Shown here: positions 1 through 60,505 of the stretch, in pieces | Layout: every line of letters begins with the position of its first letter | How positions within the stretch are numbered: position 1 is the stretch's first letter | Virus record (IMG/VR): IMGVR_UViG_3300010354_000095 | Span: 1-60,505 of that record | Reading direction: 5' to 3' (one strand) | Length of the DNA stretch: 60,505 nucleotides | Origin: a virus | Notes under the pieces: generated by a model | Told to the model about the DNA's origin: nothing | Seen by the model: only the letters and a program-made list of their open reading frames with translations | Databases searched by the model: none | Translations under genes and position numbers: made by a program

Positions 1-931
1 AGCAAGCTCAAACAAACCAGAAATTTCAACTACTAGCGACAGTTTGTCAATAACAACCGCAGAAGGAGTCCTCGGCGGATGGCGTCCGATAATTCATCTG
101 CAAAATGGCGACAATGCTGGTCCTGGCGATTTTGGTGCTGGCCAGCCATTGATTACACTAGTAGGCAATACACTTATTTCATCAGGCAGAAATCACAGTC
201 TAAGATTTCACACTGGATCGCCCGGCAGTTCAGGTTACCTGGGCGATGTCTACGATGATGGCCGAATTTATTACGACAACGATACTTTTACTTTGAAAAT
301 TGTTGGTAATGTTCAAATAGTTTCTAATATTGCAGGAAATATTGATGCTAATTTGACCGTTGGTAATATCAAAGCCGATGCTTATTTTTACAGCAATGGA
401 ACAGCATTTGTAGGTGGCAGCGGCAGTGTCGGTTATACCGGATCGGCTGGAACTACAGGATACGATGGTAGTGTGGGTGCTACTGGATATGCTGGCTCAG
501 TCGGTGCTACTGGATACGCCGGTTCAATTGGAAGCACAGGATTTACTGGATCAGTGGGTGTAGGATACACCGGCAGTGCCGGAACCGGAAGCAGCGGCGG
601 AGGCTCTTTAGTTAAAACATTAGACTATGTTGGAAGTTTAGTTGTCAACAACGGTACTAAAAAATGGTGGATAAACAACACCTACACAATAAGTAGATTA
701 GTGGGCTTTGTGGATGTGGCACCTACCGGAGCTAATGTAGAAATTAGAGTCAATAAAAATGGTAGCAGTGCTACTACATTTACTATTCCCACTAACACAA
801 GTAGAGCTAATGCTAATATAAGTATTAGCACAGTTGAGGGCGATTATATAACTGTCGATATAACACAGGTTGGAAGTACTGTGGCCGGCAGCGATTTATC
901 TTTGGTATTTGAATATTCCAGACCAGTATAA
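1..931 (+). CDS. Collagen-like tail fibre protein, 5' end outside the window
   Basis: The reading frame is open from base 2, so the first TTG at 44 is not the real start and the gene enters from the left. The visible part has a beta-rich region, then a short collagen-like stretch at about 421-600 built on Gly-Tyr-Thr-Gly-Ser and Gly-Ala-Thr-Gly-Tyr units, a Gly/Ser linker, and a C-terminal domain of about 105 residues that looks like a beta-sandwich. Phage proteins of this build are fibres or fibre tips that contact the host surface. A similar collagen-like gene runs off the right end of the window. The family is clear, but the exact fibre is not. Confidence 0.75.
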   Translation, partial: ASSNKPEISTTSDSLSITTAEGVLGGWRPIIHLQNGDNAGPGDFGAGQPLITLVGNTLISSGRNHSLRFHTGSPGSSGYLGDVYDDGRIYYDNDTFTLKIVGNVQIVSNIAGNIDANLTVGNIKADAYFYSNGTAFVGGSGSVGYTGSAGTTGYDGSVGATGYAGSVGATGYAGSIGSTGFTGSVGVGYTGSAGTGSSGGGSLVKTLDYVGSLVVNNGTKKWWINNTYTISRLVGFVDVAPTGANVEIRVNKNGSSATTFTIPTNTSRANANISISTVEGDYITVDITQVGSTVAGSDLSLVFEYSRPV

Positions 932-943
932 AGGAAATAGAAC

Positions 944-1138
944 ATGACATTGCAAGAAATAACTGAAAAATTTGGCACCACTGAAGGGTATTTTTATATT
1001 TTAACAAAAAATAAAAAAGATATAGAGATACTCGAAGATATCGATCAAACTGCTTCTACACTAGCAAATTCTTCGGGGATGTTTATTAGAACCGAAAACG
1101 AAGTAACACATCCCGATTATGTAAGGATAACAGAATAA
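944..1138 (+). CDS. Small protein between fibre genes, function unknown
   Basis: A 64-residue protein whose ATG follows an AAGGAA ribosome site; its stop overlaps the ATG of the next gene by one base, so the two are probably translationally coupled. It is acidic to neutral, with no membrane segment, cysteine motif or recognised domain. Position inside a run of virion surface genes suggests a small tail or fibre accessory protein, but that is inference only. The tight spacing on both sides supports it being a real gene. Confidence 0.6.
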   Translation: MTLQEITEKFGTTEGYFYILTKNKKDIEILEDIDQTASTLANSSGMFIRTENEVTHPDYVRITE

Positions 1139-2145
1139 TGGGATATGCTAAATTAAATTTTGCTACCACAGTTACAACTGCTCAGGCCATGTACGATGTG
1201 GTAAGAGTACTCAATGGTACTATTACTGCACCTGCCAACCTCAGTTATGCCAGTACTACTAACAGCGAAATAGTGAATACACTAGCGGAAAATTGGACCG
1301 TGGTTTATGGCTCTGTTGCCGATACTACTACTGCCTATGTAGTAAGTAGCCCCTGTGTTACTGCGGCAAAGACGCATTTTGTAAAATTACAAATGGGCAA
1401 TGGTACCTCTTGGGATGCATCCGCGGCCTTTTCTACTGCCGGCGCTGGGATTGGCTTGAATACCATTTCAGCTGCGACCAGTGCTACCTCTGTAACCAAT
1501 CCTGCTTTTTATAGCACCAGCACCGGTGCTACTGGAATGGGAAGATACTTGGTCAAGGTAGATGCCAGCAATACAAACATTTACATACATTGGAGTTCAC
1601 ATCATATATTATTTTATGGTTTAAGCTCAGCAGGTGCAACAACAATGTTTATTGGCAGTTTTGAATATCCAGAAAATAGTTTAACACAATTTACTAATAC
1701 AGCGCCGGTGCTGCAATATAATTATACTTATGCCCAAACAACTACTTTTATAACCACAACTGCGGTTACCACTGGTACCACTAGTGCAATATTATTCCAA
1801 GGTATAAACATACATGAACCATTGGCTAGTACAACCAGCGGTGTATATAATTTAGGTGTAGCCGGGTATGGAACTGTGATCCACAGTGATTTCGATCCTA
1901 TTGTAACATTAGATAGCCTCGGTAATAATGTTTACCCATTGGTTCCTTATTATTGGACATTGCCCAGTAGAGGTATACCAAATTTAAATCTCAGTCAACT
2001 CACTGGAGTATACCGTATGGCAAAAAGTGCCGGTGCAGCCGAAGCAGTATTTACAGTAGGTGGCGCCAGCTATGTTTGGTTGCCTTTGAGCACTACAATC
2101 ACCGGCGGTACACAACAGGCCGGAATTGGAATATTAAAATCATAA
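1138..2145 (+). CDS. Tail surface protein, paralogue A
   Basis: A 335-residue protein rich in Thr, Ser, Ala and Gly. It is clearly paralogous to the next gene: both start Met-Gly-(Tyr/Phe)-Ala-(Lys/Arg)-Leu-(Asn/His)-Phe-Ala, share an Asn-Ser/Leu-Ser-Glu-Ile segment near residue 50, a Trp-Ser-Ser-(His/Arg)-His segment near the middle, and a C-terminal Pro-(Asn/His)-...-Leu-Thr/Ser-...-Val-Tyr-Arg motif. No catalytic signature is visible. Beta-rich composition and position among fibre genes suggest an exposed virion protein, perhaps an adhesin or fibre-attached decoration. No signal peptide, so it is assembled on the virion rather than exported. Confidence 0.65.
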   Translation: MGYAKLNFATTVTTAQAMYDVVRVLNGTITAPANLSYASTTNSEIVNTLAENWTVVYGSVADTTTAYVVSSPCVTAAKTHFVKLQMGNGTSWDASAAFSTAGAGIGLNTISAATSATSVTNPAFYSTSTGATGMGRYLVKVDASNTNIYIHWSSHHILFYGLSSAGATTMFIGSFEYPENSLTQFTNTAPVLQYNYTYAQTTTFITTTAVTTGTTSAILFQGINIHEPLASTTSGVYNLGVAGYGTVIHSDFDPIVTLDSLGNNVYPLVPYYWTLPSRGIPNLNLSQLTGVYRMAKSAGAAEAVFTVGGASYVWLPLSTTITGGTQQAGIGILKS

Positions 2146-2155
2146 AGGAATAAAG

Positions 2156-3184
2156 ATGGGTTTCGCTAGATTACATTTTGCGAATGATAGTACACTAACA
2201 ATAGGTAATGTTATAAGAGATATTGTAGGGGTTATTGCCGGTGATTATACGGCAACCAATCAATTGCTGGCTGCAACTCAAAATCTCAGTGAAATTCGCA
2301 ATACCGCTGGTAGGGGAAACTGGACAAAAGTCTATCCATCTACTAATACTAATACCATACCTCAAGTTTTGAGTACTACTTGTTTAAATGGTACAACTAA
2401 GTTTATAAGGATCAGCGGAATAGGAACTAGTGATGTTTTTCCTAATACCACTAACACAGATACTTATAGTTACGCAACTAGTGCCGCGGTAAATGGAATA
2501 GCTATGCAATGTGTAACAGCAGCTACTTCGGCCACTGTTGTTACTAATCCTACTTTTGTAAATGCGAATGCAACTCTAGCAGCAAATAATTTTATTACAG
2601 GCAACTTTGTTTGGCTAAGTTGGAGTAGTAGACACTGTTTAATTCTTGGTAATCAAACCGGCTCTGGGACAACTGCAATCGTTGGTATTGGTTGTTTTGA
2701 ATTTAATGAATTGGGAATTTATGATTATCGTAATGTAGCGCCTTTTATAAATTGGCAACTTATGACTTCTACATTTTCCACGGGTATAAATCCCACCACC
2801 ACTGCCGCTCTTCAGAGTAGCATTTACATTATGAATCATTACAATCCTTCCACCACTGAAACTTATGGTTATTACAATTTAACTGCTGGTATAACAAACG
2901 TTGAGTATAATTCGATTACTGCCGGTACTGCCTCTAGCCTTCCTTCATCATATACAAAAAATAGTAGTGGAGCAGTAGCAGCTATTTTACAACCATTGTT
3001 TTGGCATCAACATCAATTAGGAATTCCCCACGCTTATATCAGTGATCTAAGTAAAGTATACAGAACGCAAAATGGAATTGGAAATCCTGGGGATACAATG
3101 ACTGTGGGAGCCGATACATATGTTTACTTTCCAATAAGATCAGGCGATGGGTTATATTTTAGTTTAGCAGTACTAAGAGCTTAA
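2156..3184 (+). CDS. Tail surface protein, paralogue B
   Basis: A 342-residue protein that follows its paralogue after 10 bases, with an AAGGAATAAAG ribosome site in front of the ATG. The two line up over most of their length but have diverged strongly, most in the middle third, which fits tandem duplication followed by diversification of a host-contact surface. Thr, Asn and Ser are abundant and no enzyme motif is seen. Likely an exposed tail or fibre protein; the receptor or partner is unknown. Confidence 0.65.
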   Translation: MGFARLHFANDSTLTIGNVIRDIVGVIAGDYTATNQLLAATQNLSEIRNTAGRGNWTKVYPSTNTNTIPQVLSTTCLNGTTKFIRISGIGTSDVFPNTTNTDTYSYATSAAVNGIAMQCVTAATSATVVTNPTFVNANATLAANNFITGNFVWLSWSSRHCLILGNQTGSGTTAIVGIGCFEFNELGIYDYRNVAPFINWQLMTSTFSTGINPTTTAALQSSIYIMNHYNPSTTETYGYYNLTAGITNVEYNSITAGTASSLPSSYTKNSSGAVAAILQPLFWHQHQLGIPHAYISDLSKVYRTQNGIGNPGDTMTVGADTYVYFPIRSGDGLYFSLAVLRA

Positions 3185-3187
3185 AAC

Positions 3188-3547
3188 ATGCCTGACGCTT
3201 ATTTTGATTCTAACCTAAATGGTAATTTAACAGCGTCACTGGGCCTGAAAGATAACAATGCGGGTAATGTTGAATTTTACGCAGATTCTTTAGCTTTAAA
3301 TTCTACACAGTACATCTTTGATAGTAATTTAAATGCTGGTATATCAGATTCAATTGGCATAAGAAACCTCGATCTTGGTAATGTTGAATTTTATGTAGAT
3401 TTGCTAGCTATAAATTCTACACAGTATAGTTTTGATAGCAATTTAAATGGTAGCTTGACTGACACATTGGGTATAGAAGTTCATGCAGCAAGTCTACCAT
3501 ATACTGTAACAAGATCTCCCACTTTACAATCAAGGTTCTTAGATTAA
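3188..3547 (+). CDS. Triple-repeat small virion protein
   Basis: A 119-residue protein made almost entirely of three copies of a unit of about 38 residues. Each copy starts (Phe/Ile/Ser)-(Asp/Phe)-Asp-Ser-Asn-Leu-Asn and continues to a Leu/Ile-Gly-(Leu/Ile) segment; copies one and two also share Gly-Asn-Val-Glu-Phe-Tyr and Asn-Ser-Thr-Gln. The third copy is shorter and ends in a short basic tail. Starts 4 bases after the previous stop. The repeat pattern suggests a beta-solenoid or trimeric fibre segment. No known family was recognised. Confidence 0.6.
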   Translation: MPDAYFDSNLNGNLTASLGLKDNNAGNVEFYADSLALNSTQYIFDSNLNAGISDSIGIRNLDLGNVEFYVDLLAINSTQYSFDSNLNGSLTDTLGIEVHAASLPYTVTRSPTLQSRFLD

Positions 3548-3548
3548 A

Positions 3549-4352
3549 ATGATTAGAGGAAGTTATTTTTTTAACACAAGTGCCAGTCAATACCTGAGTT
3601 TATCGGGTGACCCAGCATTTGCTATTGCTACTACTACAACACCATTTACGGTGGAAGCATGGATCAGACTTCGAACCTCTGGTGGTAGGATACTCAGCGA
3701 AGGTTATCCCGGCTCTGGTTCTGTATCTTTGGTATTCGGGCTTTGTGATGGAACCAGTGTACAGAATCAAGGATTATTTTTGGGATTCGGATACTATACC
3801 GGAACTACCTGGGTCAGCGCGGCCTGCTCTACTACAGAACTAAGTTTACACACATGGACACATGTAGCCTGTGTATTTACCGGATCGACTAGTCGTGTTT
3901 ATATCAATGGACTAGATAGAACTAAAACTTCATCTCCTACTCCGGCAGCTACCTGGCCTATAACCGGCGTCAATGGGGATATATGGTATATTGGTCGTCG
4001 CTGGGATACCAGTGCCGGCGGCACTTACATAGATGGTTTTATCCATGACCTAAGATTTGTAAATGGTAGCGCAGTTTATACAGCCAACTTTACTCCATCC
4101 ACCGGATCATTGTCCAGTATTGCAAATACTGTAGTGCTTACTTGTTCAAATTACGAAAATGAATCAATTGATCGTGGACCAAACAATTTTACTATTACCA
4201 ATGTAAATGGTGTAACTGGTAGCTCCTTGCTGCCCACACAATCAAATTTCGTCGGTGAAGCCACAATTGCGTCAGAAGAATTTAATGCAGCTCAAGCGGA
4301 AAAAAATCGATCTGGGATGTGGTCCACTGTGGAAATTAGTCCAAAATATTAA
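3549..4352 (+). CDS. LamG/concanavalin-like lectin domain protein
   Basis: A 267-residue protein in which residues about 20-200 read as a laminin-G/concanavalin A-like beta-sandwich. Landmarks are Phe-Thr-Val-Glu-Ala-Trp-Ile near residue 29, the Trp-Thr-His-Val-Ala segment near 97, Val-Tyr-Ile-Asn-Gly near 112, and Tyr-Ile-Asp-Gly-Phe-Ile-His-Asp-Leu-Arg near 160. These mark the LamG_3 type fold, which commonly binds glycans. In this cluster of fibre genes it most likely recognises host or environmental polysaccharide. Starts one base after the preceding stop, so it is part of the same transcription unit; last gene before a new promoter. Confidence 0.75.
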   Translation: MIRGSYFFNTSASQYLSLSGDPAFAIATTTTPFTVEAWIRLRTSGGRILSEGYPGSGSVSLVFGLCDGTSVQNQGLFLGFGYYTGTTWVSAACSTTELSLHTWTHVACVFTGSTSRVYINGLDRTKTSSPTPAATWPITGVNGDIWYIGRRWDTSAGGTYIDGFIHDLRFVNGSAVYTANFTPSTGSLSSIANTVVLTCSNYENESIDRGPNNFTITNVNGVTGSSLLPTQSNFVGEATIASEEFNAAQAEKNRSGMWSTVEISPKY

Positions 4353-4376
4353 TTATTGTAATATAATTTAATTGTA

Positions 4377-4405
4377 TTGACTGAACATAAAATATTTGCT
4401 ATAGT
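4377..4405 (+). promoter_or_regulatory. Sigma70-like promoter for first sugar island
   Basis: TTGACT at 4377-4382 and TATAGT at 4400-4405 are separated by exactly 17 bases. It lies in the 95-base gap before the giant glycosyltransferase gene, giving a leader of about 37-42 bases. The sequence match is strong, and activity is inferred. Confidence 0.7.
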
Positions 4406-4447
4406 TCTTTCTATCGGTAAGTATTTTGCACAGTCTTCAATTAAATT

Positions 4448-7400
4448 ATGATCAAAATCGCTATTATTGACATCATTGGTTTGCCTTATGATGGCACCAC
4501 AGTTTTTCAACAGGGCTTAGGTGGCTCCGAAAGTGCAGTCACTTATATAAGTATAGAATTAGCTCGTTTAAATTTCGATGTTACTGTTTTTAACAACTGT
4601 GACATCGATCATGCACGATCTGGCACATATAATAATGTAAAATTCAGACCAATTGCCGACTTAAATCAAGATCATCATTTTGATATTGTTATCAGTAGTC
4701 GGACAATTATTCCATTTATGGAACCATCTCGATATCATGAACTTAACGATAATCGAGCCATTCCTTTACAGCAATATAATTTATATGACCGTATTGTATC
4801 TCGTGCCTCAATGAGAGTACTTTGGATGCATGACACTTTCTGTTTAGGTGATAACTTTATTGAAGAATTAGCAGTTCGAGATCGAATTACCGATATTTTT
4901 ACATTAAGTGATTTTCATTTAACCTATGTGGCTAATTGTCATCATGGTCGGCGTCGAAATTTCGAAGTATTGAAACCGAAATTGTTCATTACTCGTAATG
5001 GTGCAAATAAATTTGATGTTCCTGTCGATATCGCTCAAAAAGATCGAAATTTATTTGTCTATAATGCTTCGGTTACCAAAGGAATGATACCTTTGGTTAA
5101 TCAAGTTTGGCCCGTTGTTAAACAACATATACCATCAGCAAAATTAAAAGTCATCGGAGGCTATTATCGATTTAGCGAATCGCATGGCCCGGATCAGCAA
5201 GAACAAGATTGGCGAAGAATGGTTGCTGATCCTAAATACTCAAATATGGGTATTGAGTTTACTGGTGTAATCTCACAAAAAGAAATAGCCGAGATTTTGT
5301 CGCAAGCATATATGATGATATATCCATCGGCCTTTCCGGAGACATTCGGGATATCGAGTTTGGAAAGTATGTTGTATAATACCCCAGTAGCTACTTGTCG
5401 ATTCGGTGCATTAGAGGAAGTTGTTTTAGAAGGCGCCGGATATCATTTAAATTATGCTATTGAACCCAATGGATTATTTCCTGATATTAATAATCCTAAT
5501 CAATGTAGATTATTTGCCGAAATGGTAATTAATGCTTGGCGAAATACTTATTTGCATCAACAAAAACAATATTACTGTAATATTATTAAAGATGTAGTCG
5601 GTTGGGATTCGGTCGCATTGCAATGGAAACAATGGTTTTATCGTAAAACCGGAAATTTTCTCAATCGAACTGAATATAGAAAAGTAGACCAAATTAATCG
5701 AAGAGTACATAAAATTTGGGAAAGACGATATACTAATTTAATTGAATTTGAAAATAGAAAATCCGGCAACGAACAACCTATTACCGTTGTTAGTACATTC
5801 TATAATGCACAATCGTATATATCTAAATTTATTGAAAGTATTGCGACCCAAGACTACGACAATTATAAAGTTTATATGGTCGATGATGCTAGCACCGATA
5901 ATACTTTAACAGTTGTAAAACAGTTTTTAAATTCTTTACCGACAGAAATTCAAAACAAATTTTATATTATCGAAAATAAAACTAATTATGGAGCAGTCTA
6001 TAATCAAGTTAATGTACTTAGATCAATTGCTGATACTAACAGTATTGTTATGATTATTGATGGCGACGATTGGCTAGTAAACGATAATACAATTTTTAAT
6101 TACTATAATTCCATATATGATGGCACCACAGAATTCACTTATGGTAGTTGTTGGAGTGTAGTTGACAATATTCCATTGATTAGTCAGCCTTATCCCGATC
6201 ATATTAAACAAACTAAATCTTATAGACAACATAGATTTAATTGGATATTACCGTATACCCATCTACGAACTTTTAAAGCGGAATTAATTAAAAAAATACC
6301 CGACAGTAATTTTAAAGACTCAGATGGAAATTGGTATCGTGCCGGCGGCGATGGCAGCACCTTTTATAGTTTAATTGAATCCGCCGATCCAGATAAAGTT
6401 AAATGTCTTCAAGATATAGTCTATAATTACAACGATGCAAATCCTTTGAATGATTATAAAGTTAATTCAGAAGAACAAAATAGAAATGCTTCGCAGATTG
6501 TGTCAAAAAAATCAATCGAAAAATTTTCTGTTATTGTTCCCACAATGTGGCGTGTAGCCGATCAATTCACTGAATTTGTACTAGAACTAATCGAATCTCA
6601 GTATGTTGGCGAAATTATTGTCATTGACAACGATAATCTAAAAAAGCCTGACAATTTTCCTGTACACGAAAAAATAAAAATATTTGATTTTGGAAAAAAT
6701 ATTTTTGTAAATCCAGCCTGGAATTTTGGAGTACAACAAAGTCAATTTGATCGTGTTTGTATCTTGAATGATGATGTTGCATTTGATTTAAAATTATTTG
6801 AAAAATTACAAGGTTTGGTTACACCAAAAGAAGGAGTTTTTGGTTTATGTCCCGGTACACCAGATTTTAATCAACCACCGATAACAGATGGTGCAATAGA
6901 TATTATCACTTGGACATCACAACATACTTATGGGTTCGGCTGTTTAATGATTTTACATAAGAAATCCTGGGAAACTATTCCAGAAGGTCTTAATATCTAT
7001 TACGGTGATAATTTTATTTTTGATTTGCAATTGGCTAAACAAAAAAATAATTATTTAATTACTAATATGAATTTTCAATCACCGTTTGCTGCTACCACAG
7101 CGGATAAAAGTATCACAGGCGGTGTATTAGACCTTGAAACACCAATATATCAAAAAGTTAAAAAAGAAATGATAGATAAAAACATTGTGAAAACTGAACC
7201 AACTCCTGTAAAAAATATTAATCGAACATTAAAAAAAATATTAATTGCTATCCCTACAGCTCGAAATATTGAACCCGACACATTTAAAAGTATCTACGAT
7301 TTAGAAGTACCCGAGGGGTACGAAACTATATTTCAATATTTTTATGGCTATAATATCGATCAAGTTAGAAATTTAATTGCCGACTGGGTAGTTAAAGGAT

Positions 7401-8512
7401 TTGATTACTTATTCAGTGTTGATAGTGATATTGCATTTCCCCCTGATACTCTTAAAAGATTATTAGCTCATGACAAAGATATGGTATCCGGTTTATATAT
7501 TCAAAGGAAACCCGGGCAACATATTCTCGAAGTTTATGAACATAATGGTAAAGGTGGGGTAGCGAATATACCTTATGAGAAAATTGTTGGGCGTGGACTA
7601 ATCGAAATAGCTAGTTGTGGTTTTGGTTGTGTATTAGTTAAAGCAGAGGTAATGAGATCTATCCCTTATCCTCATTTTAAATATTACAGTGCAATTGATC
7701 ATCGTAATACAATCAGTGAGGATGTTGATTTCTGTCGTAAAGCTCTATCAGCAGGATTTAAGATTTGGGCCGATACCAGTATTCTTTGTCGACATATCGG
7801 GCAAACTGAATTTCTTATTGATACAACAATTAAACCGACCAGTAATGAAATGAGATTAAGAGAATTAGGAAATCAACGATTACTACCTGGTACTCATGTA
7901 AAGTTTCTTCAACAATTAAATGATATCGGTTTTAAACCTAACATTATCTATGATGTTGGTTCTTGTGTTTTACATTGGACCAACGAAGCTAAACGAATTT
8001 GGCCAGATGCTAGATTTTATTTGTTTGAAGCAATGAGCAGTTGCGAATTTTTATACAAAGAAGGTAATTACGAATATCATATTGGACTACTTAGTGACCA
8101 GGATGGGAAAGAATTAGATTTTTATCAAAATGATGAACATCCGGGTGGTAATAGTTACTACTTAGAAAATATTGAAATTAATCCTCAGGCGAGAGATTAT
8201 TTCAACGAAAGTCACAAAAAGAAAATGACTAGTCGAACACTATCTTCGGTAGTCAAAGAAAGAAAATTTCCTGTACCCGATCTTCTAAAATTAGATGTGC
8301 AGGGTGCCGAATTAGATATCTTAAAAGGGTCTGAAGACTTGATTAAATTGGTTAATCATATTATACTAGAATTACAAGTAGTAGAATATAATAAGGGGGC
8401 TCCCTTAAAGGATGAAGTAATTGCATATATGGACCAATTGGGTTTCGATTGTTTTGGACTATTCAGTAATAACGGACCCGACGGAGACTACTTTTTCAAA
8501 AGAAGACAATGA
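4448..8512 (+). CDS. Five-domain glycosyltransferase-FkbM methyltransferase fusion
   Basis: A 1354-residue protein with five enzyme-like domains in order. Residues 1-400 are a GT-B, GT4-type transferase (Gly-Leu-Gly-Gly-Ser-Glu-Ser near 24; C-terminal Pro-Glu-Thr-Phe-Gly segment near 300). Residues about 440-680 are a GT-A, GT2-type domain with Asp-Asp-Ala-Ser-Thr-Asp-Asn near 482. About 690-900 is a second GT2-like domain with Asn-Asp-Asp near 771. About 929-1130 is a third GT-A-like domain with Asp-Ser-Asp near 992. About 1150-1354 is a FkbM SAM methyltransferase (Tyr-Asp-Val-Gly-Ser near 1166; Leu-Lys-Leu-Asp-Val-Gln-Gly-Ala-Glu near 1279). It could build a short, methyl-capped oligosaccharide. 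Acceptor unknown: host LPS or phage fibres. Overlaps the next gene by 4 bases. Confidence 0.85.
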   Translation: MIKIAIIDIIGLPYDGTTVFQQGLGGSESAVTYISIELARLNFDVTVFNNCDIDHARSGTYNNVKFRPIADLNQDHHFDIVISSRTIIPFMEPSRYHELNDNRAIPLQQYNLYDRIVSRASMRVLWMHDTFCLGDNFIEELAVRDRITDIFTLSDFHLTYVANCHHGRRRNFEVLKPKLFITRNGANKFDVPVDIAQKDRNLFVYNASVTKGMIPLVNQVWPVVKQHIPSAKLKVIGGYYRFSESHGPDQQEQDWRRMVADPKYSNMGIEFTGVISQKEIAEILSQAYMMIYPSAFPETFGISSLESMLYNTPVATCRFGALEEVVLEGAGYHLNYAIEPNGLFPDINNPNQCRLFAEMVINAWRNTYLHQQKQYYCNIIKDVVGWDSVALQWKQWFYRKTGNFLNRTEYRKVDQINRRVHKIWERRYTNLIEFENRKSGNEQPITVVSTFYNAQSYISKFIESIATQDYDNYKVYMVDDASTDNTLTVVKQFLNSLPTEIQNKFYIIENKTNYGAVYNQVNVLRSIADTNSIVMIIDGDDWLVNDNTIFNYYNSIYDGTTEFTYGSCWSVVDNIPLISQPYPDHIKQTKSYRQHRFNWILPYTHLRTFKAELIKKIPDSNFKDSDGNWYRAGGDGSTFYSLIESADPDKVKCLQDIVYNYNDANPLNDYKVNSEEQNRNASQIVSKKSIEKFSVIVPTMWRVADQFTEFVLELIESQYVGEIIVIDNDNLKKPDNFPVHEKIKIFDFGKNIFVNPAWNFGVQQSQFDRVCILNDDVAFDLKLFEKLQGLVTPKEGVFGLCPGTPDFNQPPITDGAIDIITWTSQHTYGFGCLMILHKKSWETIPEGLNIYYGDNFIFDLQLAKQKNNYLITNMNFQSPFAATTADKSITGGVLDLETPIYQKVKKEMIDKNIVKTEPTPVKNINRTLKKILIAIPTARNIEPDTFKSIYDLEVPEGYETIFQYFYGYNIDQVRNLIADWVVKGFDYLFSVDSDIAFPPDTLKRLLAHDKDMVSGLYIQRKPGQHILEVYEHNGKGGVANIPYEKIVGRGLIEIASCGFGCVLVKAEVMRSIPYPHFKYYSAIDHRNTISEDVDFCRKALSAGFKIWADTSILCRHIGQTEFLIDTTIKPTSNEMRLRELGNQRLLPGTHVKFLQQLNDIGFKPNIIYDVGSCVLHWTNEAKRIWPDARFYLFEAMSSCEFLYKEGNYEYHIGLLSDQDGKELDFYQNDEHPGGNSYYLENIEINPQARDYFNESHKKKMTSRTLSSVVKERKFPVPDLLKLDVQGAELDILKGSEDLIKLVNHIILELQVVEYNKGAPLKDEVIAYMDQLGFDCFGLFSNNGPDGDYFFKRRQ

Positions 8513-8904
8513 AAATTTTTGTGAACGGAACTTTTGATATTTTGCATCGAGGTCATATCGAGCTACTAAAATATTCTCGTTCCTTAGGTAATCAATTGCT
8601 AGTTGCTATCGATTCAGATCAACGAGTAAAACAATTAAAAGGTAGTCAAAGACCGATCAATGATCAAAATGATAGAAAATTTTTACTAGAAAATTTAAAA
8701 TCAATTGATCGGGTAGCTATTTTTAATAGTGATCAAGAATTAATCGATATAATTAAAAATTATCATCCTGACATAATGGTCAAAGGAAGCGACTATCAAA
8801 ATCAAAATATCATTGGATCCGAATATTGTAAAGAAATAAAATTTTATGATAGAACAGAACACTCTACAACAAAGATCATTCAACATATTATTGATAGGCG
8901 ATAA
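8509..8904 (+). CDS. Sugar-phosphate nucleotidyltransferase, HldE C-domain type
   Basis: A 131-residue cytidylyltransferase-fold enzyme. The N-terminus has the Gly-Thr-Phe-Asp-x-Leu-His-x-Gly-His nucleotide-binding signature (His13, His16), a Val-Lys-Gly-Ser-Asp segment near 92, and a C-terminal Ser-Thr-Thr-Lys-Ile at about 119-123 like the ISSTxI motif. The closest functional match is the adenylyltransferase half of HldE (heptose-1-phosphate to ADP-heptose); TagD-type glycerol-3-phosphate cytidylyltransferases share the fold. The kinase half follows as a separate gene overlapping by 59 bases, the reverse of the kinase-transferase order in fused HldE. This context favours a heptose role. Confidence 0.75.
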   Translation: MKIFVNGTFDILHRGHIELLKYSRSLGNQLLVAIDSDQRVKQLKGSQRPINDQNDRKFLLENLKSIDRVAIFNSDQELIDIIKNYHPDIMVKGSDYQNQNIIGSEYCKEIKFYDRTEHSTTKIIQHIIDRR

Positions 8905-9625
8905 CTGCATTGACACATACCTTTATGGTGTAGTAAATCGAATCAGTCCTGAAGCTCCGGTTCCGATATTTGAACCTAGAAGTACCTTTACTAAAGAAGG
9001 AATGGCCGGCAATGTTAAAAATAATTTATTGAATCTTGGATGTGTTGTTGACTATCGACATGGCGAAACTAGCGAGAAACAGAGATTAATAGATCAACGA
9101 AGTAAACAACAATTAGTCAGAATAGATAAAGATAAAATTAGTCAACCGATAACAGTTGATCTAATTGGTACCGATTATGATGCAATCGTTATATCAGACT
9201 ACAACAAAGGTACAATAAGTTATGAATCGGTTTCCTGTCTAAGAAAAAAATTTGATGGGCCTATTTTCATCGACACTAAAAAAACAGATTTAAAACAATT
9301 CGATGGATGTTTTGTAAAAGTTAATTCTGATGAGCGAGCTAAATCGGTAACATTACCGGATCCTAAATGGTTAATTGTAACCAGAGGAAGTAAAGGTGCT
9401 GAATATATGGAAGAAACTTATTCAACCAAGTCTGTAGATGTAGCCGATGTTACTGGTGCCGGTGATACATTTATATCAGCATTGGTTTATAATTATTTAA
9501 GTACCGGTGGAAATATTTGTCAATCGATTATTTTTGCTAATATAGCCGCAGGAATTACAGTTCAACACCAAGGTGTTTATGCACCAACATTAAAGGAAAT
9601 TACGGTATGCGGCACGAAGGACTAG
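8846..9625 (+). CDS. PfkB-family heptose kinase, HldE N-domain type
   Basis: A 259-residue PfkB sugar kinase. It has Leu-Ile-Gly-Asp-Asn-x-x-Asp near residue 18, Arg-Ile-Ser-Pro-Glu-Ala-Pro-Val-Pro at 32-40 (typical of HldE/RfaE), Ile-Ser-Asp-Tyr-Asn-Lys-Gly near 117, and the PfkB signature Gly-Ala-Gly-Asp at 204-207 with Asp207 as expected catalytic base. The family phosphorylates heptose-7-phosphate at C1. It is shorter than the usual 310-320 residue domain; the substrate lid is probably reduced. The ATG at 8846 is in another frame inside the preceding gene and places the first strand at residue 13, so it is the best start. Confidence 0.8.
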   Translation: MIEQNTLQQRSFNILLIGDNCIDTYLYGVVNRISPEAPVPIFEPRSTFTKEGMAGNVKNNLLNLGCVVDYRHGETSEKQRLIDQRSKQQLVRIDKDKISQPITVDLIGTDYDAIVISDYNKGTISYESVSCLRKKFDGPIFIDTKKTDLKQFDGCFVKVNSDERAKSVTLPDPKWLIVTRGSKGAEYMEETYSTKSVDVADVTGAGDTFISALVYNYLSTGGNICQSIIFANIAAGITVQHQGVYAPTLKEITVCGTKD

Positions 9626-9963
9626 TTAAAAAAGGTTGGGGTCACGAATTAATTTGGGCCACTAACGACAAATACTGTGCAAAGTTTCTTAACTTTAACG
9701 AAGGTGCACAATTTAGTATGCACTTTCATGCAGTCAAGGATGAAACTTGGTATGTAATGAGTGGCAGATTTTTAATCAAATATATCAATACAGATAATGC
9801 AGATATAGAAGAAAAATATTTAGAGAAGGGTGATGTTTGGAGAAATCCGCCTTTACTGCCACATCAAGTTATTTGTCTCGAAGAAGGCACATTAATCGAG
9901 GTTAGTACGCCTGACAGTGTTGAAGATAATTATCGTGTTATGAAAGGTGATAGTCAGAAATGA
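9607..9963 (+). CDS. Cupin-fold protein, sugar-isomerase-like
   Basis: A 118-residue single cupin domain. The metal ligands of the cupin motif are visible: His39-x-His41, Glu46 and His86, with Gly53 between. The start Gly-Trp-Gly-His-Glu and Tyr-Cys-Ala-Lys segment resemble the cupin of type II phosphomannose isomerases and small sugar-nucleotide cupins in capsule clusters. It overlaps the kinase gene by 19 bases and the next gene by 4, so it belongs to the same operon. It may isomerise or epimerise a sugar phosphate. A GmhA-like isomerase is not visible in the window, and this protein is not homologous to GmhA. Confidence 0.7.
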   Translation: MRHEGLVKKGWGHELIWATNDKYCAKFLNFNEGAQFSMHFHAVKDETWYVMSGRFLIKYINTDNADIEEKYLEKGDVWRNPPLLPHQVICLEEGTLIEVSTPDSVEDNYRVMKGDSQK

Positions 9964-10265
9964 AAAAATATATTGTTGATATCGACGGTACTATTTGTAA
10001 TACATCAAATGGCAATTATGAAAACTCACAACCATTTGCTGATCGTATCGAACATTTTAATAAATTATTTGATGAAGGTAATGAGATACATTACTGGACA
10101 GCCAGAGGGTCGGTTTCGGGTAAAGATTGGTCAGAGCTCACTGAACAACAACTTAAAAAATGGGGTGTAAAATATACCACATTACAACTCAAAAAGCCTC
10201 ATTATGATATCTGGATCGATGACAAAGCAATGAATGTTGATCACTATTTTAAATCGAACAACTAG
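9960..10265 (+). CDS. Small HAD-family phosphatase
   Basis: A 101-residue HAD-like hydrolase with motif I Asp-Ile-Asp-Gly-Thr at residues 7-11, motif II Thr-Ala-Arg-Gly near 47-50, a Lys-Lys-Pro segment near 78 and a terminal Ile-Asp-Asp at about 85-88 as motif IV. It has no cap domain. Short HADs of this kind accompany sugar-nucleotide genes in capsule loci, and here the expected job is dephosphorylation of heptose-1,7-bisphosphate (the GmhB step). GmhB itself is longer, so that specificity is inferred from context. The 3' end overlaps the convergent Nudix gene by 17 bases. Confidence 0.75.
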   Translation: MKKYIVDIDGTICNTSNGNYENSQPFADRIEHFNKLFDEGNEIHYWTARGSVSGKDWSELTEQQLKKWGVKYTTLQLKKPHYDIWIDDKAMNVDHYFKSNN

Positions 10266-10740
10266 TCTCTGCTTCTTGAATTTTGCCTACGATTTCTTGA
10301 TTACTTAATGTCCTATAGACACCGGGATGTAATGGCTTAGGTAAAGCATCCAATGGTAACCAAGCATACCCAGAATGTTCTTGATTTAGCTTAGGTAAAA
10401 ATTCATATTCAACTGCAACAAAATAAGTGTGGTACATGAATTTTTCGTTTTTACTAGTAAAAATTTCAATAGGTACAAAATTAGGCGAGTAAATTTTACC
10501 GCCTAATTCTTCTTGTATTTCTCTATTCAGCCCTTCTACCAGAGTTTCGTTCTGGTTTATTTTTCCCCCGGGTAGTCCCCAGGTCATGGACCAACTGCCA
10601 GTATTTCTTAATAAGAAAAGATACCTTTTGGTATCTAGTGCGTAAATTAATGTTCCTACTCCCTTGGTCAGGGAACGAAACTCCAAGCCCCTGCGCCGTA
10701 ACGACCCTCCACTGATTTGGTCCATTGATTGTTTTTCCAT
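10249..10740 (-). CDS. Nudix hydrolase
   Basis: A 163-residue Nudix protein. The Nudix box is complete in outline: Gly-x5-Glu-x7-Arg-Glu-Ile-x-Glu-Glu, following Trp-Gly-Leu-Pro-Gly-Gly-Lys. Such enzymes cleave nucleoside diphosphate-X compounds such as NDP-sugars, mutagenic dNTPs or capped RNA; the substrate cannot be told here. The ATG at 10740 lies 73 bases inside the gp15 gene; the domain proper begins near residue 25, so a shorter start (for example TTG at 10686) is possible. It is cotranscribed with gp15 and gp14 on the minus strand. A conserved C-terminal His-Pro-Gly segment is seen. Confidence 0.85.
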   Translation of the reverse strand: MEKQSMDQISGGSLRRRGLEFRSLTKGVGTLIYALDTKRYLFLLRNTGSWSMTWGLPGGKINQNETLVEGLNREIQEELGGKIYSPNFVPIEIFTSKNEKFMYHTYFVAVEYEFLPKLNQEHSGYAWLPLDALPKPLHPGVYRTLSNQEIVGKIQEAETSCSI

Positions 10741-12047
10741 TTATATTGAGTATTTGTTCTTAAATTTGTCAAATATTTTACAGTACTTACCTCGGAACTG
10801 TCAAAAGCTACAAACCAAAATGCGCCATTGAATTCGATGATATCGTTAGTTCTAGCAATCAATTTGTCATGCCCGGGTCTATTCCAAATTGGTGCACCTT
10901 CTGTTAAGTCGTTGCTACCAATATTATCAAGAATTAAATATCTAGTTCCTACTGCTGGATTCAATAATGTTGAATCTACTGGTACATTGGAAGGATTAAT
11001 AATTGCATTAATCGGATTTAAATTATTTGCCGGTAATGTATCGATGATAGGATTAAAAATTAGTAAACTTTCGTCTGAAGGATGATAACTTACTGTGCCT
11101 ATAATTGTAATGTCGTCTTGTTCTAGACGAATTTCACTAATGCCGTTAGTTAAGGTACCATATTTTTTTATTAGTTCAGGCCAGCTATACAGATCCCCGA
11201 TATTATCACTGTTTTGTGAAAATGGTGTTTGGTTACTTGACAAATACAATCTAAGAGTATTACCTAGATAAACAATATTACAATCCACTGGGGTATATAT
11301 TCGTTTTGATAACAAAACAGAGTTTTCTAAATCGAATGTTCCTTTATCGATATCGATGCTACCCTGTGCATCCCATATACTGGTAATAAATTTTTGTATC
11401 ACTCCTAGTTTTTTAACTTTAGCAGGTGCACTAATCCAAATTGGCAATTCAAAAGTTAAAGTCGCAACATCAATTGGTTCTTCGGTTCCAACCGGAATCG
11501 ACCGACTACTAAAATTAGTATCGGTCAAAGTAATATAAGATAAGCTAGTCCAATCAACAAAATTGTCGGTGCTCTGTAGTTCTAAGCTAGGATTGAATAG
11601 TATAGCGATTTGTTCTAGTAATTGTAATTTTTGTTCAGTGTTACTAGTCCAAATATCCACCTTCAAGGTCAAAGAATATGGAACAGGCATTAATCTTTCG
11701 ACTGTTACCATATCGCCGGGTTGATTAGTATACTCGCCATTATCGTCGACCTCTCTTTGACGAAGGTATAGTTTGCTAACATGAAATGGCTCTTGCAATC
11801 TTTTTTGATCGTATCTTAAACTGTTTATATATACACTCATAGCCGGTACAGAGGCCATAGTGTTTTCACTGTTATTTCTCAGTATAGTTGCCACTTGTCG
11901 ACTGCTATCGCCGTAATAAATTGGAACTCGTAACAAACTACTGTTACCAGATCTATCTTTACCTAGTTCGATTTGAAAATTACTAAGAAGTCTAACAAAT
12001 TGTTGTAAGAATCTTCGTATTTGCCCGGAGTAAAAAAAATGATTCAT
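10668..12047 (-). CDS. 15: Tail completion and sheath stabiliser gp15
   Basis: A 459-residue protein whose first 210 residues match the T4 gp15 family: Phe-Phe-Tyr-Ser-Gly-x-Ile-Arg-Arg-Phe at 4-13, Phe-Gln-Ile-Glu near 24, Arg-Val-Pro-Ile-Tyr-Tyr-Gly at about 40-46, and the Pro-Val-Pro-Tyr-Ser-Leu-Thr-Leu-x-Val-Asp-Ile-Trp-Thr segment near 121. gp15 caps the tail tube and sheath and joins tail to neck. It is longer than T4 gp15 (272 residues); the extra C-terminal half includes an internal insertion and ends in a Trp-rich segment like small fibre-attachment domains. A TATAAATA box sits 6 bases before the ATG and no ribosome site is present, suggesting a leaderless late message. Confidence 0.8.
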   Translation of the reverse strand: MNHFFYSGQIRRFLQQFVRLLSNFQIELGKDRSGNSSLLRVPIYYGDSSRQVATILRNNSENTMASVPAMSVYINSLRYDQKRLQEPFHVSKLYLRQREVDDNGEYTNQPGDMVTVERLMPVPYSLTLKVDIWTSNTEQKLQLLEQIAILFNPSLELQSTDNFVDWTSLSYITLTDTNFSSRSIPVGTEEPIDVATLTFELPIWISAPAKVKKLGVIQKFITSIWDAQGSIDIDKGTFDLENSVLLSKRIYTPVDCNIVYLGNTLRLYLSSNQTPFSQNSDNIGDLYSWPELIKKYGTLTNGISEIRLEQDDITIIGTVSYHPSDESLLIFNPIIDTLPANNLNPINAIINPSNVPVDSTLLNPAVGTRYLILDNIGSNDLTEGAPIWNRPGHDKLIARTNDIIEFNGAFWFVAFDSSEVSTVKYLTNLRTNTQYKWKNNQWTKSVEGRYGAGAWSFVP

Positions 12048-12052
12048 GATGA

Positions 12053-13153
12053 TTATTTATAATCTGACCGTGGTCTTAACACTTCGTGTAAGTTTTGTTT
12101 TTCGTCGTGTACATTTTGATTCATATCAACAAAAGTATTTGGATTGTTAACAAAACTATTTCGTAATGTTTTATTATCGTCGTCTCCACTAGTGATATTA
12201 GTTCTTCTTTCGTTTTCGATTTTAATCCAACGCCGACCGTCGAATCTAAATAATCTATTTGGTTTAAAATCTACCCGGAGGCAAAAATCTCCCAATTTGG
12301 GGTTTGCTGGGAATCTTATACCTGAAACTACTGATTCCCCATTGGGCGGTTCTCCGGTTCCGGTTAAATGCCCTTTGATTTTATAATCGGCAGTGGGTTC
12401 GTCTTCTTTGGGTTGATGATACAAATAATCAACATCATAGCCTGACTTTGGGACTTCGTTTTCTGCTTGTTCAATTACTGCATCGTTAATTTGGGTATAT
12501 TGGTCGTAGGTGCTAAGTAAATCTTTTAACGGTGTAAATTGTTCCGAGTCTTCGCCTTGGGCGTTAATATTTTTAAGAATGTCTTTGTATTCTTGACTAT
12601 CAACTAAAGGATTAATTTTGCACCGCCATAGATGTGGCCACCAAGTTGGACTAAATCCTTGACTAGCTCTTGTACAATCTGTAATAACAAAGTATCGTTT
12701 TAATGCTGCGGGTAAACTTGTATCTAAGGTTTCGTAGTCAACTAAATGCATCAATTCTAAGACATCGCCGTTCATTAATTTTCTGCCCAAAGTTTGGACC
12801 ATATCATTTATATGAAATGTGATGAATAATGTCCCGGTTTGTAAAAATAAACCAAATTGTGTAAGATCGAAATCATTGTCGGAAACTGTATATATACCTC
12901 TTAGATTATATACACTGGTATCATACTTTCTATCACGATTTTCTAAAAATAGTAAATCTTGAATATTTTTTTCGCTTTGGTTAATAAACGAAGGTTTAGT
13001 TGCGTCGCCTGTTTGACCTTGCGGTTGTGGTCCAAGATACTTATGAACATGAATACCTGTTCCACCAATGGTGAACAATTCCGAAATTCGACGATCGAAA
13101 AATTTGTAGTCGTTTGTATGTTTACCGTCTTTCCAAAGTGAGAGTCTTGGCAC
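12053..13153 (-). CDS. 14: Neck protein gp14-like
   Basis: A 366-residue protein starting at GTG 13153, with AAGGA seven bases upstream. The N-terminal 190 residues carry marks of the T4-like neck gp14 family as found in marine relatives: Phe-Leu-Gln-Thr-Gly-Thr-Leu-Phe-Ile-x-Phe-His-Ile-Asn near 105, Leu-Gly-Arg-Lys-x-Met-Asn-Gly-Asp-Val-Leu-Glu-Leu near 121, and Trp-Pro-His-Leu-Trp-Arg near 170. gp14 forms part of the neck with gp13 and lets tails and collar whiskers attach. The C-terminal third is Gly/Pro/Asp rich and includes a short Trp-containing module. It precedes gp15 by 5 bases. Assignment to gp14 rather than another neck component is by motif memory. Confidence 0.65.
   Translation of the reverse strand: MPRLSLWKDGKHTNDYKFFDRRISELFTIGGTGIHVHKYLGPQPQGQTGDATKPSFINQSEKNIQDLLFLENRDRKYDTSVYNLRGIYTVSDNDFDLTQFGLFLQTGTLFITFHINDMVQTLGRKLMNGDVLELMHLVDYETLDTSLPAALKRYFVITDCTRASQGFSPTWWPHLWRCKINPLVDSQEYKDILKNINAQGEDSEQFTPLKDLLSTYDQYTQINDAVIEQAENEVPKSGYDVDYLYHQPKEDEPTADYKIKGHLTGTGEPPNGESVVSGIRFPANPKLGDFCLRVDFKPNRLFRFDGRRWIKIENERRTNITSGDDDNKTLRNSFVNNPNTFVDMNQNVHDEKQNLHEVLRPRSDYK
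12054..12061 (-). promoter_or_regulatory. T4-late-type promoter box for gp15
   Basis: Exact TATAAATA on the minus strand, overlapping the stop codon of the upstream gp14 gene and 6 bases before the gp15 ATG. This is the T4 late promoter consensus read by gp55-RNA polymerase. Transcription would start at about the A of the ATG. Confidence 0.65.
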
Positions 13154-13176
13154 AATTTAATCCTTAGATTATTAAT

Positions 13177-13184
13177 TATTTATG
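13177..13184 (-). promoter_or_regulatory. Late-type promoter box for gp14
   Basis: CATAAATA on the minus strand, 23 bases upstream of the gp14 GTG start. The leader contains an AAGGA ribosome site, so unlike gp15 this message is not leaderless. Confidence 0.55.
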
Positions 13185-13187
13185 GGG

Positions 13188-13216
13188 TTGACAGTTCATT
13201 TAATCTAGTTTAAAGT
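13188..13216 (+). promoter_or_regulatory. Sigma70-like promoter, leaderless geometry
   Basis: TTGACA at 13188-13193, spacer of 17, TAAAGT at 13211-13216, then exactly 6 bases to the ATG at 13223. There is no ribosome site, so the transcript should begin at or next to the start codon. Confidence 0.6.
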
Positions 13217-13222
13217 AAATAA

Positions 13223-13486
13223 ATGGACCAGTTCGAACAAGCCAAAAAACGATACGAAGACCTATTGCCGTCAATGACCGCAATCAAAACCAAGGAATTT
13301 CGTAAAGACCTTGCTCGTTTCAGTTGTAATTGTGTTGATACACTGACAGAAATAAGTAAAGAAAGTGTTGTATGTAGACAACGCCGCCAAGTAACAGAAA
13401 AATACAAAAATTTAATTAAAAGTTACATAGAATCAGTGGATAATCTAGAAAAATATATAATGTTAGCCCATCTTTCGGGCGGTTGA
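13223..13486 (+). CDS. Small helical protein, function unknown
   Basis: An 87-residue, mostly charged and helical protein with three cysteines (Cys34, Cys36 and Cys51) and a basic middle (Arg-Gln-Arg-Arg-Gln). It has no membrane segment or recognised domain. It is the first plus-strand gene after the minus-strand neck block and is driven by a promoter placed 6 bases before its ATG. Its stop codon lies inside the minus-35 element of the next promoter. An early or middle host-interaction protein is possible but not shown. Confidence 0.65.
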   Translation: MDQFEQAKKRYEDLLPSMTAIKTKEFRKDLARFSCNCVDTLTEISKESVVCRQRRQVTEKYKNLIKSYIESVDNLEKYIMLAHLSGG

Positions 13487-13511
13487 CTTTGTACCCAAAA
13501 GAAAGTATAAT
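13483..13511 (+). promoter_or_regulatory. Sigma70-like promoter
   Basis: TTGACT at 13483-13488, 17-base spacer, perfect TATAAT at 13506-13511. It shares an extended core, GGTTGACyTTGTACC, with the promoter at 40299. The leader is about 22 bases and holds an AGAGGA ribosome site for the gene at 13540. Confidence 0.75.
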
Positions 13512-13539
13512 ACCTTTTTATTGATAGAGGACTATCTCT

Positions 13540-14709
13540 ATGCCTACAGTAGCCGGCATCAAAATTAAAACTAAAACCACAAAGCCTCGTAACCCACTTT
13601 TTGCAGACGAAAAGTACACTGGTAGCGAACCCGAGTGGCCCAGTGGAGCCGAAGAGTGGCCCAGCGAGGAATTTGATCATTTGCTTCGTAAAAGTTTTTA
13701 CTACTACAACTATTTTTATGAGCAAAAAGATTGCAAACCTCATTTCATTGAGTGGATGAAATCCTCTCAATTTGATCGAGATGTAGTTCGTATTGTTGAA
13801 AAATCCAGTGATAAGATGTTGCCCATGACTGCTTGCAGTCTTATTATGGCACATCGTCGTGGTATGCCTCTACTTCCACGACATATTGAGTTTTTGACCA
13901 AGACCATTGATAGGATTGTTGACAGGGACGATCCTGATGTAGTTGAACAAACCAAAACAGCTACCCCTGAACAAGTAGCACTTAGGCCTACAATTCAGGA
14001 TCGTCTCAATGAAAAGACCAGCGAACAATTGGGCGAGTTCGAAGGCGAGCTAGATAATATCTATCAAAAAAAGGACAGTAAATTTAAAGCATATGATTAT
14101 CTGACAGCTAACAATGTCCCTCAAAGTCAACTAAACAAATTTGAGTCGGTTTTTCGTAAACATCGCAATGAACTCGAATCGGCTCAGTCTAAACAAGACG
14201 AGCAATTGGTTGAAGGTTATAAATTTCTCAAGAGTGCCGATTTTAAAAGAATCATCGGATGGATTGACCAAGTCCTGTCAGATATCGAACAATATCGCGG
14301 TGTTAAGAAAGCTACTAAAAAAGTTAAAGCAAAAAAAGCGCCTAGTAAGGATAAGTTGGTTTCAAAACTCAAATACGCCAAAGAAGATAAAACTTTAAAA
14401 GTAGTCAGCATTAACCCTGCTGACATCATTGGGGCATCTGAACTTTGGATCTACAATAATAAAACTCGAAAGTTGGGCAAATATGTGGCTGCTAGTTATC
14501 AAACTCTAACAGTTAAAGGTACTAGTATTGTTGGTTATGATACTGATAAGAGTGTAAGTAAAACTCTTCGAAAACCCGAAGAGCAACTCAAGGATTTTGC
14601 TAAAGCCGGAAAGGTCGCCTTGAGAACTTATCTTAAAGATATCAAGGCAGTCGAGGTAAAACTCAATGGAAGAATTGGCCCAGATGTTCTGTTGCTAAAG
14701 GTTGCATGA
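13540..14709 (+). CDS. Conserved T4-like phage protein, function unknown
   Basis: A 389-residue soluble protein. The first 130 residues are acidic and aromatic, with a run of Tyr near 50-56. The middle (about 160-260) is helical and charged, followed by a Lys-rich linker near 255-270. The C-terminal domain (270-389) has an SH3- or WYL-like feel: Leu-Trp-Ile-Tyr-Asn-Asn-Lys-Thr-Arg-Lys-Leu-Gly and, near the end, Lys-Thr-Leu-Arg-Lys-Pro-Glu-Glu-Gln-Leu and Leu-Asn-Gly-Arg-Ile. I recognise the C-terminal segment as conserved among marine T4-like phages but know no function. Its own strong sigma70-like promoter argues for early or middle expression. Confidence 0.7.
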   Translation: MPTVAGIKIKTKTTKPRNPLFADEKYTGSEPEWPSGAEEWPSEEFDHLLRKSFYYYNYFYEQKDCKPHFIEWMKSSQFDRDVVRIVEKSSDKMLPMTACSLIMAHRRGMPLLPRHIEFLTKTIDRIVDRDDPDVVEQTKTATPEQVALRPTIQDRLNEKTSEQLGEFEGELDNIYQKKDSKFKAYDYLTANNVPQSQLNKFESVFRKHRNELESAQSKQDEQLVEGYKFLKSADFKRIIGWIDQVLSDIEQYRGVKKATKKVKAKKAPSKDKLVSKLKYAKEDKTLKVVSINPADIIGASELWIYNNKTRKLGKYVAASYQTLTVKGTSIVGYDTDKSVSKTLRKPEEQLKDFAKAGKVALRTYLKDIKAVEVKLNGRIGPDVLLLKVA

Positions 14710-14710
14710 T

Positions 14711-14752
14711 ATAATCCTATTGCAGTTTAGGTAAATACTGCAACAGGATTAT
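14711..14752 (+). repeat. Inverted repeat enclosing a late promoter box
   Basis: A 16-base inverted repeat, 14711-14726 against 14737-14752, with one mismatch and a 10-base centre. The sequence GGTAAATA, a late-type promoter box, covers 14730-14737 in the centre. As RNA it would make a strong hairpin after the 13540 gene, but there is no T-run. The right arm includes the CAGGA ribosome site of gp13. Confidence 0.7.
14730..14737 (+). promoter_or_regulatory. Late-type promoter box for gp13
   Basis: GGTAAATA, 18 bases before the gp13 ATG. Same NNTAAATA form as other boxes upstream of virion genes here. Confidence 0.5.
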
Positions 14753-14755
14753 GAT

Positions 14756-15889
14756 ATGGCAACCATAAAAACAGGATTAGACCCTGATTTATTAACTATA
14801 CAAACGGATAGTCTAGGCGGCCCTGGACCGATTGCGTTTGACGATACAACAGTTACTAGTTTATCGTCAAAAAAGAATGAAATAATGGATTATATCCGTC
14901 TAAGGCTAGGGGATGGTATAGTCGATGTTGAGCTAGATAAAGAACACTATGAGCTTGCTATTAAACAAGCCCTTATCAAATACAGACAAAAAGCTAGTAA
15001 TTCGGTTGAAGAAAGCTATGCGTTTTTAAAACTTTTGCCTGAAACACAAGAATATATACTTCCTCGAGAAATAATACAAGTAAAACAGATTTTTCGTAGA
15101 GGAATTGGTTCAGTGACAGGAACTACTGCTAGTCAATTTGAACCATTTGCTTCGGGATATCTAAATACCTACATGTTAGTTGCCGGGCGAGTTGGCGGTT
15201 TTGTTAACTATGAACTTTTTGTTCAATATCAAGAACAAGCCATGAAGATGTTCGGCGGCTACATGAATTTTACCTGGAACACCGTAAGTAAAAAATTAAC
15301 CTTAGTAAGAAAAATGCCAAGCAGCAGTCGTACATATGTTAGACTGTCAAGTGTCACTGCTTCGGGAACAGCGGTCGGCAGCACCATTACTATAGTAACC
15401 GAAGATATATGGAAAGTTAATGTAGGTGGTGTTTTATCGATTTCAAACTCGGTCATTGGTGGATATAACGGCACTTATCTTATACAAACAGTTAATCAGA
15501 CTACTAAAACCGTTACCATTACGGCAACTAGTACACTTGAGGCAACCAGTATCACTGGCTTCGATTTAAGAAAGCTCGAAGTATCGAGTCCGTCAACTGA
15601 TTCTCCGGCAGAAGTTGTGTTACTACATACCTATAATTATAAACCTGATGTAATGTTGTTTAATGATCATATGGCATTCCCTTGGTTACAAGATTATGCT
15701 TATTCAATGGCTAAGATGATAGTAGGTGAAGCACGAAGTAAGTTTGGGCAAGTTGCCGGACCTCAAGGTGCAACTACATTAAATGGTGATACTTTAAAAA
15801 ATGAAGCCAAGGCTGAAATGGAACAGTTGGAAAATGAACTAAAAAATTATGTCGATGGTTCGCAGCCTTTAACTTGGGTAATTGGATAA
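14756..15889 (+). CDS. 13: Neck protein gp13 (head completion)
   Basis: A 377-residue protein of the T4 gp13 family. Visible marks are Tyr-Ile-Arg-Leu-Arg-Leu-Gly near 45, Val-Glu-Leu-Asp-x-Glu-His-Tyr-Glu-Leu-Ala-Ile near 58, Tyr-Ile-Leu-Pro-Arg-Glu-Ile near 101, and C-terminal Gly-Pro-Gln-Gly-Ala-Thr-Thr-Leu-Asn-Gly-Asp near 340. gp13 and gp14 form the neck that seals the packaged head. A Ser/Thr/Val-rich insertion of about 75 residues (roughly 197-275) interrupts the family domain and looks like an Ig- or OB-like decoration. It overlaps the next gene by one base. CAGGA lies upstream of the ATG. Confidence 0.8.
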   Translation: MATIKTGLDPDLLTIQTDSLGGPGPIAFDDTTVTSLSSKKNEIMDYIRLRLGDGIVDVELDKEHYELAIKQALIKYRQKASNSVEESYAFLKLLPETQEYILPREIIQVKQIFRRGIGSVTGTTASQFEPFASGYLNTYMLVAGRVGGFVNYELFVQYQEQAMKMFGGYMNFTWNTVSKKLTLVRKMPSSSRTYVRLSSVTASGTAVGSTITIVTEDIWKVNVGGVLSISNSVIGGYNGTYLIQTVNQTTKTVTITATSTLEATSITGFDLRKLEVSSPSTDSPAEVVLLHTYNYKPDVMLFNDHMAFPWLQDYAYSMAKMIVGEARSKFGQVAGPQGATTLNGDTLKNEAKAEMEQLENELKNYVDGSQPLTWVIG

Positions 15890-16254
15890 TGAAAATAAAT
15901 GAAATAGTGTTTGAGGGCAAAGATAGATCCGATATGCGAAAAATGCATAAACAAGCACTACCGGATTTAGTACAATATGATGTATTAGATAATAATAATC
16001 ATCCTTATTTGGCATATAGATTTGGGGTAGCATTGGCCGGGGCTCCTAGGGCCGATATGGATAAAAAAGGACCTATTGGATCAGCATTTGCGGTAGTTGA
16101 CTATACTGAAGCCGATAAAGAAATTCGTAACGGTGCAGAAAAGATTATTGGAATACGACCAGACCGCAGAACAGGTGCCGGTAGCAAAGAATTACCAAGT
16201 ACACAAATTGTCAGTCCGGTATCTAAGCCTAAAAAGAACAAATATGGTGTTTAA
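15889..16254 (+). CDS. Conserved gp13-linked small protein
   Basis: A 121-residue protein; the ATG at 15889 overlaps the gp13 stop by one base and is preferred over an upstream ATG at 15874 inside gp13. Conserved-looking features are Leu-Asp-Asn-Asn-Asn-His-Pro-Tyr-x-Ala-Tyr-Arg-Phe near 34, Gly-Pro-Ile-Gly-Ser-Ala-Phe near 65, Tyr-Thr-Glu-Ala-Asp near 76, and a basic tail ending Ser-Pro-Val-Ser-Lys-Pro-Lys. I recognise this as a family that sits beside gp13 in marine T4-like phages; function is not known. The N-terminus has a short hydrophobic helix ending Val-Phe-Glu-Gly, loosely like a prohead-protease leader. Confidence 0.65.
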   Translation: MKINEIVFEGKDRSDMRKMHKQALPDLVQYDVLDNNNHPYLAYRFGVALAGAPRADMDKKGPIGSAFAVVDYTEADKEIRNGAEKIIGIRPDRRTGAGSKELPSTQIVSPVSKPKKNKYGV

Positions 16255-16259
16255 CTTAG

Positions 16260-16287
16260 TTGACAATTCATATTTTTTCTTTACAAT
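16260..16287 (+). promoter_or_regulatory. Sigma70-like promoter, leaderless geometry
   Basis: TTGACA at 16260-16265, 16-base spacer, TACAAT at 16282-16287, then exactly 6 bases to the ATG at 16294. Confidence 0.65.
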
Positions 16288-16293
16288 AGGTGA

Positions 16294-16497
16294 ATGTTTG
16301 TAAATTTTAAAGTAGCTAACGAAAGATATACTGTTTGTAAAAGTTGTCAATATTTTTCGACCACAATTAAGAGTTGTGCACAATGCGGTTGCTTTATGCC
16401 GGTCAAAGTTACAATTGCTACTATGAAATGCCCTATGAATTATTGGTCAACGAACTCTTTAAGTTCAAAAGATAGAGATTATAAAATCGATGAATAA
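16294..16497 (+). CDS. Small zinc-ribbon protein, DUF6171-like
   Basis: A 67-residue protein dominated by a cysteine cluster: Cys15-x2-Cys18, Cys28-x2-Cys31-x-Cys33 and Cys46-Pro, with Met-Pro-Val-Lys between. This CxxC...CxCGC...CP...W arrangement is the small zinc-ribbon family DUF6171 found in T4-like phages. Role unknown; zinc binding is expected. It overlaps the start of the dNMP kinase gene by 8 bases, so the two are coupled. Its promoter would give a leaderless message. Confidence 0.7.
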   Translation: MFVNFKVANERYTVCKSCQYFSTTIKSCAQCGCFMPVKVTIATMKCPMNYWSTNSLSSKDRDYKIDE

Positions 16498-17110
16498 AAA
16501 AATTATTGGTCTGTGTGGCTTCATTGGAAGCGGAAAAGATACCGCAGCAGATTATCTAGTTAATTTTCACGGGTTCAAAAGAGAAAGTTTTGCGTCGTCG
16601 CTAAAAGATGCAGTATCAGCAGTTTTCAATTGGGATCGCGAACTATTAGAAGGGCGAACCAATGAGGCTAGAATTTGGAGAGAGCAAAGAGATGATTGGT
16701 GGAGTAATCGTCTAAACATGAATATTACTCCTAGGTGGATACTACAGTATTGGGGAACAGAAGTTTGCCGTAAAGGATTTCATAATGACATTTGGATTGC
16801 TAATTTAGAGAATAAACTTAGCATGTCTAAAGATAATATTGTGATCAGTGATTGTAGATTTTCTAATGAAATTCAAAGTTTAAAAGAACAAGGTGCCAAA
16901 ATAATTTGGATTCAAAGAGGCGAGTTACCTCGGTGGTACACAACCGCAGTTGAAGCTAACCAAGGCAATGAAAGAGCCCTCGAACAGTTAAATGCCGAAA
17001 AAATTCATGCCAGTGAATACAGTTGGGCCGGAACTAATTTCGATATGATCATCGATAATAATCATAGTATTGAACACCTATATAATCAACTTAAAAATCT
17101 GGTACAATAG
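16490..17110 (+). CDS. 1: Deoxynucleoside monophosphate kinase (T4 gp1 type)
   Basis: A 206-residue P-loop kinase. Walker A is Gly-Phe-Ile-Gly-Ser-Gly-Lys-Asp-Thr at 10-18; the Phe-Ala-Ser-Ser-Leu-Lys-Asp segment near 34, Ile-Leu-Gln-Tyr-Trp-Gly-Thr-Glu near 83, and Val-Ile-Ser-Asp-x-Arg-Phe-x-Asn-Glu near 117 are signatures of the T4 gp1 family. It phosphorylates dNMPs to dNDPs in the cytoplasm to supply phage DNA synthesis. The gene starts inside the end of the zinc-ribbon gene and its 3' end overlaps the convergent frameshifted gene by 20 bases. Length is close to that of T4 gp1 (241). Confidence 0.85.
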   Translation: MNKKIIGLCGFIGSGKDTAADYLVNFHGFKRESFASSLKDAVSAVFNWDRELLEGRTNEARIWREQRDDWWSNRLNMNITPRWILQYWGTEVCRKGFHNDIWIANLENKLSMSKDNIVISDCRFSNEIQSLKEQGAKIIWIQRGELPRWYTTAVEANQGNERALEQLNAEKIHASEYSWAGTNFDMIIDNNHSIEHLYNQLKNLVQ

Positions 17111-17431
17111 GCCCAGGTTTCCAACTAGTTTTAGAAACTTCAAGTTGACAGTTTAAGCATACTGTTTTTAAATTAGTCCAATTTACATTATTAGTATTAC
17201 CATCGGCATAATAGACATTTGACTGATCTAAAATTTAAATTTAAATCCGCACTTATCACATCTATCTTTTTTTCTAAAACCCGAGCGATACCAATTTGGT
17301 GCCTCGGGTTTTAATTTTCGTCCTTTGTGAATACAACTAGTGCATAGTGTTCTGTAGTAAGGTTTTCCTTTGCGGTAGTAATTTAAAGCACAGGGGAAAT
17401 GTTTACATATAGGACATATTTTTCGTTGCAT
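17091..17431 (-). pseudogene. Multi-CxxC, degenerate HNH-like protein with a -1 frameshift
   Basis: The first frame (17431 to a TAG at 17228-17230) encodes 67 residues with CxxC pairs at 6/9, 30/33 and 58/61. The minus-1 frame continues from that point to a TAA at 17091-17093 with a fourth CxxC and the segment Tyr-Ala-Asp-Gly-Asn...Asn-Leu-Lys-Thr-Val-Cys-Leu-Asn-Cys, and ends Gly-Pro-Ile-Val-Pro-Asp-Phe. Together they make a protein of about 113 residues that resembles a zinc-ribbon/HNH-like family I recall from marine T4-like phages, in which both halves are in one frame. The join is in an alternating TTTAAA run. It may be a real mutation, recoding, or an assembly indel. An AATAAATA box lies 5 bases before the ATG. 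Confidence 0.7.
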
Positions 17432-17436
17432 TTAAA

Positions 17437-17444
17437 TATTTATT
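17437..17444 (-). promoter_or_regulatory. Late-type promoter box, leaderless geometry
   Basis: AATAAATA on the minus strand, 5 bases before the ATG at 17431. It faces away from the plus-strand box at 17497. Confidence 0.5.
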
Positions 17445-17496
17445 GTGGAAAGGACCGAGTAAAGGACCGCTAATACAGCCTTTTTTCACATTTAAA

Positions 17497-17504
17497 AATA
17501 AATA
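17497..17504 (+). promoter_or_regulatory. Late-type promoter box for the tail sheath gene
   Basis: AATAAATA, 31 bases before the gp18 ATG. The leader contains an AAAGGA ribosome site at about 17521-17526. Confidence 0.5.
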
Positions 17505-17535
17505 ACTACAACAACGTTTATAAAGGACGACGATT

Positions 17536-20500
17536 ATGGCATTAGTATCCCCAGGTTTAGAAATCACAGTAACCGACGAAGCCCAATATTTACCAACTTC
17601 GCTCGGCACAATACCTTTCGTTCTAATAGCTACCTCTGAAAATAAAACAGTCAACGGAGTTGTAGCCCCAGGAACAACAAAAGCAAACGCCGGAAAAGTA
17701 TATGGAATCAGTAGCCAACGAGAATTAGTAGCTACCTTTGGTTATCCATCATTTAAGCAAAGTACTGCCGGAACACCATTATATGGTAGCGAGTTGAATG
17801 AATATGGCTTAATGGCAGCATATAGTGCTATTGGACTTGGTAATAGAGTTTGGGCTATTAGAGCCGATGTTAACTTAGACGAACTAATTGGTACAAGTGT
17901 AAGACCAACAGGTAAAGTTCCCAATGGGACATTATGGTTAGATACATCGACTACAGATTTCGGAATTTGGGTATATTCGAGATCTAATGACAGTTATACC
18001 AAAGTTAATCCTATTTTAATTACTTCATCCTCGGAACTACAGCCCGGTGTGTCGCCCCCTATTCCAAGAAACTCCATCGGACAAATTGGTTCGTATGCTG
18101 TAGTAGTACAAAATGTTAACAATCCGGTTTATTTTAAGAATAAAAATAATCAGTGGGTTGCAGTAGGATCTGAAGAGTGGGCCGATGATATTCCATCAGT
18201 AACTAGCAATACTTCCACAGCTAATTTTATTTCTGGTTCGGTATTTAAAATCAACGGAACTAACCTTGAAATTGAAACTACAATTACCGATATGTCCAAC
18301 TTGGTTACTTATTTTACTGGTTTAGCTAATGTTACGGCCCAAATTAATAGTGTTGGTAGACTCGAATTATATTCGGATATTAATTTAGTCGTTTCCGAAG
18401 GCGAGCCAATTCAGATGATTTCGGATGAAATCGTCTCGGGTAGAACTTATCAAATTGTAACGCTCGGCAATGCCAATTGGAATACACTTGCTGGTACCAC
18501 TGGTATAACTTATGCTATTGGTGATGTGTTTACCGCAGCAGCTAACGGGACCACTGGTACTACTGGATCGGTTATTTACAAAGATATCAAAACTAATCTT
18601 ACCAGTATTGGAATTAAAAATAGTGTTGTTAACGGTGCATATAAACGAGCCGATGTAATCTTCGGATCGTATGCACAGGTTCCACAGTGGTCCGAGTTTG
18701 ATAGATATCCTCATCCGAGCGGAAGTATCTGGGTTAAAACTTCTGTGCAGGGCGGAGGAGTTAATCTTACATTTAAGAGATATAACGGATTCTTGAATAG
18801 CTGGACTTCCTTGGCTATGCCAGTATATAAAGACGGGTACAATGCTTTATATGGACTAGATCCTTTAGCCGGTGGCACCAATATTGTTACAGGTAGTTCG
18901 TTCGTTAAATATAGCGAAGATAATTTAGGTTATTCGATTTATACACTGAGTTCGAGCGGACAAACTAAGGTCACCGGTACTACAATACCTGGTTTAAACG
19001 ATTTTGTAATCGGCGATGATTTCTCAATTATTGCATCAACACCAGGATCGGCTACACCTTTAACAGCTAGAGAATGTACACTGGCAGGAACCGACGCTCG
19101 TGCGTTTGTTACCGCAATTTTAGCAGCAGATATTCCTAATGTTACTGCACAGGTTGAACAGTCGGGGCAAATCAGTATTACACACAGAGCCGGTGGTATG
19201 ATTTCGTTATTGAATGGAACAAATCCTTCGGCCAGAAACCCACTTACAACTGCGGGTTTCACAACTGCTACACCGGGTGTTGAAAGTAAGATTTCTAGTT
19301 TAAGTACAATTAATCTAACAAACTGGAAACAAGAGACAGTTTATACTTATAGTAACCTTGAACCAAATACTGCACCAGCAAACGGAAGACCATGGTATTA
19401 CAATGATCCAACAGCGGTAGATATCATGATTTGTGATGCAGACGGTTGGAAAGGTTATAAAAATGTTTCGAGAGATCCAAGAGGATACAATCTAACACAG
19501 ACTAATGCTGATGGTGTAATTGTAAGCCCAACAGCGCCGACAAGACAATCTGGGATTAACGGCGGTCCATTAGTACCAGGTGATATTTGGTTAGATAGTA
19601 GCGATTTAGAAAATTACCCAGTACTTTATAGATACACCATTCAGGGTTCCTGGAGTAAGATTGATAACACAGATAAGATCAGTCAAAACGGAATTATTTT
19701 TGCTGATGCTCGTTGGGGTGGTGCAGGAAATGTTGATCCAATTACCGATCCGTTCCCAAGTACTGCTTCGTTGTTAACCAGCAATTATACTGATCTTGAT
19801 GCACCGGACTATCGTTTGTATCCAAGAGGTACTTTGTTGTTTAATACAAGACGAAGTGGTTATACAGTAAAGAAATATGTTCAGAATTATTTCAATGCTA
19901 CATCGTTTAATGTTTCAAGTGGTCAATTACCTGCAAAAACCGATGCATGGGTTACTGATTTAGGATTAAAAGCCGACGGTTCTCCAAACATGGGTCACCT
20001 TGCACAAAGAAATTTTGTTGTGCAAGCATTAAAAGCAGCAGTCGATGGAAATCTTGATATTCGTGAGGAAGGCTATAATTTCAACTTATTAGCTTGCCCA
20101 GGATATCCAGAATTGATTGTTAACTTGATTGCATTAAATAATGATCGTGCTAATACCGGATTTATCATTGGCGACTTACCAATGTCGTTACCGGCTACCA
20201 TATCTGAAATTAATGCATATGAAAGAAGTTTCTCGGCAGTCAGTGATCCTTATGTCGGTCTGTTCTATCCAAGTGCATTAACAACAGATCTAAATGGAAA
20301 TGAAATTGCTGTTCCTGCTAGCCATATGATGTTAAGAACATTTATTCGTAGTGATAATGTTAGCTATCAGTGGTTCGCTCCGGCCGGTACACGACGCGGT
20401 TTAATTGATAACGCATCTGCACTAGGATTTGTTGATAATAAGAGCGGAAACTTTATTCGTTCCGGTATCAACCAAGGACTCAGAGATACTTTATACGAAA

Positions 20501-20940
20501 GAAGAATGAATCCTGTTACATTACTTCCGGGCGCCGGAATTGTAGCTTATGGTCAAAAAACACGAGCTACAGCAGTCGGCGGTGGCGGTACTAGTATGGA
20601 TCGTATCAATGTGGCTCGTTTAGTAAATTATCTTCGTTCAATACTTAAAGGTGTAGCTAATCAATTCTTGTTTGAACCAAATGACAAGATCACTAGAGAT
20701 CAAATTAAACAAATGATCGAAAGTATGCTGAACGATCTAATAGCAAAACGAGGTATATATGATTATCTGGTAGTTTGCGATGAGACCAACAATACATCGG
20801 ATCGTATTGCACGAAACGAATTGTATGTAGATATCGCAATTGAGCCAATGAAAGCTGTAGAGTTTATCTACATTCCAATTAGGCTCAAGAATCCTGGTAC
20901 AATTGCCGGGGGCGCGGCTTCTACTACTGGAGAAGTTTAA
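17536..20940 (+). CDS. 18: Tail sheath protein gp18, enlarged
   Basis: An 1134-residue contractile sheath subunit. The first 110 residues (Met-Ala-Leu-Val-Ser-Pro-Gly-Leu-Glu start; Gly-Asn-Arg-Val-Trp-Ala-Ile-Arg-Ala near 95) and the last 330 (Phe-Ile-Arg-Ser-Asp-Asn-Val; Trp-Phe-Ala-Pro-Ala-Gly; Arg-Gly-Leu-Ile; Arg-Arg-Met-Asn-Pro-Val) match the T4 gp18 core, including the C-terminal polymerisation domain with Pro-Met-Lys-Ala-Val-Glu-Phe-Ile. T4 gp18 has 659 residues; the excess is in the centre, where several Ser/Thr/Gly-rich modules with repeated Trp-Leu-Asp-x-Ser and Tyr-x-Lys-x-Asn segments are inserted. These should be displayed on the outer tail surface. A terminator follows directly. 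Confidence 0.9.
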   Translation: MALVSPGLEITVTDEAQYLPTSLGTIPFVLIATSENKTVNGVVAPGTTKANAGKVYGISSQRELVATFGYPSFKQSTAGTPLYGSELNEYGLMAAYSAIGLGNRVWAIRADVNLDELIGTSVRPTGKVPNGTLWLDTSTTDFGIWVYSRSNDSYTKVNPILITSSSELQPGVSPPIPRNSIGQIGSYAVVVQNVNNPVYFKNKNNQWVAVGSEEWADDIPSVTSNTSTANFISGSVFKINGTNLEIETTITDMSNLVTYFTGLANVTAQINSVGRLELYSDINLVVSEGEPIQMISDEIVSGRTYQIVTLGNANWNTLAGTTGITYAIGDVFTAAANGTTGTTGSVIYKDIKTNLTSIGIKNSVVNGAYKRADVIFGSYAQVPQWSEFDRYPHPSGSIWVKTSVQGGGVNLTFKRYNGFLNSWTSLAMPVYKDGYNALYGLDPLAGGTNIVTGSSFVKYSEDNLGYSIYTLSSSGQTKVTGTTIPGLNDFVIGDDFSIIASTPGSATPLTARECTLAGTDARAFVTAILAADIPNVTAQVEQSGQISITHRAGGMISLLNGTNPSARNPLTTAGFTTATPGVESKISSLSTINLTNWKQETVYTYSNLEPNTAPANGRPWYYNDPTAVDIMICDADGWKGYKNVSRDPRGYNLTQTNADGVIVSPTAPTRQSGINGGPLVPGDIWLDSSDLENYPVLYRYTIQGSWSKIDNTDKISQNGIIFADARWGGAGNVDPITDPFPSTASLLTSNYTDLDAPDYRLYPRGTLLFNTRRSGYTVKKYVQNYFNATSFNVSSGQLPAKTDAWVTDLGLKADGSPNMGHLAQRNFVVQALKAAVDGNLDIREEGYNFNLLACPGYPELIVNLIALNNDRANTGFIIGDLPMSLPATISEINAYERSFSAVSDPYVGLFYPSALTTDLNGNEIAVPASHMMLRTFIRSDNVSYQWFAPAGTRRGLIDNASALGFVDNKSGNFIRSGINQGLRDTLYERRMNPVTLLPGAGIVAYGQKTRATAVGGGGTSMDRINVARLVNYLRSILKGVANQFLFEPNDKITRDQIKQMIESMLNDLIAKRGIYDYLVVCDETNNTSDRIARNELYVDIAIEPMKAVEFIYIPIRLKNPGTIAGGAASTTGEV

Positions 20941-20947
20941 TAGTAGA

Positions 20948-20978
20948 AAAAACAGGCACAGAGATGTGCCTGTTTTTC
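20948..20978 (+). terminator. Rho-independent terminator after the sheath gene
   Basis: A perfect 13-base stem (20948-20960 with 20965-20977), GAGA loop, T-run included in the right arm. The core is CAGGCACA paired with TGTGCCTG. The A/T flanks could also terminate transcription on the opposite strand. Confidence 0.9.
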
Positions 20979-21041
20979 TGACTAAAAATTAAAACTAATG
21001 TTAATGGTATTTTCGTGGTTATTAAAAATTGACCAAAATTT

Positions 21042-21049
21042 GATAAATA
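21042..21049 (+). promoter_or_regulatory. Late-type promoter box for tail tube gene
   Basis: GATAAATA, 24 bases before the gp19 ATG at 21074, in the gap after the sheath terminator. The leader has a TAGGAG ribosome site. Confidence 0.6.
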
Positions 21050-21073
21050 TTTTTAACATATTAGGAGACCGTG

Positions 21074-21739
21074 ATGTCGATTTCATCATTAAATAAATTT
21101 TCACCAAGACTAGCCGGAGGTGGTGCTAGCAACCCATCTCAGGGTCTGCTAATGCCTAAATTACAATATCGTTATAGATTGTCATTCCAAAATTTTGGAA
21201 CCGGTGGTGCAGATGTTTTATCGTTGACTAAACAAGTAGTTACATTTAGTCGTCCAACTGTTAACTTTGCTGACATTGATTTACATACCTATAACAGTAT
21301 TGTTAGAATTGCCGGTAAGCATACATGGACAGATGTTACTACATCTATCAGAGATGACGCCGGTGGCAGTGTTAGTAAACTTGTTGGTCTACAATTGCAG
21401 AAACAATTTGATTTCATGGAGCAAAGTTCGGCTGCTTCTGGTATCGATTATAAATTTACACTTCGTTGTGAAATGCTTGACGGCGGTAATGGTAGTTACG
21501 AACCTTCGGTTTTAGAAACATGGGAATTATATGGTTGCTATATCAAGGAAGCTAATTATCAAGAAGTAAATTACGCAAATAGCGAAGCAGTTACAATTCA
21601 GCTCAGTATTAGATTTGATAACGCTATCCAGACCACAGACGGTGGCGAGCCAGGTGGAGTAGGATTGAATGTTGGCAGAAGATCAGAAGTTCCTGGCCAA
21701 GGTTCAGTTTCTACAGGTTCTGGTTACGCATTACTCTAA
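21074..21739 (+). CDS. 19: Tail tube protein gp19
   Basis: A 221-residue tail tube subunit. The ATG at 21074 is preferred over the GTG at 21071 because AGGAG lies six bases before it. The gp19-family pattern is visible: Leu-Ser-Phe-Gln-Asn-Phe-Gly near 34, Lys-Gln-Val-Val-Thr-Phe-Ser-Arg-Pro near 54, the Lys-His-Thr-Trp-Thr-Asp-Val-Thr segment near 86, and Trp-Glu-Leu-Tyr-Gly-Cys-Tyr-Ile near 151. Subunits stack as hexamers inside the sheath. Length is a little above T4 gp19 (163), with a Gly/Ser-rich C-terminal tail. Flanked by terminators on both sides, so it has a private late transcript, in keeping with high demand. Confidence 0.88.
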   Translation: MSISSLNKFSPRLAGGGASNPSQGLLMPKLQYRYRLSFQNFGTGGADVLSLTKQVVTFSRPTVNFADIDLHTYNSIVRIAGKHTWTDVTTSIRDDAGGSVSKLVGLQLQKQFDFMEQSSAASGIDYKFTLRCEMLDGGNGSYEPSVLETWELYGCYIKEANYQEVNYANSEAVTIQLSIRFDNAIQTTDGGEPGGVGLNVGRRSEVPGQGSVSTGSGYALL

Positions 21740-21756
21740 TAGTAGTCGTAATCAAC

Positions 21757-21784
21757 AAAAAAGGGCTCTTAGAGCCCTTTTTTT
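21757..21784 (+). terminator. Rho-independent terminator after tail tube gene
   Basis: Stem A6-GGGCTC (21757-21768) with GAGCCC-T6 (21772-21783), loop TTA, with a T-run. Confidence 0.9.
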
Positions 21785-21788
21785 ATAA

Positions 21789-21796
21789 GCTAAATA
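21789..21796 (+). promoter_or_regulatory. Late-type promoter box, leaderless geometry
   Basis: GCTAAATA, then five T residues, then the ATG at 21802. No ribosome site is present between box and start. Confidence 0.6.
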
Positions 21797-21801
21797 TTTT
21801 T

Positions 21802-23349
21802 ATGACATATAATCTCAAAGATTACGCTCACGCTAGCCGACTTTTTCTTGGCGGCAATTATCGGTTATTGCCAAAAACATCTTTTTTATTTCATGCATTT
21901 ATAGATGTTCAAGCTGGATCTTCGTCCTATGATGCAGCTAATCCCAATAGCAATAGAGAAATTGGTTTGATGGTTAAACAAGCAGATCTTCCGAGATTTA
22001 CTTCAGAAACAAAGACATTACACTCATATAATAGACCTAATATTGTTCAGACTAAAATTAAATACGATCCTGTAAATATTATCTTTCATGACGACAATTC
22101 TAATGTAGTTAGAAACTTTTGGATAAAATATTTTAAACATTATTTTAGAGACAGCGATTACTCACTTAACCAACATAATCTTCCGTATGTTTATACTAAT
22201 CAACTTTTTACAAATTTCGGATTGGATCCAAGAAGCCCGAATCATTATCTTAGATCGGTTAGGCTCTATACTTTACATCAAAAGAAATTTACCGAATATA
22301 TTTTTGTAAATCCAATAATTAAAACACTTCGATTTGGAACTCATAATAAACAATCTACCGACGAAATATTACAAACAGAAATGACCATTGAATATGAAGC
22401 AGTGCTTTACCAGGGCGGAACAGTTACTTATTCTAATCCACCTGGGTTCGCTGATTTGCATTATGATTATTCAAAAAGTCCACTACAAAAACTTCAATCT
22501 TTATTTGGTGATAATGGATTGAATGGTACTAAAAATTTACAACAGTTATATGCATCGCCAAGTTCATTAGGGGCATCACAATATAATACTACGCTAGGGT
22601 TGAGCAGTGCCAGAAGTGCACAAATTAATAATTCATCTGTCATTGACATGACAAATATTTTTAATTCAATGTTACAACAAAATTCCTCTAGTAGAGTGTT
22701 AGTTCCGAATTTAGCTGGTAGTGGTGCATTTCAACAAGGTCCATTCACTGGTATAGGAGTTAGATCAAGTACAGCATCTTTGCCCGGTGCATCAACAGTG
22801 ATTTCTACCTCGCCGCAATTAACTTCGAGAACAAAGATTTCTGAAATTTCACAATCTTCGGTTACTTCTGGATTAAAACTTAGTAATTTTATTGATACCT
22901 TTCCGCCCGATAATACTACACCAACTACAACTCAATCAACTATATCATATCCATCGGATTTAAAAATACTTAATGATGTCGAAAGTAATCCAATTACCGG
23001 GCAAGTTGAAATTAATCTCATACAAGAACGAAGAAGAATTAATAACAGAATAGAATTTTTAGAAAAAGCCATCGTAACATTGGTAGATGTTGTAAATGCT
23101 ACGAACGAACAAGTTAATATTTCAGCTACAACTTATAATACCTTAAATCAAAAATATATTGAAGCTAAAAACTTGCCCGATCAAACTACCGGTAAACAAG
23201 AATTAATTACTCAACTTGAAGGTCAAATTGATTTTCAACTTGATCTAATTAGAGATAATACAGATGTTTATAATAAAAAAATGTCAGAATTATCTGAACT
23301 AACAAACGAATTAGAAGAATTAAAAGCACGAAGAGATTCAATTCAATGA
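21802..23349 (+). CDS. Tail-tube-fold protein, probable baseplate tube initiator/cap (gp54/gp48 type)
   Basis: A 515-residue protein. Residues about 25-215 follow the gp19 tube fold: Phe-His-Ala-Phe-Ile-Asp-Val near 28, Val-Lys-Gln-Ala-Asp-Leu-Pro-Arg-Phe near 57, Tyr-Asn-Arg-Pro-Asn near 75, Lys-Tyr-Asp-Pro-Val-Asn-Ile-x-Phe-His-Asp-Asp near 88. T4 gp48 and gp54, which start the tube on the baseplate, share this fold, so that role is the best guess. The middle (230-400) is Ser/Thr/Gln-rich and low in complexity; residues about 400-515 form a predicted coiled coil. It lies where the portal gp20 sits in T4, but no portal motif is present. Overlaps the next gene by 4 bases. Confidence 0.65.
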   Translation: MTYNLKDYAHASRLFLGGNYRLLPKTSFLFHAFIDVQAGSSSYDAANPNSNREIGLMVKQADLPRFTSETKTLHSYNRPNIVQTKIKYDPVNIIFHDDNSNVVRNFWIKYFKHYFRDSDYSLNQHNLPYVYTNQLFTNFGLDPRSPNHYLRSVRLYTLHQKKFTEYIFVNPIIKTLRFGTHNKQSTDEILQTEMTIEYEAVLYQGGTVTYSNPPGFADLHYDYSKSPLQKLQSLFGDNGLNGTKNLQQLYASPSSLGASQYNTTLGLSSARSAQINNSSVIDMTNIFNSMLQQNSSSRVLVPNLAGSGAFQQGPFTGIGVRSSTASLPGASTVISTSPQLTSRTKISEISQSSVTSGLKLSNFIDTFPPDNTTPTTTQSTISYPSDLKILNDVESNPITGQVEINLIQERRRINNRIEFLEKAIVTLVDVVNATNEQVNISATTYNTLNQKYIEAKNLPDQTTGKQELITQLEGQIDFQLDLIRDNTDVYNKKMSELSELTNELEELKARRDSIQ

Positions 23350-23720
23350 GCAACGAAAACAATTTAACTACAGTCGATGTTTCTTATAATGAAGGGGATA
23401 CATTAAAGTTTTTTAATAATTACTTTCTCCCTTCATTTACTGTATCACAAAATATCGATGATGCAGTTTTAAGTTATTTTGAAAAAATTACCGGCAATAC
23501 TCAGTCTGCCAAGATCTTAGCTAGTTCTGTAATTTATACATGTTTAGTAAGAAATTTAAACACAATGGAAACTTTAGAAAAATTCATTAATACACCAATT
23601 GATGAATTAAATTCTTATTTAACAATGTTTTTAAATTTAAATCGTATCGGTACTAGTTTTCTTGGAATAAACAATATTCCTAAAGTTAGCAAATATGTCA
23701 AAAGAACTTTGTTGCCATGA
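23346..23720 (+). CDS. Conserved small tail-region protein
   Basis: A 124-residue helical protein overlapping the previous stop and the next start by 4 bases each, so the three genes are translationally coupled. Features include Tyr-Phe-Glu-Lys-Ile-Thr-Gly-Asn near 43, Val-Ile-Tyr-Thr-Cys-Leu near 61, Met-Phe-Leu-Asn-Leu-Asn-Arg near 93 and a basic end Lys-Tyr-Val-Lys-Arg-Thr-Leu-Leu-Pro. I recognise it as conserved next to head and tail genes in marine T4-like phages, without a known function. A chaperone or small baseplate part is possible. Confidence 0.6.
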   Translation: MSNENNLTTVDVSYNEGDTLKFFNNYFLPSFTVSQNIDDAVLSYFEKITGNTQSAKILASSVIYTCLVRNLNTMETLEKFINTPIDELNSYLTMFLNLNRIGTSFLGINNIPKVSKYVKRTLLP

Positions 23721-24151
23721 GTAAGTATGCACAGGGCAAATATCAAATAAAAAATCCGGACAAATATGTCGGTCGAAAACAACCGACATTTCGAAGTAGT
23801 TGGGAATTTACTTTTTGTTCTTTTTGTGATAACAATCCAGCAATACTACAATGGGCTAGCGAACCATTTATGATCCCTTATAGAAACCCGTTGACAGGAA
23901 AAAATACCATTTATGTTCCCGATTTCATGATGATCTATATTGATAAAAATGAGCAAAAACATGCCGAAGTTGTTGAGATTAAGCCTCTTAAAGAAACTAC
24001 TATGGAATCGGCTCGTTCCGTTAGAGACAAAGCTGCGGTAGCATTGAACATTGCCAAATGGACCGCAGCTAAAGCCTTTTGTCAATCGCATGGTTTCAAA
24101 TTCCGAATAGTAACCGAACACGATATCTATCAAGGAACGAAACGACGGTAA
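23717..24151 (+). CDS. 4: Head completion protein gp4, nuclease fold
   Basis: A 144-residue protein of the T4 gp4 (gp50) family. N-terminal Lys-Tyr-x-Ile-Lys-Asn-Pro-Asp-Lys-Tyr-Val-Gly resembles T4 gp4. It has the PD-(D/E)XK-like residues Glu30, Pro68-Asp69 and Glu87-x-Lys89, as in TnsA-type nucleases, and a C-terminal Trp-Thr-Ala-Ala-x-Ala-Phe-Cys...Thr-Glu-His segment. In T4 it is needed to finish DNA-filled heads before tails join. The set Glu, Asp, Glu-x-Lys is complete, so nuclease activity is plausible. The gene ends 8 bases before the small terminase start. Confidence 0.85.
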   Translation: MSKYAQGKYQIKNPDKYVGRKQPTFRSSWEFTFCSFCDNNPAILQWASEPFMIPYRNPLTGKNTIYVPDFMMIYIDKNEQKHAEVVEIKPLKETTMESARSVRDKAAVALNIAKWTAAKAFCQSHGFKFRIVTEHDIYQGTKRR

Positions 24152-24154
24152 ATA
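24147..24154 (+). promoter_or_regulatory. Late-type promoter box, leaderless geometry
   Basis: GGTAAATA overlapping the stop codon of the gp4 gene, followed by TTCTT and the ATG at 24160. The 5-base gap is the same as at 21789. Confidence 0.6.
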
Positions 24155-24159
24155 TTCTT

Positions 24160-24660
24160 ATGACTAAAAAATTAGAAAATCTATTTAATTTACCTGAAAC
24201 CGATTTTGAAAATATAAATCCGGAAGAAGTTAAAGATACTATCGAGGAAAATCAGCGAATTTTAGAAAATGCTAATGATATTATCGATAGAATCGATCAG
24301 GCATTACCGCAAGTTAGCGATTTAGATTCTGCAGATACCGAATTAGATGATCTTAGTAATTTAGCTAAAGAAAAATTTCAAGATCTGATGGATTTAGGTA
24401 TGAATGTGGAAGCCCGATTTAGTGGAACTATATTACAAACAGCTGGGGTATTATTGGGTCATGCAATAACAGCTAAACAGGCTAAAATAGATAAAAAACT
24501 AAGAATGGTCGATTTACAACTAAAAAAGATGCGATTGGATCAAGCCGCCAACAAAGATCCATCTACTAATGCCTTAGAAGGACAAGCTACTATCATTGAT
24601 AGAAACGAGTTGCTATCTCGTGTCCTGCAACAAACCAAAGGCGAAAAGTCTGCCAAATAA
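24160..24660 (+). CDS. 16: Small terminase subunit gp16-like
   Basis: A 166-residue helical protein; the ATG at 24160 is preferred to one at 24079 that lies inside gp4. The acidic N-terminus (Leu-Phe-Asn-Leu-Pro-Glu-Thr-Asp), the long central helices, and the segment Gly-Thr-Ile-Leu-Gln-Thr-Ala-Gly-x-Leu-Leu-Gly-His-Ala-Ile-Thr near 95 followed by Lys-Met-Arg-Leu-Asp, with Thr-Ile-Ile-Asp-Arg-Asn-Glu-Leu near the end, fit the gp16 small terminase of T4-like phages. It forms a ring that presents DNA to gp17 and stimulates it. Here it is separated from gp17 by four genes, unlike T4. Confidence 0.75.
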   Translation: MTKKLENLFNLPETDFENINPEEVKDTIEENQRILENANDIIDRIDQALPQVSDLDSADTELDDLSNLAKEKFQDLMDLGMNVEARFSGTILQTAGVLLGHAITAKQAKIDKKLRMVDLQLKKMRLDQAANKDPSTNALEGQATIIDRNELLSRVLQQTKGEKSAK

Positions 24661-24668
24661 TATAAATA
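24661..24668 (+). promoter_or_regulatory. Late promoter box, exact T4 consensus
   Basis: TATAAATA starting at the base after the gp16 stop, 19 bases before the next ATG. TAGGA precedes the ATG. Confidence 0.7.
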
Positions 24669-24687
24669 TACTATAATAGGATTCCGT

Positions 24688-25266
24688 ATGAAACCTTTTT
24701 CACAATATTTGCAAGAAATGAATCATGTCTACGAATTCGTAGTCAAGTTAGCTAACTGTGACTACAATTCCGAAACAGAAGGAAAATTAAAATCTGCACT
24801 GGAAATTTATGTTGTTGAATCAGTAAAAAAATCTAAAAGTTTGCCTATTCAAGAACACAGTGATTTTCCGGGACAGGGTCCCTGCGAATGCTGCATACTT
24901 GAATTATCTGTAAAGTATCCAGTGGTGAGCGATCAATTAGCTCAATTAATTTCCGAAAAGATCGGTATTTCTCGAAAACAAGTTTTAGTTCGTACAAAAG
25001 GACAAGAAGAAATTCTTAATTCATTTTATGAACCTAAAAAAGCTAAAGATGGATCGGTGTTAAATAATCCAGAATTAGAAGCTCAATCTGCACAAGAACT
25101 TGTAGGCCAAAGTCGTGCCGGAAGTCTATTAAAAGAATTAGAGACTCGAAAATACGAATTAGCTGCCAAAGAAGAAACAGCTAAAGATGTTGTTATGCCA
25201 CAGGGAACTACTAGCCCAGTAGGCTCGCACCAAAACCAAATACCAAGCCCAGTTAAAGGAAAATAA
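24688..25266 (+). CDS. Probable internal head protein with capsid-targeting-like leader
   Basis: A 192-residue protein. It begins Met-Lys-Pro-Phe-Ser-Gln-Tyr-Leu-Gln-Glu, which resembles the T4 capsid-targeting leader (Met-Lys-Thr-Tyr-Gln-Glu-Phe-Ile-Ala-Glu-Ala) cut by the gp21 prohead protease after (Leu/Ile)-x-Glu. Residues about 14-115 form a compact domain with Pro-Ile-Gln-Glu-His-Ser-Asp-Phe-Pro-Gly near 54 and Tyr-Pro-Val-Val-Ser-Asp-Gln near 76; I recognise this as conserved in marine T4-like phages without known function. The C-terminal 80 residues are low complexity. It has an exact late promoter, in line with a virion protein. Confidence 0.65.
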   Translation: MKPFSQYLQEMNHVYEFVVKLANCDYNSETEGKLKSALEIYVVESVKKSKSLPIQEHSDFPGQGPCECCILELSVKYPVVSDQLAQLISEKIGISRKQVLVRTKGQEEILNSFYEPKKAKDGSVLNNPELEAQSAQELVGQSRAGSLLKELETRKYELAAKEETAKDVVMPQGTTSPVGSHQNQIPSPVKGK

Positions 25267-25267
25267 A

Positions 25268-26185
25268 ATGGATTTTAAGGCAATTTTAACTAAACTAGAT
25301 AGTATCGGTTCTAAACAAAATCTCAACGAAGGTTGGGAAGATATGCTAAAGGCTGCTAAGGAAAAATCAGGTCCGCAGCCTAGCGGCGGCGGTGGTGTCA
25401 AAAAAGGACATGCCTACGGTGGGTCTAAACAAAAAGACGAGCCAGAAAAAGAAGAACCAGAATCAAAGAAAGCAAAAAAGAAAGTTAAAGAGGCCGATGA
25501 AAAAATCGAAGAAGATGATGTTGAGGAGGGCAACGAGTTCAGCGGCGAACTAGCCAAAGCCAAAGCTGCTGGTAAGAAAGAATTTGAAGTTGACGGCAAA
25601 ACCTATCCAGTCAAAGGTAAAATGAACGAGGCCGAAGACAAAGATAAAGACGACGAAGATAAAGACGACGAAGATAAAGACGATAAAGACGAAGATAAGG
25701 ACGACGATAAAGACGAAGATAAAAAAGAGAAAGTCGACGAGTCCTTGCAAGAATGCTATGATCAAGCAATGGGGCAAATGAAGGAACAAGAGTCTGGTAT
25801 CAATGTCAGTGTCAATATGGATACAAGAAGTAATAGTCAAAGTTTAACTGTTAGTGCACAAGGAAAAGCAGCCGACGAACTTGCACAAATATTAAAATTA
25901 TCTGGACTACTAGGAGACGGAGTATATTCTCGTTCAAGCGAAGTTTCGATGGAAGAAGGCAATTATGCAAATGAACCTGCTGTGCAAGTTCAAGGTATTG
26001 AAACTCAAATGAGCCAGGGCAACGATTTAAATCGCCCTAAGGGAACTTATCCTAAGGTAGCAGGCGGCGATAATCCAATGCAACGAGCTATTGCTGCAAT
26101 GGAATCCAAAGCCGCTGCCGACCTTAATGCATTAGAAAAACAGCTTACTGAACAACTGAGATCTTTAAAAATTAATAAAAAATGA
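25268..26185 (+). CDS. Acidic internal head protein candidate
   Basis: A 305-residue protein, one base after the previous stop. Residues about 120-155 are an almost pure Asp/Glu/Lys tract made of Asp-Lys-Asp-Asp-Glu repeats. Around residue 80 is Gly-Asn-Glu-Phe-Ser-Gly-Glu-Leu-Ala-Lys-Ala-Lys-Ala-Ala-Gly, and near 180-210 a Ser-Val-Asn-Met-Asp...Ala-Asp-Glu-Leu-Ala segment; both recur in marine T4-like proteins. The N-terminus ends Leu-Asn-Glu-Gly, a possible gp21 cleavage site. The acidic tract could mimic DNA or act as scaffold. No enzyme motif seen. Late expression is expected from position. Confidence 0.65.
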   Translation: MDFKAILTKLDSIGSKQNLNEGWEDMLKAAKEKSGPQPSGGGGVKKGHAYGGSKQKDEPEKEEPESKKAKKKVKEADEKIEEDDVEEGNEFSGELAKAKAAGKKEFEVDGKTYPVKGKMNEAEDKDKDDEDKDDEDKDDKDEDKDDDKDEDKKEKVDESLQECYDQAMGQMKEQESGINVSVNMDTRSNSQSLTVSAQGKAADELAQILKLSGLLGDGVYSRSSEVSMEEGNYANEPAVQVQGIETQMSQGNDLNRPKGTYPKVAGGDNPMQRAIAAMESKAAADLNALEKQLTEQLRSLKINKK

Positions 26186-26415
26186 AAACTTTCTTAGACT
26201 ACTTGGCCGAAGCAGAACAAAAAATCGGCCAAGTAGTTGAAAATTCAAATTTGCCGGCCGCCGTAGATAGTATTAGTCCTATACACGGCGGTTCAAATTT
26301 TAAAGACTCGGAAAAATTACAAAGAAGAAAAAAAATAAGAAATGAAACAGTACCGAATAAGAACGGAGAATTTTCGCCACTCGGTGGAACCACATATTCC
26401 CGACGCCCATCTTGA
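26182..26415 (+). CDS. Small protein with clear capsid-targeting leader
   Basis: A 77-residue basic protein that overlaps the preceding stop by 4 bases. The start Met-Lys-Thr-Phe-Leu-Asp-Tyr-Leu-Ala-Glu-Ala is nearly the T4 internal-protein leader Met-Lys-Thr-Tyr-Gln-Glu-Phe-Ile-Ala-Glu-Ala, with Leu-Ala-Glu as the predicted protease site. After cleavage about 67 residues remain, with a Lys/Arg-rich stretch near 47-52. T4 internal proteins with this leader are packed in the head and injected with DNA. The gene overlaps the next one by 74 bases in another frame. Confidence 0.7.
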   Translation: MKTFLDYLAEAEQKIGQVVENSNLPAAVDSISPIHGGSNFKDSEKLQRRKKIRNETVPNKNGEFSPLGGTTYSRRPS

Positions 26416-26632
26416 TTCTGCAGACTTGGCTGAAATTCAAAAACTTGCAGGAATCAGAAATGAACCTTCATTGACTTCAAAAAAATTCGAGGAAGGTATT
26501 AACATAAGTGTTAGTGCCAACGAAAAAGCGAAGTTGATGAAAAAAAATAATATTAAACCCGGTACTCCTGAATGGTTTCAGCTTTGGTTTAGTTTACCAT
26601 ATTTGACAGGCGAAAAACCCACAGACAAATAG
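26342..26632 (+). CDS. Small conserved protein overlapping the previous gene
   Basis: A 96-residue protein in the plus-1 frame relative to the gene at 26182. The C-terminal half, with Lys-Pro-Gly-Thr-Pro-Glu-Trp-Phe-Gln-Leu-Trp-Phe-Ser-Leu-Pro, is a segment I recognise from other T4-like phages, where it closes larger proteins. The region Asp-Ser-Ala-Asp-Leu-Ala-Glu-Ile-Gln-Lys-Leu-Ala-Gly-Ile near 25 is also familiar. The ATG has no clear ribosome site, so it may be reached by a plus-1 shift from 26182 or by reinitiation. The short overlap and family features make coding likely. Confidence 0.6.
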   Translation: MKQYRIRTENFRHSVEPHIPDAHLDSADLAEIQKLAGIRNEPSLTSKKFEEGINISVSANEKAKLMKKNNIKPGTPEWFQLWFSLPYLTGEKPTDK

Positions 26633-26657
26633 ATAATGTACCATAAGTACATATACT

Positions 26658-28223
26658 ATGATTAAAAGTCTTGAAAATTCTTTAATTAAAAAACCGTACA
26701 CTGCGGTAAAAATTACTGATTTTGAATTAGAAGAATTTATAAAATGTGCAAATCCAGTAACTGGGCCGACATATTTTATGAGTCGATATTTTTATATTCA
26801 ACATCCTGTTAAGGGGAGAATGAACTATTTCCCCTTTCCTTATCAAACAAGATTAATTGACACCTATCATAACTATAGATTTAGTATCAGTCTAATGCCT
26901 CGCCAAACAGGCAAGACAACTAGTGCTGCTGGATATTTACTATGGTATGCCATGTTTAATCCGGATTCGACTATATTGATCGCGGCACACAAATATACAG
27001 GCGCACAAGAAATTATGCAGAGAATTCGTTACGCATACGAATTGTGCCCGGATTTTATACGAGCAGGATGCACCAGTTATAATAAAGGAAGCATTGAATT
27101 TGAAAATGGTAGCAGAATAGTTAGTCAAACAACTACAGAAACCACCGGTCGTGGTATGTCTATAACATTATTATACTGCGACGAATTTGCATTTGTACGA
27201 CCTACTATAGCTAGAGAATTTTGGACTAGTATTTCACCGACATTGAGTACCGGTGGTAAAGCTATTATTACTAGTACACCAAATAGTGATGAAGATCAAT
27301 TCGCTACTATTTGGAAAGAAGCTAATAAATGTATCGACGATTATGGTAATAAAACTGAAGTAGGAATTAACGGATTTAAAGCATATAAAAGTACTTGGGA
27401 CGAACACCCTGACAGAGATCAGAAGTGGGCTCGAGAAGAAATGGGCAGAATCGGCGAAGAAAGATTTCGTCGTGAGCACGGCTGCGAATTTTTAATCTAC
27501 GACGAAACTTTAATTAATAGTAGTTGTTTATTAAATTTATCTGGTAGGGATCCTATAGAAAAACAAGGCCAGGTGAGATGGTATAAACGACCGATTAAAG
27601 GTCAAACTTATCTTGTAGGATTAGATCCTAGTCTAGGAACCGGCGGCGATAGTGCTGCAATACAAGTTATAGAACTTCCTAGTTGTGAACAAGTGGCCGA
27701 GTGGCAACATAATCGAACTATTATTCAGGGGCAGGTTAGATTACTACAGCAGATTTGTGCATATATCTACGATCAAATCGGTAAAGAAAGTGACATTTAT
27801 TATAGTATCGAAAATAATACCTTGGGAGAAGCAGCATTAGTGACATTAAGCGAATTAGGAGAAGAAAATATTCGCGGGATGTTTTTAAGTGAACCAGCAA
27901 AAGCAGGACATGTAAGAAGATATCGAAAAGGATTTACAACTACAAATAAATCAAAATTAGCAGCTTGTGCTAAATTAAAAACCATGATCGAATATAAAAA
28001 AATGTCTATTAATAGTTCAAATTTGATCAGCGAGCTAAAAAACTTTGTTGCTTCTGGGGGTAGTTTTGCTGCAAAAATCGGAGAGACTGACGACCTTGTT
28101 ATGGCTCTTTTGTTAATAGTTAGAATGATACAGTTTTTACAAAATTTTGACCAAGCATTGGATAATAAGTTAAGAGACGATACAGTCGACTACATTGAAC
28201 CTATGCCATTTATTCTAGTATAA
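26658..28223 (+). CDS. 17: Terminase large subunit gp17
   Basis: A 521-residue packaging motor. ATPase domain: Walker A Pro-Arg-Gln-Thr-Gly-Lys-Thr at 81-87, Walker B Leu-Leu-Tyr-Cys-Asp-Glu at 171-176, coupling motif Thr-Ser-Thr-Pro-Asn at 205-209. Nuclease domain: Gly-Leu-Asp-Pro-Ser near 320, Ile-Glu-Asn-Asn near 382, and Asp-Asp-Leu-Val-Met-Ala near 485 supply the acidic metal ligands. T4 gp17 has 610 residues; the shorter length is mainly at the N-terminus. It translocates DNA into the prohead at the portal and cuts concatemers. No ribosome site of note precedes the ATG; a late box was not found close by. Confidence 0.93.
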   Translation: MIKSLENSLIKKPYTAVKITDFELEEFIKCANPVTGPTYFMSRYFYIQHPVKGRMNYFPFPYQTRLIDTYHNYRFSISLMPRQTGKTTSAAGYLLWYAMFNPDSTILIAAHKYTGAQEIMQRIRYAYELCPDFIRAGCTSYNKGSIEFENGSRIVSQTTTETTGRGMSITLLYCDEFAFVRPTIAREFWTSISPTLSTGGKAIITSTPNSDEDQFATIWKEANKCIDDYGNKTEVGINGFKAYKSTWDEHPDRDQKWAREEMGRIGEERFRREHGCEFLIYDETLINSSCLLNLSGRDPIEKQGQVRWYKRPIKGQTYLVGLDPSLGTGGDSAAIQVIELPSCEQVAEWQHNRTIIQGQVRLLQQICAYIYDQIGKESDIYYSIENNTLGEAALVTLSELGEENIRGMFLSEPAKAGHVRRYRKGFTTTNKSKLAACAKLKTMIEYKKMSINSSNLISELKNFVASGGSFAAKIGETDDLVMALLLIVRMIQFLQNFDQALDNKLRDDTVDYIEPMPFILV

Positions 28224-28227
28224 GTAA

Positions 28228-28235
28228 ACTAAATA
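28228..28235 (+). promoter_or_regulatory. Late-type promoter box
   Basis: ACTAAATA, 24 bases before the ATG at 28260, just after the gp17 stop. CAGGA lies between. Confidence 0.5.
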
Positions 28236-28259
28236 CTATATTAGATCCAGGATTAACCA

Positions 28260-29669
28260 ATGAAAAACATTGAAAAGATTTCTGAAGAGTTATTTGACAA
28301 GATAAGAAGCCGTTTTGAAAATGTAACTTTAGGCGACAGTGAAACTAAAGAAACTGATCAACCGGATCAAGCTAGATTTTTTAATTTTGACTATATCTCT
28401 CGTACTAAAAAAAATTACGGCAATATTACTCTGAGCCTTATTGACGATAATAGTCTTAAAATTTATTTTAGTAAAAATTTAACCGATGAGATTGAAAAGG
28501 ACGAAAGTGATCGTGAAGAATGGTTTAACTTTCTTAGAGGTTTAAGGTTTTTTGCTAAAAGAAATTTACTAATGTTTGATACTAGAGATATTAGTAGAAG
28601 CAATTTAACTCATAGAGATTTGAAATCTTTAACCGGATCTGAAAAATCTTATTCTACTAACGAACTATCTAATAAGGTAACCGAATCTAAATTAACCGGA
28701 ACTAGTCGTATCAGTATTCAAGAAATGGGACCAGCTAAATTAATAATTAAACATAGCGGTGTTATTGACGAAAATATTCCTGGTGCTCGCAGTAGAAAAA
28801 TTGACAGTATCTATATTGAAACTAATCTTGGCGAACGATTCTTGATGCCATTTAAAAAATTAAGTGCAGCGAGAGCCATGGCGGAACATATTATTCACGG
28901 GGGATTTGTCCACGATGCAGCTGGTCGCCATATTACTAATATGGTCGAAGAAATGAATAATTTATCTTTCTTTGTAAGAAATACAAGACATCGCATGTTC
29001 GAAGATACTGAAACACAAGCCATGGTTGAATCGGCTATAGAAAGATATTATACCCTTCGTGATGATTTGAGAAGAATGGGTACTATGAAAGGTTACAGAC
29101 ATTTCGCAGAAACATTTTCTCCTCAGACTGGGGTACATGAAGAATTTGATATCGACGAACTCAAAGAAAGATTTGTTAAAAAATTTATTGATGATAGAAT
29201 GGTTAATGCACTCCCTTATGTGCACCGAGCTTATCAACAAAGATCAAGCACCGAAAACAAATATATCAAAGAATTCGATTCTTGGGTTGACGATATTACT
29301 GAAAGTGATAGTTTAGATATCGATACCGTTGGATTAACCGAATTAATGAAGGTGCCTTTAGAAGTTGGTCTCGATGGACTAGACGCTATTAATGCCGTTA
29401 AGGAATTTATACCTGACGACGAAGAACTTTTTTCTGATTTAGAAGAACTAAGTCGCATTGCCGATAGTTCAGCAGATGCAAGACCTGTGATTAACAAATG
29501 GTTAGTAAGTCAGGGTTATCCGTCGATTAATATCGAAGAACCAAAAAATCAAGATATCGTGAAACCCGAAACCGAACCAATACCTCCAACTACGCCACCG
29601 GCTTCGGGTACAACCCCTTCGCCGGTTGATACTGTTGTAAAAGAAATGAAAAGATTGGCCGGAATTTAA
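28260..29669 (+). CDS. Large conserved phage protein, probably in the virion
   Basis: A 469-residue soluble protein. The N-terminus has Ile-Ser-Glu-Glu, a weak match to a prohead protease site. Residues about 25-110 include Ala-Arg-Phe-Phe-Asn-Phe-Asp-Tyr and Tyr-Gly-Asn-Ile-Thr-Leu-Ser-Leu, beta-rich; residues 150-330 include Met-Pro-Phe-Lys-Lys-Leu-Ser-Ala-Ala-Arg-Ala-Met-Ala and Phe-Val-His-Asp, and 300-340 is helical. The C-terminus is Pro/Thr-rich, ending Met-Lys-Arg-Leu-Ala-Gly-Ile. I recognise it as a conserved open reading frame following terminase in environmental T4-like phages, with no known role. A late-type box and neighbours suggest a virion or internal protein. Confidence 0.65.
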   Translation: MKNIEKISEELFDKIRSRFENVTLGDSETKETDQPDQARFFNFDYISRTKKNYGNITLSLIDDNSLKIYFSKNLTDEIEKDESDREEWFNFLRGLRFFAKRNLLMFDTRDISRSNLTHRDLKSLTGSEKSYSTNELSNKVTESKLTGTSRISIQEMGPAKLIIKHSGVIDENIPGARSRKIDSIYIETNLGERFLMPFKKLSAARAMAEHIIHGGFVHDAAGRHITNMVEEMNNLSFFVRNTRHRMFEDTETQAMVESAIERYYTLRDDLRRMGTMKGYRHFAETFSPQTGVHEEFDIDELKERFVKKFIDDRMVNALPYVHRAYQQRSSTENKYIKEFDSWVDDITESDSLDIDTVGLTELMKVPLEVGLDGLDAINAVKEFIPDDEELFSDLEELSRIADSSADARPVINKWLVSQGYPSINIEEPKNQDIVKPETEPIPPTTPPASGTTPSPVDTVVKEMKRLAGI

Positions 29670-29690
29670 AATTTCGTTTGCTCGTTTTCT

Positions 29691-29719
29691 TTGACTTTCA
29701 TCTAAAACATTCTTATAAT
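29691..29719 (+). promoter_or_regulatory. Strong sigma70-like promoter of gp32
   Basis: TTGACT at 29691-29696, 17-base spacer, perfect TATAAT at 29714-29719. Predicted transcription start is about 29726, giving an 81-base leader that begins with a hairpin. Confidence 0.8.
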
Positions 29720-29725
29720 ACAATC

Positions 29726-29766
29726 ACTGTGTAGCATAAATAATTATGTTACACAGTAATTGTGTA
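29726..29766 (+). promoter_or_regulatory. 32: gp32 leader with two competing hairpins
   Basis: Hairpin A pairs 29726-29739 with 29744-29757 (14 base pairs including one G-U, loop ATAA) and starts at the predicted 5' end of the message. Hairpin B pairs TACACA 29750-29755 with TGTGTA 29761-29766. Both use 29750-29755, so they exclude each other. An AT-rich unstructured stretch with AAGGAG follows. T4 gp32 represses its own translation by binding a leader with a 5' folded element, so an analogous role is proposed. Confidence 0.6.
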
Positions 29767-29806
29767 TCTAGGTATTTAACTAAGACCATCTTAAGGAGAA
29801 ATCATC

Positions 29807-30829
29807 ATGGCAACTACACTAGCAGAAATTCGCGCAAAGCTTCAAGCGGCTGAGAATCGCAGCCAAGGTTCAGGAAACAACGAACCAAATTCCATTTATG
29901 CACATTGGAACATTCCAGAGGGCTCTACTGCCCGAATTCGATTCCTTCCAGACGCAAATACTAAAAACGATTTTTTCTGGGTTGAACGAGCACTAATTAA
30001 ATTGCCGTTCGCTGGGGTTAAAAATCAAGCAGATAGTCGTCCGGTAGTAGTACAAGTTCCTTGTATGGAAATGTACGGTAAGGATGTTCCTTGCCCGGTA
30101 CTAACTGAAGTTCGTACTTGGTTTAAAGATCCTGCATTGGAAGAAATGGGTCGTAAGTATTGGAAAAAACGAAGCTACCTTTTTCAAGGTTTCGTTCGAG
30201 AAAATCCTCTTTCTGACGATAAAACCCCGGATAATCCCATCCGTCGATTTATTATTAGTCCGCAAATTTTTAATTTAATTAAAAATGCTCTAATGGATCC
30301 TGAGCTAGAAAATCTTCCAACCGACTATCAAGCTGGTCTTGACTTTAATGTCAAAAAAACTAGCAAAGGCGGTTACGCTGATTACAGTACCAGCACTTGG
30401 GCTCGTAAGGAATCAGCACTAACTAGCGTTGAATTGGCTGCAATTGAACAATATAATTTGTTTGATCTTGCTAGCTTCTTGCCAAAGAAACCTGGCGAAG
30501 TTGAACTCAAAGTAATTAAGGAAATGTTTGAAGATAGTGTTAACGGTAAGGAATATGATCCCGATCGTTGGGGACAATATTACAAGCCGTCGGGCATGAG
30601 TTTCGGCGAATCCGAATCTGAGTCCTCGACAGAAACTACGACTACTGTAGCAGCCAAACCGGTAGTCGAAACGGTTTCCAAATCTGTTACTCCTAAAGAA
30701 GATACTCCTCCTTGGTCCGATACCGACGACGATGATACTACTGCACCAGTAGTGTCGCCGGCATCTAACAAGTCATCGAGCCAACGGGCCGAAGATATTT
30801 TGGCAATGATTAGAAATCGTCAAAAGTAA
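29807..30829 (+). CDS. 32: Single-stranded DNA-binding protein gp32
   Basis: A 340-residue gp32. The N-terminal region resembles the B-domain self-association helix; residues about 28-220 form the OB core with Trp-Asn-Ile-Pro-Glu-Gly-Ser-Thr-Ala-Arg-Ile-Arg-Phe-Leu-Pro near 34 and Arg-Phe-Ile-Ile-Ser-Pro-Gln-Ile-Phe near 147. Only two cysteines (Cys86, Cys96) remain where T4 has a His-Cys-Cys-Cys zinc site, so zinc binding may be lost or altered. The C-terminal 80 residues are Ser/Thr/Asp-rich and acidic and end in a short helix, as in the A-domain that recruits replication proteins. AAGGAG precedes the ATG; a terminator follows. Confidence 0.9.
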   Translation: MATTLAEIRAKLQAAENRSQGSGNNEPNSIYAHWNIPEGSTARIRFLPDANTKNDFFWVERALIKLPFAGVKNQADSRPVVVQVPCMEMYGKDVPCPVLTEVRTWFKDPALEEMGRKYWKKRSYLFQGFVRENPLSDDKTPDNPIRRFIISPQIFNLIKNALMDPELENLPTDYQAGLDFNVKKTSKGGYADYSTSTWARKESALTSVELAAIEQYNLFDLASFLPKKPGEVELKVIKEMFEDSVNGKEYDPDRWGQYYKPSGMSFGESESESSTETTTTVAAKPVVETVSKSVTPKEDTPPWSDTDDDDTTAPVVSPASNKSSSQRAEDILAMIRNRQK

Positions 30830-30838
30830 TTTGGGCAC

Positions 30839-30870
30839 ATCTAAGTGGGCTTTGGCCCACTTAGATTTTT
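30839..30870 (+). terminator. Rho-independent terminator after gp32
   Basis: A perfect 12-base stem, ATCTAAGTGGGC at 30839-30850 with GCCCACTTAGAT at 30855-30866, loop TTTG, followed by TTTT. It lies 17 bases before the uvsX start and could also act as an attenuator for the recombination operon. Confidence 0.88.
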
Positions 30871-30886
30871 ATTGGAGTAATAATAT

Positions 30887-31954
30887 ATGGCAAAACCATT
30901 TGATGTAAGTAAATTTCGTAAAAGTATCACTAAAAGTATCGAAGGTATCAGTGTGGGGTTTCGTGATCCCGACACCTGGATTAGCACTGGAAACTATACT
31001 CTAAATTATTTGATCAGCGGCCAATTTGATCGCGGTATTCCTTTAGGCAAAGTTACTGTATTTGCCGGGGAAAGCGGTGCCGGTAAGTCGTTTATTTGTT
31101 CGGGCAATCTTATTCGACATGCACAACAACAGGGAATTTACTGTATTCTAGTTGACACAGAAAATGCATTGGATGAATCTTGGTTGCATGCCTTGGGAGT
31201 AGAGACTACCGAGGATAAGCTACTGAAACTTAATATGGCTATGATTGATGACTTGGCCAAGATGATTTCGGATTTTGTTAAAGAATACAAAACAATCCCC
31301 GAAACCGATCGTCCTAAAGTTCTTTTTGTCATCGACAGTTTGGGTATGTTGCTGACCCCTACAGATATTAATCAATTTGAAGGCGGAGACCTCAAAGGCG
31401 ACATGGGTCGTAAACCCAAGGCACTGACTGCATTGGTTCGTAATTGCGTTAATATGTTTGGTGATTTGAATATCGGACTCGTTGCAACTAACCACACCTA
31501 CGCATCCCAGGATATGTTTGATCCCGACGACAAAATCTCGGGCGGTCAGGGCTTTATCTATGCAAGCTCAATCGTTGTAGCTATGCGTAAACTCAAACTC
31601 AAAGAGGATGAGGACGGCAACAAAATCAGCGAAGTCAAAGGTATTCGTGCTGCCTGCAAGATTATGAAAACTCGTTATGCCAAACCCTTTGAAAGTGTAC
31701 AGATTAAGATTCCCTACGAGTCAGGAATGAATCCATATAGTGGATTGGTGGATATGATTGAAGCCAAAGGCATGTTGAAAAAAGAAGGTAACAGTTTAGT
31801 TTATACTACTGTGAACGGTGAAGTGATCAAAAAATTCCGTAAAGGTTGGGAACGTAATGATGATAGTTGCTTGGACACGGTAATGAAAGATGTCACTGAA
31901 AATCCTCGCGCCATAAGTAGTTCTGTACAAGTTGAGGAGGAGGTTACAGAATGA
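30887..31954 (+). CDS. uvsX: UvsX, RecA-like recombinase
   Basis: A 355-residue strand-exchange protein. Walker A is Gly-Glu-Ser-Gly-Ala-Gly-Lys-Ser at 61-68; Leu-Val-Asp-Thr-Glu-Asn-Ala near 86 supplies the catalytic Glu; Walker B is Val-Leu-Phe-Val-Ile-Asp-Ser near 144; loop 2 region follows Ala-Thr-Asn-His-Thr-Tyr near 204, then Gly-Gly-Gln-Gly near 224. It drives recombination-dependent replication with UvsY and gp32. Codon use is somewhat richer in G and C than neighbours, in line with high expression. GGAG lies 10 bases before the ATG. It overlaps the next gene by 4 bases. Length is typical (T4 UvsX 391). Confidence 0.93.
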   Translation: MAKPFDVSKFRKSITKSIEGISVGFRDPDTWISTGNYTLNYLISGQFDRGIPLGKVTVFAGESGAGKSFICSGNLIRHAQQQGIYCILVDTENALDESWLHALGVETTEDKLLKLNMAMIDDLAKMISDFVKEYKTIPETDRPKVLFVIDSLGMLLTPTDINQFEGGDLKGDMGRKPKALTALVRNCVNMFGDLNIGLVATNHTYASQDMFDPDDKISGGQGFIYASSIVVAMRKLKLKEDEDGNKISEVKGIRAACKIMKTRYAKPFESVQIKIPYESGMNPYSGLVDMIEAKGMLKKEGNSLVYTTVNGEVIKKFRKGWERNDDSCLDTVMKDVTENPRAISSSVQVEEEVTE

Positions 31955-32175
31955 GTATTGAAGTAGATGTTTTAAGTGAAGCATACATTATTTTGAAACA
32001 ATATATTCCGCAAAAGGATCGTCAAGAAGCTGCCGACAGTTTAATGAGTGTTCTAGTAGATTTACTTAGCGACGACGAACTCGCCGAATTTAGTGCAACT
32101 GATTCAAATTTGACTCGAGCATACAAAGAGTATGCAGTAGAGCCCGAAGATGATGATATTGACTATGACAATTAA
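31951..32175 (+). CDS. Small acidic protein between UvsX and UvsY
   Basis: A 74-residue acidic, helical protein with an Asp/Glu-rich end (Pro-Glu-Asp-Asp-Asp-Asp-Ile-Asp-Tyr-Asp). It has no metal motif or membrane segment. A GAGGAGGAGG ribosome site inside the uvsX end precedes the ATG, and uvsY starts 3 bases after its stop, so it is in the recombination operon. It might adjust UvsX, UvsY or gp32 activity, but no family is recognised. Confidence 0.65.
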   Translation: MSIEVDVLSEAYIILKQYIPQKDRQEAADSLMSVLVDLLSDDELAEFSATDSNLTRAYKEYAVEPEDDDIDYDN

Positions 32176-32178
32176 ACT

Positions 32179-32631
32179 ATGTGGTATAATCGTGTAGTTA
32201 ACGATCTGTCGAATATACCAGATTTCATTAGCTATTATGAAAACGAATTAGAACAGGCAAAAAAAGAGTGTCGTATTGTCGGAGTAGTTGAAAAAAGTAT
32301 AGCCGATCTACCTGGTATTACAGAATTTCGATTCAATCAGTTACAAGAAATAGAAGCAGTATTGAACTATTTAAACATTCAATTGAGACGGATTCGTAGA
32401 CGACATTTTCAAAAGTATCTCGAAGGTTATAATAGAGCATTATCTAGTCGTGATGCTGAAAAATATGTTGACGGTGAGGACGAAGTTATTGATTATGAAA
32501 CTATAATCAATAGTGTTGCGTTGCTTCGTAATAAGTATTTAGGCGTACTTAAAGGACTAGAAAGTAAAAACTTTATGCAGGGTCATCTAGTTAGATTGAA
32601 ATGTGCCGGCATGGAAGACTATATTATATAA
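32179..32631 (+). CDS. uvsY: UvsY-like recombination mediator
   Basis: A 150-residue basic, helical protein of the UvsY size (T4: 137). Matches by pattern include a central Leu-Arg-Arg-Ile-Arg-Arg-Arg segment near 74, Tyr...Lys-Tyr-Val-Asp-Gly-Glu-Asp-Glu near 93-101, and the C-terminal Leu-Glu-Ser-Lys-Asn-Phe-Met-Gln-Gly-His-Leu...Cys-Ala-Gly, which mirrors the end of T4 UvsY. UvsY loads UvsX on gp32-coated single strands. Position directly after uvsX and a small gene strongly supports the call. Confidence 0.75.
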   Translation: MWYNRVVNDLSNIPDFISYYENELEQAKKECRIVGVVEKSIADLPGITEFRFNQLQEIEAVLNYLNIQLRRIRRRHFQKYLEGYNRALSSRDAEKYVDGEDEVIDYETIINSVALLRNKYLGVLKGLESKNFMQGHLVRLKCAGMEDYII

Positions 32632-32634
32632 TCC

Positions 32635-32889
32635 GTGAATCAAGAACAATTAAAAGCTAAAGATTTATTATTAGAATGGCACAGTCTTCGCAATAGCGCG
32701 GCCTGTGCCTATATTTTTGATATACAGGAGTGTAAAGATAAATTAGAAGATTTAGCAGCATTACTTAGTGTGCAACTATATTGTTCACCTGTTGAAAATC
32801 TTTGTAATATTACTGTTGAATTCGAACATGAATTGAATCAACTAAAACAAAATGTACATATTGATCTTCTAGCCGGATTAAAAAAATAA
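32635..32889 (+). CDS. Small protein in the UvsX-UvsY operon, GTG start
   Basis: An 84-residue acidic helical protein starting at GTG 32635, three bases after the uvsY stop. It has four cysteines spread over the chain without a zinc pattern and no recognised domain. Its tight spacing to uvsY supports coding. Function unknown; a partner of the recombination proteins is possible from context. Confidence 0.55.
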   Translation: MNQEQLKAKDLLLEWHSLRNSAACAYIFDIQECKDKLEDLAALLSVQLYCSPVENLCNITVEFEHELNQLKQNVHIDLLAGLKK

Positions 32890-32890
32890 A

Positions 32891-32898
32891 ACTAAATA
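32891..32898 (+). promoter_or_regulatory. Late-type promoter box near start codon
   Basis: ACTAAATA, 4 bases before the ATG at 32903. No ribosome site lies between, so the message would be leaderless or the gene is read from the upstream operon. Confidence 0.45.
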
Positions 32899-32902
32899 AT
32901 GT

Positions 32903-34435
32903 ATGCGAGATTTGATTAACATCATTACTTTGGTTGAAAGTCGGGGACTCGGTGCAAGAAGAGCCGGCGAAGAATTTGTTAGCACCACTAATCCTGATGA
33001 TAAGATATATGTTAATAGTGTAACTTTTTATCCTCAGGACCGTACTCAGTACGATAGTTACGAGGAAATGAGTTCATCATTAAAAGAGTTAGTTCAAATC
33101 CCAAATGCCTATGTTGATTTAATTGGAAAATTTGGACCTAAAGATTTAGCTTTTGGTATTGCAATTTTTGATAAACCTGATAAATCTAAATTAGCATTTG
33201 TAAAACCATATAAGTCAGTTAAACCTGATCCAACACAAAATCAATGGGATAACCAAACCGGCATTCCCGGATACAAATATAATAGTCGTGCCGCCGCTAA
33301 GACGCAAGCCGGACTTACACCACAGGATATTTTAACAGAGAACGACAACCTGACACCTTTGGATATTGTAAGTCAAGTTGCTCAAAAATTAGGTAATGAA
33401 AGTCCTTTGACAAAATTAACCCAAGCAATTGCTTCTGGGCAAAAACTACCGATATCTATTCCAGCTGACCCGAATCTAGGATTCTCTGCATTTAGAGATT
33501 ATTTTTGCGAACTATTACATCCAATTGCATTGCAGACTGGTAACTACGAAGGTAATGCCGGGGATGCTGCTAAAAAGTTTTTAGGTGTTGGAGGATTCGC
33601 CGATACTAGTATTAATTTTGGTAAAGATAAAACAGAAGGATTAAGTGATAGTGTGTTGGTTTCTCCGACCGGAAAAAAGATCAAAGTAAGTAGTAAAGGT
33701 GCCAAAGGTGCAGAGGCTAGTGCTAAAAATATTTTTGATGCAGCAGAAGAATTAAAAGAAAATAATCCGACTCTCTGGAATAAACATCAAAAAATTATTC
33801 AACTAGTAGAAGATATTAAACAATCTGGACAAGCTGGTGCACCATTATTATTGGGTGTTAGATTTAATATTATCAGCCAAGAAGATGCTGATACTATTAA
33901 AGGTTTTAAAAATATGCCCCCGATGAATTTAGAAAAAGGTAAATTGCTCGGCAGTGAAAAACTAAAAGAATTAATTACCGGAAGAAAAACGGATAATCCA
34001 GAAAAAGTAAATATGTATTTTCATACTATTGCCGCGGTGGCACATAAAGTAGCCGATCACATAAATCAAAGTACAAATTTCGGACAGGCTGCAAGTGAAA
34101 TACTCAATAATGGTGCATTAGTTCAAGTATATACTGTTGCATCCGAAAAAGGTGATCAGTGGACTTTGTCTAAATTTAATACAAAATGGCCAAGTGATAC
34201 TGTTACTGGTGTTAGTTTTAGTGCCAGTAAAACTTACTACAGTACAGGAATTAAAGGAAACTTTACTTTTAAGATTTTAAGAAATGGAGCTAAGGATGTT
34301 GAGGACGAAAGGTCTTCAGAACCGGCTCTGGCTCCTAAGGTAGCTGCTCCCAATGTAGTTACCGGTAAAAGAGTTAAAGTTCGTCCCCGTGATACTACCC
34401 CTCGTCCTAGTGGGGTTGGCAGAGAATTAAGATAG
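32903..34435 (+). CDS. Large protein with possible PD-(D/E)XK nuclease core and head-targeting leader
   Basis: A 510-residue protein. The start Met-Arg-Asp-Leu-Ile-Asn-Ile-Ile-Thr-Leu-Val-Glu-Ser has a (Leu)-x-Glu prohead-protease-like site at 10-12. Residues 198-265 suggest a restriction-enzyme-like core: Asp199-Tyr-Phe-Cys-Glu202-Leu-Leu-His-Pro in a helix, then Leu-Ser-Asp249-Ser-Val-Leu-Val and, after a Gly turn, Lys-Val-Ser-Ser-Lys265-Gly-Ala-Lys-Gly. This Glu...Asp...SxK pattern is seen in some type II enzymes. The C-terminal domain (400-470) is beta-rich, followed by a Pro/Arg-rich tail. If both readings hold, it could be a nuclease carried in the head. Not confirmed. Confidence 0.5.
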   Translation: MRDLINIITLVESRGLGARRAGEEFVSTTNPDDKIYVNSVTFYPQDRTQYDSYEEMSSSLKELVQIPNAYVDLIGKFGPKDLAFGIAIFDKPDKSKLAFVKPYKSVKPDPTQNQWDNQTGIPGYKYNSRAAAKTQAGLTPQDILTENDNLTPLDIVSQVAQKLGNESPLTKLTQAIASGQKLPISIPADPNLGFSAFRDYFCELLHPIALQTGNYEGNAGDAAKKFLGVGGFADTSINFGKDKTEGLSDSVLVSPTGKKIKVSSKGAKGAEASAKNIFDAAEELKENNPTLWNKHQKIIQLVEDIKQSGQAGAPLLLGVRFNIISQEDADTIKGFKNMPPMNLEKGKLLGSEKLKELITGRKTDNPEKVNMYFHTIAAVAHKVADHINQSTNFGQAASEILNNGALVQVYTVASEKGDQWTLSKFNTKWPSDTVTGVSFSASKTYYSTGIKGNFTFKILRNGAKDVEDERSSEPALAPKVAAPNVVTGKRVKVRPRDTTPRPSGVGRELR

Positions 34436-34448
34436 AATATTTTTTCTC

Positions 34449-34481
34449 TTGACTTCTTAGGTATTTCAATGTTAACATTGA
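34449..34481 (+). promoter_or_regulatory. Promoter candidate with overlapping 16-base palindrome
   Basis: TTGACT at 34449-34454, 18-base spacer, TAACAT at 34473-34478. A perfect 16-base palindrome, TCAATGTTAACATTGA, covers 34466-34481 and so includes the minus-10. An outer pair, TAGGTA at 34458-34463 and TACCTA at 34491-34496, surrounds it. The layout looks like an operator. Confidence 0.55.
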
Positions 34482-34506
34482 ATGTAAATTTACCTAGGAA
34501 AAAATC

Positions 34507-34659
34507 ATGTTTGAATCAATTGAAGTTCGACGAGTTGAAAACGGTTTCATATTAGTAATTTCTACAGAAGACGGTGTCAAAGAATATGTTTATGACACTA
34601 GCCGAAAGGCCATTCGCGCTCTTAAAGATTACATGGAAACAAAAAGTTCTCAAGTATGA
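34507..34659 (+). CDS. 50-residue protein heading the second sugar island
   Basis: A short frame encoding 50 residues: acidic and basic residues alternate around a hydrophobic strand (Gly-Phe-Ile-Leu-Val-Ile-Ser), then a C-terminal helix (Ala-Ile-Arg-Ala-Leu-Lys-Asp-Tyr). It fits a small beta-alpha fold; similar mini-proteins occur in other T4-like phages. AGGAAAAAATC precedes the ATG and the stop overlaps the next ATG by 4 bases. The coupling and promoter upstream support coding. No function is known. Confidence 0.6.
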   Translation: MFESIEVRRVENGFILVISTEDGVKEYVYDTSRKAIRALKDYMETKSSQV

Positions 34660-35378
34660 GCAAAAATATTTTTTTAGTTACTAGCGCAATTAATACCAAG
34701 TTTGGTATTTTTAATAGTCAAGATCGTTTGACTCAAACTCTTGCAACTATCGATAAGATAAAAGAAAAGGCACCTGGTAGTAAAATTATTTTTCTCGAAA
34801 TGGCGGCTTTGCCTTTAACTGGCGAGCAAGCCGAGGCGATAACTCAATCAGTTGATTATCTTATTGATTTTACCACTGACCAATCTGTACAAGAACTTTA
34901 TCATAGTACAGATAATTGGGATGTAGTAAAAAATGTTACTGAAGTAATGTGCTTCGGTAAAGCATTAAAAATGTTATATCATGATACCGGACAATTAGCA
35001 GGATCTAATAGAATTTTTAAGATTAGTGGACGATATCAACTGTCCGATGATTTTGATATTGACTATTACGATCAATACAATGTCCAGACTAATATAATTA
35101 TAAGCAAAAATAGATCCAGTCAATTCGATATTAGGCTAACACAAGTTCCTAGACAATTTATGAGTCGTCTTTGGAGTTGGCCAACTCAACTGACCGAAGA
35201 AATAATTCAGGTGTATGATCGCGGTCTTAATTTTATGCAGTCTCGTATATTAGATGGAGGATATATTGATATTGAACATCTATTATATAAATTTTTAGAT
35301 CATGAAAAAATTATTGAACGAGACATTATTGGTATATATGGTAATATAGGACCTAATGGTCAATTAGTCAAAGATTAA
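34656..35378 (+). CDS. Putative glycosyltransferase, GT-A-like
   Basis: A 240-residue protein. It starts with a Rossmann-like strand (Ile-Phe-Leu-Val-Thr-Ser-Ala-Ile) and later has Phe-Gly-Lys-Ala-Leu near 99 and Ile-Phe-Lys-Ile-Ser-Gly-Arg-Tyr near 119, a pattern in capsule-type transferases where a Lys-x-x-Gly-Arg-Tyr segment lies at the nucleotide-sugar site. No DxD of textbook form is evident apart from Asp-Asp-Phe-Asp-Ile-Asp near 130. The gene begins a run of coupled sugar genes. Role in making or transferring a glycan is inferred mainly from this context. Confidence 0.55.
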   Translation: MSKNIFLVTSAINTKFGIFNSQDRLTQTLATIDKIKEKAPGSKIIFLEMAALPLTGEQAEAITQSVDYLIDFTTDQSVQELYHSTDNWDVVKNVTEVMCFGKALKMLYHDTGQLAGSNRIFKISGRYQLSDDFDIDYYDQYNVQTNIIISKNRSSQFDIRLTQVPRQFMSRLWSWPTQLTEEIIQVYDRGLNFMQSRILDGGYIDIEHLLYKFLDHEKIIERDIIGIYGNIGPNGQLVKD

Positions 35379-35382
35379 AATT

Positions 35383-36006
35383 ATGAACGAAACTAGTAAA
35401 TCTCTAATACGAAGACTACATGATGTAAGATTCGCTAATACTTATTTTAAAGGTAACGGGATTGACATTGGAGCAGGATCTGATAGTCTCGGAAAATATA
35501 AACAACAATTCCCGTTAATAACTGATGTTCGAGCTTGGGATGTTAAGGACGGCGATGCACAGTTAATGTCCTCGGTGGAAAATGATGCCTATGATTTTGT
35601 ACATAGTAGTCATTGTTTAGAACATCTAATGAATCCTATTGAGGCGTACAAAAACTGGATTAGAATTTGTAAACCGGGCGGGCATATTATTACTACAATA
35701 CCCGACGAGGATCTTTACGAGCAAGGAAAGTTTCCTAGCGAATTTACTAATCAACATATTACTACTTGGACAATACTCAAGAATAAAAGTTGGAGCCCAG
35801 TTAGTATCAATGTAGTTGATTTTCTATATCAATTCCGACAAGAAATTGAAGTACTTAAAATCGAATTAGTAAATGCATCGTATCTCTATGATATGAAACG
35901 GTTTGACCAAACTTATCACAGCATCAGTGAGTGTGCAATTGAGTTTATTGTTCGAAAAAGAACTCAAAAAGAAATTGATAAAAAAGGTCGATATTCGGAT
36001 CTATAA
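35383..36006 (+). CDS. Class I SAM-dependent methyltransferase
   Basis: A 207-residue methyltransferase. Motif I is Gly-Ile-Asp-Ile-Gly-Ala-Gly at 26-32, motif II-like Asp-Val near 51, the Asp-Phe-Val-His-Ser-Ser-His-Cys-Leu-Glu-His-Leu segment near 68-80 and Ile-Cys-Lys-Pro-Gly-Gly near 95-100 are typical of methyltransferase type 11 enzymes acting on small molecules or sugars. Embedded among glycosyltransferases, it probably methylates a sugar or its precursor. The stop overlaps the next ATG by one base. Substrate not determinable. Confidence 0.85.
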   Translation: MNETSKSLIRRLHDVRFANTYFKGNGIDIGAGSDSLGKYKQQFPLITDVRAWDVKDGDAQLMSSVENDAYDFVHSSHCLEHLMNPIEAYKNWIRICKPGGHIITTIPDEDLYEQGKFPSEFTNQHITTWTILKNKSWSPVSINVVDFLYQFRQEIEVLKIELVNASYLYDMKRFDQTYHSISECAIEFIVRKRTQKEIDKKGRYSDL

Positions 36007-36836
36007 TGAACACAAAAGATATTACAATTTTAGCAGTTGACACTTATGCACATAAATTAACTCGTCGTGCTATAGAAATAACTTTAAGTCAAATACCCTG
36101 TCGAGAAGTCTTGGTACTTAGTGATCAAAATATCTATCCCGACGGTCGATGGATTGATATTAATCCTATTGATATCGTCGATTATAATGATATTATGGTT
36201 AAGCATCTATGGCCCTTTGTACGAACCGATCATGTGTTAGTGATACAATATGATGGTATTGCAACCAACGGTCAATATTGGTCTGATGATTTTTTAAATT
36301 ACGATTATATCGGTGCTATTTGGCCTTGGCCACATCATCGACCAGGATTCCGAGTCGGTAATGGTGGATTCAGTTTACGAAGTCGCCGCCTTCTAACAGC
36401 ACTCAAAGATAAAAAAATAGTTCTTAAACACGATCTTCCTATGTATGAAGATTTGTACATCGGGATACACTATAAAGAACAATTGACTAATATGGGCATT
36501 AAAATTGCCGACGAACCGATTGCTCTAAAATTTAGTCATGAACATTACCCGGGACGAAAAGAAACATTTGGATTCCATGGGTCCTTTAATTTTCCTTACT
36601 ATTTAAACGATCATGATCTTGAATTCTTTGTACGAAATCTTCCTGGGTGGACTAGCGAAGGGGCGCAATTATTGATTGCACATCTTTTTGTTAAAGAAAA
36701 AACCGATCTAGGAAATTTTGCATTAGATTTAGCTAGAAAAAGTGTAGCAAATTTTGATGCACATTTTAAAGGTATGGCAGCAAGAGTTGGAATACAAACC
36801 GGTAATCCGTCTCTTTTAAGTAAAATTTACAAATAA
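36006..36836 (+). CDS. DUF5672-type glycosyltransferase
   Basis: A 276-residue protein with features of DUF5672, a GT-A-like family: Val-Ile-Gln-Tyr-Asp-Gly near 79, Trp-Ser-Asp-Asp-Phe-Leu-x-Tyr-Asp-Tyr-Ile-Gly-Ala near 90, Trp-Pro near 103, and Val-Gly-Asn-Gly-Gly-Phe-Ser-Leu-Arg-Ser near 117. The last motif is a hallmark of the family. It is likely to transfer a sugar in the cytoplasm; donor unknown. The C-terminal 60 residues are helical. The next gene follows after 3 bases. Confidence 0.75.
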   Translation: MNTKDITILAVDTYAHKLTRRAIEITLSQIPCREVLVLSDQNIYPDGRWIDINPIDIVDYNDIMVKHLWPFVRTDHVLVIQYDGIATNGQYWSDDFLNYDYIGAIWPWPHHRPGFRVGNGGFSLRSRRLLTALKDKKIVLKHDLPMYEDLYIGIHYKEQLTNMGIKIADEPIALKFSHEHYPGRKETFGFHGSFNFPYYLNDHDLEFFVRNLPGWTSEGAQLLIAHLFVKEKTDLGNFALDLARKSVANFDAHFKGMAARVGIQTGNPSLLSKIYK

Positions 36837-36839
36837 ATC

Positions 36840-37721
36840 ATGAGACCAAATATTTTAATTAATCGACAATCTTCTGGTGGGGATGTCTTAATGACAACCC
36901 CTATTGTTAGAAAACTTTATCAAGATCATAATGGCGATTGTGATATTGATTTTTTCGTTATACAACAATGTAAAGAATATATTGAAAATAATCCCTATAT
37001 TAGAAAAGTTTATACTGGACTTCCTAGTCAAGAAGATAAAAAGAGATATACCCGAGTAATTGATCTTGATTTAGTTTACGAAAGATCACCTCTTATTCAT
37101 GCAGTAGATGCTTATGCACTTGAAGTATTTGGTCATGCCGATTTTGATCGAAGTCTTGACTTATATTCAACAAACGAAGATAAAATTCGTGTAGATCAAT
37201 TGACCAGTACCATTGGTAATTTTGTTGTTTTACACCAAAGAAGATACCCGTGGCCTAGTAGGAATATCCCGGAAAAGTTTTGGAGAGGTGTAGTAAAAAA
37301 ACTTTTAGACAAAACTGATTTATATATTGTGCAAATTGGGGGGCCAAGCGAACCAGCGTTTAACGGACACGATCGTTTAATAGATGCTCGGGGTTCGTTT
37401 TCTATTCCGCAACTTAAAGAAGTTATTGCTCAATCAAAACTTTATATGGGTGTTGACTCCGGTCCGGCCCATGTGGCTAGTACAACCGAAACCGATATGC
37501 TAGTATTATACACCAGTGTCAAGGAAGAATATCGACGGCCATTGAGATCAAAAGGTCAATTCTTTCCTATCGCAGCCGATATCGAATGCTATGGTTGTCA
37601 TGCAAAAAATCCTACACCGTGCACAACTTTTATTTGTCATCGTGGCGACATTGAATGTGTAAATAGATTTAATTCTGATCAGGTAGGAGATCAAGTGCTC
37701 GATCTATTAGGAACTAGTTAA
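36840..37721 (+). CDS. GT9 family (ADP-heptose:LPS heptosyltransferase type)
   Basis: A 293-residue GT-B enzyme of family GT9. Evidence: N-terminal Ser-Ser-Gly-Gly-Asp-Val-Leu-Met-Thr-Thr-Pro-Ile near 11, and the C-terminal donor-site region Tyr-Met-Gly-Val-Asp-Ser-Gly-Pro-Ala-His-Val-Ala-Ser-Thr near 201, followed by the Tyr-Thr-Ser-Val segment. GT9 members such as WaaC and WaaF move heptose from ADP-heptose to LPS inner core. The window also holds NDP-heptose-type genes at 8509-10265, so donor and transferase may be phage-made. Several cysteines near the end (Cys-Tyr-Gly-Cys...Cys) could bind metal. Overlaps the next gene by one base. Confidence 0.85.
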   Translation: MRPNILINRQSSGGDVLMTTPIVRKLYQDHNGDCDIDFFVIQQCKEYIENNPYIRKVYTGLPSQEDKKRYTRVIDLDLVYERSPLIHAVDAYALEVFGHADFDRSLDLYSTNEDKIRVDQLTSTIGNFVVLHQRRYPWPSRNIPEKFWRGVVKKLLDKTDLYIVQIGGPSEPAFNGHDRLIDARGSFSIPQLKEVIAQSKLYMGVDSGPAHVASTTETDMLVLYTSVKEEYRRPLRSKGQFFPIAADIECYGCHAKNPTPCTTFICHRGDIECVNRFNSDQVGDQVLDLLGTS

Positions 37722-38509
37722 TGAAATATGTTAATGATAAAAAATGGGAAGAACTTAATGCACAATTCGTTAACGGTCAACCATTTAATTATGTAATTAT
37801 CGACGATTTCTTTACTAGCGAAGTCTTGGAAAAATTAGTTTTTGAATTCCCCAAAAACTACAATGATCCAATTTGGAATGCACAATACAACAATGCTATT
37901 GAAAATAAAAAGGCATGTAATAGTTGGGATGCTTTTCCACCTATGACTTATCAGGTATTCAGTTACCTATGTAGTGCAGAATTTGAAAATATCGTAGAAA
38001 AAATTAGCGGTAATAACCCAGTATTTGCTGATATCGGTTTACATGGCGGCGGATGGCATAGTCATAGTACTAGCGGTAAATTGAATATACATCTAGATTA
38101 TAGTATACATCCTAAATTAAATTTACAACGGCATTACAATTTAATTGTTTATATTACTCCAGACTGGCAAACTAATTGGGGCGGCGGACTGGAATTTTGG
38201 AGTCACGATTCGGAAACAAATCAACCCAAAGAATGTATAACAGTAATTGAAAATCGTTTTAACCGTGCAGTGTTTTTTGATACAACACAGCATAGTTGGC
38301 ATGGTTTGCCTGAAAATTTAAATTGTCCACAAGGTGTCATGCGCCAAAGTTTGGCAATTTATTATTTGACAGATCCAGGAAAAAATATAGATACAAGAAG
38401 TAAAGCTCTTTATGCACCTTATAAAGATCAAAAAAATGATCCAGATATTATAAAACTTATCGAGATGAGGTCACAGTTAAGTACCGCCAGTAAAGTTTAT
38501 AGAACATAA
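37721..38509 (+). CDS. 2-oxoglutarate/Fe(II)-dependent oxygenase
   Basis: A 262-residue oxygenase of the prolyl 4-hydroxylase-like type. Iron ligands are His124-x-Asp126 and a distal His (His194 in Ser-Trp-His-Gly), with Arg208 as 2-oxoglutarate anchor; Trp-Gly-Gly-Gly-Leu-Glu-Phe-Trp at 153-160 marks the beta core. Family members hydroxylate proteins, sugars or small molecules. Between a GT9 enzyme and a GT4 enzyme it most likely hydroxylates a sugar or an acceptor side chain that is then glycosylated. Its gene starts on the last base of the GT9 stop and ends 1 base before the next start. Confidence 0.85.
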
Positions 38510-38510
38510 A

Positions 38511-39647
38511 ATGAAATTTCATATTTTAGGACTACCCCATACAGTCACCAATAAATTATACAATGCTTGTGCCTATACCCAGAAGGTATGGAAATTTGGC
38601 AAAATGATGAAAGCTAGAGGGCACGAAATTATTCACTACGGGCATCCAGACAGTGATGTTATTTGTGATGAGCATGTTAATGTTATTGGAAATAATGATT
38701 TAGCTATAGCCTACGGAAACTACGATTGGAGAAAAAACTTTTTTAAGTTTGATATGAATGATCATGCCTATCAAACTTTTTATAGAAATGCAATCGATGA
38801 AATCAGTAAAAGAAAAACTAAAAACGACTTTTTGTTACCGTTTTGGGGATATGGACATAAACCAATCTGTGACGCACATAACGATATGATCGTAGTTGAG
38901 CCCGGTATTGGGTATGCCGGTGGGCACTTTGCAAGATTTAAAATATTTGAAAGCTATGCCATTTACCATGCATACTATGGATTAGATGCTGTCGGGAAAT
39001 GTAAGCAAGATTGGTATGATGTAGTTATACCAAATTATTTTGATGTTGATGATTTCGAATATGCTCCTGACAAAAAAGAAGATTATTTTTTATTTGTTGG
39101 TCGGGTATATGATGGCAAAGGAGTAAACATTGCTATACAAACTACAGAACATATTGGTGCTAGATTAAAAATTGCTGGCCAAGGTAGTTTACAGGATATG
39201 GGTTATAAAACTGTACCTTCACATGTAGAGTTCGTAGGATATGCAGATATCGAAACAAGAAAACAATTAATGAGTCGGGCCCGCGCCGCTTTTGTTCCGA
39301 GTATGTATGTTGAACCTTTTGGAGGGGTTCAAATCGAAATGCTTATGTCGGGTACTCCTACTATTAGCACTGATTGGGGTTCTTTCACAGAAAACAATAT
39401 TACCGGGTTGACTGGATATCGATGTCGTACTTTTGAGCAGTTTGTCTGGGCAGCAAAAAATATCGATCAAATTAAGCCCGAAAACTGTAGAAATTGGGCA
39501 ATACAAAATTTCAGTTTAGAACGAGTGGCTCAAATGTATGAAGAATATTTTCAGGATGTGTTAAACATTTATACTGGAAACGGTTGGTACGAACCAAACC
39601 CCACTAGACAAAACCTAACTTTTACCAGTAAAATATTTCCTACATGA
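38511..39647 (+). CDS. GT4-type glycosyltransferase
   Basis: A 378-residue GT-B enzyme. The C-terminal half has [12 protein letters not shown] near 194, Phe-Val-Gly-Tyr near 237, and the donor-binding Glu-Pro-Phe-Gly-Gly-Val-Gln-Ile-Glu (E-x7-E) near 266 followed by Thr-Asp-Trp-Gly-Ser near 287. The N-terminal half has the acceptor domain with His-Gly-His-Glu. It is similar in type to the N-terminal domain of the giant protein at 4448. Role: adds one sugar to the same unknown glycan. Confidence 0.85.
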
Positions 39648-39656
39648 CCAGGAGAT

Positions 39657-39845
39657 ATGAAAATGACTTGTTATTTAACTTTTAGGCAATGGTTAAATCA
39701 AAAGTGGTACGAGCATGTTGACGAACTAGCAAGTTATAATCAATCTATTAACTACGATTTGTCAACCTATTTTTACCGTTATAAATGGTGGCTTAAACGG
39801 GAATACCTTTTCTACAAAAAAACAACACTAAAAAATTTCGATTGA
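39657..39845 (+). CDS. Small aromatic basic protein
   Basis: A 62-residue protein with AGGAG 4 bases before the ATG at 39657; ATG at 39663 is an alternative. It is rich in Tyr, Trp and Lys, with Trp pairs near 11, 17 and 45. It does not have a clear transmembrane segment; a peripheral membrane association is conceivable. Last gene of the second sugar island: its stop overlaps the minus-35 of the next promoter. Function unknown. Confidence 0.5.
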   Translation: MKMTCYLTFRQWLNQKWYEHVDELASYNQSINYDLSTYFYRYKWWLKREYLFYKKTTLKNFD

Positions 39846-39870
39846 CCAATCGGTTAGTTCTTGCTACAAT
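39842..39870 (+). promoter_or_regulatory. Sigma70-like promoter, leaderless geometry
   Basis: TTGACC at 39842-39847, 17-base spacer, TACAAT at 39865-39870, then exactly 6 bases to the ATG at 39877. No ribosome site. Confidence 0.7.
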
Positions 39871-39876
39871 ACAAGC

Positions 39877-40209
39877 ATGAAAATTGTTAAAGAAACTACA
39901 GTTTGGGACGATGGCAATACGCCGAACCATACCTATTTTGTCAACGATTCAATGACAGAAATGGTAGCGTATATTGCATCGGGCAAAATCGAAAAATTCA
40001 CTTTTAAAAAGCCTATCAAATTTGATCGTCGTGGTAGGACTTTTAAAGTGTTAAAAACGGTTGACACCGAGCCCGAAACCATCAAGGTAACAGGTAGTAA
40101 AGGTTCAGTTTATAGTTTAACTCGAGTTGATAGCGGATGGTCTTGCAGTTGTCCAGGGTTTACATATCGAAGCACCTGTAAGCATCTTGCATTAGCCCCT
40201 ACAGGTTGA
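39877..40209 (+). CDS. SWIM zinc-finger protein
   Basis: A 110-residue protein. The C-terminus has Cys90-Ser-Cys92-x8-Cys101-Lys-His103, the CxCxnCxH signature of SWIM zinc fingers, which bind DNA or proteins and often accompany SWI2/SNF2 helicases or MuDR-type proteins. The N-terminal 80 residues are beta-rich and basic, with a duplicated-looking Lys-Phe/Lys-Val pattern. In a phage this size it is probably a small regulator or a partner of a DNA enzyme; uvsW and its neighbour lie 3.5 kb downstream. Its promoter suggests early, leaderless expression. Confidence 0.75.
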   Translation: MKIVKETTVWDDGNTPNHTYFVNDSMTEMVAYIASGKIEKFTFKKPIKFDRRGRTFKVLKTVDTEPETIKVTGSKGSVYSLTRVDSGWSCSCPGFTYRSTCKHLALAPTG

Positions 40210-40234
40210 CGGGTTATTTTTTCTGTAGTATATT
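40206..40234 (+). promoter_or_regulatory. Upstream sigma70-like promoter of AAA+ gene
   Basis: TTGACG at 40206-40211, 17-base spacer, TATATT at 40229-40234. It overlaps the SWIM gene stop and lies 93 bases above a second promoter. Confidence 0.5.
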
Positions 40235-40298
40235 ACGGAAATAGTGTGTTTTTACGAATTTGTAGCTTTTTTGCAACAAAAAAGTATCAAAAAAACGG

Positions 40299-40327
40299 TT
40301 GACCTTGTACCAAACTTTCCGTATAAT
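40299..40327 (+). promoter_or_regulatory. Main sigma70-like promoter of AAA+ gene
   Basis: TTGACC at 40299-40304, 17-base spacer, perfect TATAAT at 40322-40327; extended similarity to 13483. Leader about 25 bases with CAGGAG before the ATG. Confidence 0.78.
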
Positions 40328-40358
40328 AGAGTTTATACAGTAACACACAGGAGCAGTT

Positions 40359-41381
40359 ATGTCCCAAGCATTTATTCGTATCAAAGCCGGTATGTATCGT
40401 AATTTTGATGCCGCAGGCAAAGTTTTTGCGCTCGTCGATCAGTACAAGCGTACCGCCAAAGGTGGTTTTGTTACCGTACTTAACGGCGGTATCTATGACG
40501 GGTTCCCCGAAGAAATTCGTATCAAAGTACAGGGTCCTGGGGACTACGAGTTTGTAACTGGTTCTGATGCTCCTACTACAGTACCTGTTGAAGTCGCTTG
40601 TGCTCAAACCGACGAAGAGCGTATGGCAGAAATCGCAGAGAGATTTGAAATCCTCACTGACATGACCAAAGCGGCAATCACTGGCGAAATCCGTGCAATG
40701 ATTGTGTCGGGTCCTCCCGGAGTTGGTAAGAGCTTCTCAGTTGAGCGCGAAGTTGAAAAAGCTACCCTATTGGATCAACTTGCCGGTAAGCGTCTTCGTG
40801 CCGAAGTAGTTAAAGGTTCGGCCACTCCAATTGGTCTATACCAAACTTTGTACAAGTATTCGGACACGAATTGTATGGTTGTGTTTGACGACTGCGACAG
40901 CATTTTGCTCGATGATGTGTCGTTGAACTTGCTCAAAGGTGCTCTGGACTCAGGCAAGAAGCGTAAGATTTCTTGGCTGTCGGAATCCAGCACTCTGCGT
41001 CGTGAAGGCATTCCCGACCAATTTGAGTTCAAAGGATCGGTAATTTTTATTACCAATCTCAAGTTCGATGGTATGAAGTCGCAGAAGCTTCGTGATCACT
41101 TGGATGCACTGCAAAGCCGTTGCCACTATCTTGATCTTACGCTAGACACCATGCGTGACAAGATTCTTCGTATTCGGCAAATTGCTAAGAGCGGCGAATT
41201 GTTTGACGGTTATGACTTTGATCAAGTGGTTCAGGATGAAATTGTAGACTTTATGGACACTAACAAAAATCGCCTTCGCGAAATGTCGCTTCGTATGGCA
41301 ACGAAGATTGCGGACCTCCGTAAGAGCTTTCCGCTAAACTGGAAGCGTATGACCGAAACTACTTGCATGAAGGCTGCTTAA
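40359..41381 (+). CDS. AAA+ ATPase
   Basis: A 340-residue AAA+ protein. N-terminal domain about 1-85, beta-rich and unrecognised. ATPase: Walker A Gly-Pro-Pro-Gly-Val-Gly-Lys-Ser at 118-125, Walker B Met-Val-Val-Phe-Asp-Asp-Cys-Asp at 173-180, sensor-1-like Val-Ile-Phe-Ile-Thr-Asn near 231, and an arginine-rich segment Ser-Arg-Cys-His near 253. The catalytic Walker B position after Asp is Asp instead of Glu. Codon use is visibly different from neighbours (CGT for Arg, GGT, AAG, more G+C), suggesting high expression or recent transfer. Such ATPases remodel DNA-protein complexes; target unknown. Confidence 0.85.
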   Translation: MSQAFIRIKAGMYRNFDAAGKVFALVDQYKRTAKGGFVTVLNGGIYDGFPEEIRIKVQGPGDYEFVTGSDAPTTVPVEVACAQTDEERMAEIAERFEILTDMTKAAITGEIRAMIVSGPPGVGKSFSVEREVEKATLLDQLAGKRLRAEVVKGSATPIGLYQTLYKYSDTNCMVVFDDCDSILLDDVSLNLLKGALDSGKKRKISWLSESSTLRREGIPDQFEFKGSVIFITNLKFDGMKSQKLRDHLDALQSRCHYLDLTLDTMRDKILRIRQIAKSGELFDGYDFDQVVQDEIVDFMDTNKNRLREMSLRMATKIADLRKSFPLNWKRMTETTCMKAA

Positions 41382-41386
41382 TTACC

Positions 41387-41444
41387 CCTGCCGTGTGCGT
41401 AACGGGCAGGACGCTGGGTGTAGGCCCAGACCGTAAGACCCGTT
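41387..41444 (+). other. GC-rich RNA with two alternative folds
   Basis: A GC-rich island in an AT-rich gap after the AAA+ gene. Fold 1 is a hairpin, CCTGCC 41387-41392 with GGCAGG 41405-41410. Fold 2 pairs AACGGG 41401-41406 with CCCGTT 41439-41444 and encloses a small hairpin, CTGGG 41414-41418 with CCCAG 41425-41429. Folds 1 and 2 share bases. No known riboswitch or tRNA was recognised. It sits 19 bases before a small gene. Confidence 0.4.
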
Positions 41445-41462
41445 CCGATAAGGTAAAATATC

Positions 41463-41615
41463 ATGTCGGTTTGGTTGATCTTCAATTTATTTTTTGTTAT
41501 ACTAGGTTGGCGTTGGGCAACCGAGTGTTTCAAAAACAATCAAACTGCTGAAGGTTATTTAAATCTATCTGTTAGTGCCGCCAACGGTGCAGTATTGATG
41601 CTAAAATTCTTTTAA
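41463..41615 (+). CDS. 50-residue single-span membrane protein
   Basis: A short frame encoding 50 residues. Residues 2-16 are hydrophobic (Val-Trp-Leu-Ile-Phe-Asn-Leu-Phe-Phe-Val-Ile-Leu-Gly-Trp), enough for an N-terminal membrane span, followed by a polar segment and a second weakly hydrophobic end. AAGGTAAAAT precedes the ATG. The next gene starts 4 bases after the stop. Could be a small inner-membrane protein affecting the host envelope, superinfection or lysis timing; no family recognised. Confidence 0.6.
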   Translation: MSVWLIFNLFFVILGWRWATECFKNNQTAEGYLNLSVSAANGAVLMLKFF

Positions 41616-41619
41616 TATC

Positions 41620-41970
41620 ATGACCGGATATAAAACTGTACTGAGAATTCAAAAGCTCACCGAAGAGCTAGATACCTTAGGTTTAATGATGTGTAATGCT
41701 AGTCACTACTATCGAGAATTTGGAGATGTGTTAGCAGTAAAACCAAAAGATGCTGTCAGTTTGCCGATCTATAGTCGAGATGCTGAGTTGTTTATTGGCA
41801 CATTGGAATCTCTTGAAACTTGGATTCAAGGGATTCAATGGGCTCGTAAATACGATCAAATGTTGTTTGGAAAAAATCATAACAAGAAACGAGAAAGAAA
41901 AGAGCAAGATTATCTTAACGAACAATTGATTCGAATGATTGAAACAGGTAAAGATACAACTGAAATTTAA
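41620..41970 (+). CDS. Conserved hypothetical, helical
   Basis: A 116-residue protein: an N-terminal helical region, Leu-Pro-Ile-Tyr-Ser-Arg-Asp-Ala-Glu near 47, a Trp-rich stretch near 66-74, then a Lys/Arg-rich tract near 83-95. No catalytic or metal motif. It is one of a string of small genes (41463-43649) with tight spacing. Function unknown; the basic tract could bind nucleic acid. Confidence 0.6.
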   Translation: MTGYKTVLRIQKLTEELDTLGLMMCNASHYYREFGDVLAVKPKDAVSLPIYSRDAELFIGTLESLETWIQGIQWARKYDQMLFGKNHNKKRERKEQDYLNEQLIRMIETGKDTTEI

Positions 41971-41971
41971 T

Positions 41972-42439
41972 ATGAAGAAAATTTTTTACGAAAAAGTTGG
42001 TCGTCGGTATGTTCCAGTATCTGAATACGACTCGGATTTCAGAGACTCCTTTAGAAAAGGTAATCATCTGGTCATGTGCTACCCAGGCGGTAGCACTTAT
42101 ATGTTTAATATCGATCCGGATAATGCATCGATGATTGCAGCTGGTCGAGTAGCTCGAGATGCTATTACACAAGCTCTAGTAAAAGCTAGCGAAATTCGGC
42201 CTCCAAAGAAAGTTATGACCCAAGCAGAAAGAGATGCTTGGAACAATCTAATAGAAGTGTTCGGTGAGCAAGCTAGAAGTTTAAGTTGGTCAAGTGCCAG
42301 CGAAATTGCCGATGCAGCTATAAATGCAATGATAGACAATGCTAAAGAATTAAAGTATAATCCTGTTGTGCAAAATGCATACGATCATTTTGAATTAATT
42401 TGTAAACTAGCAAAGGAAAAAAACAATGATTACTCTTAA
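41972..42439 (+). CDS. Conserved hypothetical
   Basis: A 155-residue protein; the ATG at 41972, two bases after the previous stop, is preferred over 41939. The first 50 residues form a beta-rich module (Met-Lys-Lys-Ile-Phe-Tyr-Glu-Lys-Val-Gly; Met-Cys-Tyr-Pro-Gly-Gly-Ser), then long helices. The C-terminus (Asn-Pro-Val-Val-Gln-Asn-Ala-Tyr-Asp-His-Phe-Glu) resembles that of the gene at 43230 (Asn-Pro-Ala-Val-Lys-Ser-Ala-Trp-Asp-Asn-Phe-Gln), so the two share a tail motif. No function known. It overlaps the next gene by 14 bases. Confidence 0.65.
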   Translation: MKKIFYEKVGRRYVPVSEYDSDFRDSFRKGNHLVMCYPGGSTYMFNIDPDNASMIAAGRVARDAITQALVKASEIRPPKKVMTQAERDAWNNLIEVFGEQARSLSWSSASEIADAAINAMIDNAKELKYNPVVQNAYDHFELICKLAKEKNNDYS

Positions 42440-42983
42440 AGACTGGTTGGAAGTAGTTGAATATCGCATTAGCGAAGGAACAGAATTCTATTGGAAATGT
42501 TTCGGAGACAATGCTTACTGTTTGAGCTACTGGGATCAAGATCACGACGGTCGTAGTCTAAACATTGTCTTTGACACTAAGACACAAAAAGTTTATTGTG
42601 TTGAAGTGTGCGATTATCGTAATCAACGAGCATATCGTCTTATTGATGATGAGTATCGCGAAGCTCACAAACAAGAATCCGAATCACGAAATGTGATTGA
42701 TAATCAGGCTTGGGATGATGTCGATTTTATCGATCTTGAAACCGATGAGGACTGGCTGGAAAAAGCATCATCAATTGTTCAGGGTATCGAGTATGATACT
42801 CGGGTAAGTATCCCGTTGGATATTCCTGAGAATGAACTTATGATTTTGTTTAAAGCAGCACACGAGCGTGATATGACATTTAATCAGTTTGTCGAGGAAG
42901 CTCTTCGAGAACTTATTAAAGATTTCGAACAGAATCCCGATATTGTACAAGCTCGTTCACTAAAGTATAAAAAATCTAATTAG
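42426..42983 (+). CDS. Protein with ribbon-helix-helix-like C-terminus
   Basis: A 185-residue protein with AAGGAA before the ATG. The N-terminal 80 residues form a beta-rich domain (Trp-Lys-Cys-Phe-Gly; Ser-Leu-Asn-Ile-Val-Phe-Asp). After an acidic linker, residues about 127-172 read as a strand and two helices: Thr-Arg-Val-Ser-Ile-Pro-Leu-Asp-Ile, then Leu-Phe-Lys-Ala-Ala-His-Glu-Arg-Asp-Met-Thr-Phe-Asn-Gln-Phe-Val-Glu-Glu-Ala-Leu. This is the ribbon-helix-helix arrangement used for DNA binding. A regulator is therefore possible; the palindrome at 34466 is one conceivable target type, without evidence. Confidence 0.6.
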   Translation: MITLKDWLEVVEYRISEGTEFYWKCFGDNAYCLSYWDQDHDGRSLNIVFDTKTQKVYCVEVCDYRNQRAYRLIDDEYREAHKQESESRNVIDNQAWDDVDFIDLETDEDWLEKASSIVQGIEYDTRVSIPLDIPENELMILFKAAHERDMTFNQFVEEALRELIKDFEQNPDIVQARSLKYKKSN

Positions 42984-42984
42984 A

Positions 42985-43233
42985 ATGACATTGCCCGATG
43001 AACGATATCGCGCAGTAATGCAGACAAAAGATTTTTTGTCTGATTTACTGGATACAAAAAAGTATCCTAGGATACCCTTAAAAATTAGGGATCGTGCTCG
43101 TTGGTGTTTACGACACTATCCCAATGGTTGGGACATGGAGTTAGCTTCACAAGAAGCACCTGAAGTGTTTTCCAAACAAATGGATCCTTTACATCGTTTA
43201 CTTGCACAATACGACCAAGAAGTGAAAAAATGA
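42985..43233 (+). CDS. BPSL0761-family protein
   Basis: An 82-residue protein. The N-terminal pattern Met-Thr-Leu-Pro-Asp-Glu-Arg-x-Arg-Ala-Val-Met-Gln-Thr-x-x-Phe-Leu and the later Arg-Ile-Pro...Arg-Asp-Arg-Ala-Arg-Trp-Cys-Leu-Arg-His-Tyr-Pro and Ala-Pro-Glu-Val-Phe match the BPSL0761 family, small proteins of unknown function common in Betaproteobacteria and their phages. This is a weak pointer to host range. Overlaps the next gene by 4 bases. Confidence 0.7.
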   Translation: MTLPDERYRAVMQTKDFLSDLLDTKKYPRIPLKIRDRARWCLRHYPNGWDMELASQEAPEVFSKQMDPLHRLLAQYDQEVKK

Positions 43234-43649
43234 AAATCGGGCTCTCTTATAGTAGATGTATCCGAGATATTGTTGATGCTCGTGTATGCATCGACGATAT
43301 ATTAGTAATAATTTCAAGAACCAATTTTGATCCTCGTAATGATGATCATTGGTTGAGTATTTGGAATGGTTATCGAGATAGAAATGGTTTCTCTGTGCCC
43401 GAGTGGTATTCCTATGAGGAAAAAGATCAAGATCTTTTTAGGTCTATCAGCATAGATCTTTATGAAACTGGAAAGTTGCATCAGCCTCGCCAATTTGGTT
43501 GGAACCCGTCAAGATTGCCTTACTATTGGTTAGAGACAGTTTTGATTGCAGAAGACTTGGACAAAAATCCTGCGGTCAAATCTGCATGGGATAATTTTCA
43601 ATTGCTAGCCGGCTTGTCAAATTGCAATGTCGAACATAATCATCGATGA
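43230..43649 (+). CDS. Conserved hypothetical
   Basis: A 139-residue protein. Features: Met-Lys-Ile-Gly-Leu-Ser-Tyr-Ser-Arg-Cys-Ile-Arg-Asp-Ile at the start, Asn-Phe-Asp-Pro-Arg-Asn near 32, and Asn-Pro-Ser-Arg-Leu-Pro-Tyr-Tyr-Trp-Leu-Glu-Thr near 92. I recognise this as conserved in marine T4-like phages without known function. It ends 21 bases before a terminator and closes the accessory block. Confidence 0.65.
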   Translation: MKIGLSYSRCIRDIVDARVCIDDILVIISRTNFDPRNDDHWLSIWNGYRDRNGFSVPEWYSYEEKDQDLFRSISIDLYETGKLHQPRQFGWNPSRLPYYWLETVLIAEDLDKNPAVKSAWDNFQLLAGLSNCNVEHNHR

Positions 43650-43670
43650 TAAAGTTTATCGAACTAAGTT

Positions 43671-43697
43671 TACCCAGCGATTGCTGGGTATTTTTTT
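43671..43697 (+). terminator. Rho-independent terminator of accessory block
   Basis: A perfect stem, TACCCAGC 43671-43678 with GCTGGGTA 43683-43690, GATT loop, then seven T residues. The T-run runs into the minus-35 of the next promoter. Confidence 0.9.
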
Positions 43698-43724
43698 GAC
43701 TTTTTATAAAAATGTTGTTAAACT
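43696..43724 (+). promoter_or_regulatory. Sigma70-like promoter, leaderless geometry
   Basis: TTGACT at 43696-43701, 17-base spacer, TAAACT at 43719-43724, exactly 6 bases to the ATG at 43731. The minus-10 is weak. Confidence 0.5.
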
Positions 43725-43730
43725 GTTACA

Positions 43731-44855
43731 ATGACTAAAAAAACTTTACCTCACATCGAAGACTATATAGAAGCTCTTGCCGGGTTTGTTAAGATTCAAG
43801 GAACTGTAACGAATTTTAGTTTAGCTCGCTACGATGTACAAATCGTTGCTAGCTTTGCAGATCAGACAACCCAAGGTATTGGATATACCGATAAACAGGC
43901 ACTATTAGCTCACAAACTTGTAGTCAAATATAAAAAACAATTTTTAAAATACGATATCGACATTGGGATGCATGAAAGAAATGGTCATTATCGTATGCCG
44001 GTTAGAATTGTTGACCGTACTAAATCCGTTAAGCTAGTCAATGGGAAGTTGCAGATTAGATTTCCGTACGATTCAAAATTAATTGATCATCTTAAGGAAT
44101 CTGGAAAAAATATTCATGGCGAAATGAAATTTGATAAAGAAACAAAAGTTTGGTTAATGGCTGTAACTGAACCTAGACTTTTATGGGCTAAAGATTTTAT
44201 TGATAAATATCAATTTGATGTCGACCCATCTGTGATCGATTTAATAAAAGAAATCGATATTGAAAAACAAAACCCTCCTTTCGAATTTAAACTTGAAAGG
44301 GTCGATGGGTCATTAAAAATTCTCAATGGTGAACAATCTTTAATCGATTATATTGAAACTAATTTAGGTGGATTTTGCGACGAAAATTTAGTTAAATTAA
44401 TCGATTATAGTAGCGTATTAGGATACACCGTTGACAACGATCTTATTGAATTGTTAAAGCATTTAAATGAAAATCAAATTCGTCTTTTAACGAATAGACA
44501 AAGTCATATTCCTTTGTCCGATAGCGGTATTAAAGATGTTATCGATTATGCTGCTATTACTAATAGATGGCCAATTTATGTTTTCGAAACTGTCGATGTA
44601 AGTCAAGGTAAAATAATTGAATTTTTAAAAAACAGTTTTACTGCCGATGAATTACTAGAAGTTGGCACTAGACAACGATCCTTTGATGTAACAGGAAAAA
44701 AATGTATCTATGTTACTAACTGGCAGTATAGTTGGTCAAACAAAAAAATTCCGATACTAATAACAATGATGTCTGCTATGATTGGTTCTAAGAAGCAACA
44801 CATGCTTCAACAAGCCGATAAGGTTGTGTATAGTACAGATATTTTATTAAAATAA
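43731..44855 (+). CDS. HARP-like protein upstream of UvsW
   Basis: A 374-residue protein. Residues about 1-80 form a small beta-alpha domain. Residues about 95-165 resemble a HARP (SMARCAL1-type) annealing domain: Leu-Gln-Ile-Arg-Phe-Pro-Tyr-Asp-x-Lys-Leu-Ile-Asp-His-Leu-Lys, then Lys-Phe-Asp-Lys-Glu-Thr-Lys-Val-Trp-Leu-Met-Ala near 136. The rest is helical with no Walker motifs. UvsW follows after 4 bases. HARP domains help SNF2-family enzymes act on branched DNA, so a partner that directs UvsW to forks is an attractive guess. It has a private promoter and would be leaderless. Confidence 0.6.
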   Translation: MTKKTLPHIEDYIEALAGFVKIQGTVTNFSLARYDVQIVASFADQTTQGIGYTDKQALLAHKLVVKYKKQFLKYDIDIGMHERNGHYRMPVRIVDRTKSVKLVNGKLQIRFPYDSKLIDHLKESGKNIHGEMKFDKETKVWLMAVTEPRLLWAKDFIDKYQFDVDPSVIDLIKEIDIEKQNPPFEFKLERVDGSLKILNGEQSLIDYIETNLGGFCDENLVKLIDYSSVLGYTVDNDLIELLKHLNENQIRLLTNRQSHIPLSDSGIKDVIDYAAITNRWPIYVFETVDVSQGKIIEFLKNSFTADELLEVGTRQRSFDVTGKKCIYVTNWQYSWSNKKIPILITMMSAMIGSKKQHMLQQADKVVYSTDILLK

Positions 44856-44859
44856 ACAC

Positions 44860-46320
44860 ATGAAAGAATGCACATTAGAAATAAATGACGAAGTTAATGT
44901 TAAGATCAAAGGGCTAGAACTTGTTGATCGTAAAGAATTAGTTAATCGTTATAAATTTGAAATTCCTGGAGCAAGATATTTGCCAGTGGTTCGCCTTGGT
45001 CGATGGGATGGCAAGGTCAGTTTTTTTCAGCTCAGTGGCAGTACCTATATTAATTTACTACCTGAAATTTTAGTCTATCTGACAGATAGAGGTTATGATA
45101 TTAGTGTTAACGATAGTAGATCATATCGAACTCAATTTGAATTTGATCATATAGTTGAAAATACATTTGAACATTTATCGTGGCCAAAAGGGCACCCTAT
45201 AGCTGGTCAGCCAATCGTACTGAGAGATTATCAAGTTGATGTAGTAAACAAGTTTTTAGAAAATCCTCAATGTATCCAAGAAGTAGCTACAGGTGCAGGT
45301 AAAACTGTAATGACCGCGGCTTTAAGTTATTCAATTAGTAAATATGGTCGTAGTATTGTTATTGTCCCAAACAAAAGTTTGGTTACTCAAACCGAAAAAG
45401 ACTTTGTTAATATGCAACTAGATGTCGGTGTTTATTTTGGTGATCGTAAGGAGATTGGTCGAGCACATACCATTTGTACTTGGCAAAGTTTGAACAATTT
45501 AATGAAGAACACCAAAAATCACGAAGCAGAAATTACTATTCAAGAATTTCTCGAAGATGTTGTTTGTGTAATTGTTGACGAAGTACATATGGCTAAAGCC
45601 GATGCACTTAAAACATTATTAACTGGGCCAATGGCACATATTCCGATTCGTTGGGGATTGACCGGGACAGTACCAAAAGAAAAATATGAATTTATGTCTT
45701 TATTTTGTAGTATCGGTCAAGTTATAGGAAAGCTAAGTGCCAGTGAATTACAAGACCAAGGGGTACTGGCTCAATGCCATGTAAACATTAGACAGTTAGT
45801 TGATCATGCCGAATACAGCAACTATCAAACAGAATTAAAATATCTACTCGAATCAGATAAAAGATTAGATCACATTGCTGATATGATTCTAAAAATTAAA
45901 GAAACCGGTAACACTTTGATCCTAATCGACAGAGTTGCTGCCGGTCAAGAATTAGTCAAGAGATTGGGTGATCGTGCAGTATTTGTTTCAGGAGCAACTA
46001 AAGGAACAAAACGACAAGAGCATTACGATGAAGTGGCCGAGTCAAGTGACAAGATTATTGTAGCGACCTATGGTGTTGCAGCAGTAGGTATTAATATACC
46101 AAGAATTTTTAATTTAATTTTGTTAGAGCCCGGAAAAAGTTTTGTTAGGGTCATACAAAGTATCGGAAGAGGTATTAGGAAAGCCGAAGACAAAGATTTT
46201 GTGCAAATTTGGGATATAACTAGTACCTGTAAATTTGCTAAAAGACATCTAACACAAAGAAAGAATTTTTACAAAGAGGCTAATTACCCCTTTACTCTCG
46301 AAAAGGTAGAATATTTATAA
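44860..46320 (+). CDS. uvsW: UvsW helicase
   Basis: A 486-residue superfamily 2 helicase. The N-terminal 100 residues form the UvsW-specific domain (Val-Val-Arg-Leu-Gly-Arg-Trp-Asp-Gly-Lys near 43). Motifs: Leu-Arg-Asp-Tyr-Gln near 121 (Q-like), Ala-Thr-Gly-Ala-Gly-Lys-Thr at 143-149, Asp-Glu-Val-His near 239, Gly-Leu-Thr-Gly-Thr near 267, Gln-Ser-Ile-Gly-Arg-Gly-Ile-Arg near 434. UvsW unwinds R-loops and branch-migrates recombination intermediates, and in T4 it helps switch replication from origins to recombination. Length equals the family norm (T4: 587 with extension). Ends on the first base of the next ATG. Confidence 0.92.
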   Translation: MKECTLEINDEVNVKIKGLELVDRKELVNRYKFEIPGARYLPVVRLGRWDGKVSFFQLSGSTYINLLPEILVYLTDRGYDISVNDSRSYRTQFEFDHIVENTFEHLSWPKGHPIAGQPIVLRDYQVDVVNKFLENPQCIQEVATGAGKTVMTAALSYSISKYGRSIVIVPNKSLVTQTEKDFVNMQLDVGVYFGDRKEIGRAHTICTWQSLNNLMKNTKNHEAEITIQEFLEDVVCVIVDEVHMAKADALKTLLTGPMAHIPIRWGLTGTVPKEKYEFMSLFCSIGQVIGKLSASELQDQGVLAQCHVNIRQLVDHAEYSNYQTELKYLLESDKRLDHIADMILKIKETGNTLILIDRVAAGQELVKRLGDRAVFVSGATKGTKRQEHYDEVAESSDKIIVATYGVAAVGINIPRIFNLILLEPGKSFVRVIQSIGRGIRKAEDKDFVQIWDITSTCKFAKRHLTQRKNFYKEANYPFTLEKVEYL

Positions 46321-46829
46321 TGTCAAGAATTTTGAATTTAGATACAAATAAAGCATTTGATATGAATGAGATCCCAGATGAAATAGATAATCTGCGATTT
46401 TGTGTTTTAGATAATTCGGATCCTAAAAATCCTGATTATTTTTTTATACCGTTAATTTTTCTAGAAAGTTTTAATAGTCCGGCACTGGTATTAAAAATTG
46501 GTAAATGGACTATTAAAATGCCAGTAGATTGGCAATTATTAATCGGAGAGCCAGATCTTGGTGACTTAGAAGTAGTACCTTTAACTAGTATCAACGATCG
46601 AGGATTTAGTGCTTTTTGTTTTAATCCGATTAGTAGTTTCAAACCTGAGTTTCATTTAGTTGAAATCGTTGACATATATCAAGATGTCAAATGGTATTTT
46701 CCAAAGTTAAAGCCTGGGCAAATGCTGGCAGTGCCAGTAGACTCGGATAATGAAAAACCGTTATGTGTTTTTTTCGTCAAAGAAATTAGTAGAGTAAGTG
46801 AAGTAATTGACTTTAGTAAAGCCTGGTAG
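46320..46829 (+). CDS. Conserved hypothetical after UvsW
   Basis: A 169-residue beta-rich protein. Segments: Asp-Tyr-Phe-Phe-Ile-Pro-Leu-Ile-Phe-Leu-Glu-Ser near 38, Lys-Ile-Gly-Lys-Trp-Thr-Ile-Lys-Met-Pro near 59, Leu-Leu-Ile-Gly-Glu near 72, Pro-Leu-Thr-Ser-Ile-Asn-Asp-Arg near 86, and Met-Leu-Ala-Val-Pro-Val near 134. These read as a conserved phage family of unknown function adjacent to replication genes. No cysteine cluster or P-loop. Coupled to uvsW by a one-base overlap. Confidence 0.65.
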   Translation: MSRILNLDTNKAFDMNEIPDEIDNLRFCVLDNSDPKNPDYFFIPLIFLESFNSPALVLKIGKWTIKMPVDWQLLIGEPDLGDLEVVPLTSINDRGFSAFCFNPISSFKPEFHLVEIVDIYQDVKWYFPKLKPGQMLAVPVDSDNEKPLCVFFVKEISRVSEVIDFSKAW

Positions 46830-46841
46830 TAATATTACATT

Positions 46842-47297
46842 ATGAGCAATTTAGATATTGGCACCGAGATGAGAGCTTTTGATTCGAAGAATCGAAAGTT
46901 TTACGATAACTTAACACCCGAAGAAAAGAAAAAGTTTAGTACTTTTCTTATGCTCAAATGGGGATGCAATGTTGAGGGCAGTCAAGAATTACAGGAATGG
47001 TATTTAAGGGTACACAACGACAGGGTTAATGTTAACTTTTTTGACTTAGGAAGACATCCAAAACTTCAGTGGTTGTTATGTACTACAGTAAGTCCTAATT
47101 TAGGAAACAAAAGGCACTATTGGCTTAAAACAAAAAAACAGGAAAGTCGAGGTAGTTACAAGTTTATCGAATCACAATTTCCTAATCTAAGTCACGAAGA
47201 AATTGAGCTAATGTTGGAATTAAATAGTGTTAACGATTTAAAAGAATTTGCCGAACAATTGGGTTGGGACGATAAAAAAATTAAGTCGGAGTTATGA
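46842..47297 (+). CDS. 62: Sliding-clamp loader small subunit gp62-like
   Basis: A 151-residue protein. It aligns by pattern with T4 gp62: Phe-Ser-Thr-Phe-Leu-Met-Leu-Lys-Trp near 33 (T4 Tyr-Ser-Lys-Phe-Met), His-Asn-Asp...Phe-Phe-Asp-Leu near 57-68, His-Pro-Lys-Leu-Gln-Trp-Leu-Leu-Cys near 71, and a Trp-Leu-Lys-Thr-Lys segment near 93, then helical repeats. gp62 with gp44 loads the gp45 clamp onto DNA. Neither gp44 nor gp45 is in the window, so context gives limited support. Overlaps the next gene by 4 bases. Confidence 0.5.
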   Translation: MSNLDIGTEMRAFDSKNRKFYDNLTPEEKKKFSTFLMLKWGCNVEGSQELQEWYLRVHNDRVNVNFFDLGRHPKLQWLLCTTVSPNLGNKRHYWLKTKKQESRGSYKFIESQFPNLSHEEIELMLELNSVNDLKEFAEQLGWDDKKIKSEL

Positions 47298-48022
47298 TTT
47301 CTCAATTACTAGATAAACAAATTTTTGATGTGAAAGAAAAATACACTTGCCGATTTTGCAATCATTCGTTTGCAAAAGAAATTACTTTAACGAGCCATTT
47401 GTGCGAAAAAAAGCGAAGACATCAACAGGAAAAAGAAATAGGAGTTCAATGGGGGTTACAAGCCTATTTGTTATTTTATAGCAGTACTCAATTAGCTACT
47501 AAAAATAAAAAAACTTATCAAGATTTTACCGAAACACCATACTATACTGCCTTTGTTAAATTTGGTAGATATTGTGTAGATATCAAATGTATTAATTTTT
47601 TGTCTTTCACTAATTGGTTATTAAAAAATAATAAAGGTATTGATCATTGGTGTTCGGATAAATTATATGAAGAATGGTTAACAGATTATCTTCGTAAAGA
47701 AGCAGTGCAGGATGCGTTAGAAAGATCTTTTAAAACAATGACAGATTACTCTAACAACCACACTGAACTAAAAAATGGATATACTGATTATTTTAGATAT
47801 GGTAATGTTAATAGAATATTACACAGTATCTCAAATGGAAAGATAAGCCCTTGGGTAATATTTAATTGTAAATCCGGTATTGAGTTTATCGAAAATCTCA
47901 CTGAAGATCAACTAGGAATGATAATGTCTTGGATTGACCCAGAATATTGGAATAGTAAGTTTCGTGATAGTCATGAAGATGTGCAATGGACCAGAAAGAT
48001 TTTAGAAACAGCCGGATTGTAA
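47294..48022 (+). CDS. Zinc-finger protein of replication region
   Basis: A 242-residue protein with an N-terminal zinc finger: Cys19-x2-Cys22-x12-His35 followed by Cys37 and His43 as possible fourth ligand, then a basic Lys-Lys-Arg-Arg run. The rest is helical with many aromatic residues (Trp near 54, 108, 119, 128, 186 and 213). I recognise the C2H2-like start from cyanophage-type T4 relatives. A DNA-binding role in replication or late gene switching is plausible, not shown. Its 3' end overlaps the Pol III alpha-like gene by 37 bases. Confidence 0.65.
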   Translation: MISQLLDKQIFDVKEKYTCRFCNHSFAKEITLTSHLCEKKRRHQQEKEIGVQWGLQAYLLFYSSTQLATKNKKTYQDFTETPYYTAFVKFGRYCVDIKCINFLSFTNWLLKNNKGIDHWCSDKLYEEWLTDYLRKEAVQDALERSFKTMTDYSNNHTELKNGYTDYFRYGNVNRILHSISNGKISPWVIFNCKSGIEFIENLTEDQLGMIMSWIDPEYWNSKFRDSHEDVQWTRKILETAGL

Positions 48023-48609
48023 AATTTACCAGTGATGTCGATATAGACTTCGCCGACCGACAGCAGATTTTAAATTTGATACCGCATATCGGTGCCTCGA
48101 TTTTAAATGACAAAGGTGAATTTGTTCCCCATAATACCGGGGTGCACATTACTCAAATTCCTCACGACTCTATTAAAAATAGAGCCACAATTGATTATAA
48201 ATTAGCTGAAAAAAGGGGATATATCAAATTAGATTTTCTTAATGTAGGACTATACCAAAAGATTGAAAATTCCGATCATTTGCAGGAATTAATGAATCGA
48301 GAACCGCCGTGGCACAAATTATATGATCCGAATTTTTGTAGTCAGTTGATGCATATTGGGAATCATTATGATACTTTAATTAAAATGCCCGAAGCAGTTA
48401 ATACTATTTTAAAATTAGCTATGTTTTTAGCTATTATACGACCTGCCAAGCGGCATCTAATTGGTTTACCTTGGAATGAAGTAGCTAGTACAGTATGGGA
48501 TAAACCCACTGATGATAGTTATTATTTTAAGAAGAGTCATAGTATTAGTTATGCTCATCTTGTAGTTGTGAATATGAATTTAGCTGATCTTGCGGACCAA
48601 AGTAATTGA
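47986..48609 (+). CDS. Mini-protein with DNA polymerase III alpha catalytic motifs
   Basis: A 207-residue protein whose ordered motifs match the C-family polymerase core: Asp19-Ile-Asp21-Phe (PDxDxDF of Pol III alpha), Thr-Gly-Val-His at 51-54 (GVHAAG), Gly-Tyr-Ile-Lys-Leu-Asp83-Phe-Leu at 78-85 (KFDFLGL, third catalytic Asp), Leu-Ala-x-x-Arg152-Pro153 (ALxRPGP) and Lys183-Ser-His-Ser-x-x-Tyr-Ala at 183-190 (NKSHAxxYA). The three catalytic aspartates are kept although the protein is about one fifth of the usual 1100+ residues, with no PHP domain, no exonuclease and shortened fingers. Role unknown: remnant, clamp-associated factor or minimal enzyme. ATG 47986 is the only start upstream of the first motif. 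Confidence 0.75.
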   Translation: MDQKDFRNSRIVKFTSDVDIDFADRQQILNLIPHIGASILNDKGEFVPHNTGVHITQIPHDSIKNRATIDYKLAEKRGYIKLDFLNVGLYQKIENSDHLQELMNREPPWHKLYDPNFCSQLMHIGNHYDTLIKMPEAVNTILKLAMFLAIIRPAKRHLIGLPWNEVASTVWDKPTDDSYYFKKSHSISYAHLVVVNMNLADLADQSN

Positions 48610-48951
48610 TCTTCTTTTACTTCGTTTAGCAGCCATTTCTTTAAGATTGATATGTGGGCCCATACGGATATCAACATCTTTACTGTTTAGTGTTTTAACA
48701 CAGAATTTAAATTCTATCCATTCGTGTTTTAAGAAAACATTTATGGGTATAATTCTATTACTTTCCCACCACCATTGTTCGCCTAGTTCCAGGAACCTCT
48801 TTTTCTGTTCCGGAATTCTTAGACTGCCATAATCGTAAATTGTGGTAATCTGTTCATCTGAGTTTTGTATAATTCCCAGATACTCGTTACCGCCATAAAC
48901 CAGGTATGTTATAAAAGGGTACCTGTTAAGTAACTGTTCTATTTCTTCCAC
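48580..48951 (-). CDS. Conserved T4-like hypothetical
   Basis: A 123-residue protein on the minus strand. Recognised features of a family common in marine T4-like phages: Tyr-Pro-Phe-Ile-Thr-Tyr-Leu-Val-Tyr-Gly-Gly-Asn-Glu-Tyr near 11, Gly-Ile-Ile-Gln-Asn near 26, Trp-Trp-Trp-Glu-Ser-Asn-Arg near 60, Pro-Ile-Asn-Val-Phe-Leu-Lys near 69, and a basic C-terminus Lys-Arg-Ser-Lys-Arg-Arg-Ser-Ile-Thr-Leu-Val. Function unknown; the aromatic beta-rich body suggests a binding protein. It is convergent with the Pol III alpha-like gene (30-base overlap) and divergent from the fibre block. Confidence 0.75.
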   Translation of the reverse strand: MEEIEQLLNRYPFITYLVYGGNEYLGIIQNSDEQITTIYDYGSLRIPEQKKRFLELGEQWWWESNRIIPINVFLKHEWIEFKFCVKTLNSKDVDIRMGPHINLKEMAAKRSKRRSITLVRKIS

Positions 48952-48954
48952 TTT

Positions 48955-48962
48955 GGTAAATA
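48955..48962 (+). promoter_or_regulatory. Late-type promoter box for fibre block
   Basis: GGTAAATA, 8 bases before the ATG at 48971, in the gap between divergent genes. Confidence 0.5.
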
Positions 48963-48970
48963 CTAAAATA

Positions 48971-49471
48971 ATGATAACAATCTATTTATATCCGATTACA
49001 GTAGAGGTTCGAATTTGGGATCCTACGATTTTTACTACAAGGAACAGAGAAATGTATGCTAGGCCCGTAACGATTTATCAAGGTATTGATAATAATATAC
49101 AGGTTCGTGTACGAAACCAAGATCAAAAATCGGTAAATATGAATGGGTATATTCTTCAGGCCGACATACAGGATCCTGTAAATTATTTAACTGTAGGGAG
49201 TTTTGCAGTCTTGTTTAGTAATACTTCATCGGGTTTTGGTTCGTTTACGATCGGTAAAGATCTAGTCAACCAATTGGATCAACGAATATACAAATTAACA
49301 TTTAAAGCAATTCGAATAGATACTAACTCTGAAAGACCGGCCTATATGGACGATAATTATAATATCCCTATAGATTTAGTGGTGAGACCCGGTTACTATA
49401 ATGAAATGGGTATCCAGGGCGAAGAAGACCAAGACGATTTCTTAATAATTGACGGTGGGAATGGACAATGA
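48971..49471 (+). CDS. Small baseplate/fibre-associated protein, BppU-like
   Basis: A 166-residue beta-rich protein. ATG 48971 is chosen over a TTG at 48953, which lies upstream of the predicted transcription start. Residues about 25-135 resemble the N-terminal beta-sandwich of BppU-type baseplate proteins: Gln-Gly-Ile-Asp-Asn-Asn-Ile-Gln-Val-Arg-Val near 39, Gly-Tyr-Ile-Leu-Gln-Ala-Asp-Ile near 59, and Tyr-Lys-Leu-Thr-Phe-Lys-Ala near 106. A very acidic tail follows. It overlaps the giant fibre gene by 4 bases and is probably its attachment partner at the baseplate. Confidence 0.6.
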   Translation: MITIYLYPITVEVRIWDPTIFTTRNREMYARPVTIYQGIDNNIQVRVRNQDQKSVNMNGYILQADIQDPVNYLTVGSFAVLFSNTSSGFGSFTIGKDLVNQLDQRIYKLTFKAIRIDTNSERPAYMDDNYNIPIDLVVRPGYYNEMGIQGEEDQDDFLIIDGGNGQ

Positions 49472-52400
49472 CTATTGATAGCCAAGTAATAAATCTAAAC
49501 GCGAGACAAATTCTGCTCAAACGCGGAAACGGTCTCATTATGAGTACCTATGTTGGTCCATTAGGCGAAATAACCTTAGATACGACATTAAATACTCTTC
49601 GAATCCAGGACGGTGAAACTCCTGGGGGTATCGTAATCCCAACTCAATCAAATGTTGTAGTTGAGGTCGCTCAGGCTATTGAAGAAATTGCCGACACAAC
49701 GGTACAAAATTCTATCACTAATGCTTTAATACCGGTTAATGCAAATATTATTGCAGCCAATGCTGCAATAGCGTCTTTGCTTACAACTATTAGTTCATTT
49801 ACTGCTAATGCTCCAGGAAATTTAAATACTTTTGCTGAGATTGCTGCCGCAATCGGAAATGATCCAAATTATTCTTCAAATGTTTTCATATCAATAAGCA
49901 ATACTCAAGCTAATATTAATATTGAAAAGACTCGTGCATTAGCAGCAGAAACACTATTAAGAAATGATTTAGATGCCGAAGTGGCTTCTCGTTTAGCAGC
50001 CGAAGATGCTTTAAGAGATGACATCGAGTACATCTTATCAAATCAACTTAGTTTACCTGCAGAAATCAGTGCTCGTCAGGCCGGCGATGCAGCTTTGCAA
50101 ACAAATATTACTGCCGAAGTCAATGCCAGAACTTCAGCCGATCAACAAATTCAAGCAAATATATCTTTAGAAAAAATTGCTAGAGAAGCCGTCGATTCGT
50201 TAATTTTAACTATTCTTACTAATGAGTCTAACACTAGAGCTAGTGGACTTGCTGGCCTGCAGGCTAATTTGGTTGTTGAAAGTTTGAACAGATCGAATGC
50301 TGACAATAATTTGCAAGCACAAATTAATAGTATTCTTAATAATACTAATCCGGCAGCGTTAGATAGTTTAACCGAAATCGTAGCAGCATTCCAAAGTTCC
50401 GATAGCAATGTTTTATCTACAGCGTATACCTTAAGTACTTTAGCTAATACTAGAATATTAGCTGAAGAAACAGCAAGAATTAATGCCGACACGGTATTAC
50501 AAAATAATATTAATACAGAAGCAACGACTCGAGCCAATGCTGATTCTCAATTACAAGCTAACATTAATGTTGTACAAAACAATCTTAATAACGAAGCTAA
50601 TATTCGTTTAGCAGCCGATACTGCTTTACAAGGTAATATTAATGCTGAAGCTAGTACTCGTTTAGCAGCCGACACTACTTTACAAAATAATATTAATGCC
50701 GAAGCAAGTACTCGTGCAACAAATGATAATATTTTACAAGCCAATATTGATGTTGAAACTGCTGCTAGAATCTCAGCCGACACTACTTTACAAAATAATA
50801 TTAACACGGAAGCAAGTACTCGTGCAACAAATGATAATATTTTACAAGCCAATATTAATGTTGAAACTGCTGCTAGAATCTCAGCTGACACTACTTTACA
50901 AAATAATATTAATGCTGAAGCAAGCACTCGTTCAACGGCCGATACTACTTTACAAAATAATATTAATACCGAAGCTAATACAAGAGAAGTTAATGATTTA
51001 GCACTTTCGAATGCAATTGTTGCTAATATTACTGCCGAACAAATAGCTAGAACTCTTGCTTTAAATTCACTTCATACTTTACTTGATAGTAACATTGCTA
51101 CTGAAAGAGCAGAGCGTATTTCTAGTGACAATAATTTACAACAGCAAATTAACAATGTTATTATTAATACAGATCCGATCGCTCTAAATAGTTTGGCAGA
51201 AATCGTTGTAGCATTCCAGTCTGCAGATTCGAATCTAATCGGTGCAGTTAATTCTATAGCTACTGGTGTAACAAATACTGTTAATGTACTAAGAGACGAA
51301 GTTGAAGTAATACAAACTGCAATTATTGCCGAAATTGAAAGAGCCATTTATGTTGATGATGCAATTGAAGCAAATTTAAATGCAGAAATTTCTAATAGAA
51401 TTGCTGCTGACAATATTTTACAAACTAATATTAATAATGAAGCATCAATAAGACTTAACGAAGATCTTTCATTACAAGCTAATATTGTAGCTGAGCGGAC
51501 AGCTCGTATTGCCGAAGACCTGTCACTACAGGCCAATATCGTAGCCGAACAAACAGCTCGAATTCAAGCAGTTACCAGTGAAGCAGCTACCCGTCTTGCT
51601 GAGGACTTGTCACTACAGGCTAATATTGTATCTGAACAGACAGCTCGAATTCAAGCAGTTAGTAGCGAAGCGGCTACTCGTCTTGCTGAAGATCTATCAC
51701 TACAGGCCAATATCGTAGCTGAACAGACAGCTCGTATTGCTGAAGATCTATCACTACAGGCCAATATTGTAGCTGAACAAACAGCTCGTATTGCTGAGGA
51801 CTTATCGTTACAAGCTAATATTAACTCGGAAGAAAATCTTAGAATTATTAATGATCAGCTAATTCAAAGCAATCTCACTGCTGAAACTGCTGCAAGAATT
51901 TCTAATGATCAAATACTACAAAGTAATATTGATATCGAAACTTTGAATCGAATCTCTTCTGATAATACATTACAATCTAATATCGATGCAGAAGAAGCAG
52001 CTCGAATTCAAGCAGTTAGTAGCGAGGCGGCCACCCGTCTTGCCGAGGACCTGTCATTACAGGCCAATATCGTAGCTGAACAAACAGCTCGTATTGCTGA
52101 GGACCTGTCACTACAGGCCAATATCGTAGCAGAAGAAACAGCTCGAATTCAAGCAGTTACCAGTGAAGCAGCTACCCGTCTTGCTGAGGACTTGTCATTA
52201 CAAGCCAATATTACAGCAGAGGAAACGGCTCGAATTCAAGCAGTTAGTAGCGAGGCGGCCACCCGTCTTGCTGAGGACTTGTCGTTACAAGCCAATATTA
52301 CAGCAGAGGAAACGGCTCGAATTCAAGCGATTAGCAGCGAAGCAGCTACCCGTCTTGCTGAGGACTTGTCGTTACAGGCTAATATTGCAGCAGAGGAAGC

Positions 52401-55400
52401 GGCTCGAATTCAAGCGATTAGCAGCGAAGCGGCTACTCGTCTTGCCGAAGACCTATCACTACAGGCCAATATCGTAGCAGAAGAAACAGCTCGAATCCAA
52501 GCGGTCAGTAATGAAGCATCTGCTCGTCTTGCCGAGGACTTGTCATTGCAAGCCAATATTGTAGCTGAACAGACAGCTCGTATTGCCGAAGACTTGTCAT
52601 TGCAGTCTAACATAGCAACAGAAGAAGCGGCACGAATACAAGCGGTCAGTAATGAAGCATCTACTCGTCTTGCCGAGGATTTGTCATTGCAAGCCAATAT
52701 TGTAGCTGAACAGACAGCTCGTATTGCCGAGGACTTGTCATTGCAAGCCAATATTGTAGCCGAGCAGACTGCTCGTATTGCTGAGGACTTGTCATTACAA
52801 GGAAATATTGTAGCTGAACAGACAGCTCGTATTGCCGAAGACTTGTCATTGCAGTCTAATATTAATAATTTGAATCAAAGTTTGGCGGTAATTGCTAAAA
52901 CTGGATCACATACCGATTTAGTCGATTTTCCGGTATTTTATAGCGATGCCAATACATTAATTGGTTATACTTATCTAAACAATAATTTAGGAAGTAATAG
53001 TATTGGTAATCTCTTTATTTTAGGTAATATTGATAATTTTGATAAAAGTATTACTACACAATATGTCAGAAGTCATAGTACCACCGATTTAGTTTTATCA
53101 CCCGGGGCCGGTAGACAAACTGTAAGTTACGGAAACCTTGTACCTCAATTCAGTAATAGTTATAACCTTGGAACTCCAACTGATTATTGGTCGAACATTT
53201 ACGGAAATAATTTAGTAGCAGCCGGAAATGTTGATGTTTACATGAACTTAAATGTAAATGGTAAAGTATTAGCTAAAGAGTTTGGAAATATTTTACCAAT
53301 CGATGATAATACTCAATATCTTGGTAGTGAAATTAAGAGATGGCACTCGTTGTATGTTGGTCCAGGTAGTATAGATATCGATGGGGTAATTATCGGTTCG
53401 AGTAATGACGGAAAAATTCTTATTTCTGAAGTTAACAATCCACCAAAAGAAATCGCATTTTCGATCGATTTATCGGCTGAAATAAATGCTCGTACTCAAG
53501 CAATCAACGATGAAGCTAATTCTAGAATTGATAGTGATACTCTGTTACAGGCTAATATCGATATAGAAGAAGCAGCTCGAATTCAAGCAGATAGTAGTGA
53601 AGCAGCCGCCCGTCTTGCCGAAGACTTATCATTGCAAGCCAACATTATAGCTGAACAGACAGCTCGTATTGCCGAGGATCTATCACTACAGGCCAACATT
53701 GTAGCTGAACAGACAGCTCGTCTTGCCGAGGACTTGTCATTGCAAGGAAACATTGTAGCTGAACAGACAGCTCGTCTTGCCGAGGACTTGTCATTGCAAG
53801 GAAACATTGTAGCTGAACAGACAGCTCGAATCCAAGCAGTTAGCAGCGAGGCGGCCACCCGTCTTGCTGAGGACTTGTCGTTACAGGCTAATATTGCAGC
53901 AGAGGAAGCGGCTCGAATTCAAGCAGTTAGCAGCGAAGCATCCGCTCGTCTTACTGAGGATCTTTCGTTGCAGGCTAATATCATATCTGAACAAACAGCT
54001 CGAATTCAAGCAGTTAGTAGCGAAGCGGCTACTCGTCTTGCTGAGGACTTATCGCTACAGGCCAATATTGTAGCTGAACAAACAGCTCGTATGCAAGCTA
54101 TTAGTGATGAAATGAGTTCAAGAGTTTCGTTTGATCTTATTTTACAGGCTAATATCGATGCAGAGGAAGCAGCTCGAATCCAAGCAGTTAGTAGTGAAGC
54201 AGCTACTCGTCTTGCCGAAGACTTATCGCTACAAGCCAATATCGATGCAGAGGAAGCAGCTCGAATCCAAGCAGTTAGCAGTGAAGCAGCTACTCGTCTT
54301 GCCGAGGATTTGTCATTGCAGGCTAATATTGCAGCGGAAACAAGTGCAAGAATATCATCAAATTTAACTATTGCTGGAATAATAACTAATTTAGACAGTG
54401 CAGTTAATACCAGAATAGAATCTGCTGTTGGTAGTTCATTTATTACAATTTCTGGAATGATCGAAGACGAGGCAGACGCCAGAGAATTAGCGATCGATAC
54501 AGCCATAGCGACAGAGCAACTGGCTAGACAACAAGCAGATAATAGTTTACAAAGTCAGATTAATAATATTATTACTAATATTGATCCGGTAGCACTAGAT
54601 AGCTTGACAGAAATTGTTGCAGCATTTCAATCAGAAGATAGCGATTTATTAGCAACATTAAACAATTTAAGTAGTAGTTCTTCTTCAAATTTATCAGTTG
54701 AAATTAATAGAGCTATTTCTGCAGAACAAGCATTACAAGCCAATATTGATATTGAAGAAACCGCTCGTATTGCTGAGGACCTGTCATTACAGGCCAATAT
54801 CGTAGCTGAACAAACAGCTCGTATTGCTGAGGACCTGTCATTACAGGCTAATATTATAGCTGAACAAACAGCTCGTGTTGCTGAGGATTTGTCACTACAA
54901 TCTAATATCGTAGCTGAACAAACAGCTCGAATCCAAGCGGTCAGTAATGAAGCATCTACTCGTCTTGCCGAGGACTTGTCATTGCAAGCCAATATCGTAG
55001 CTGAACAAACAGCTCGAATCCAAGCGGTCAGTAATGAAGCATCTACTCGTCTTGCCGAGGACTTGTCATTGCAAGCCAATATCGTAGCTGAACAGACAGC
55101 TCGAATTCAAGCAGTCAGTAATGAAGCAACTACCCGTATTGCCGAGGACTTGTCATTACAAGCCAATATCGTAGCTGAACAAACAGCTCGTATTGCTGAG
55201 GACCTGTCATTACAGGCTAATATCGATATAGAAGAAGCAGCTCGAATTCAAGCAGTTAGCAGCGAAGCAACTACCCGTCTTGCTGAGGATTTATCATTAC
55301 AAGGAAACATTGTAGCTGAACAGACAGCTCGTATTGCTGAGGACCTGTCATTACAGGCCAATATCGTAGCTGAACAAACAGCTCGTATTGCCGAAGACTT

Positions 55401-57777
55401 GTCATTGCAAGGAAACATTGTAGCTGAACAGACAGCTCGTCTTGCTGAGGATTTGTCATTACAAGGAAACATTGTAGCAGAGCAAACAGCTCGTATTGCT
55501 GAGGACTTGTCATTACAAGCTAATATTACAGCAGAGCAAACAGCTCGTATTGCTGAGGACTTGTCATTACAAGCTAATATTACAGCAGAGCAAACAGCTC
55601 GTATTGCCGAGGACTTATCATTGCAAGCTAATATTACAGCAGAGCAAACAGCTCGTATTGCCGAGGACTTGTCATTACAAGGAAATATTGTAGCTGAACA
55701 GACAGCTCGTATTGCTGAGGACTTGTCATTACAAGGAAATATTGTAGCTGAACAGACAGCTCGTGTTGCTGAAGACTTGTCATTGCAAGCCAATATTGTA
55801 GCTGAACAGACAGCTCGTGTTGCTGAAGACTTGTCATTGCAAGCCAATATTGTAGCTGAACAGACAGCTCGTATTGCTGAGGACTTGTCATTACAAGGAA
55901 ATATTAATTTATTATCAGATAGTCTAGCCAATATTGCTTTCGACGGATTATTAGATATTCTCGACACAAACAATTTAACCAATATTTTTTATCCGACATT
56001 TGTTGAGAATAGAACTGTCAGTCAATATGTAAGAGCAGATGTTGATCTTACATATAGATCGGATACCAATACTTTAAGCACAGGTAATATTTCGGTATCT
56101 AATAAAGTTGAAACTAATTCCTTGGTGGTTAATACTGGTATAAATTCGAGTTTGGCAGCTACAATTAGTGGATTTAGCTCGATATCTGCACAATACTTTT
56201 TGGGCGACGGCGGTAATATTTCTAATGTTCAGCTTGGAAATATCTCCGGAATTGGCAATATTTCATCTATCAATTTAGATGGTAATATTAGTAATGCTTT
56301 ATTAGGTAATGGCACTTGGGGTCCTGTTGATGCAGGTATTCCTAATAGAATCGAGAATGGAACATCAAATATTTCGATTCCTGCAGCCGGTGCTAATGCT
56401 ACCGTTAATATAAACAATTTGACTTGGACCTTTGACAGCACTGGCAATATAAATTTACCCGGTGGCGGGATCGTTGTTGGATCTGATTATGAAATTGGTC
56501 TTATTGCCGGTAGTGACGGTATGGCTATAGCTGGTACTGTAAACATAGCCACTATCAATCCTGCTATAGGACAATCTTTCTCATGGCAGTTTAACTCCTT
56601 GGGCGAATTAGAGCTGCCGCAGGGCGGTTTGATCAAAGAAGGTAATGGTCCATTTGGTAGCAGTATCACTTTAGAACCAGCTAATATCACAGATGGTGAT
56701 CAGGTGCTGCTAGTATATCCTACAGCAGCCGAAGGTAATCATCTGCACCTAACCACAGGCAATCTTTACAACACTGAACTATACCTAGGCAGTGACAACT
56801 ACTATGTAAAGTTGTCCAACAGCGGGTCTATCCTACTTAATGCCAACGATAATAATGGTTCTCAAGCCACTTGGGAATTTATGCCTCTTGGCAATTTAAG
56901 ACTCCCCCAAGGAGGTGTAATTAGCGAAGTATCAAATCCTAGTGGTTTCCCAGGATATGCTCTATCCTTTACCCCAGATCCTGTCAATGCCATCAACCCC
57001 AATCAGCAATTACTGGTTTATCCCACTGGCGGCGTAGACTTCAATCACCTGCATCTAACTTCGGGCGATTTGTATGACACAGAACTGTTCCTGGGCAACG
57101 ACAATCTTCATGTCAAGTTGGCCAACACCGGCGATGTGGAAATTCGCACTGATGACAACGCAGGCAATGTTGCACTATGGAGATTTGGCACAGACGGTGT
57201 ATTAACATTCCCTAGCAACGGGAATATTATTTTTGATAATAGTGCTAGCAGTTCTATCGACGGTATTACTAGCATAGTTTATGCCGATGATACAGTTCAA
57301 ACTACAGCCTGGGCGGGTAATATTGATCGAATTGAAAGTGGTTCGGCAAATGTTGTTGTTTCTAGTACCGGGGTAGTAAGTTTACCGGCTGTAGGTAATA
57401 GCCAAGTTACAATTTCTGGTGCAACTAAAACGGTTAATGGTAATCCATACTCGGTTAGAAGTTCTTATAGCAACGAATTTGAAATTTGGAAGGCCAGCAA
57501 CGATGATGTAATTGCAGCCAAAATTACTATAAGATTACATAATGACTATTATACCTATACTGAATTATTTGATGTTTTAATGGTTAAGGAGGCAACTAAT
57601 AATGCCAATGTTAGCTTTAGTATAGGACCGAGAATTAAATCAAACGATTCGTATCCTGACGGTGTTGTGGATGTGAGATTAAGCGATGGTAACAAATTAA
57701 CTTTATATTATACAAGTGTACAGGGCGATGCAAGCTTCTATACATTTGATGCTGTTGAGTTTAGAAAAACTGTTTAA
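49468..57777 (+). CDS. Giant coiled-coil long tail fibre, 2769 residues
   Basis: N-terminus about 12-58 is an Mtd-N-like baseplate-attachment domain (Ile-Leu-Leu-Lys-Arg-Gly-Asn...Leu-Arg-Ile-Gln-Asp-Gly). Then alternate coiled-coil tracts and small domains. A Pro-x-x-Leu-Asp-Ser-Leu-Thr-Glu-Ile-Val-Ala-Ala-Phe knob appears near 295, 570 and 1707. Coiled-coil arrays at about 660-1130, 1365-1625 and 1750-2146 repeat an 18-residue unit, sometimes extended to 29. A beta-rich region at about 1134-1335 interrupts. The C-terminus (2150-2769) is beta-rich with a duplicated module (2374-2583). It is likely a trimeric fibre that reaches the receptor. Overlaps the previous gene by 4 bases. Confidence 0.85.
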   Translation: MTIDSQVINLNARQILLKRGNGLIMSTYVGPLGEITLDTTLNTLRIQDGETPGGIVIPTQSNVVVEVAQAIEEIADTTVQNSITNALIPVNANIIAANAAIASLLTTISSFTANAPGNLNTFAEIAAAIGNDPNYSSNVFISISNTQANINIEKTRALAAETLLRNDLDAEVASRLAAEDALRDDIEYILSNQLSLPAEISARQAGDAALQTNITAEVNARTSADQQIQANISLEKIAREAVDSLILTILTNESNTRASGLAGLQANLVVESLNRSNADNNLQAQINSILNNTNPAALDSLTEIVAAFQSSDSNVLSTAYTLSTLANTRILAEETARINADTVLQNNINTEATTRANADSQLQANINVVQNNLNNEANIRLAADTALQGNINAEASTRLAADTTLQNNINAEASTRATNDNILQANIDVETAARISADTTLQNNINTEASTRATNDNILQANINVETAARISADTTLQNNINAEASTRSTADTTLQNNINTEANTREVNDLALSNAIVANITAEQIARTLALNSLHTLLDSNIATERAERISSDNNLQQQINNVIINTDPIALNSLAEIVVAFQSADSNLIGAVNSIATGVTNTVNVLRDEVEVIQTAIIAEIERAIYVDDAIEANLNAEISNRIAADNILQTNINNEASIRLNEDLSLQANIVAERTARIAEDLSLQANIVAEQTARIQAVTSEAATRLAEDLSLQANIVSEQTARIQAVSSEAATRLAEDLSLQANIVAEQTARIAEDLSLQANIVAEQTARIAEDLSLQANINSEENLRIINDQLIQSNLTAETAARISNDQILQSNIDIETLNRISSDNTLQSNIDAEEAARIQAVSSEAATRLAEDLSLQANIVAEQTARIAEDLSLQANIVAEETARIQAVTSEAATRLAEDLSLQANITAEETARIQAVSSEAATRLAEDLSLQANITAEETARIQAISSEAATRLAEDLSLQANIAAEEAARIQAISSEAATRLAEDLSLQANIVAEETARIQAVSNEASARLAEDLSLQANIVAEQTARIAEDLSLQSNIATEEAARIQAVSNEASTRLAEDLSLQANIVAEQTARIAEDLSLQANIVAEQTARIAEDLSLQGNIVAEQTARIAEDLSLQSNINNLNQSLAVIAKTGSHTDLVDFPVFYSDANTLIGYTYLNNNLGSNSIGNLFILGNIDNFDKSITTQYVRSHSTTDLVLSPGAGRQTVSYGNLVPQFSNSYNLGTPTDYWSNIYGNNLVAAGNVDVYMNLNVNGKVLAKEFGNILPIDDNTQYLGSEIKRWHSLYVGPGSIDIDGVIIGSSNDGKILISEVNNPPKEIAFSIDLSAEINARTQAINDEANSRIDSDTLLQANIDIEEAARIQADSSEAAARLAEDLSLQANIIAEQTARIAEDLSLQANIVAEQTARLAEDLSLQGNIVAEQTARLAEDLSLQGNIVAEQTARIQAVSSEAATRLAEDLSLQANIAAEEAARIQAVSSEASARLTEDLSLQANIISEQTARIQAVSSEAATRLAEDLSLQANIVAEQTARMQAISDEMSSRVSFDLILQANIDAEEAARIQAVSSEAATRLAEDLSLQANIDAEEAARIQAVSSEAATRLAEDLSLQANIAAETSARISSNLTIAGIITNLDSAVNTRIESAVGSSFITISGMIEDEADARELAIDTAIATEQLARQQADNSLQSQINNIITNIDPVALDSLTEIVAAFQSEDSDLLATLNNLSSSSSSNLSVEINRAISAEQALQANIDIEETARIAEDLSLQANIVAEQTARIAEDLSLQANIIAEQTARVAEDLSLQSNIVAEQTARIQAVSNEASTRLAEDLSLQANIVAEQTARIQAVSNEASTRLAEDLSLQANIVAEQTARIQAVSNEATTRIAEDLSLQANIVAEQTARIAEDLSLQANIDIEEAARIQAVSSEATTRLAEDLSLQGNIVAEQTARIAEDLSLQANIVAEQTARIAEDLSLQGNIVAEQTARLAEDLSLQGNIVAEQTARIAEDLSLQANITAEQTARIAEDLSLQANITAEQTARIAEDLSLQANITAEQTARIAEDLSLQGNIVAEQTARIAEDLSLQGNIVAEQTARVAEDLSLQANIVAEQTARVAEDLSLQANIVAEQTARIAEDLSLQGNINLLSDSLANIAFDGLLDILDTNNLTNIFYPTFVENRTVSQYVRADVDLTYRSDTNTLSTGNISVSNKVETNSLVVNTGINSSLAATISGFSSISAQYFLGDGGNISNVQLGNISGIGNISSINLDGNISNALLGNGTWGPVDAGIPNRIENGTSNISIPAAGANATVNINNLTWTFDSTGNINLPGGGIVVGSDYEIGLIAGSDGMAIAGTVNIATINPAIGQSFSWQFNSLGELELPQGGLIKEGNGPFGSSITLEPANITDGDQVLLVYPTAAEGNHLHLTTGNLYNTELYLGSDNYYVKLSNSGSILLNANDNNGSQATWEFMPLGNLRLPQGGVISEVSNPSGFPGYALSFTPDPVNAINPNQQLLVYPTGGVDFNHLHLTSGDLYDTELFLGNDNLHVKLANTGDVEIRTDDNAGNVALWRFGTDGVLTFPSNGNIIFDNSASSSIDGITSIVYADDTVQTTAWAGNIDRIESGSANVVVSSTGVVSLPAVGNSQVTISGATKTVNGNPYSVRSSYSNEFEIWKASNDDVIAAKITIRLHNDYYTYTELFDVLMVKEATNNANVSFSIGPRIKSNDSYPDGVVDVRLSDGNKLTLYYTSVQGDASFYTFDAVEFRKTV
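51450..52866 (+). repeat. Fibre coiled-coil repeat array 1
   Basis: Direct repeats of 54 and 87 bases coding the 18-residue unit AEDLSLQANIVAEQTARI, with an optional 11-residue insert beginning Gln-Ala-Val-Ser-Ser-Glu. Copies differ mostly at third codon positions. Confidence 0.9.
53560..54345 (+). repeat. Fibre coiled-coil repeat array 2
   Basis: Same 54/87-base unit family as array 1; the longer unit with the 11-residue insert is more frequent here. Ends before a Pro-x-x-Leu-Asp-Ser knob domain. Confidence 0.88.
54720..55905 (+). repeat. Fibre coiled-coil repeat array 3
   Basis: Same unit family; the right two-thirds (from about 55290) is an almost uninterrupted run of 54-base units, the most homogeneous part of the fibre gene. 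Confidence 0.9.
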
Positions 57778-57787
57778 GGTATAAACA

Positions 57788-60505
57788 ATGACTAAGAAAC
57801 TTTTAAGAATAGACGGAATTCAAGTTGGTTTGGTTCCTTTAAGTTCAACCGGAAATATTATTAATACTGGTGGCCCAATCGATTTATCAAATAGTAATAT
57901 CAATTGGACATCGGTGACTAATAGACCAACACAATTGAGTCAGTTTAGTAACGATACTAATTTTGCTAATTTAACTTATGTAGACAATAAGATCGCTGAT
58001 TTAGTTAATAGTGCACCTTCAACTCTTGATACATTGAAAGAAATTGCCGATTCATTAGGCAACGATGCTAGTTTGGCTACTACTTTAACCAACAGTATTG
58101 CTACAAAGTTGGCAACTGCTGATTTTAATAGTACAGCTAATAATTGGATTAGTACTAAATCAACTACAGATTTATCCGAAGGTACAAATCAATATTTTAC
58201 TAATGCTCGCGCTCGTAGTGCAATTACCGTAATTGGGAATTTATCGTATACCGAAGCAACTGGTGTAATCAGTTATAGTACTCCTACAACCGATGGTGTT
58301 TTTGAAGGTGTAATTAATAAATATTTTACTGTAGAGCGTGCTCGAGACTCTTTTATTGCTGGAAACGGATTAGATTATTCTTCGGGACAATTCAGTGTTA
58401 ACACTTCAATAATTGCTACTAAAGCTAGTTTATCTACTGTAGCTACCAGTGGTTCTTATAATGATTTAACTAATACTCCTCTTCTTGCTACTGTAGCTAC
58501 CAGTGGTTCTTATAATGATTTAACTAATACTCCTCTTCTTGCTACTGTAGCTACCAGTGGTTCTTATAATGATTTAAGCAATAAACCAACCGTATTAAGT
58601 TCGTTCACTAACGATACTAATTTTGCTAATATAACTTATGTTGATAATAAGGTTGCCGATTTAGTTAATAGTGCACCTTCAACGCTAGATACATTAAAGG
58701 AAATCGCCGATTCGTTGGGCAACGACCCAAATTTATCAATTACTTTAATGTCTAGCATTGGTACAAAATTAGCTACAGCCGATTTTAGCATTACAGCAAA
58801 TACTTGGATTAGTACTAAATCAACTACAGATTTATCCGAAGGTACAAATCAATATTTTACTAATGCTCGTGCTCGTAGTTCGATCTCCGTTGGAGGTAAT
58901 TTAACTTATAATAGTACCACAGGAATTATTGAATATTATCTTCCAAATGTGGTTAGTACCTTAGCTATAATTGGAGCAAATCTGAATGTATCCAAAACAG
59001 ATGGAAGTACCATTGATTTAGGTTCGGTTTTAGGCTACACCGGTAGTCAAGGAGATCAAGGTATTCAAGGAACTACCGGATATACAGGTAGTCAAGGAGA
59101 TCAAGGCGTAGTTGGTTATACCGGTAGTCAAGGAGATCAAGGTATTCAAGGAACTACCGGATATACAGGTAGCCAAGGAGATCAAGGCGTAGTTGGTTAT
59201 ACCGGTAGTCAAGGAGATCAGGGTATAGTTGGTTATACAGGTAGCCAAGGAGATCAAGGCGTAGTTGGTTATACCGGTAGTCAAGGAGATCAGGGTATAG
59301 TTGGTTATACAGGTAGCCAAGGAGATCAAGGTATTCAAGGAACTACCGGATATACCGGTAGTCAAGGAGATCAGGGTGTAGTTGGTTATACCGGTAGTCA
59401 AGGAGATCAAGGCATTCAGGGTACTACTGGATATACAGGTAGCCAAGGAGATCAGGGTGTAGTTGGTTATACCGGTAGTCAAGGAGATCAAGGCATTCAG
59501 GGTACTACTGGATATACAGGTAGCCAAGGAGATCAAGGCGTAGTTGGTTATACCGGTAGTCAAGGAGATCAAGGCATTCAGGGTACTACTGGATACACAG
59601 GTAGCCAAGGCGATCAGGGAATAACCGGATACACAGGTAGTCAAGGAGATCAAGGCATTCAGGGTACTACTGGATATACAGGATCCAAAGGAGATACAGG
59701 ATTAGGATTTAGCATAGCAAAAAGCTATGCAAGTGTAGCAGCACTAACTGCCGATACAAATCCAACTGGGATATCGGCAGGTGAGTTTGCAATAATCGAA
59801 ACGGGCGATGTTGAGGATGCTGAAAATAGTAGATTATATTTATGGAATGGGTCTGCTTATAGCTATGTAACTGATTTATCGGGAGCAGCAGGTATTACTG
59901 GCCCTGCAGGCATTCAGGGAACTACTGGTTATACAGGTAGCCAAGGCGATCAGGGAACTACTGGTTATACAGGTAGCCAAGGCGATCAGGGTATAGTTGG
60001 TTATACCGGTAGCCAAGGAGATCAGGGCATTCAAGGAACTACCGGATACACAGGTAGCCAAGGCGATCAGGGAATAACCGGATACACAGGTAGTCAAGGA
60101 GATCAAGGCATTCAGGGAATAACCGGATATACAGGTAGCCAAGGAGATCAGGGTGTAGTTGGTTATACCGGTAGTCAAGGAGATCAAGGCATTCAGGGAA
60201 CTACTGGTTATACAGGTAGCCAAGGAGATCAGGGAATAACCGGATATACCGGTAGTCAAGGAGATCAAGGCATTCAGGGAACTACTGGTTATACAGGTAG
60301 CCAAGGAGATCAGGGAATAACCGGATATACAGGTAGCCAAGGAGATCAAGGCATTCAGGGAACTACTGGTTATACAGGTAGCCAAGGAGATCAAGGCATT
60401 CAAGGAACTACTGGTTATACAGGTAGCCAAGGCGATCAGGGTGCAGTGGGTTATGCCGGTAGTGTTGGTTATACCGGAAGTGCTGGTCCCGTGGCAGGTT
60501 CTGCT
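57788..60505 (+). CDS. Collagen-like tail fibre, 3' end outside the window
   Basis: Open frame of 906 codons from ATG 57788, 10 bases after the giant fibre stop, with no stop before the window edge. Residues about 45-165 and 265-380 are two copies of a domain of about 115 residues with Pro-Ser-Thr-Leu-Asp-Thr-Leu-Lys-Glu-Ile-Ala-Asp-Ser-Leu-Gly and Thr-Asn-Ala-Arg-Ala-Arg-Ser. Between them are near-identical 18-residue repeats. From residue about 415 it is collagen-like, Gly-Tyr-Thr-Gly-Ser-Gln-Gly-Asp-Gln-Gly units, interrupted near 638-690 by a globular insert (Tyr-Leu-Trp-Asn-Gly-Ser-Ala-Tyr). Probably a trimeric distal fibre. Late expression with the giant fibre is likely. Confidence 0.82.
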   Translation, partial: MTKKLLRIDGIQVGLVPLSSTGNIINTGGPIDLSNSNINWTSVTNRPTQLSQFSNDTNFANLTYVDNKIADLVNSAPSTLDTLKEIADSLGNDASLATTLTNSIATKLATADFNSTANNWISTKSTTDLSEGTNQYFTNARARSAITVIGNLSYTEATGVISYSTPTTDGVFEGVINKYFTVERARDSFIAGNGLDYSSGQFSVNTSIIATKASLSTVATSGSYNDLTNTPLLATVATSGSYNDLTNTPLLATVATSGSYNDLSNKPTVLSSFTNDTNFANITYVDNKVADLVNSAPSTLDTLKEIADSLGNDPNLSITLMSSIGTKLATADFSITANTWISTKSTTDLSEGTNQYFTNARARSSISVGGNLTYNSTTGIIEYYLPNVVSTLAIIGANLNVSKTDGSTIDLGSVLGYTGSQGDQGIQGTTGYTGSQGDQGVVGYTGSQGDQGIQGTTGYTGSQGDQGVVGYTGSQGDQGIVGYTGSQGDQGVVGYTGSQGDQGIVGYTGSQGDQGIQGTTGYTGSQGDQGVVGYTGSQGDQGIQGTTGYTGSQGDQGVVGYTGSQGDQGIQGTTGYTGSQGDQGVVGYTGSQGDQGIQGTTGYTGSQGDQGITGYTGSQGDQGIQGTTGYTGSKGDTGLGFSIAKSYASVAALTADTNPTGISAGEFAIIETGDVEDAENSRLYLWNGSAYSYVTDLSGAAGITGPAGIQGTTGYTGSQGDQGTTGYTGSQGDQGIVGYTGSQGDQGIQGTTGYTGSQGDQGITGYTGSQGDQGIQGITGYTGSQGDQGVVGYTGSQGDQGIQGTTGYTGSQGDQGITGYTGSQGDQGIQGTTGYTGSQGDQGITGYTGSQGDQGIQGTTGYTGSQGDQGIQGTTGYTGSQGDQGAVGYAGSVGYTGSAGPVAGSA
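58436..58577 (+). repeat. 54-base perfect tandem repeat
   Basis: Two identical 54-base copies (58436-58489, 58490-58543) and a partial third (58544-58577), coding Val-Ala-Thr-Ser-Gly-Ser-Tyr-Asn-Asp-Leu units. The lack of any difference suggests a recent duplication or slippage. Confidence 0.9.
59033..59691 (+). repeat. Collagen-like repeat array, left
   Basis: Tandem Gly-x-y coding repeats, units of 30 and 45 bases for Gly-Tyr-Thr-Gly-Ser-Gln-Gly-Asp-Gln-Gly with or without Ile-Gln-Gly-Thr-Thr. Long reverse-strand frames here are shadows of the repeats. Confidence 0.9.
59900..60450 (+). repeat. Collagen-like repeat array, right
   Basis: Continues the left array after a 200-base globular insert; same units, with Gly-Ile-Thr-Gly-Tyr variants, and degenerate Gly-Ser-Val-Gly-Tyr units at the right edge. 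Confidence 0.9.

Follow-up and report, generated by a model that had tools for sequence, protein, structure and literature searches.

The gene analysed here lies in a 60-kb fragment of the genome of an uncultivated phage, and we refer to the whole 60,505-nt stretch that was analysed as the window. A preliminary description of this DNA had placed the gene in a T4-like recombination and replication block beside uvsW, and this held, the T4-like set of gp32, UvsX, UvsY and UvsW genes all being present in the window. The genes to which the text refers are:

29807-30829, plus strand: gp32-type single-strand DNA-binding protein (phrog_1192)
30887-31954, plus strand: UvsX/RecA recombinase (PF00154)
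32179-32631, plus strand: UvsY-like recombination mediator (phrog_231)
44860-46320, plus strand: UvsW-type DNA helicase, in the same block as the C half
46320-46829, plus strand: conserved gene between uvsW and the C2H2 gene (phrog_11279)
46842-47297, plus strand: conserved gene (phrog_11758)
47294-48022, plus strand: C2H2-type zinc-finger-like protein of 242 aa, the upstream overlapping gene (phrog_11058)
47986-48609, plus strand: C-terminal half (C half) of a split minimal Pol III alpha, 207 aa (phrog_11778, E 4.7e-59), consisting of the metal-binding part of the palm and rudimentary fingers according to profile alignment, structural match and conservation
48580-48951, minus strand: convergent conserved gene downstream of the C half (phrog_11637)

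The 207-aa open-reading frame is intact, with an ATG at 47986 and a TGA/TAA-type stop ending at 48609, and it overlaps the upstream open-reading frame (47294-48022) by 37 nt. The gp32/UvsX/UvsY genes are separated from the UvsW block by a plus-strand gene cluster (34656-39647) with one methyltransferase-like gene and others apparently sugar- or surface-related; at this spot phage CBB has a DnaQ-type exonuclease with uvsW directly next to it. Beyond the block, a single plus-strand frame of 2769 aa (49468-57777) is built from repeats of about 20-35 residues (EDLSLQANIVAEQTARIA...) and is probably a tail-fibre-type protein, past which low-complexity reverse-strand frames run to the window end and may represent a second repeat gene.

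Single-sequence queries of Pfam and NCBIfam gave nothing useful for the C half, and phmmer against PDB gave no match; a Glyoxalase_2 match (E 0.065) was rejected as it falls short of that family's own cut-off. The PHROG 11778 family ('DNA polymerase') matches the protein along 187 residues, and tblastn located the C half in 63 phage records, all at ≥80% coverage and <60% identity, and in 166 viral-contig stretches. In hhalign, the family profile scored 51.9 with a profile built from ten DnaE sequences of E. coli, plasmid and phage origin, compared with at most 29.4 in 30 column shuffles and 18.1 for the reversed profile. The piece with this score joins C-half residues 45-154 to DnaE 507-641, and a second, collinear piece covers the K-S-H-S region (score 45.5). 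A low-diversity alignment (A1) had reached a probability of only 4% against one DnaE, a weak result that was overcome by using the broader alignment. The profile comparison thus upholds the catalytic-core homology and the DnaE order of motifs proposed in the preliminary description, and indicates that this order is not due to chance. The 207-aa protein constitutes the C-terminal half of the palm of a C-family polymerase (Pol III alpha/DnaE/PolC), and it has the catalytic Asp triad and the palm motif order of that family. The residues concerned are encoded as follows:

48034-48048, plus strand: DVDID, Asp17/Asp19/Asp21, corresponding to E. coli DnaE D401/D403/D405 and invariant (n = 98)
48130-48141, plus strand: His49-x-x-Gly52, corresponding to DnaE H511AGG514
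48226-48234, plus strand: Lys81-x-Asp83, corresponding to DnaE K553-x-D555, with the third catalytic Asp
48439-48444, plus strand: Arg152-Pro153, corresponding to DnaE R639-P640
48529-48552, plus strand: Lys182-Lys-Ser-His185-x-x-x-Tyr189, corresponding to DnaE NKSHSxAY (757-764)

SDVDIDF aligns with DnaE PDFDVDF, therefore the catalytic pair is Asp17/Asp19 and the third residue Asp83. Three catalytic aspartates had been recognised from the start, but numbered Asp19, Asp21 and Asp83; Asp21 is the equivalent of D405, itself invariant. The structural match to PolC begins at model residue 17, which falls on chain residue 972, and D972/D974 are catalytic residues of PolC (PMC12592400). The KxDF, RP and K-S/A-H-x-x-x-Y motifs had been read correctly. 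A proposed 'GVH' motif had not: 97% of relatives have Tyr in place of its histidine (His54), and the conserved element is His49-x-x-Gly52. Asp17, Asp19, Asp21, His49, Gly52, Lys81, Asp83, Arg152, Pro153 and Lys155 are unchanged in 98 of 98 sequences, and His185 and Tyr189 are conserved in all 97 in which they are present. Compared with the nearest relative, pS is 0.84 (synonymous sites saturated) and pN 0.15, values which, together with the unchanged catalytic residues, point to strong purifying selection on the C half, as had been proposed. One C-half copy elsewhere (G012, 8469-9041) carries a single in-frame TAA inside the matched stretch, which could be an assembly error, a pseudogene or an end-of-gene artefact.

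An AlphaFold2 model of the C half built with 49 natural sequences (pLDDT 88.5) was compared with known structures, as the preliminary description had suggested. The best eight Foldseek matches were all Pol III alpha, with weak E-values (0.02), and in VIA-align only Pol III alpha/PolC chains exceeded Z 5, unrelated rows lying at about Z 3 and lower. Matches included 5lew (Z 8.9, 194 residues aligned), 4iqj (Z 8.3), 3f2b (PolC, Z 7.7) and 2hqa (E. coli, Z 7.1, range 403..779); overall they cover E. coli ~398-784, the model aligning along the entire Pol III alpha palm/fingers path. The rmsd is large (6.4-7.2 Å over 173-194 residues), which may reflect rearranged fingers in the modelled structure. 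Glyoxalase and fosfomycin-protein rows, at about Z 3 and over residues 1-88 only, were read as a small beta-alpha coincidence.

Two pieces of DnaE are missing from the C half: the first is about 75 aa between DxDxDF and HAGG, the second the fingers between RPGP and NKSHS (E. coli about 643-732), including YGIILYQEQ and LRRAMGKK. The LRRAMGKK segment of the fingers (E. coli DnaE 708-715) contacts the dNTP and is without counterpart in the C half. The protein begins 16 aa ahead of the DxDxD motif and contains no PHP domain, and its match stops at E. coli ~784, so that the clamp-binding and OB regions are not in it; the absence of PHP, OB and beta-binding parts and of most fingers had been correctly recognised, and both profile alignment and structural match agree with it. 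The GPGRGS nucleotide-binding part is not in this chain either, the model aligning only from E. coli ~398 on, and no frame with a GxGRGS motif occurs anywhere in the 60-kb window. A search of 12 genomes with PF17657 for a third gene that might supply these fingers returned almost only the C half itself, with no other gene scoring above threshold.

The missing GRGS (NTP-binding) half of the palm is a gene of its own (the N half, ~170 aa) in every relative searched in full, usually within the clamp-loader block and 11-280 kb from the C-half gene. The idea of a free-standing, pared-down replicase was therefore not sustained. In CBB the C-half homologue is gp287 (216 aa) and the N half gp328 (172 aa), 34 kb apart, and gp328 ends ...GLGRGSSVSSYCLYLIGLHLVDSIKYELDVNEFLKW, a match to DnaE. 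PF07733 exceeded its gathering score in four divergent N-half members (profile positions 19-95 of 260), and hhalign placed the N half on E. coli DnaE residues 317-393 with a probability of 96%, or 84% with a different alignment. Its AlphaFold2 model (pLDDT 90.7) gave strong structural matches to Pol III alpha/PolC alone, with Z up to 12.6, over E. coli 279-395 and PolC 824-966. The stretches of DnaE covered by the two models therefore adjoin (E. coli 279-395 and ~398-784), and in PolC the C-half match starts at 966 or 972, where the N-half match stops. The cut in the polypeptide falls between FLN (E. coli ~395) and the DxDxDF strand (401). The window contained neither an N half nor a family-B polymerase, absences that are uninformative in a 60-kb fragment; because the window is a fragment, we infer the N-half partner of its phage from relatives.

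Such a cut could also mark a split intein that joins the halves after translation into one chain. DnaE split inteins are known in cyanobacteria, and this phage group has split inteins too, with a putative example reported in the family-B polymerase of MIJ3 (PMC6892783). The junction leaves no room for one, however, as the N halves that were read end at or within a few residues of FLN/FLK and the C halves begin 5-20 residues ahead of DxDxDF, and we regard protein splicing here as very improbable.

Both halves were found in 11 of 11 named phages searched whole (Phosso, CBB, Paride, CM1, Slickus01, RaK2, Atu_ph07, Vibrio 2.275.O, SCTP-2, XacN1 and XaC1) and in all nine metagenomic contigs >200 kb, two of which had been found via the C half and seven via the N half. 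Contigs without a second half were all <200 kb and may be fragments. The two genes lay as little as about 11 kb apart (Slickus01) and as much as about 280 kb (in a 462-kb contig). With E. coli DnaE as the query, only the N half was found in 12 relative genomes, 11 of which encode a family-B polymerase; in three phages with an intact DnaE the N-half match sits inside a frame of 1050-1187 aa. N and C distance matrices were correlated across 16 pairs (r = 0.85, 0 of 5000 permutations), which fits joint inheritance and is no proof of contact, as shared descent alone may explain it. The Alishewanella phages Slicko01 and Slickus01 (OQ508956/OQ508957, 141 kb) both carry the C half, and Slickus01 carries both halves; as these genomes fall below the jumbo size limit, the split family is not confined to jumbo phages. 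A 56%-identical C half also occurs at 2705-3325 of JAFMJX010000205.1, a 3.5-kb contig binned as a Chitinophagaceae MAG and probably a phage contig in a bacterial bin.

These data bear on whether the C half is a decaying remnant of a captured host dnaE, a reading close to the structural remnant offered in the preliminary description. Two large deletions relative to DnaE speak for such a remnant, yet the excess of synonymous change (pS 0.84 vs pN 0.15), a length and architecture constant in >80 loci and 63 phage records, and the retention of the halves together in all well-covered genomes make decay scarcely credible.

The surroundings of the two genes are also conserved. Among 80 C-half loci, phrog_11058 (C2H2-type) lies directly upstream in 70 and the convergent phrog_11637 directly downstream in 70, and uvsW homologues (53), primase (19) and DnaB (14) are found where the contig reaches far enough. 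The C2H2 protein is thus a candidate partner of the C half, and as a neighbour it appears unremarked, since Iyer et al. (PMC7824862) use neither the term C2H2 nor zinc finger. Neighbourhood and sizes had also suggested that the C half and its C2H2 neighbour might be assembly proteins of a T4 baseplate hub, a reading rejected for want of any family match in its favour. On the N-half side, a homologue of the CBB clamp-loader gene lies ≤5 kb from the N half in 65 of 80 N-half loci. This proximity, and the small size of the proteins, would suit a catalytically dead scaffold or a decoy that binds the host clamp loader, as had been suggested, or the family-B replicase. A pure scaffold would not need the metal and palm residues, which are nevertheless invariant over very divergent members, and the clamp-, tau- and OB-binding regions of DnaE, of which a decoy for the clamp loader would be made, are the very ones absent from the C half, so we consider this role quite improbable.

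We conclude that the product of the gene is very probably the metal-binding, C-terminal subunit of a minimal C-family DNA polymerase core whose two subunits come from two genes. In the proposed working, an N subunit with the GRGS motif would be encoded by a distant gene, in related T4-like large phages usually beside the clamp-loader ATPase, and would assemble non-covalently with the C subunit as a heterodimer. The heterodimer is predicted to rebuild a single two-metal nucleotidyltransferase palm active site, in which GRGS of the N subunit would hold the dNTP phosphates, Asp17/Asp19/Asp83 of the C subunit would hold the two metals, and the C half would also hold the 3′ end. Alongside the family-B replicase, the pair may then serve in limited nucleotidyl-transfer tasks, for example gap filling, repair or the hand-off of primers. 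With the LRRAMGKK fingers segment and the clamp-binding, OB and PHP parts missing, it is unlikely to sustain replication, and even catalysis by the pair is not assured because LRRAMGKK and about 75 aa between DxDxDF and HAGG are without counterpart.

Lacking LRRAMGKK and the processivity parts of DnaE, the pair makes a poor candidate for a main replicase, and there is scope for non-templated activity. The two-subunit core might accordingly be a nucleotidyltransferase other than a template-directed DNA polymerase, engaged in untemplated addition, protein or RNA modification, or pyrophosphorolysis (the reverse reaction). The palm keeps its catalytic residues while the fingers segment and the thumb-side and duplex-binding domains are missing, as such an enzyme would allow, and the Pol III alpha palm has a pol-beta-type nucleotidyltransferase fold (PMC7824862). 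We nonetheless think this somewhat unlikely, given the replication and recombination context of both genes (the C half lying in a uvsW-primase-DnaB block, the N half in a clamp-loader block) and the retention of the K-S/A-H motif. For the full claim we see about an even chance. It holds that two small proteins encoded by unlinked genes together form, in trans, the one active site of a C-family polymerase that is active alongside a family-B replicase and has no PHP, clamp-binding or full fingers part, possibly with the phrog_11058 protein as a third subunit.

If the pair is active, it would be the smallest working C-family polymerase core, with an active site assembled from two chains, and such a trans-built enzyme would give a possible picture of the ancestral core. 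It would then bear on the proposal that the phage versions resemble the ancestral C-family enzyme (PMC7824862), and on the question of what makes large T4-like phages, the P. aeruginosa phage Paride among them, retain another type of polymerase in addition to a family-B replicase. Both half genes are short, and their products could be made and tested directly.

Parts of this system have been described before. Buttimer et al. 2017 (PMC5259590) called CBB_328, which is the N half, a 'truncated' Pol III alpha and left the other half unreported; CBB gp287, which belongs to the PHROG 11778 family and is 37% identical to the window protein, was deposited as a putative membrane protein. The same paper describes, in Rak2-like phages, a second, short large-terminase-like gene adjoining the full one (gp274/gp275 in CBB, NC_041878). 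Iyer et al. 2021 (PMC7824862) predicted from genome comparisons that 'group 2.2' jumbo phages encode a minimal Pol III alpha in two pieces, so the split is not new, the same conclusion having been given there. In the literature searched, including that after PMC7824862, we found no experimental test of a split Pol III alpha. Our additions are the residue mapping, confident models for each of the halves, whose ranges abut, the constant C2H2 neighbour, the wide environmental co-occurrence and the occurrence in 141-kb Alishewanella phages.

Set beside bacterial Pol III alpha (DnaE1/DnaE2 and PolC; PF07733, PF17657), the C half has a common palm fold and, in the same order, the DxDxD, HAGG-like, K-x-D, RP and K-S/A-H-x-x-x-Y elements. 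It differs in that the PHP domain, most of the fingers and the tandem HhH/beta-binding and OB parts are absent, in that the GRGS half is not part of the chain, and in measuring about 200 aa vs about 1000-1200. Its closest counterpart is the split Pol III alpha of Iyer et al. (PMC7824862), with which it shares a small C-terminal Mg2+-binding protein and a T4-like replication set; the group 2.2 phages have a separate, distant NTP-binding N-terminal gene and a family-B replicase in the same genome, whereas the member described here comes from an uncultivated phage represented by a 60-kb fragment, its partner being predicted from relatives.
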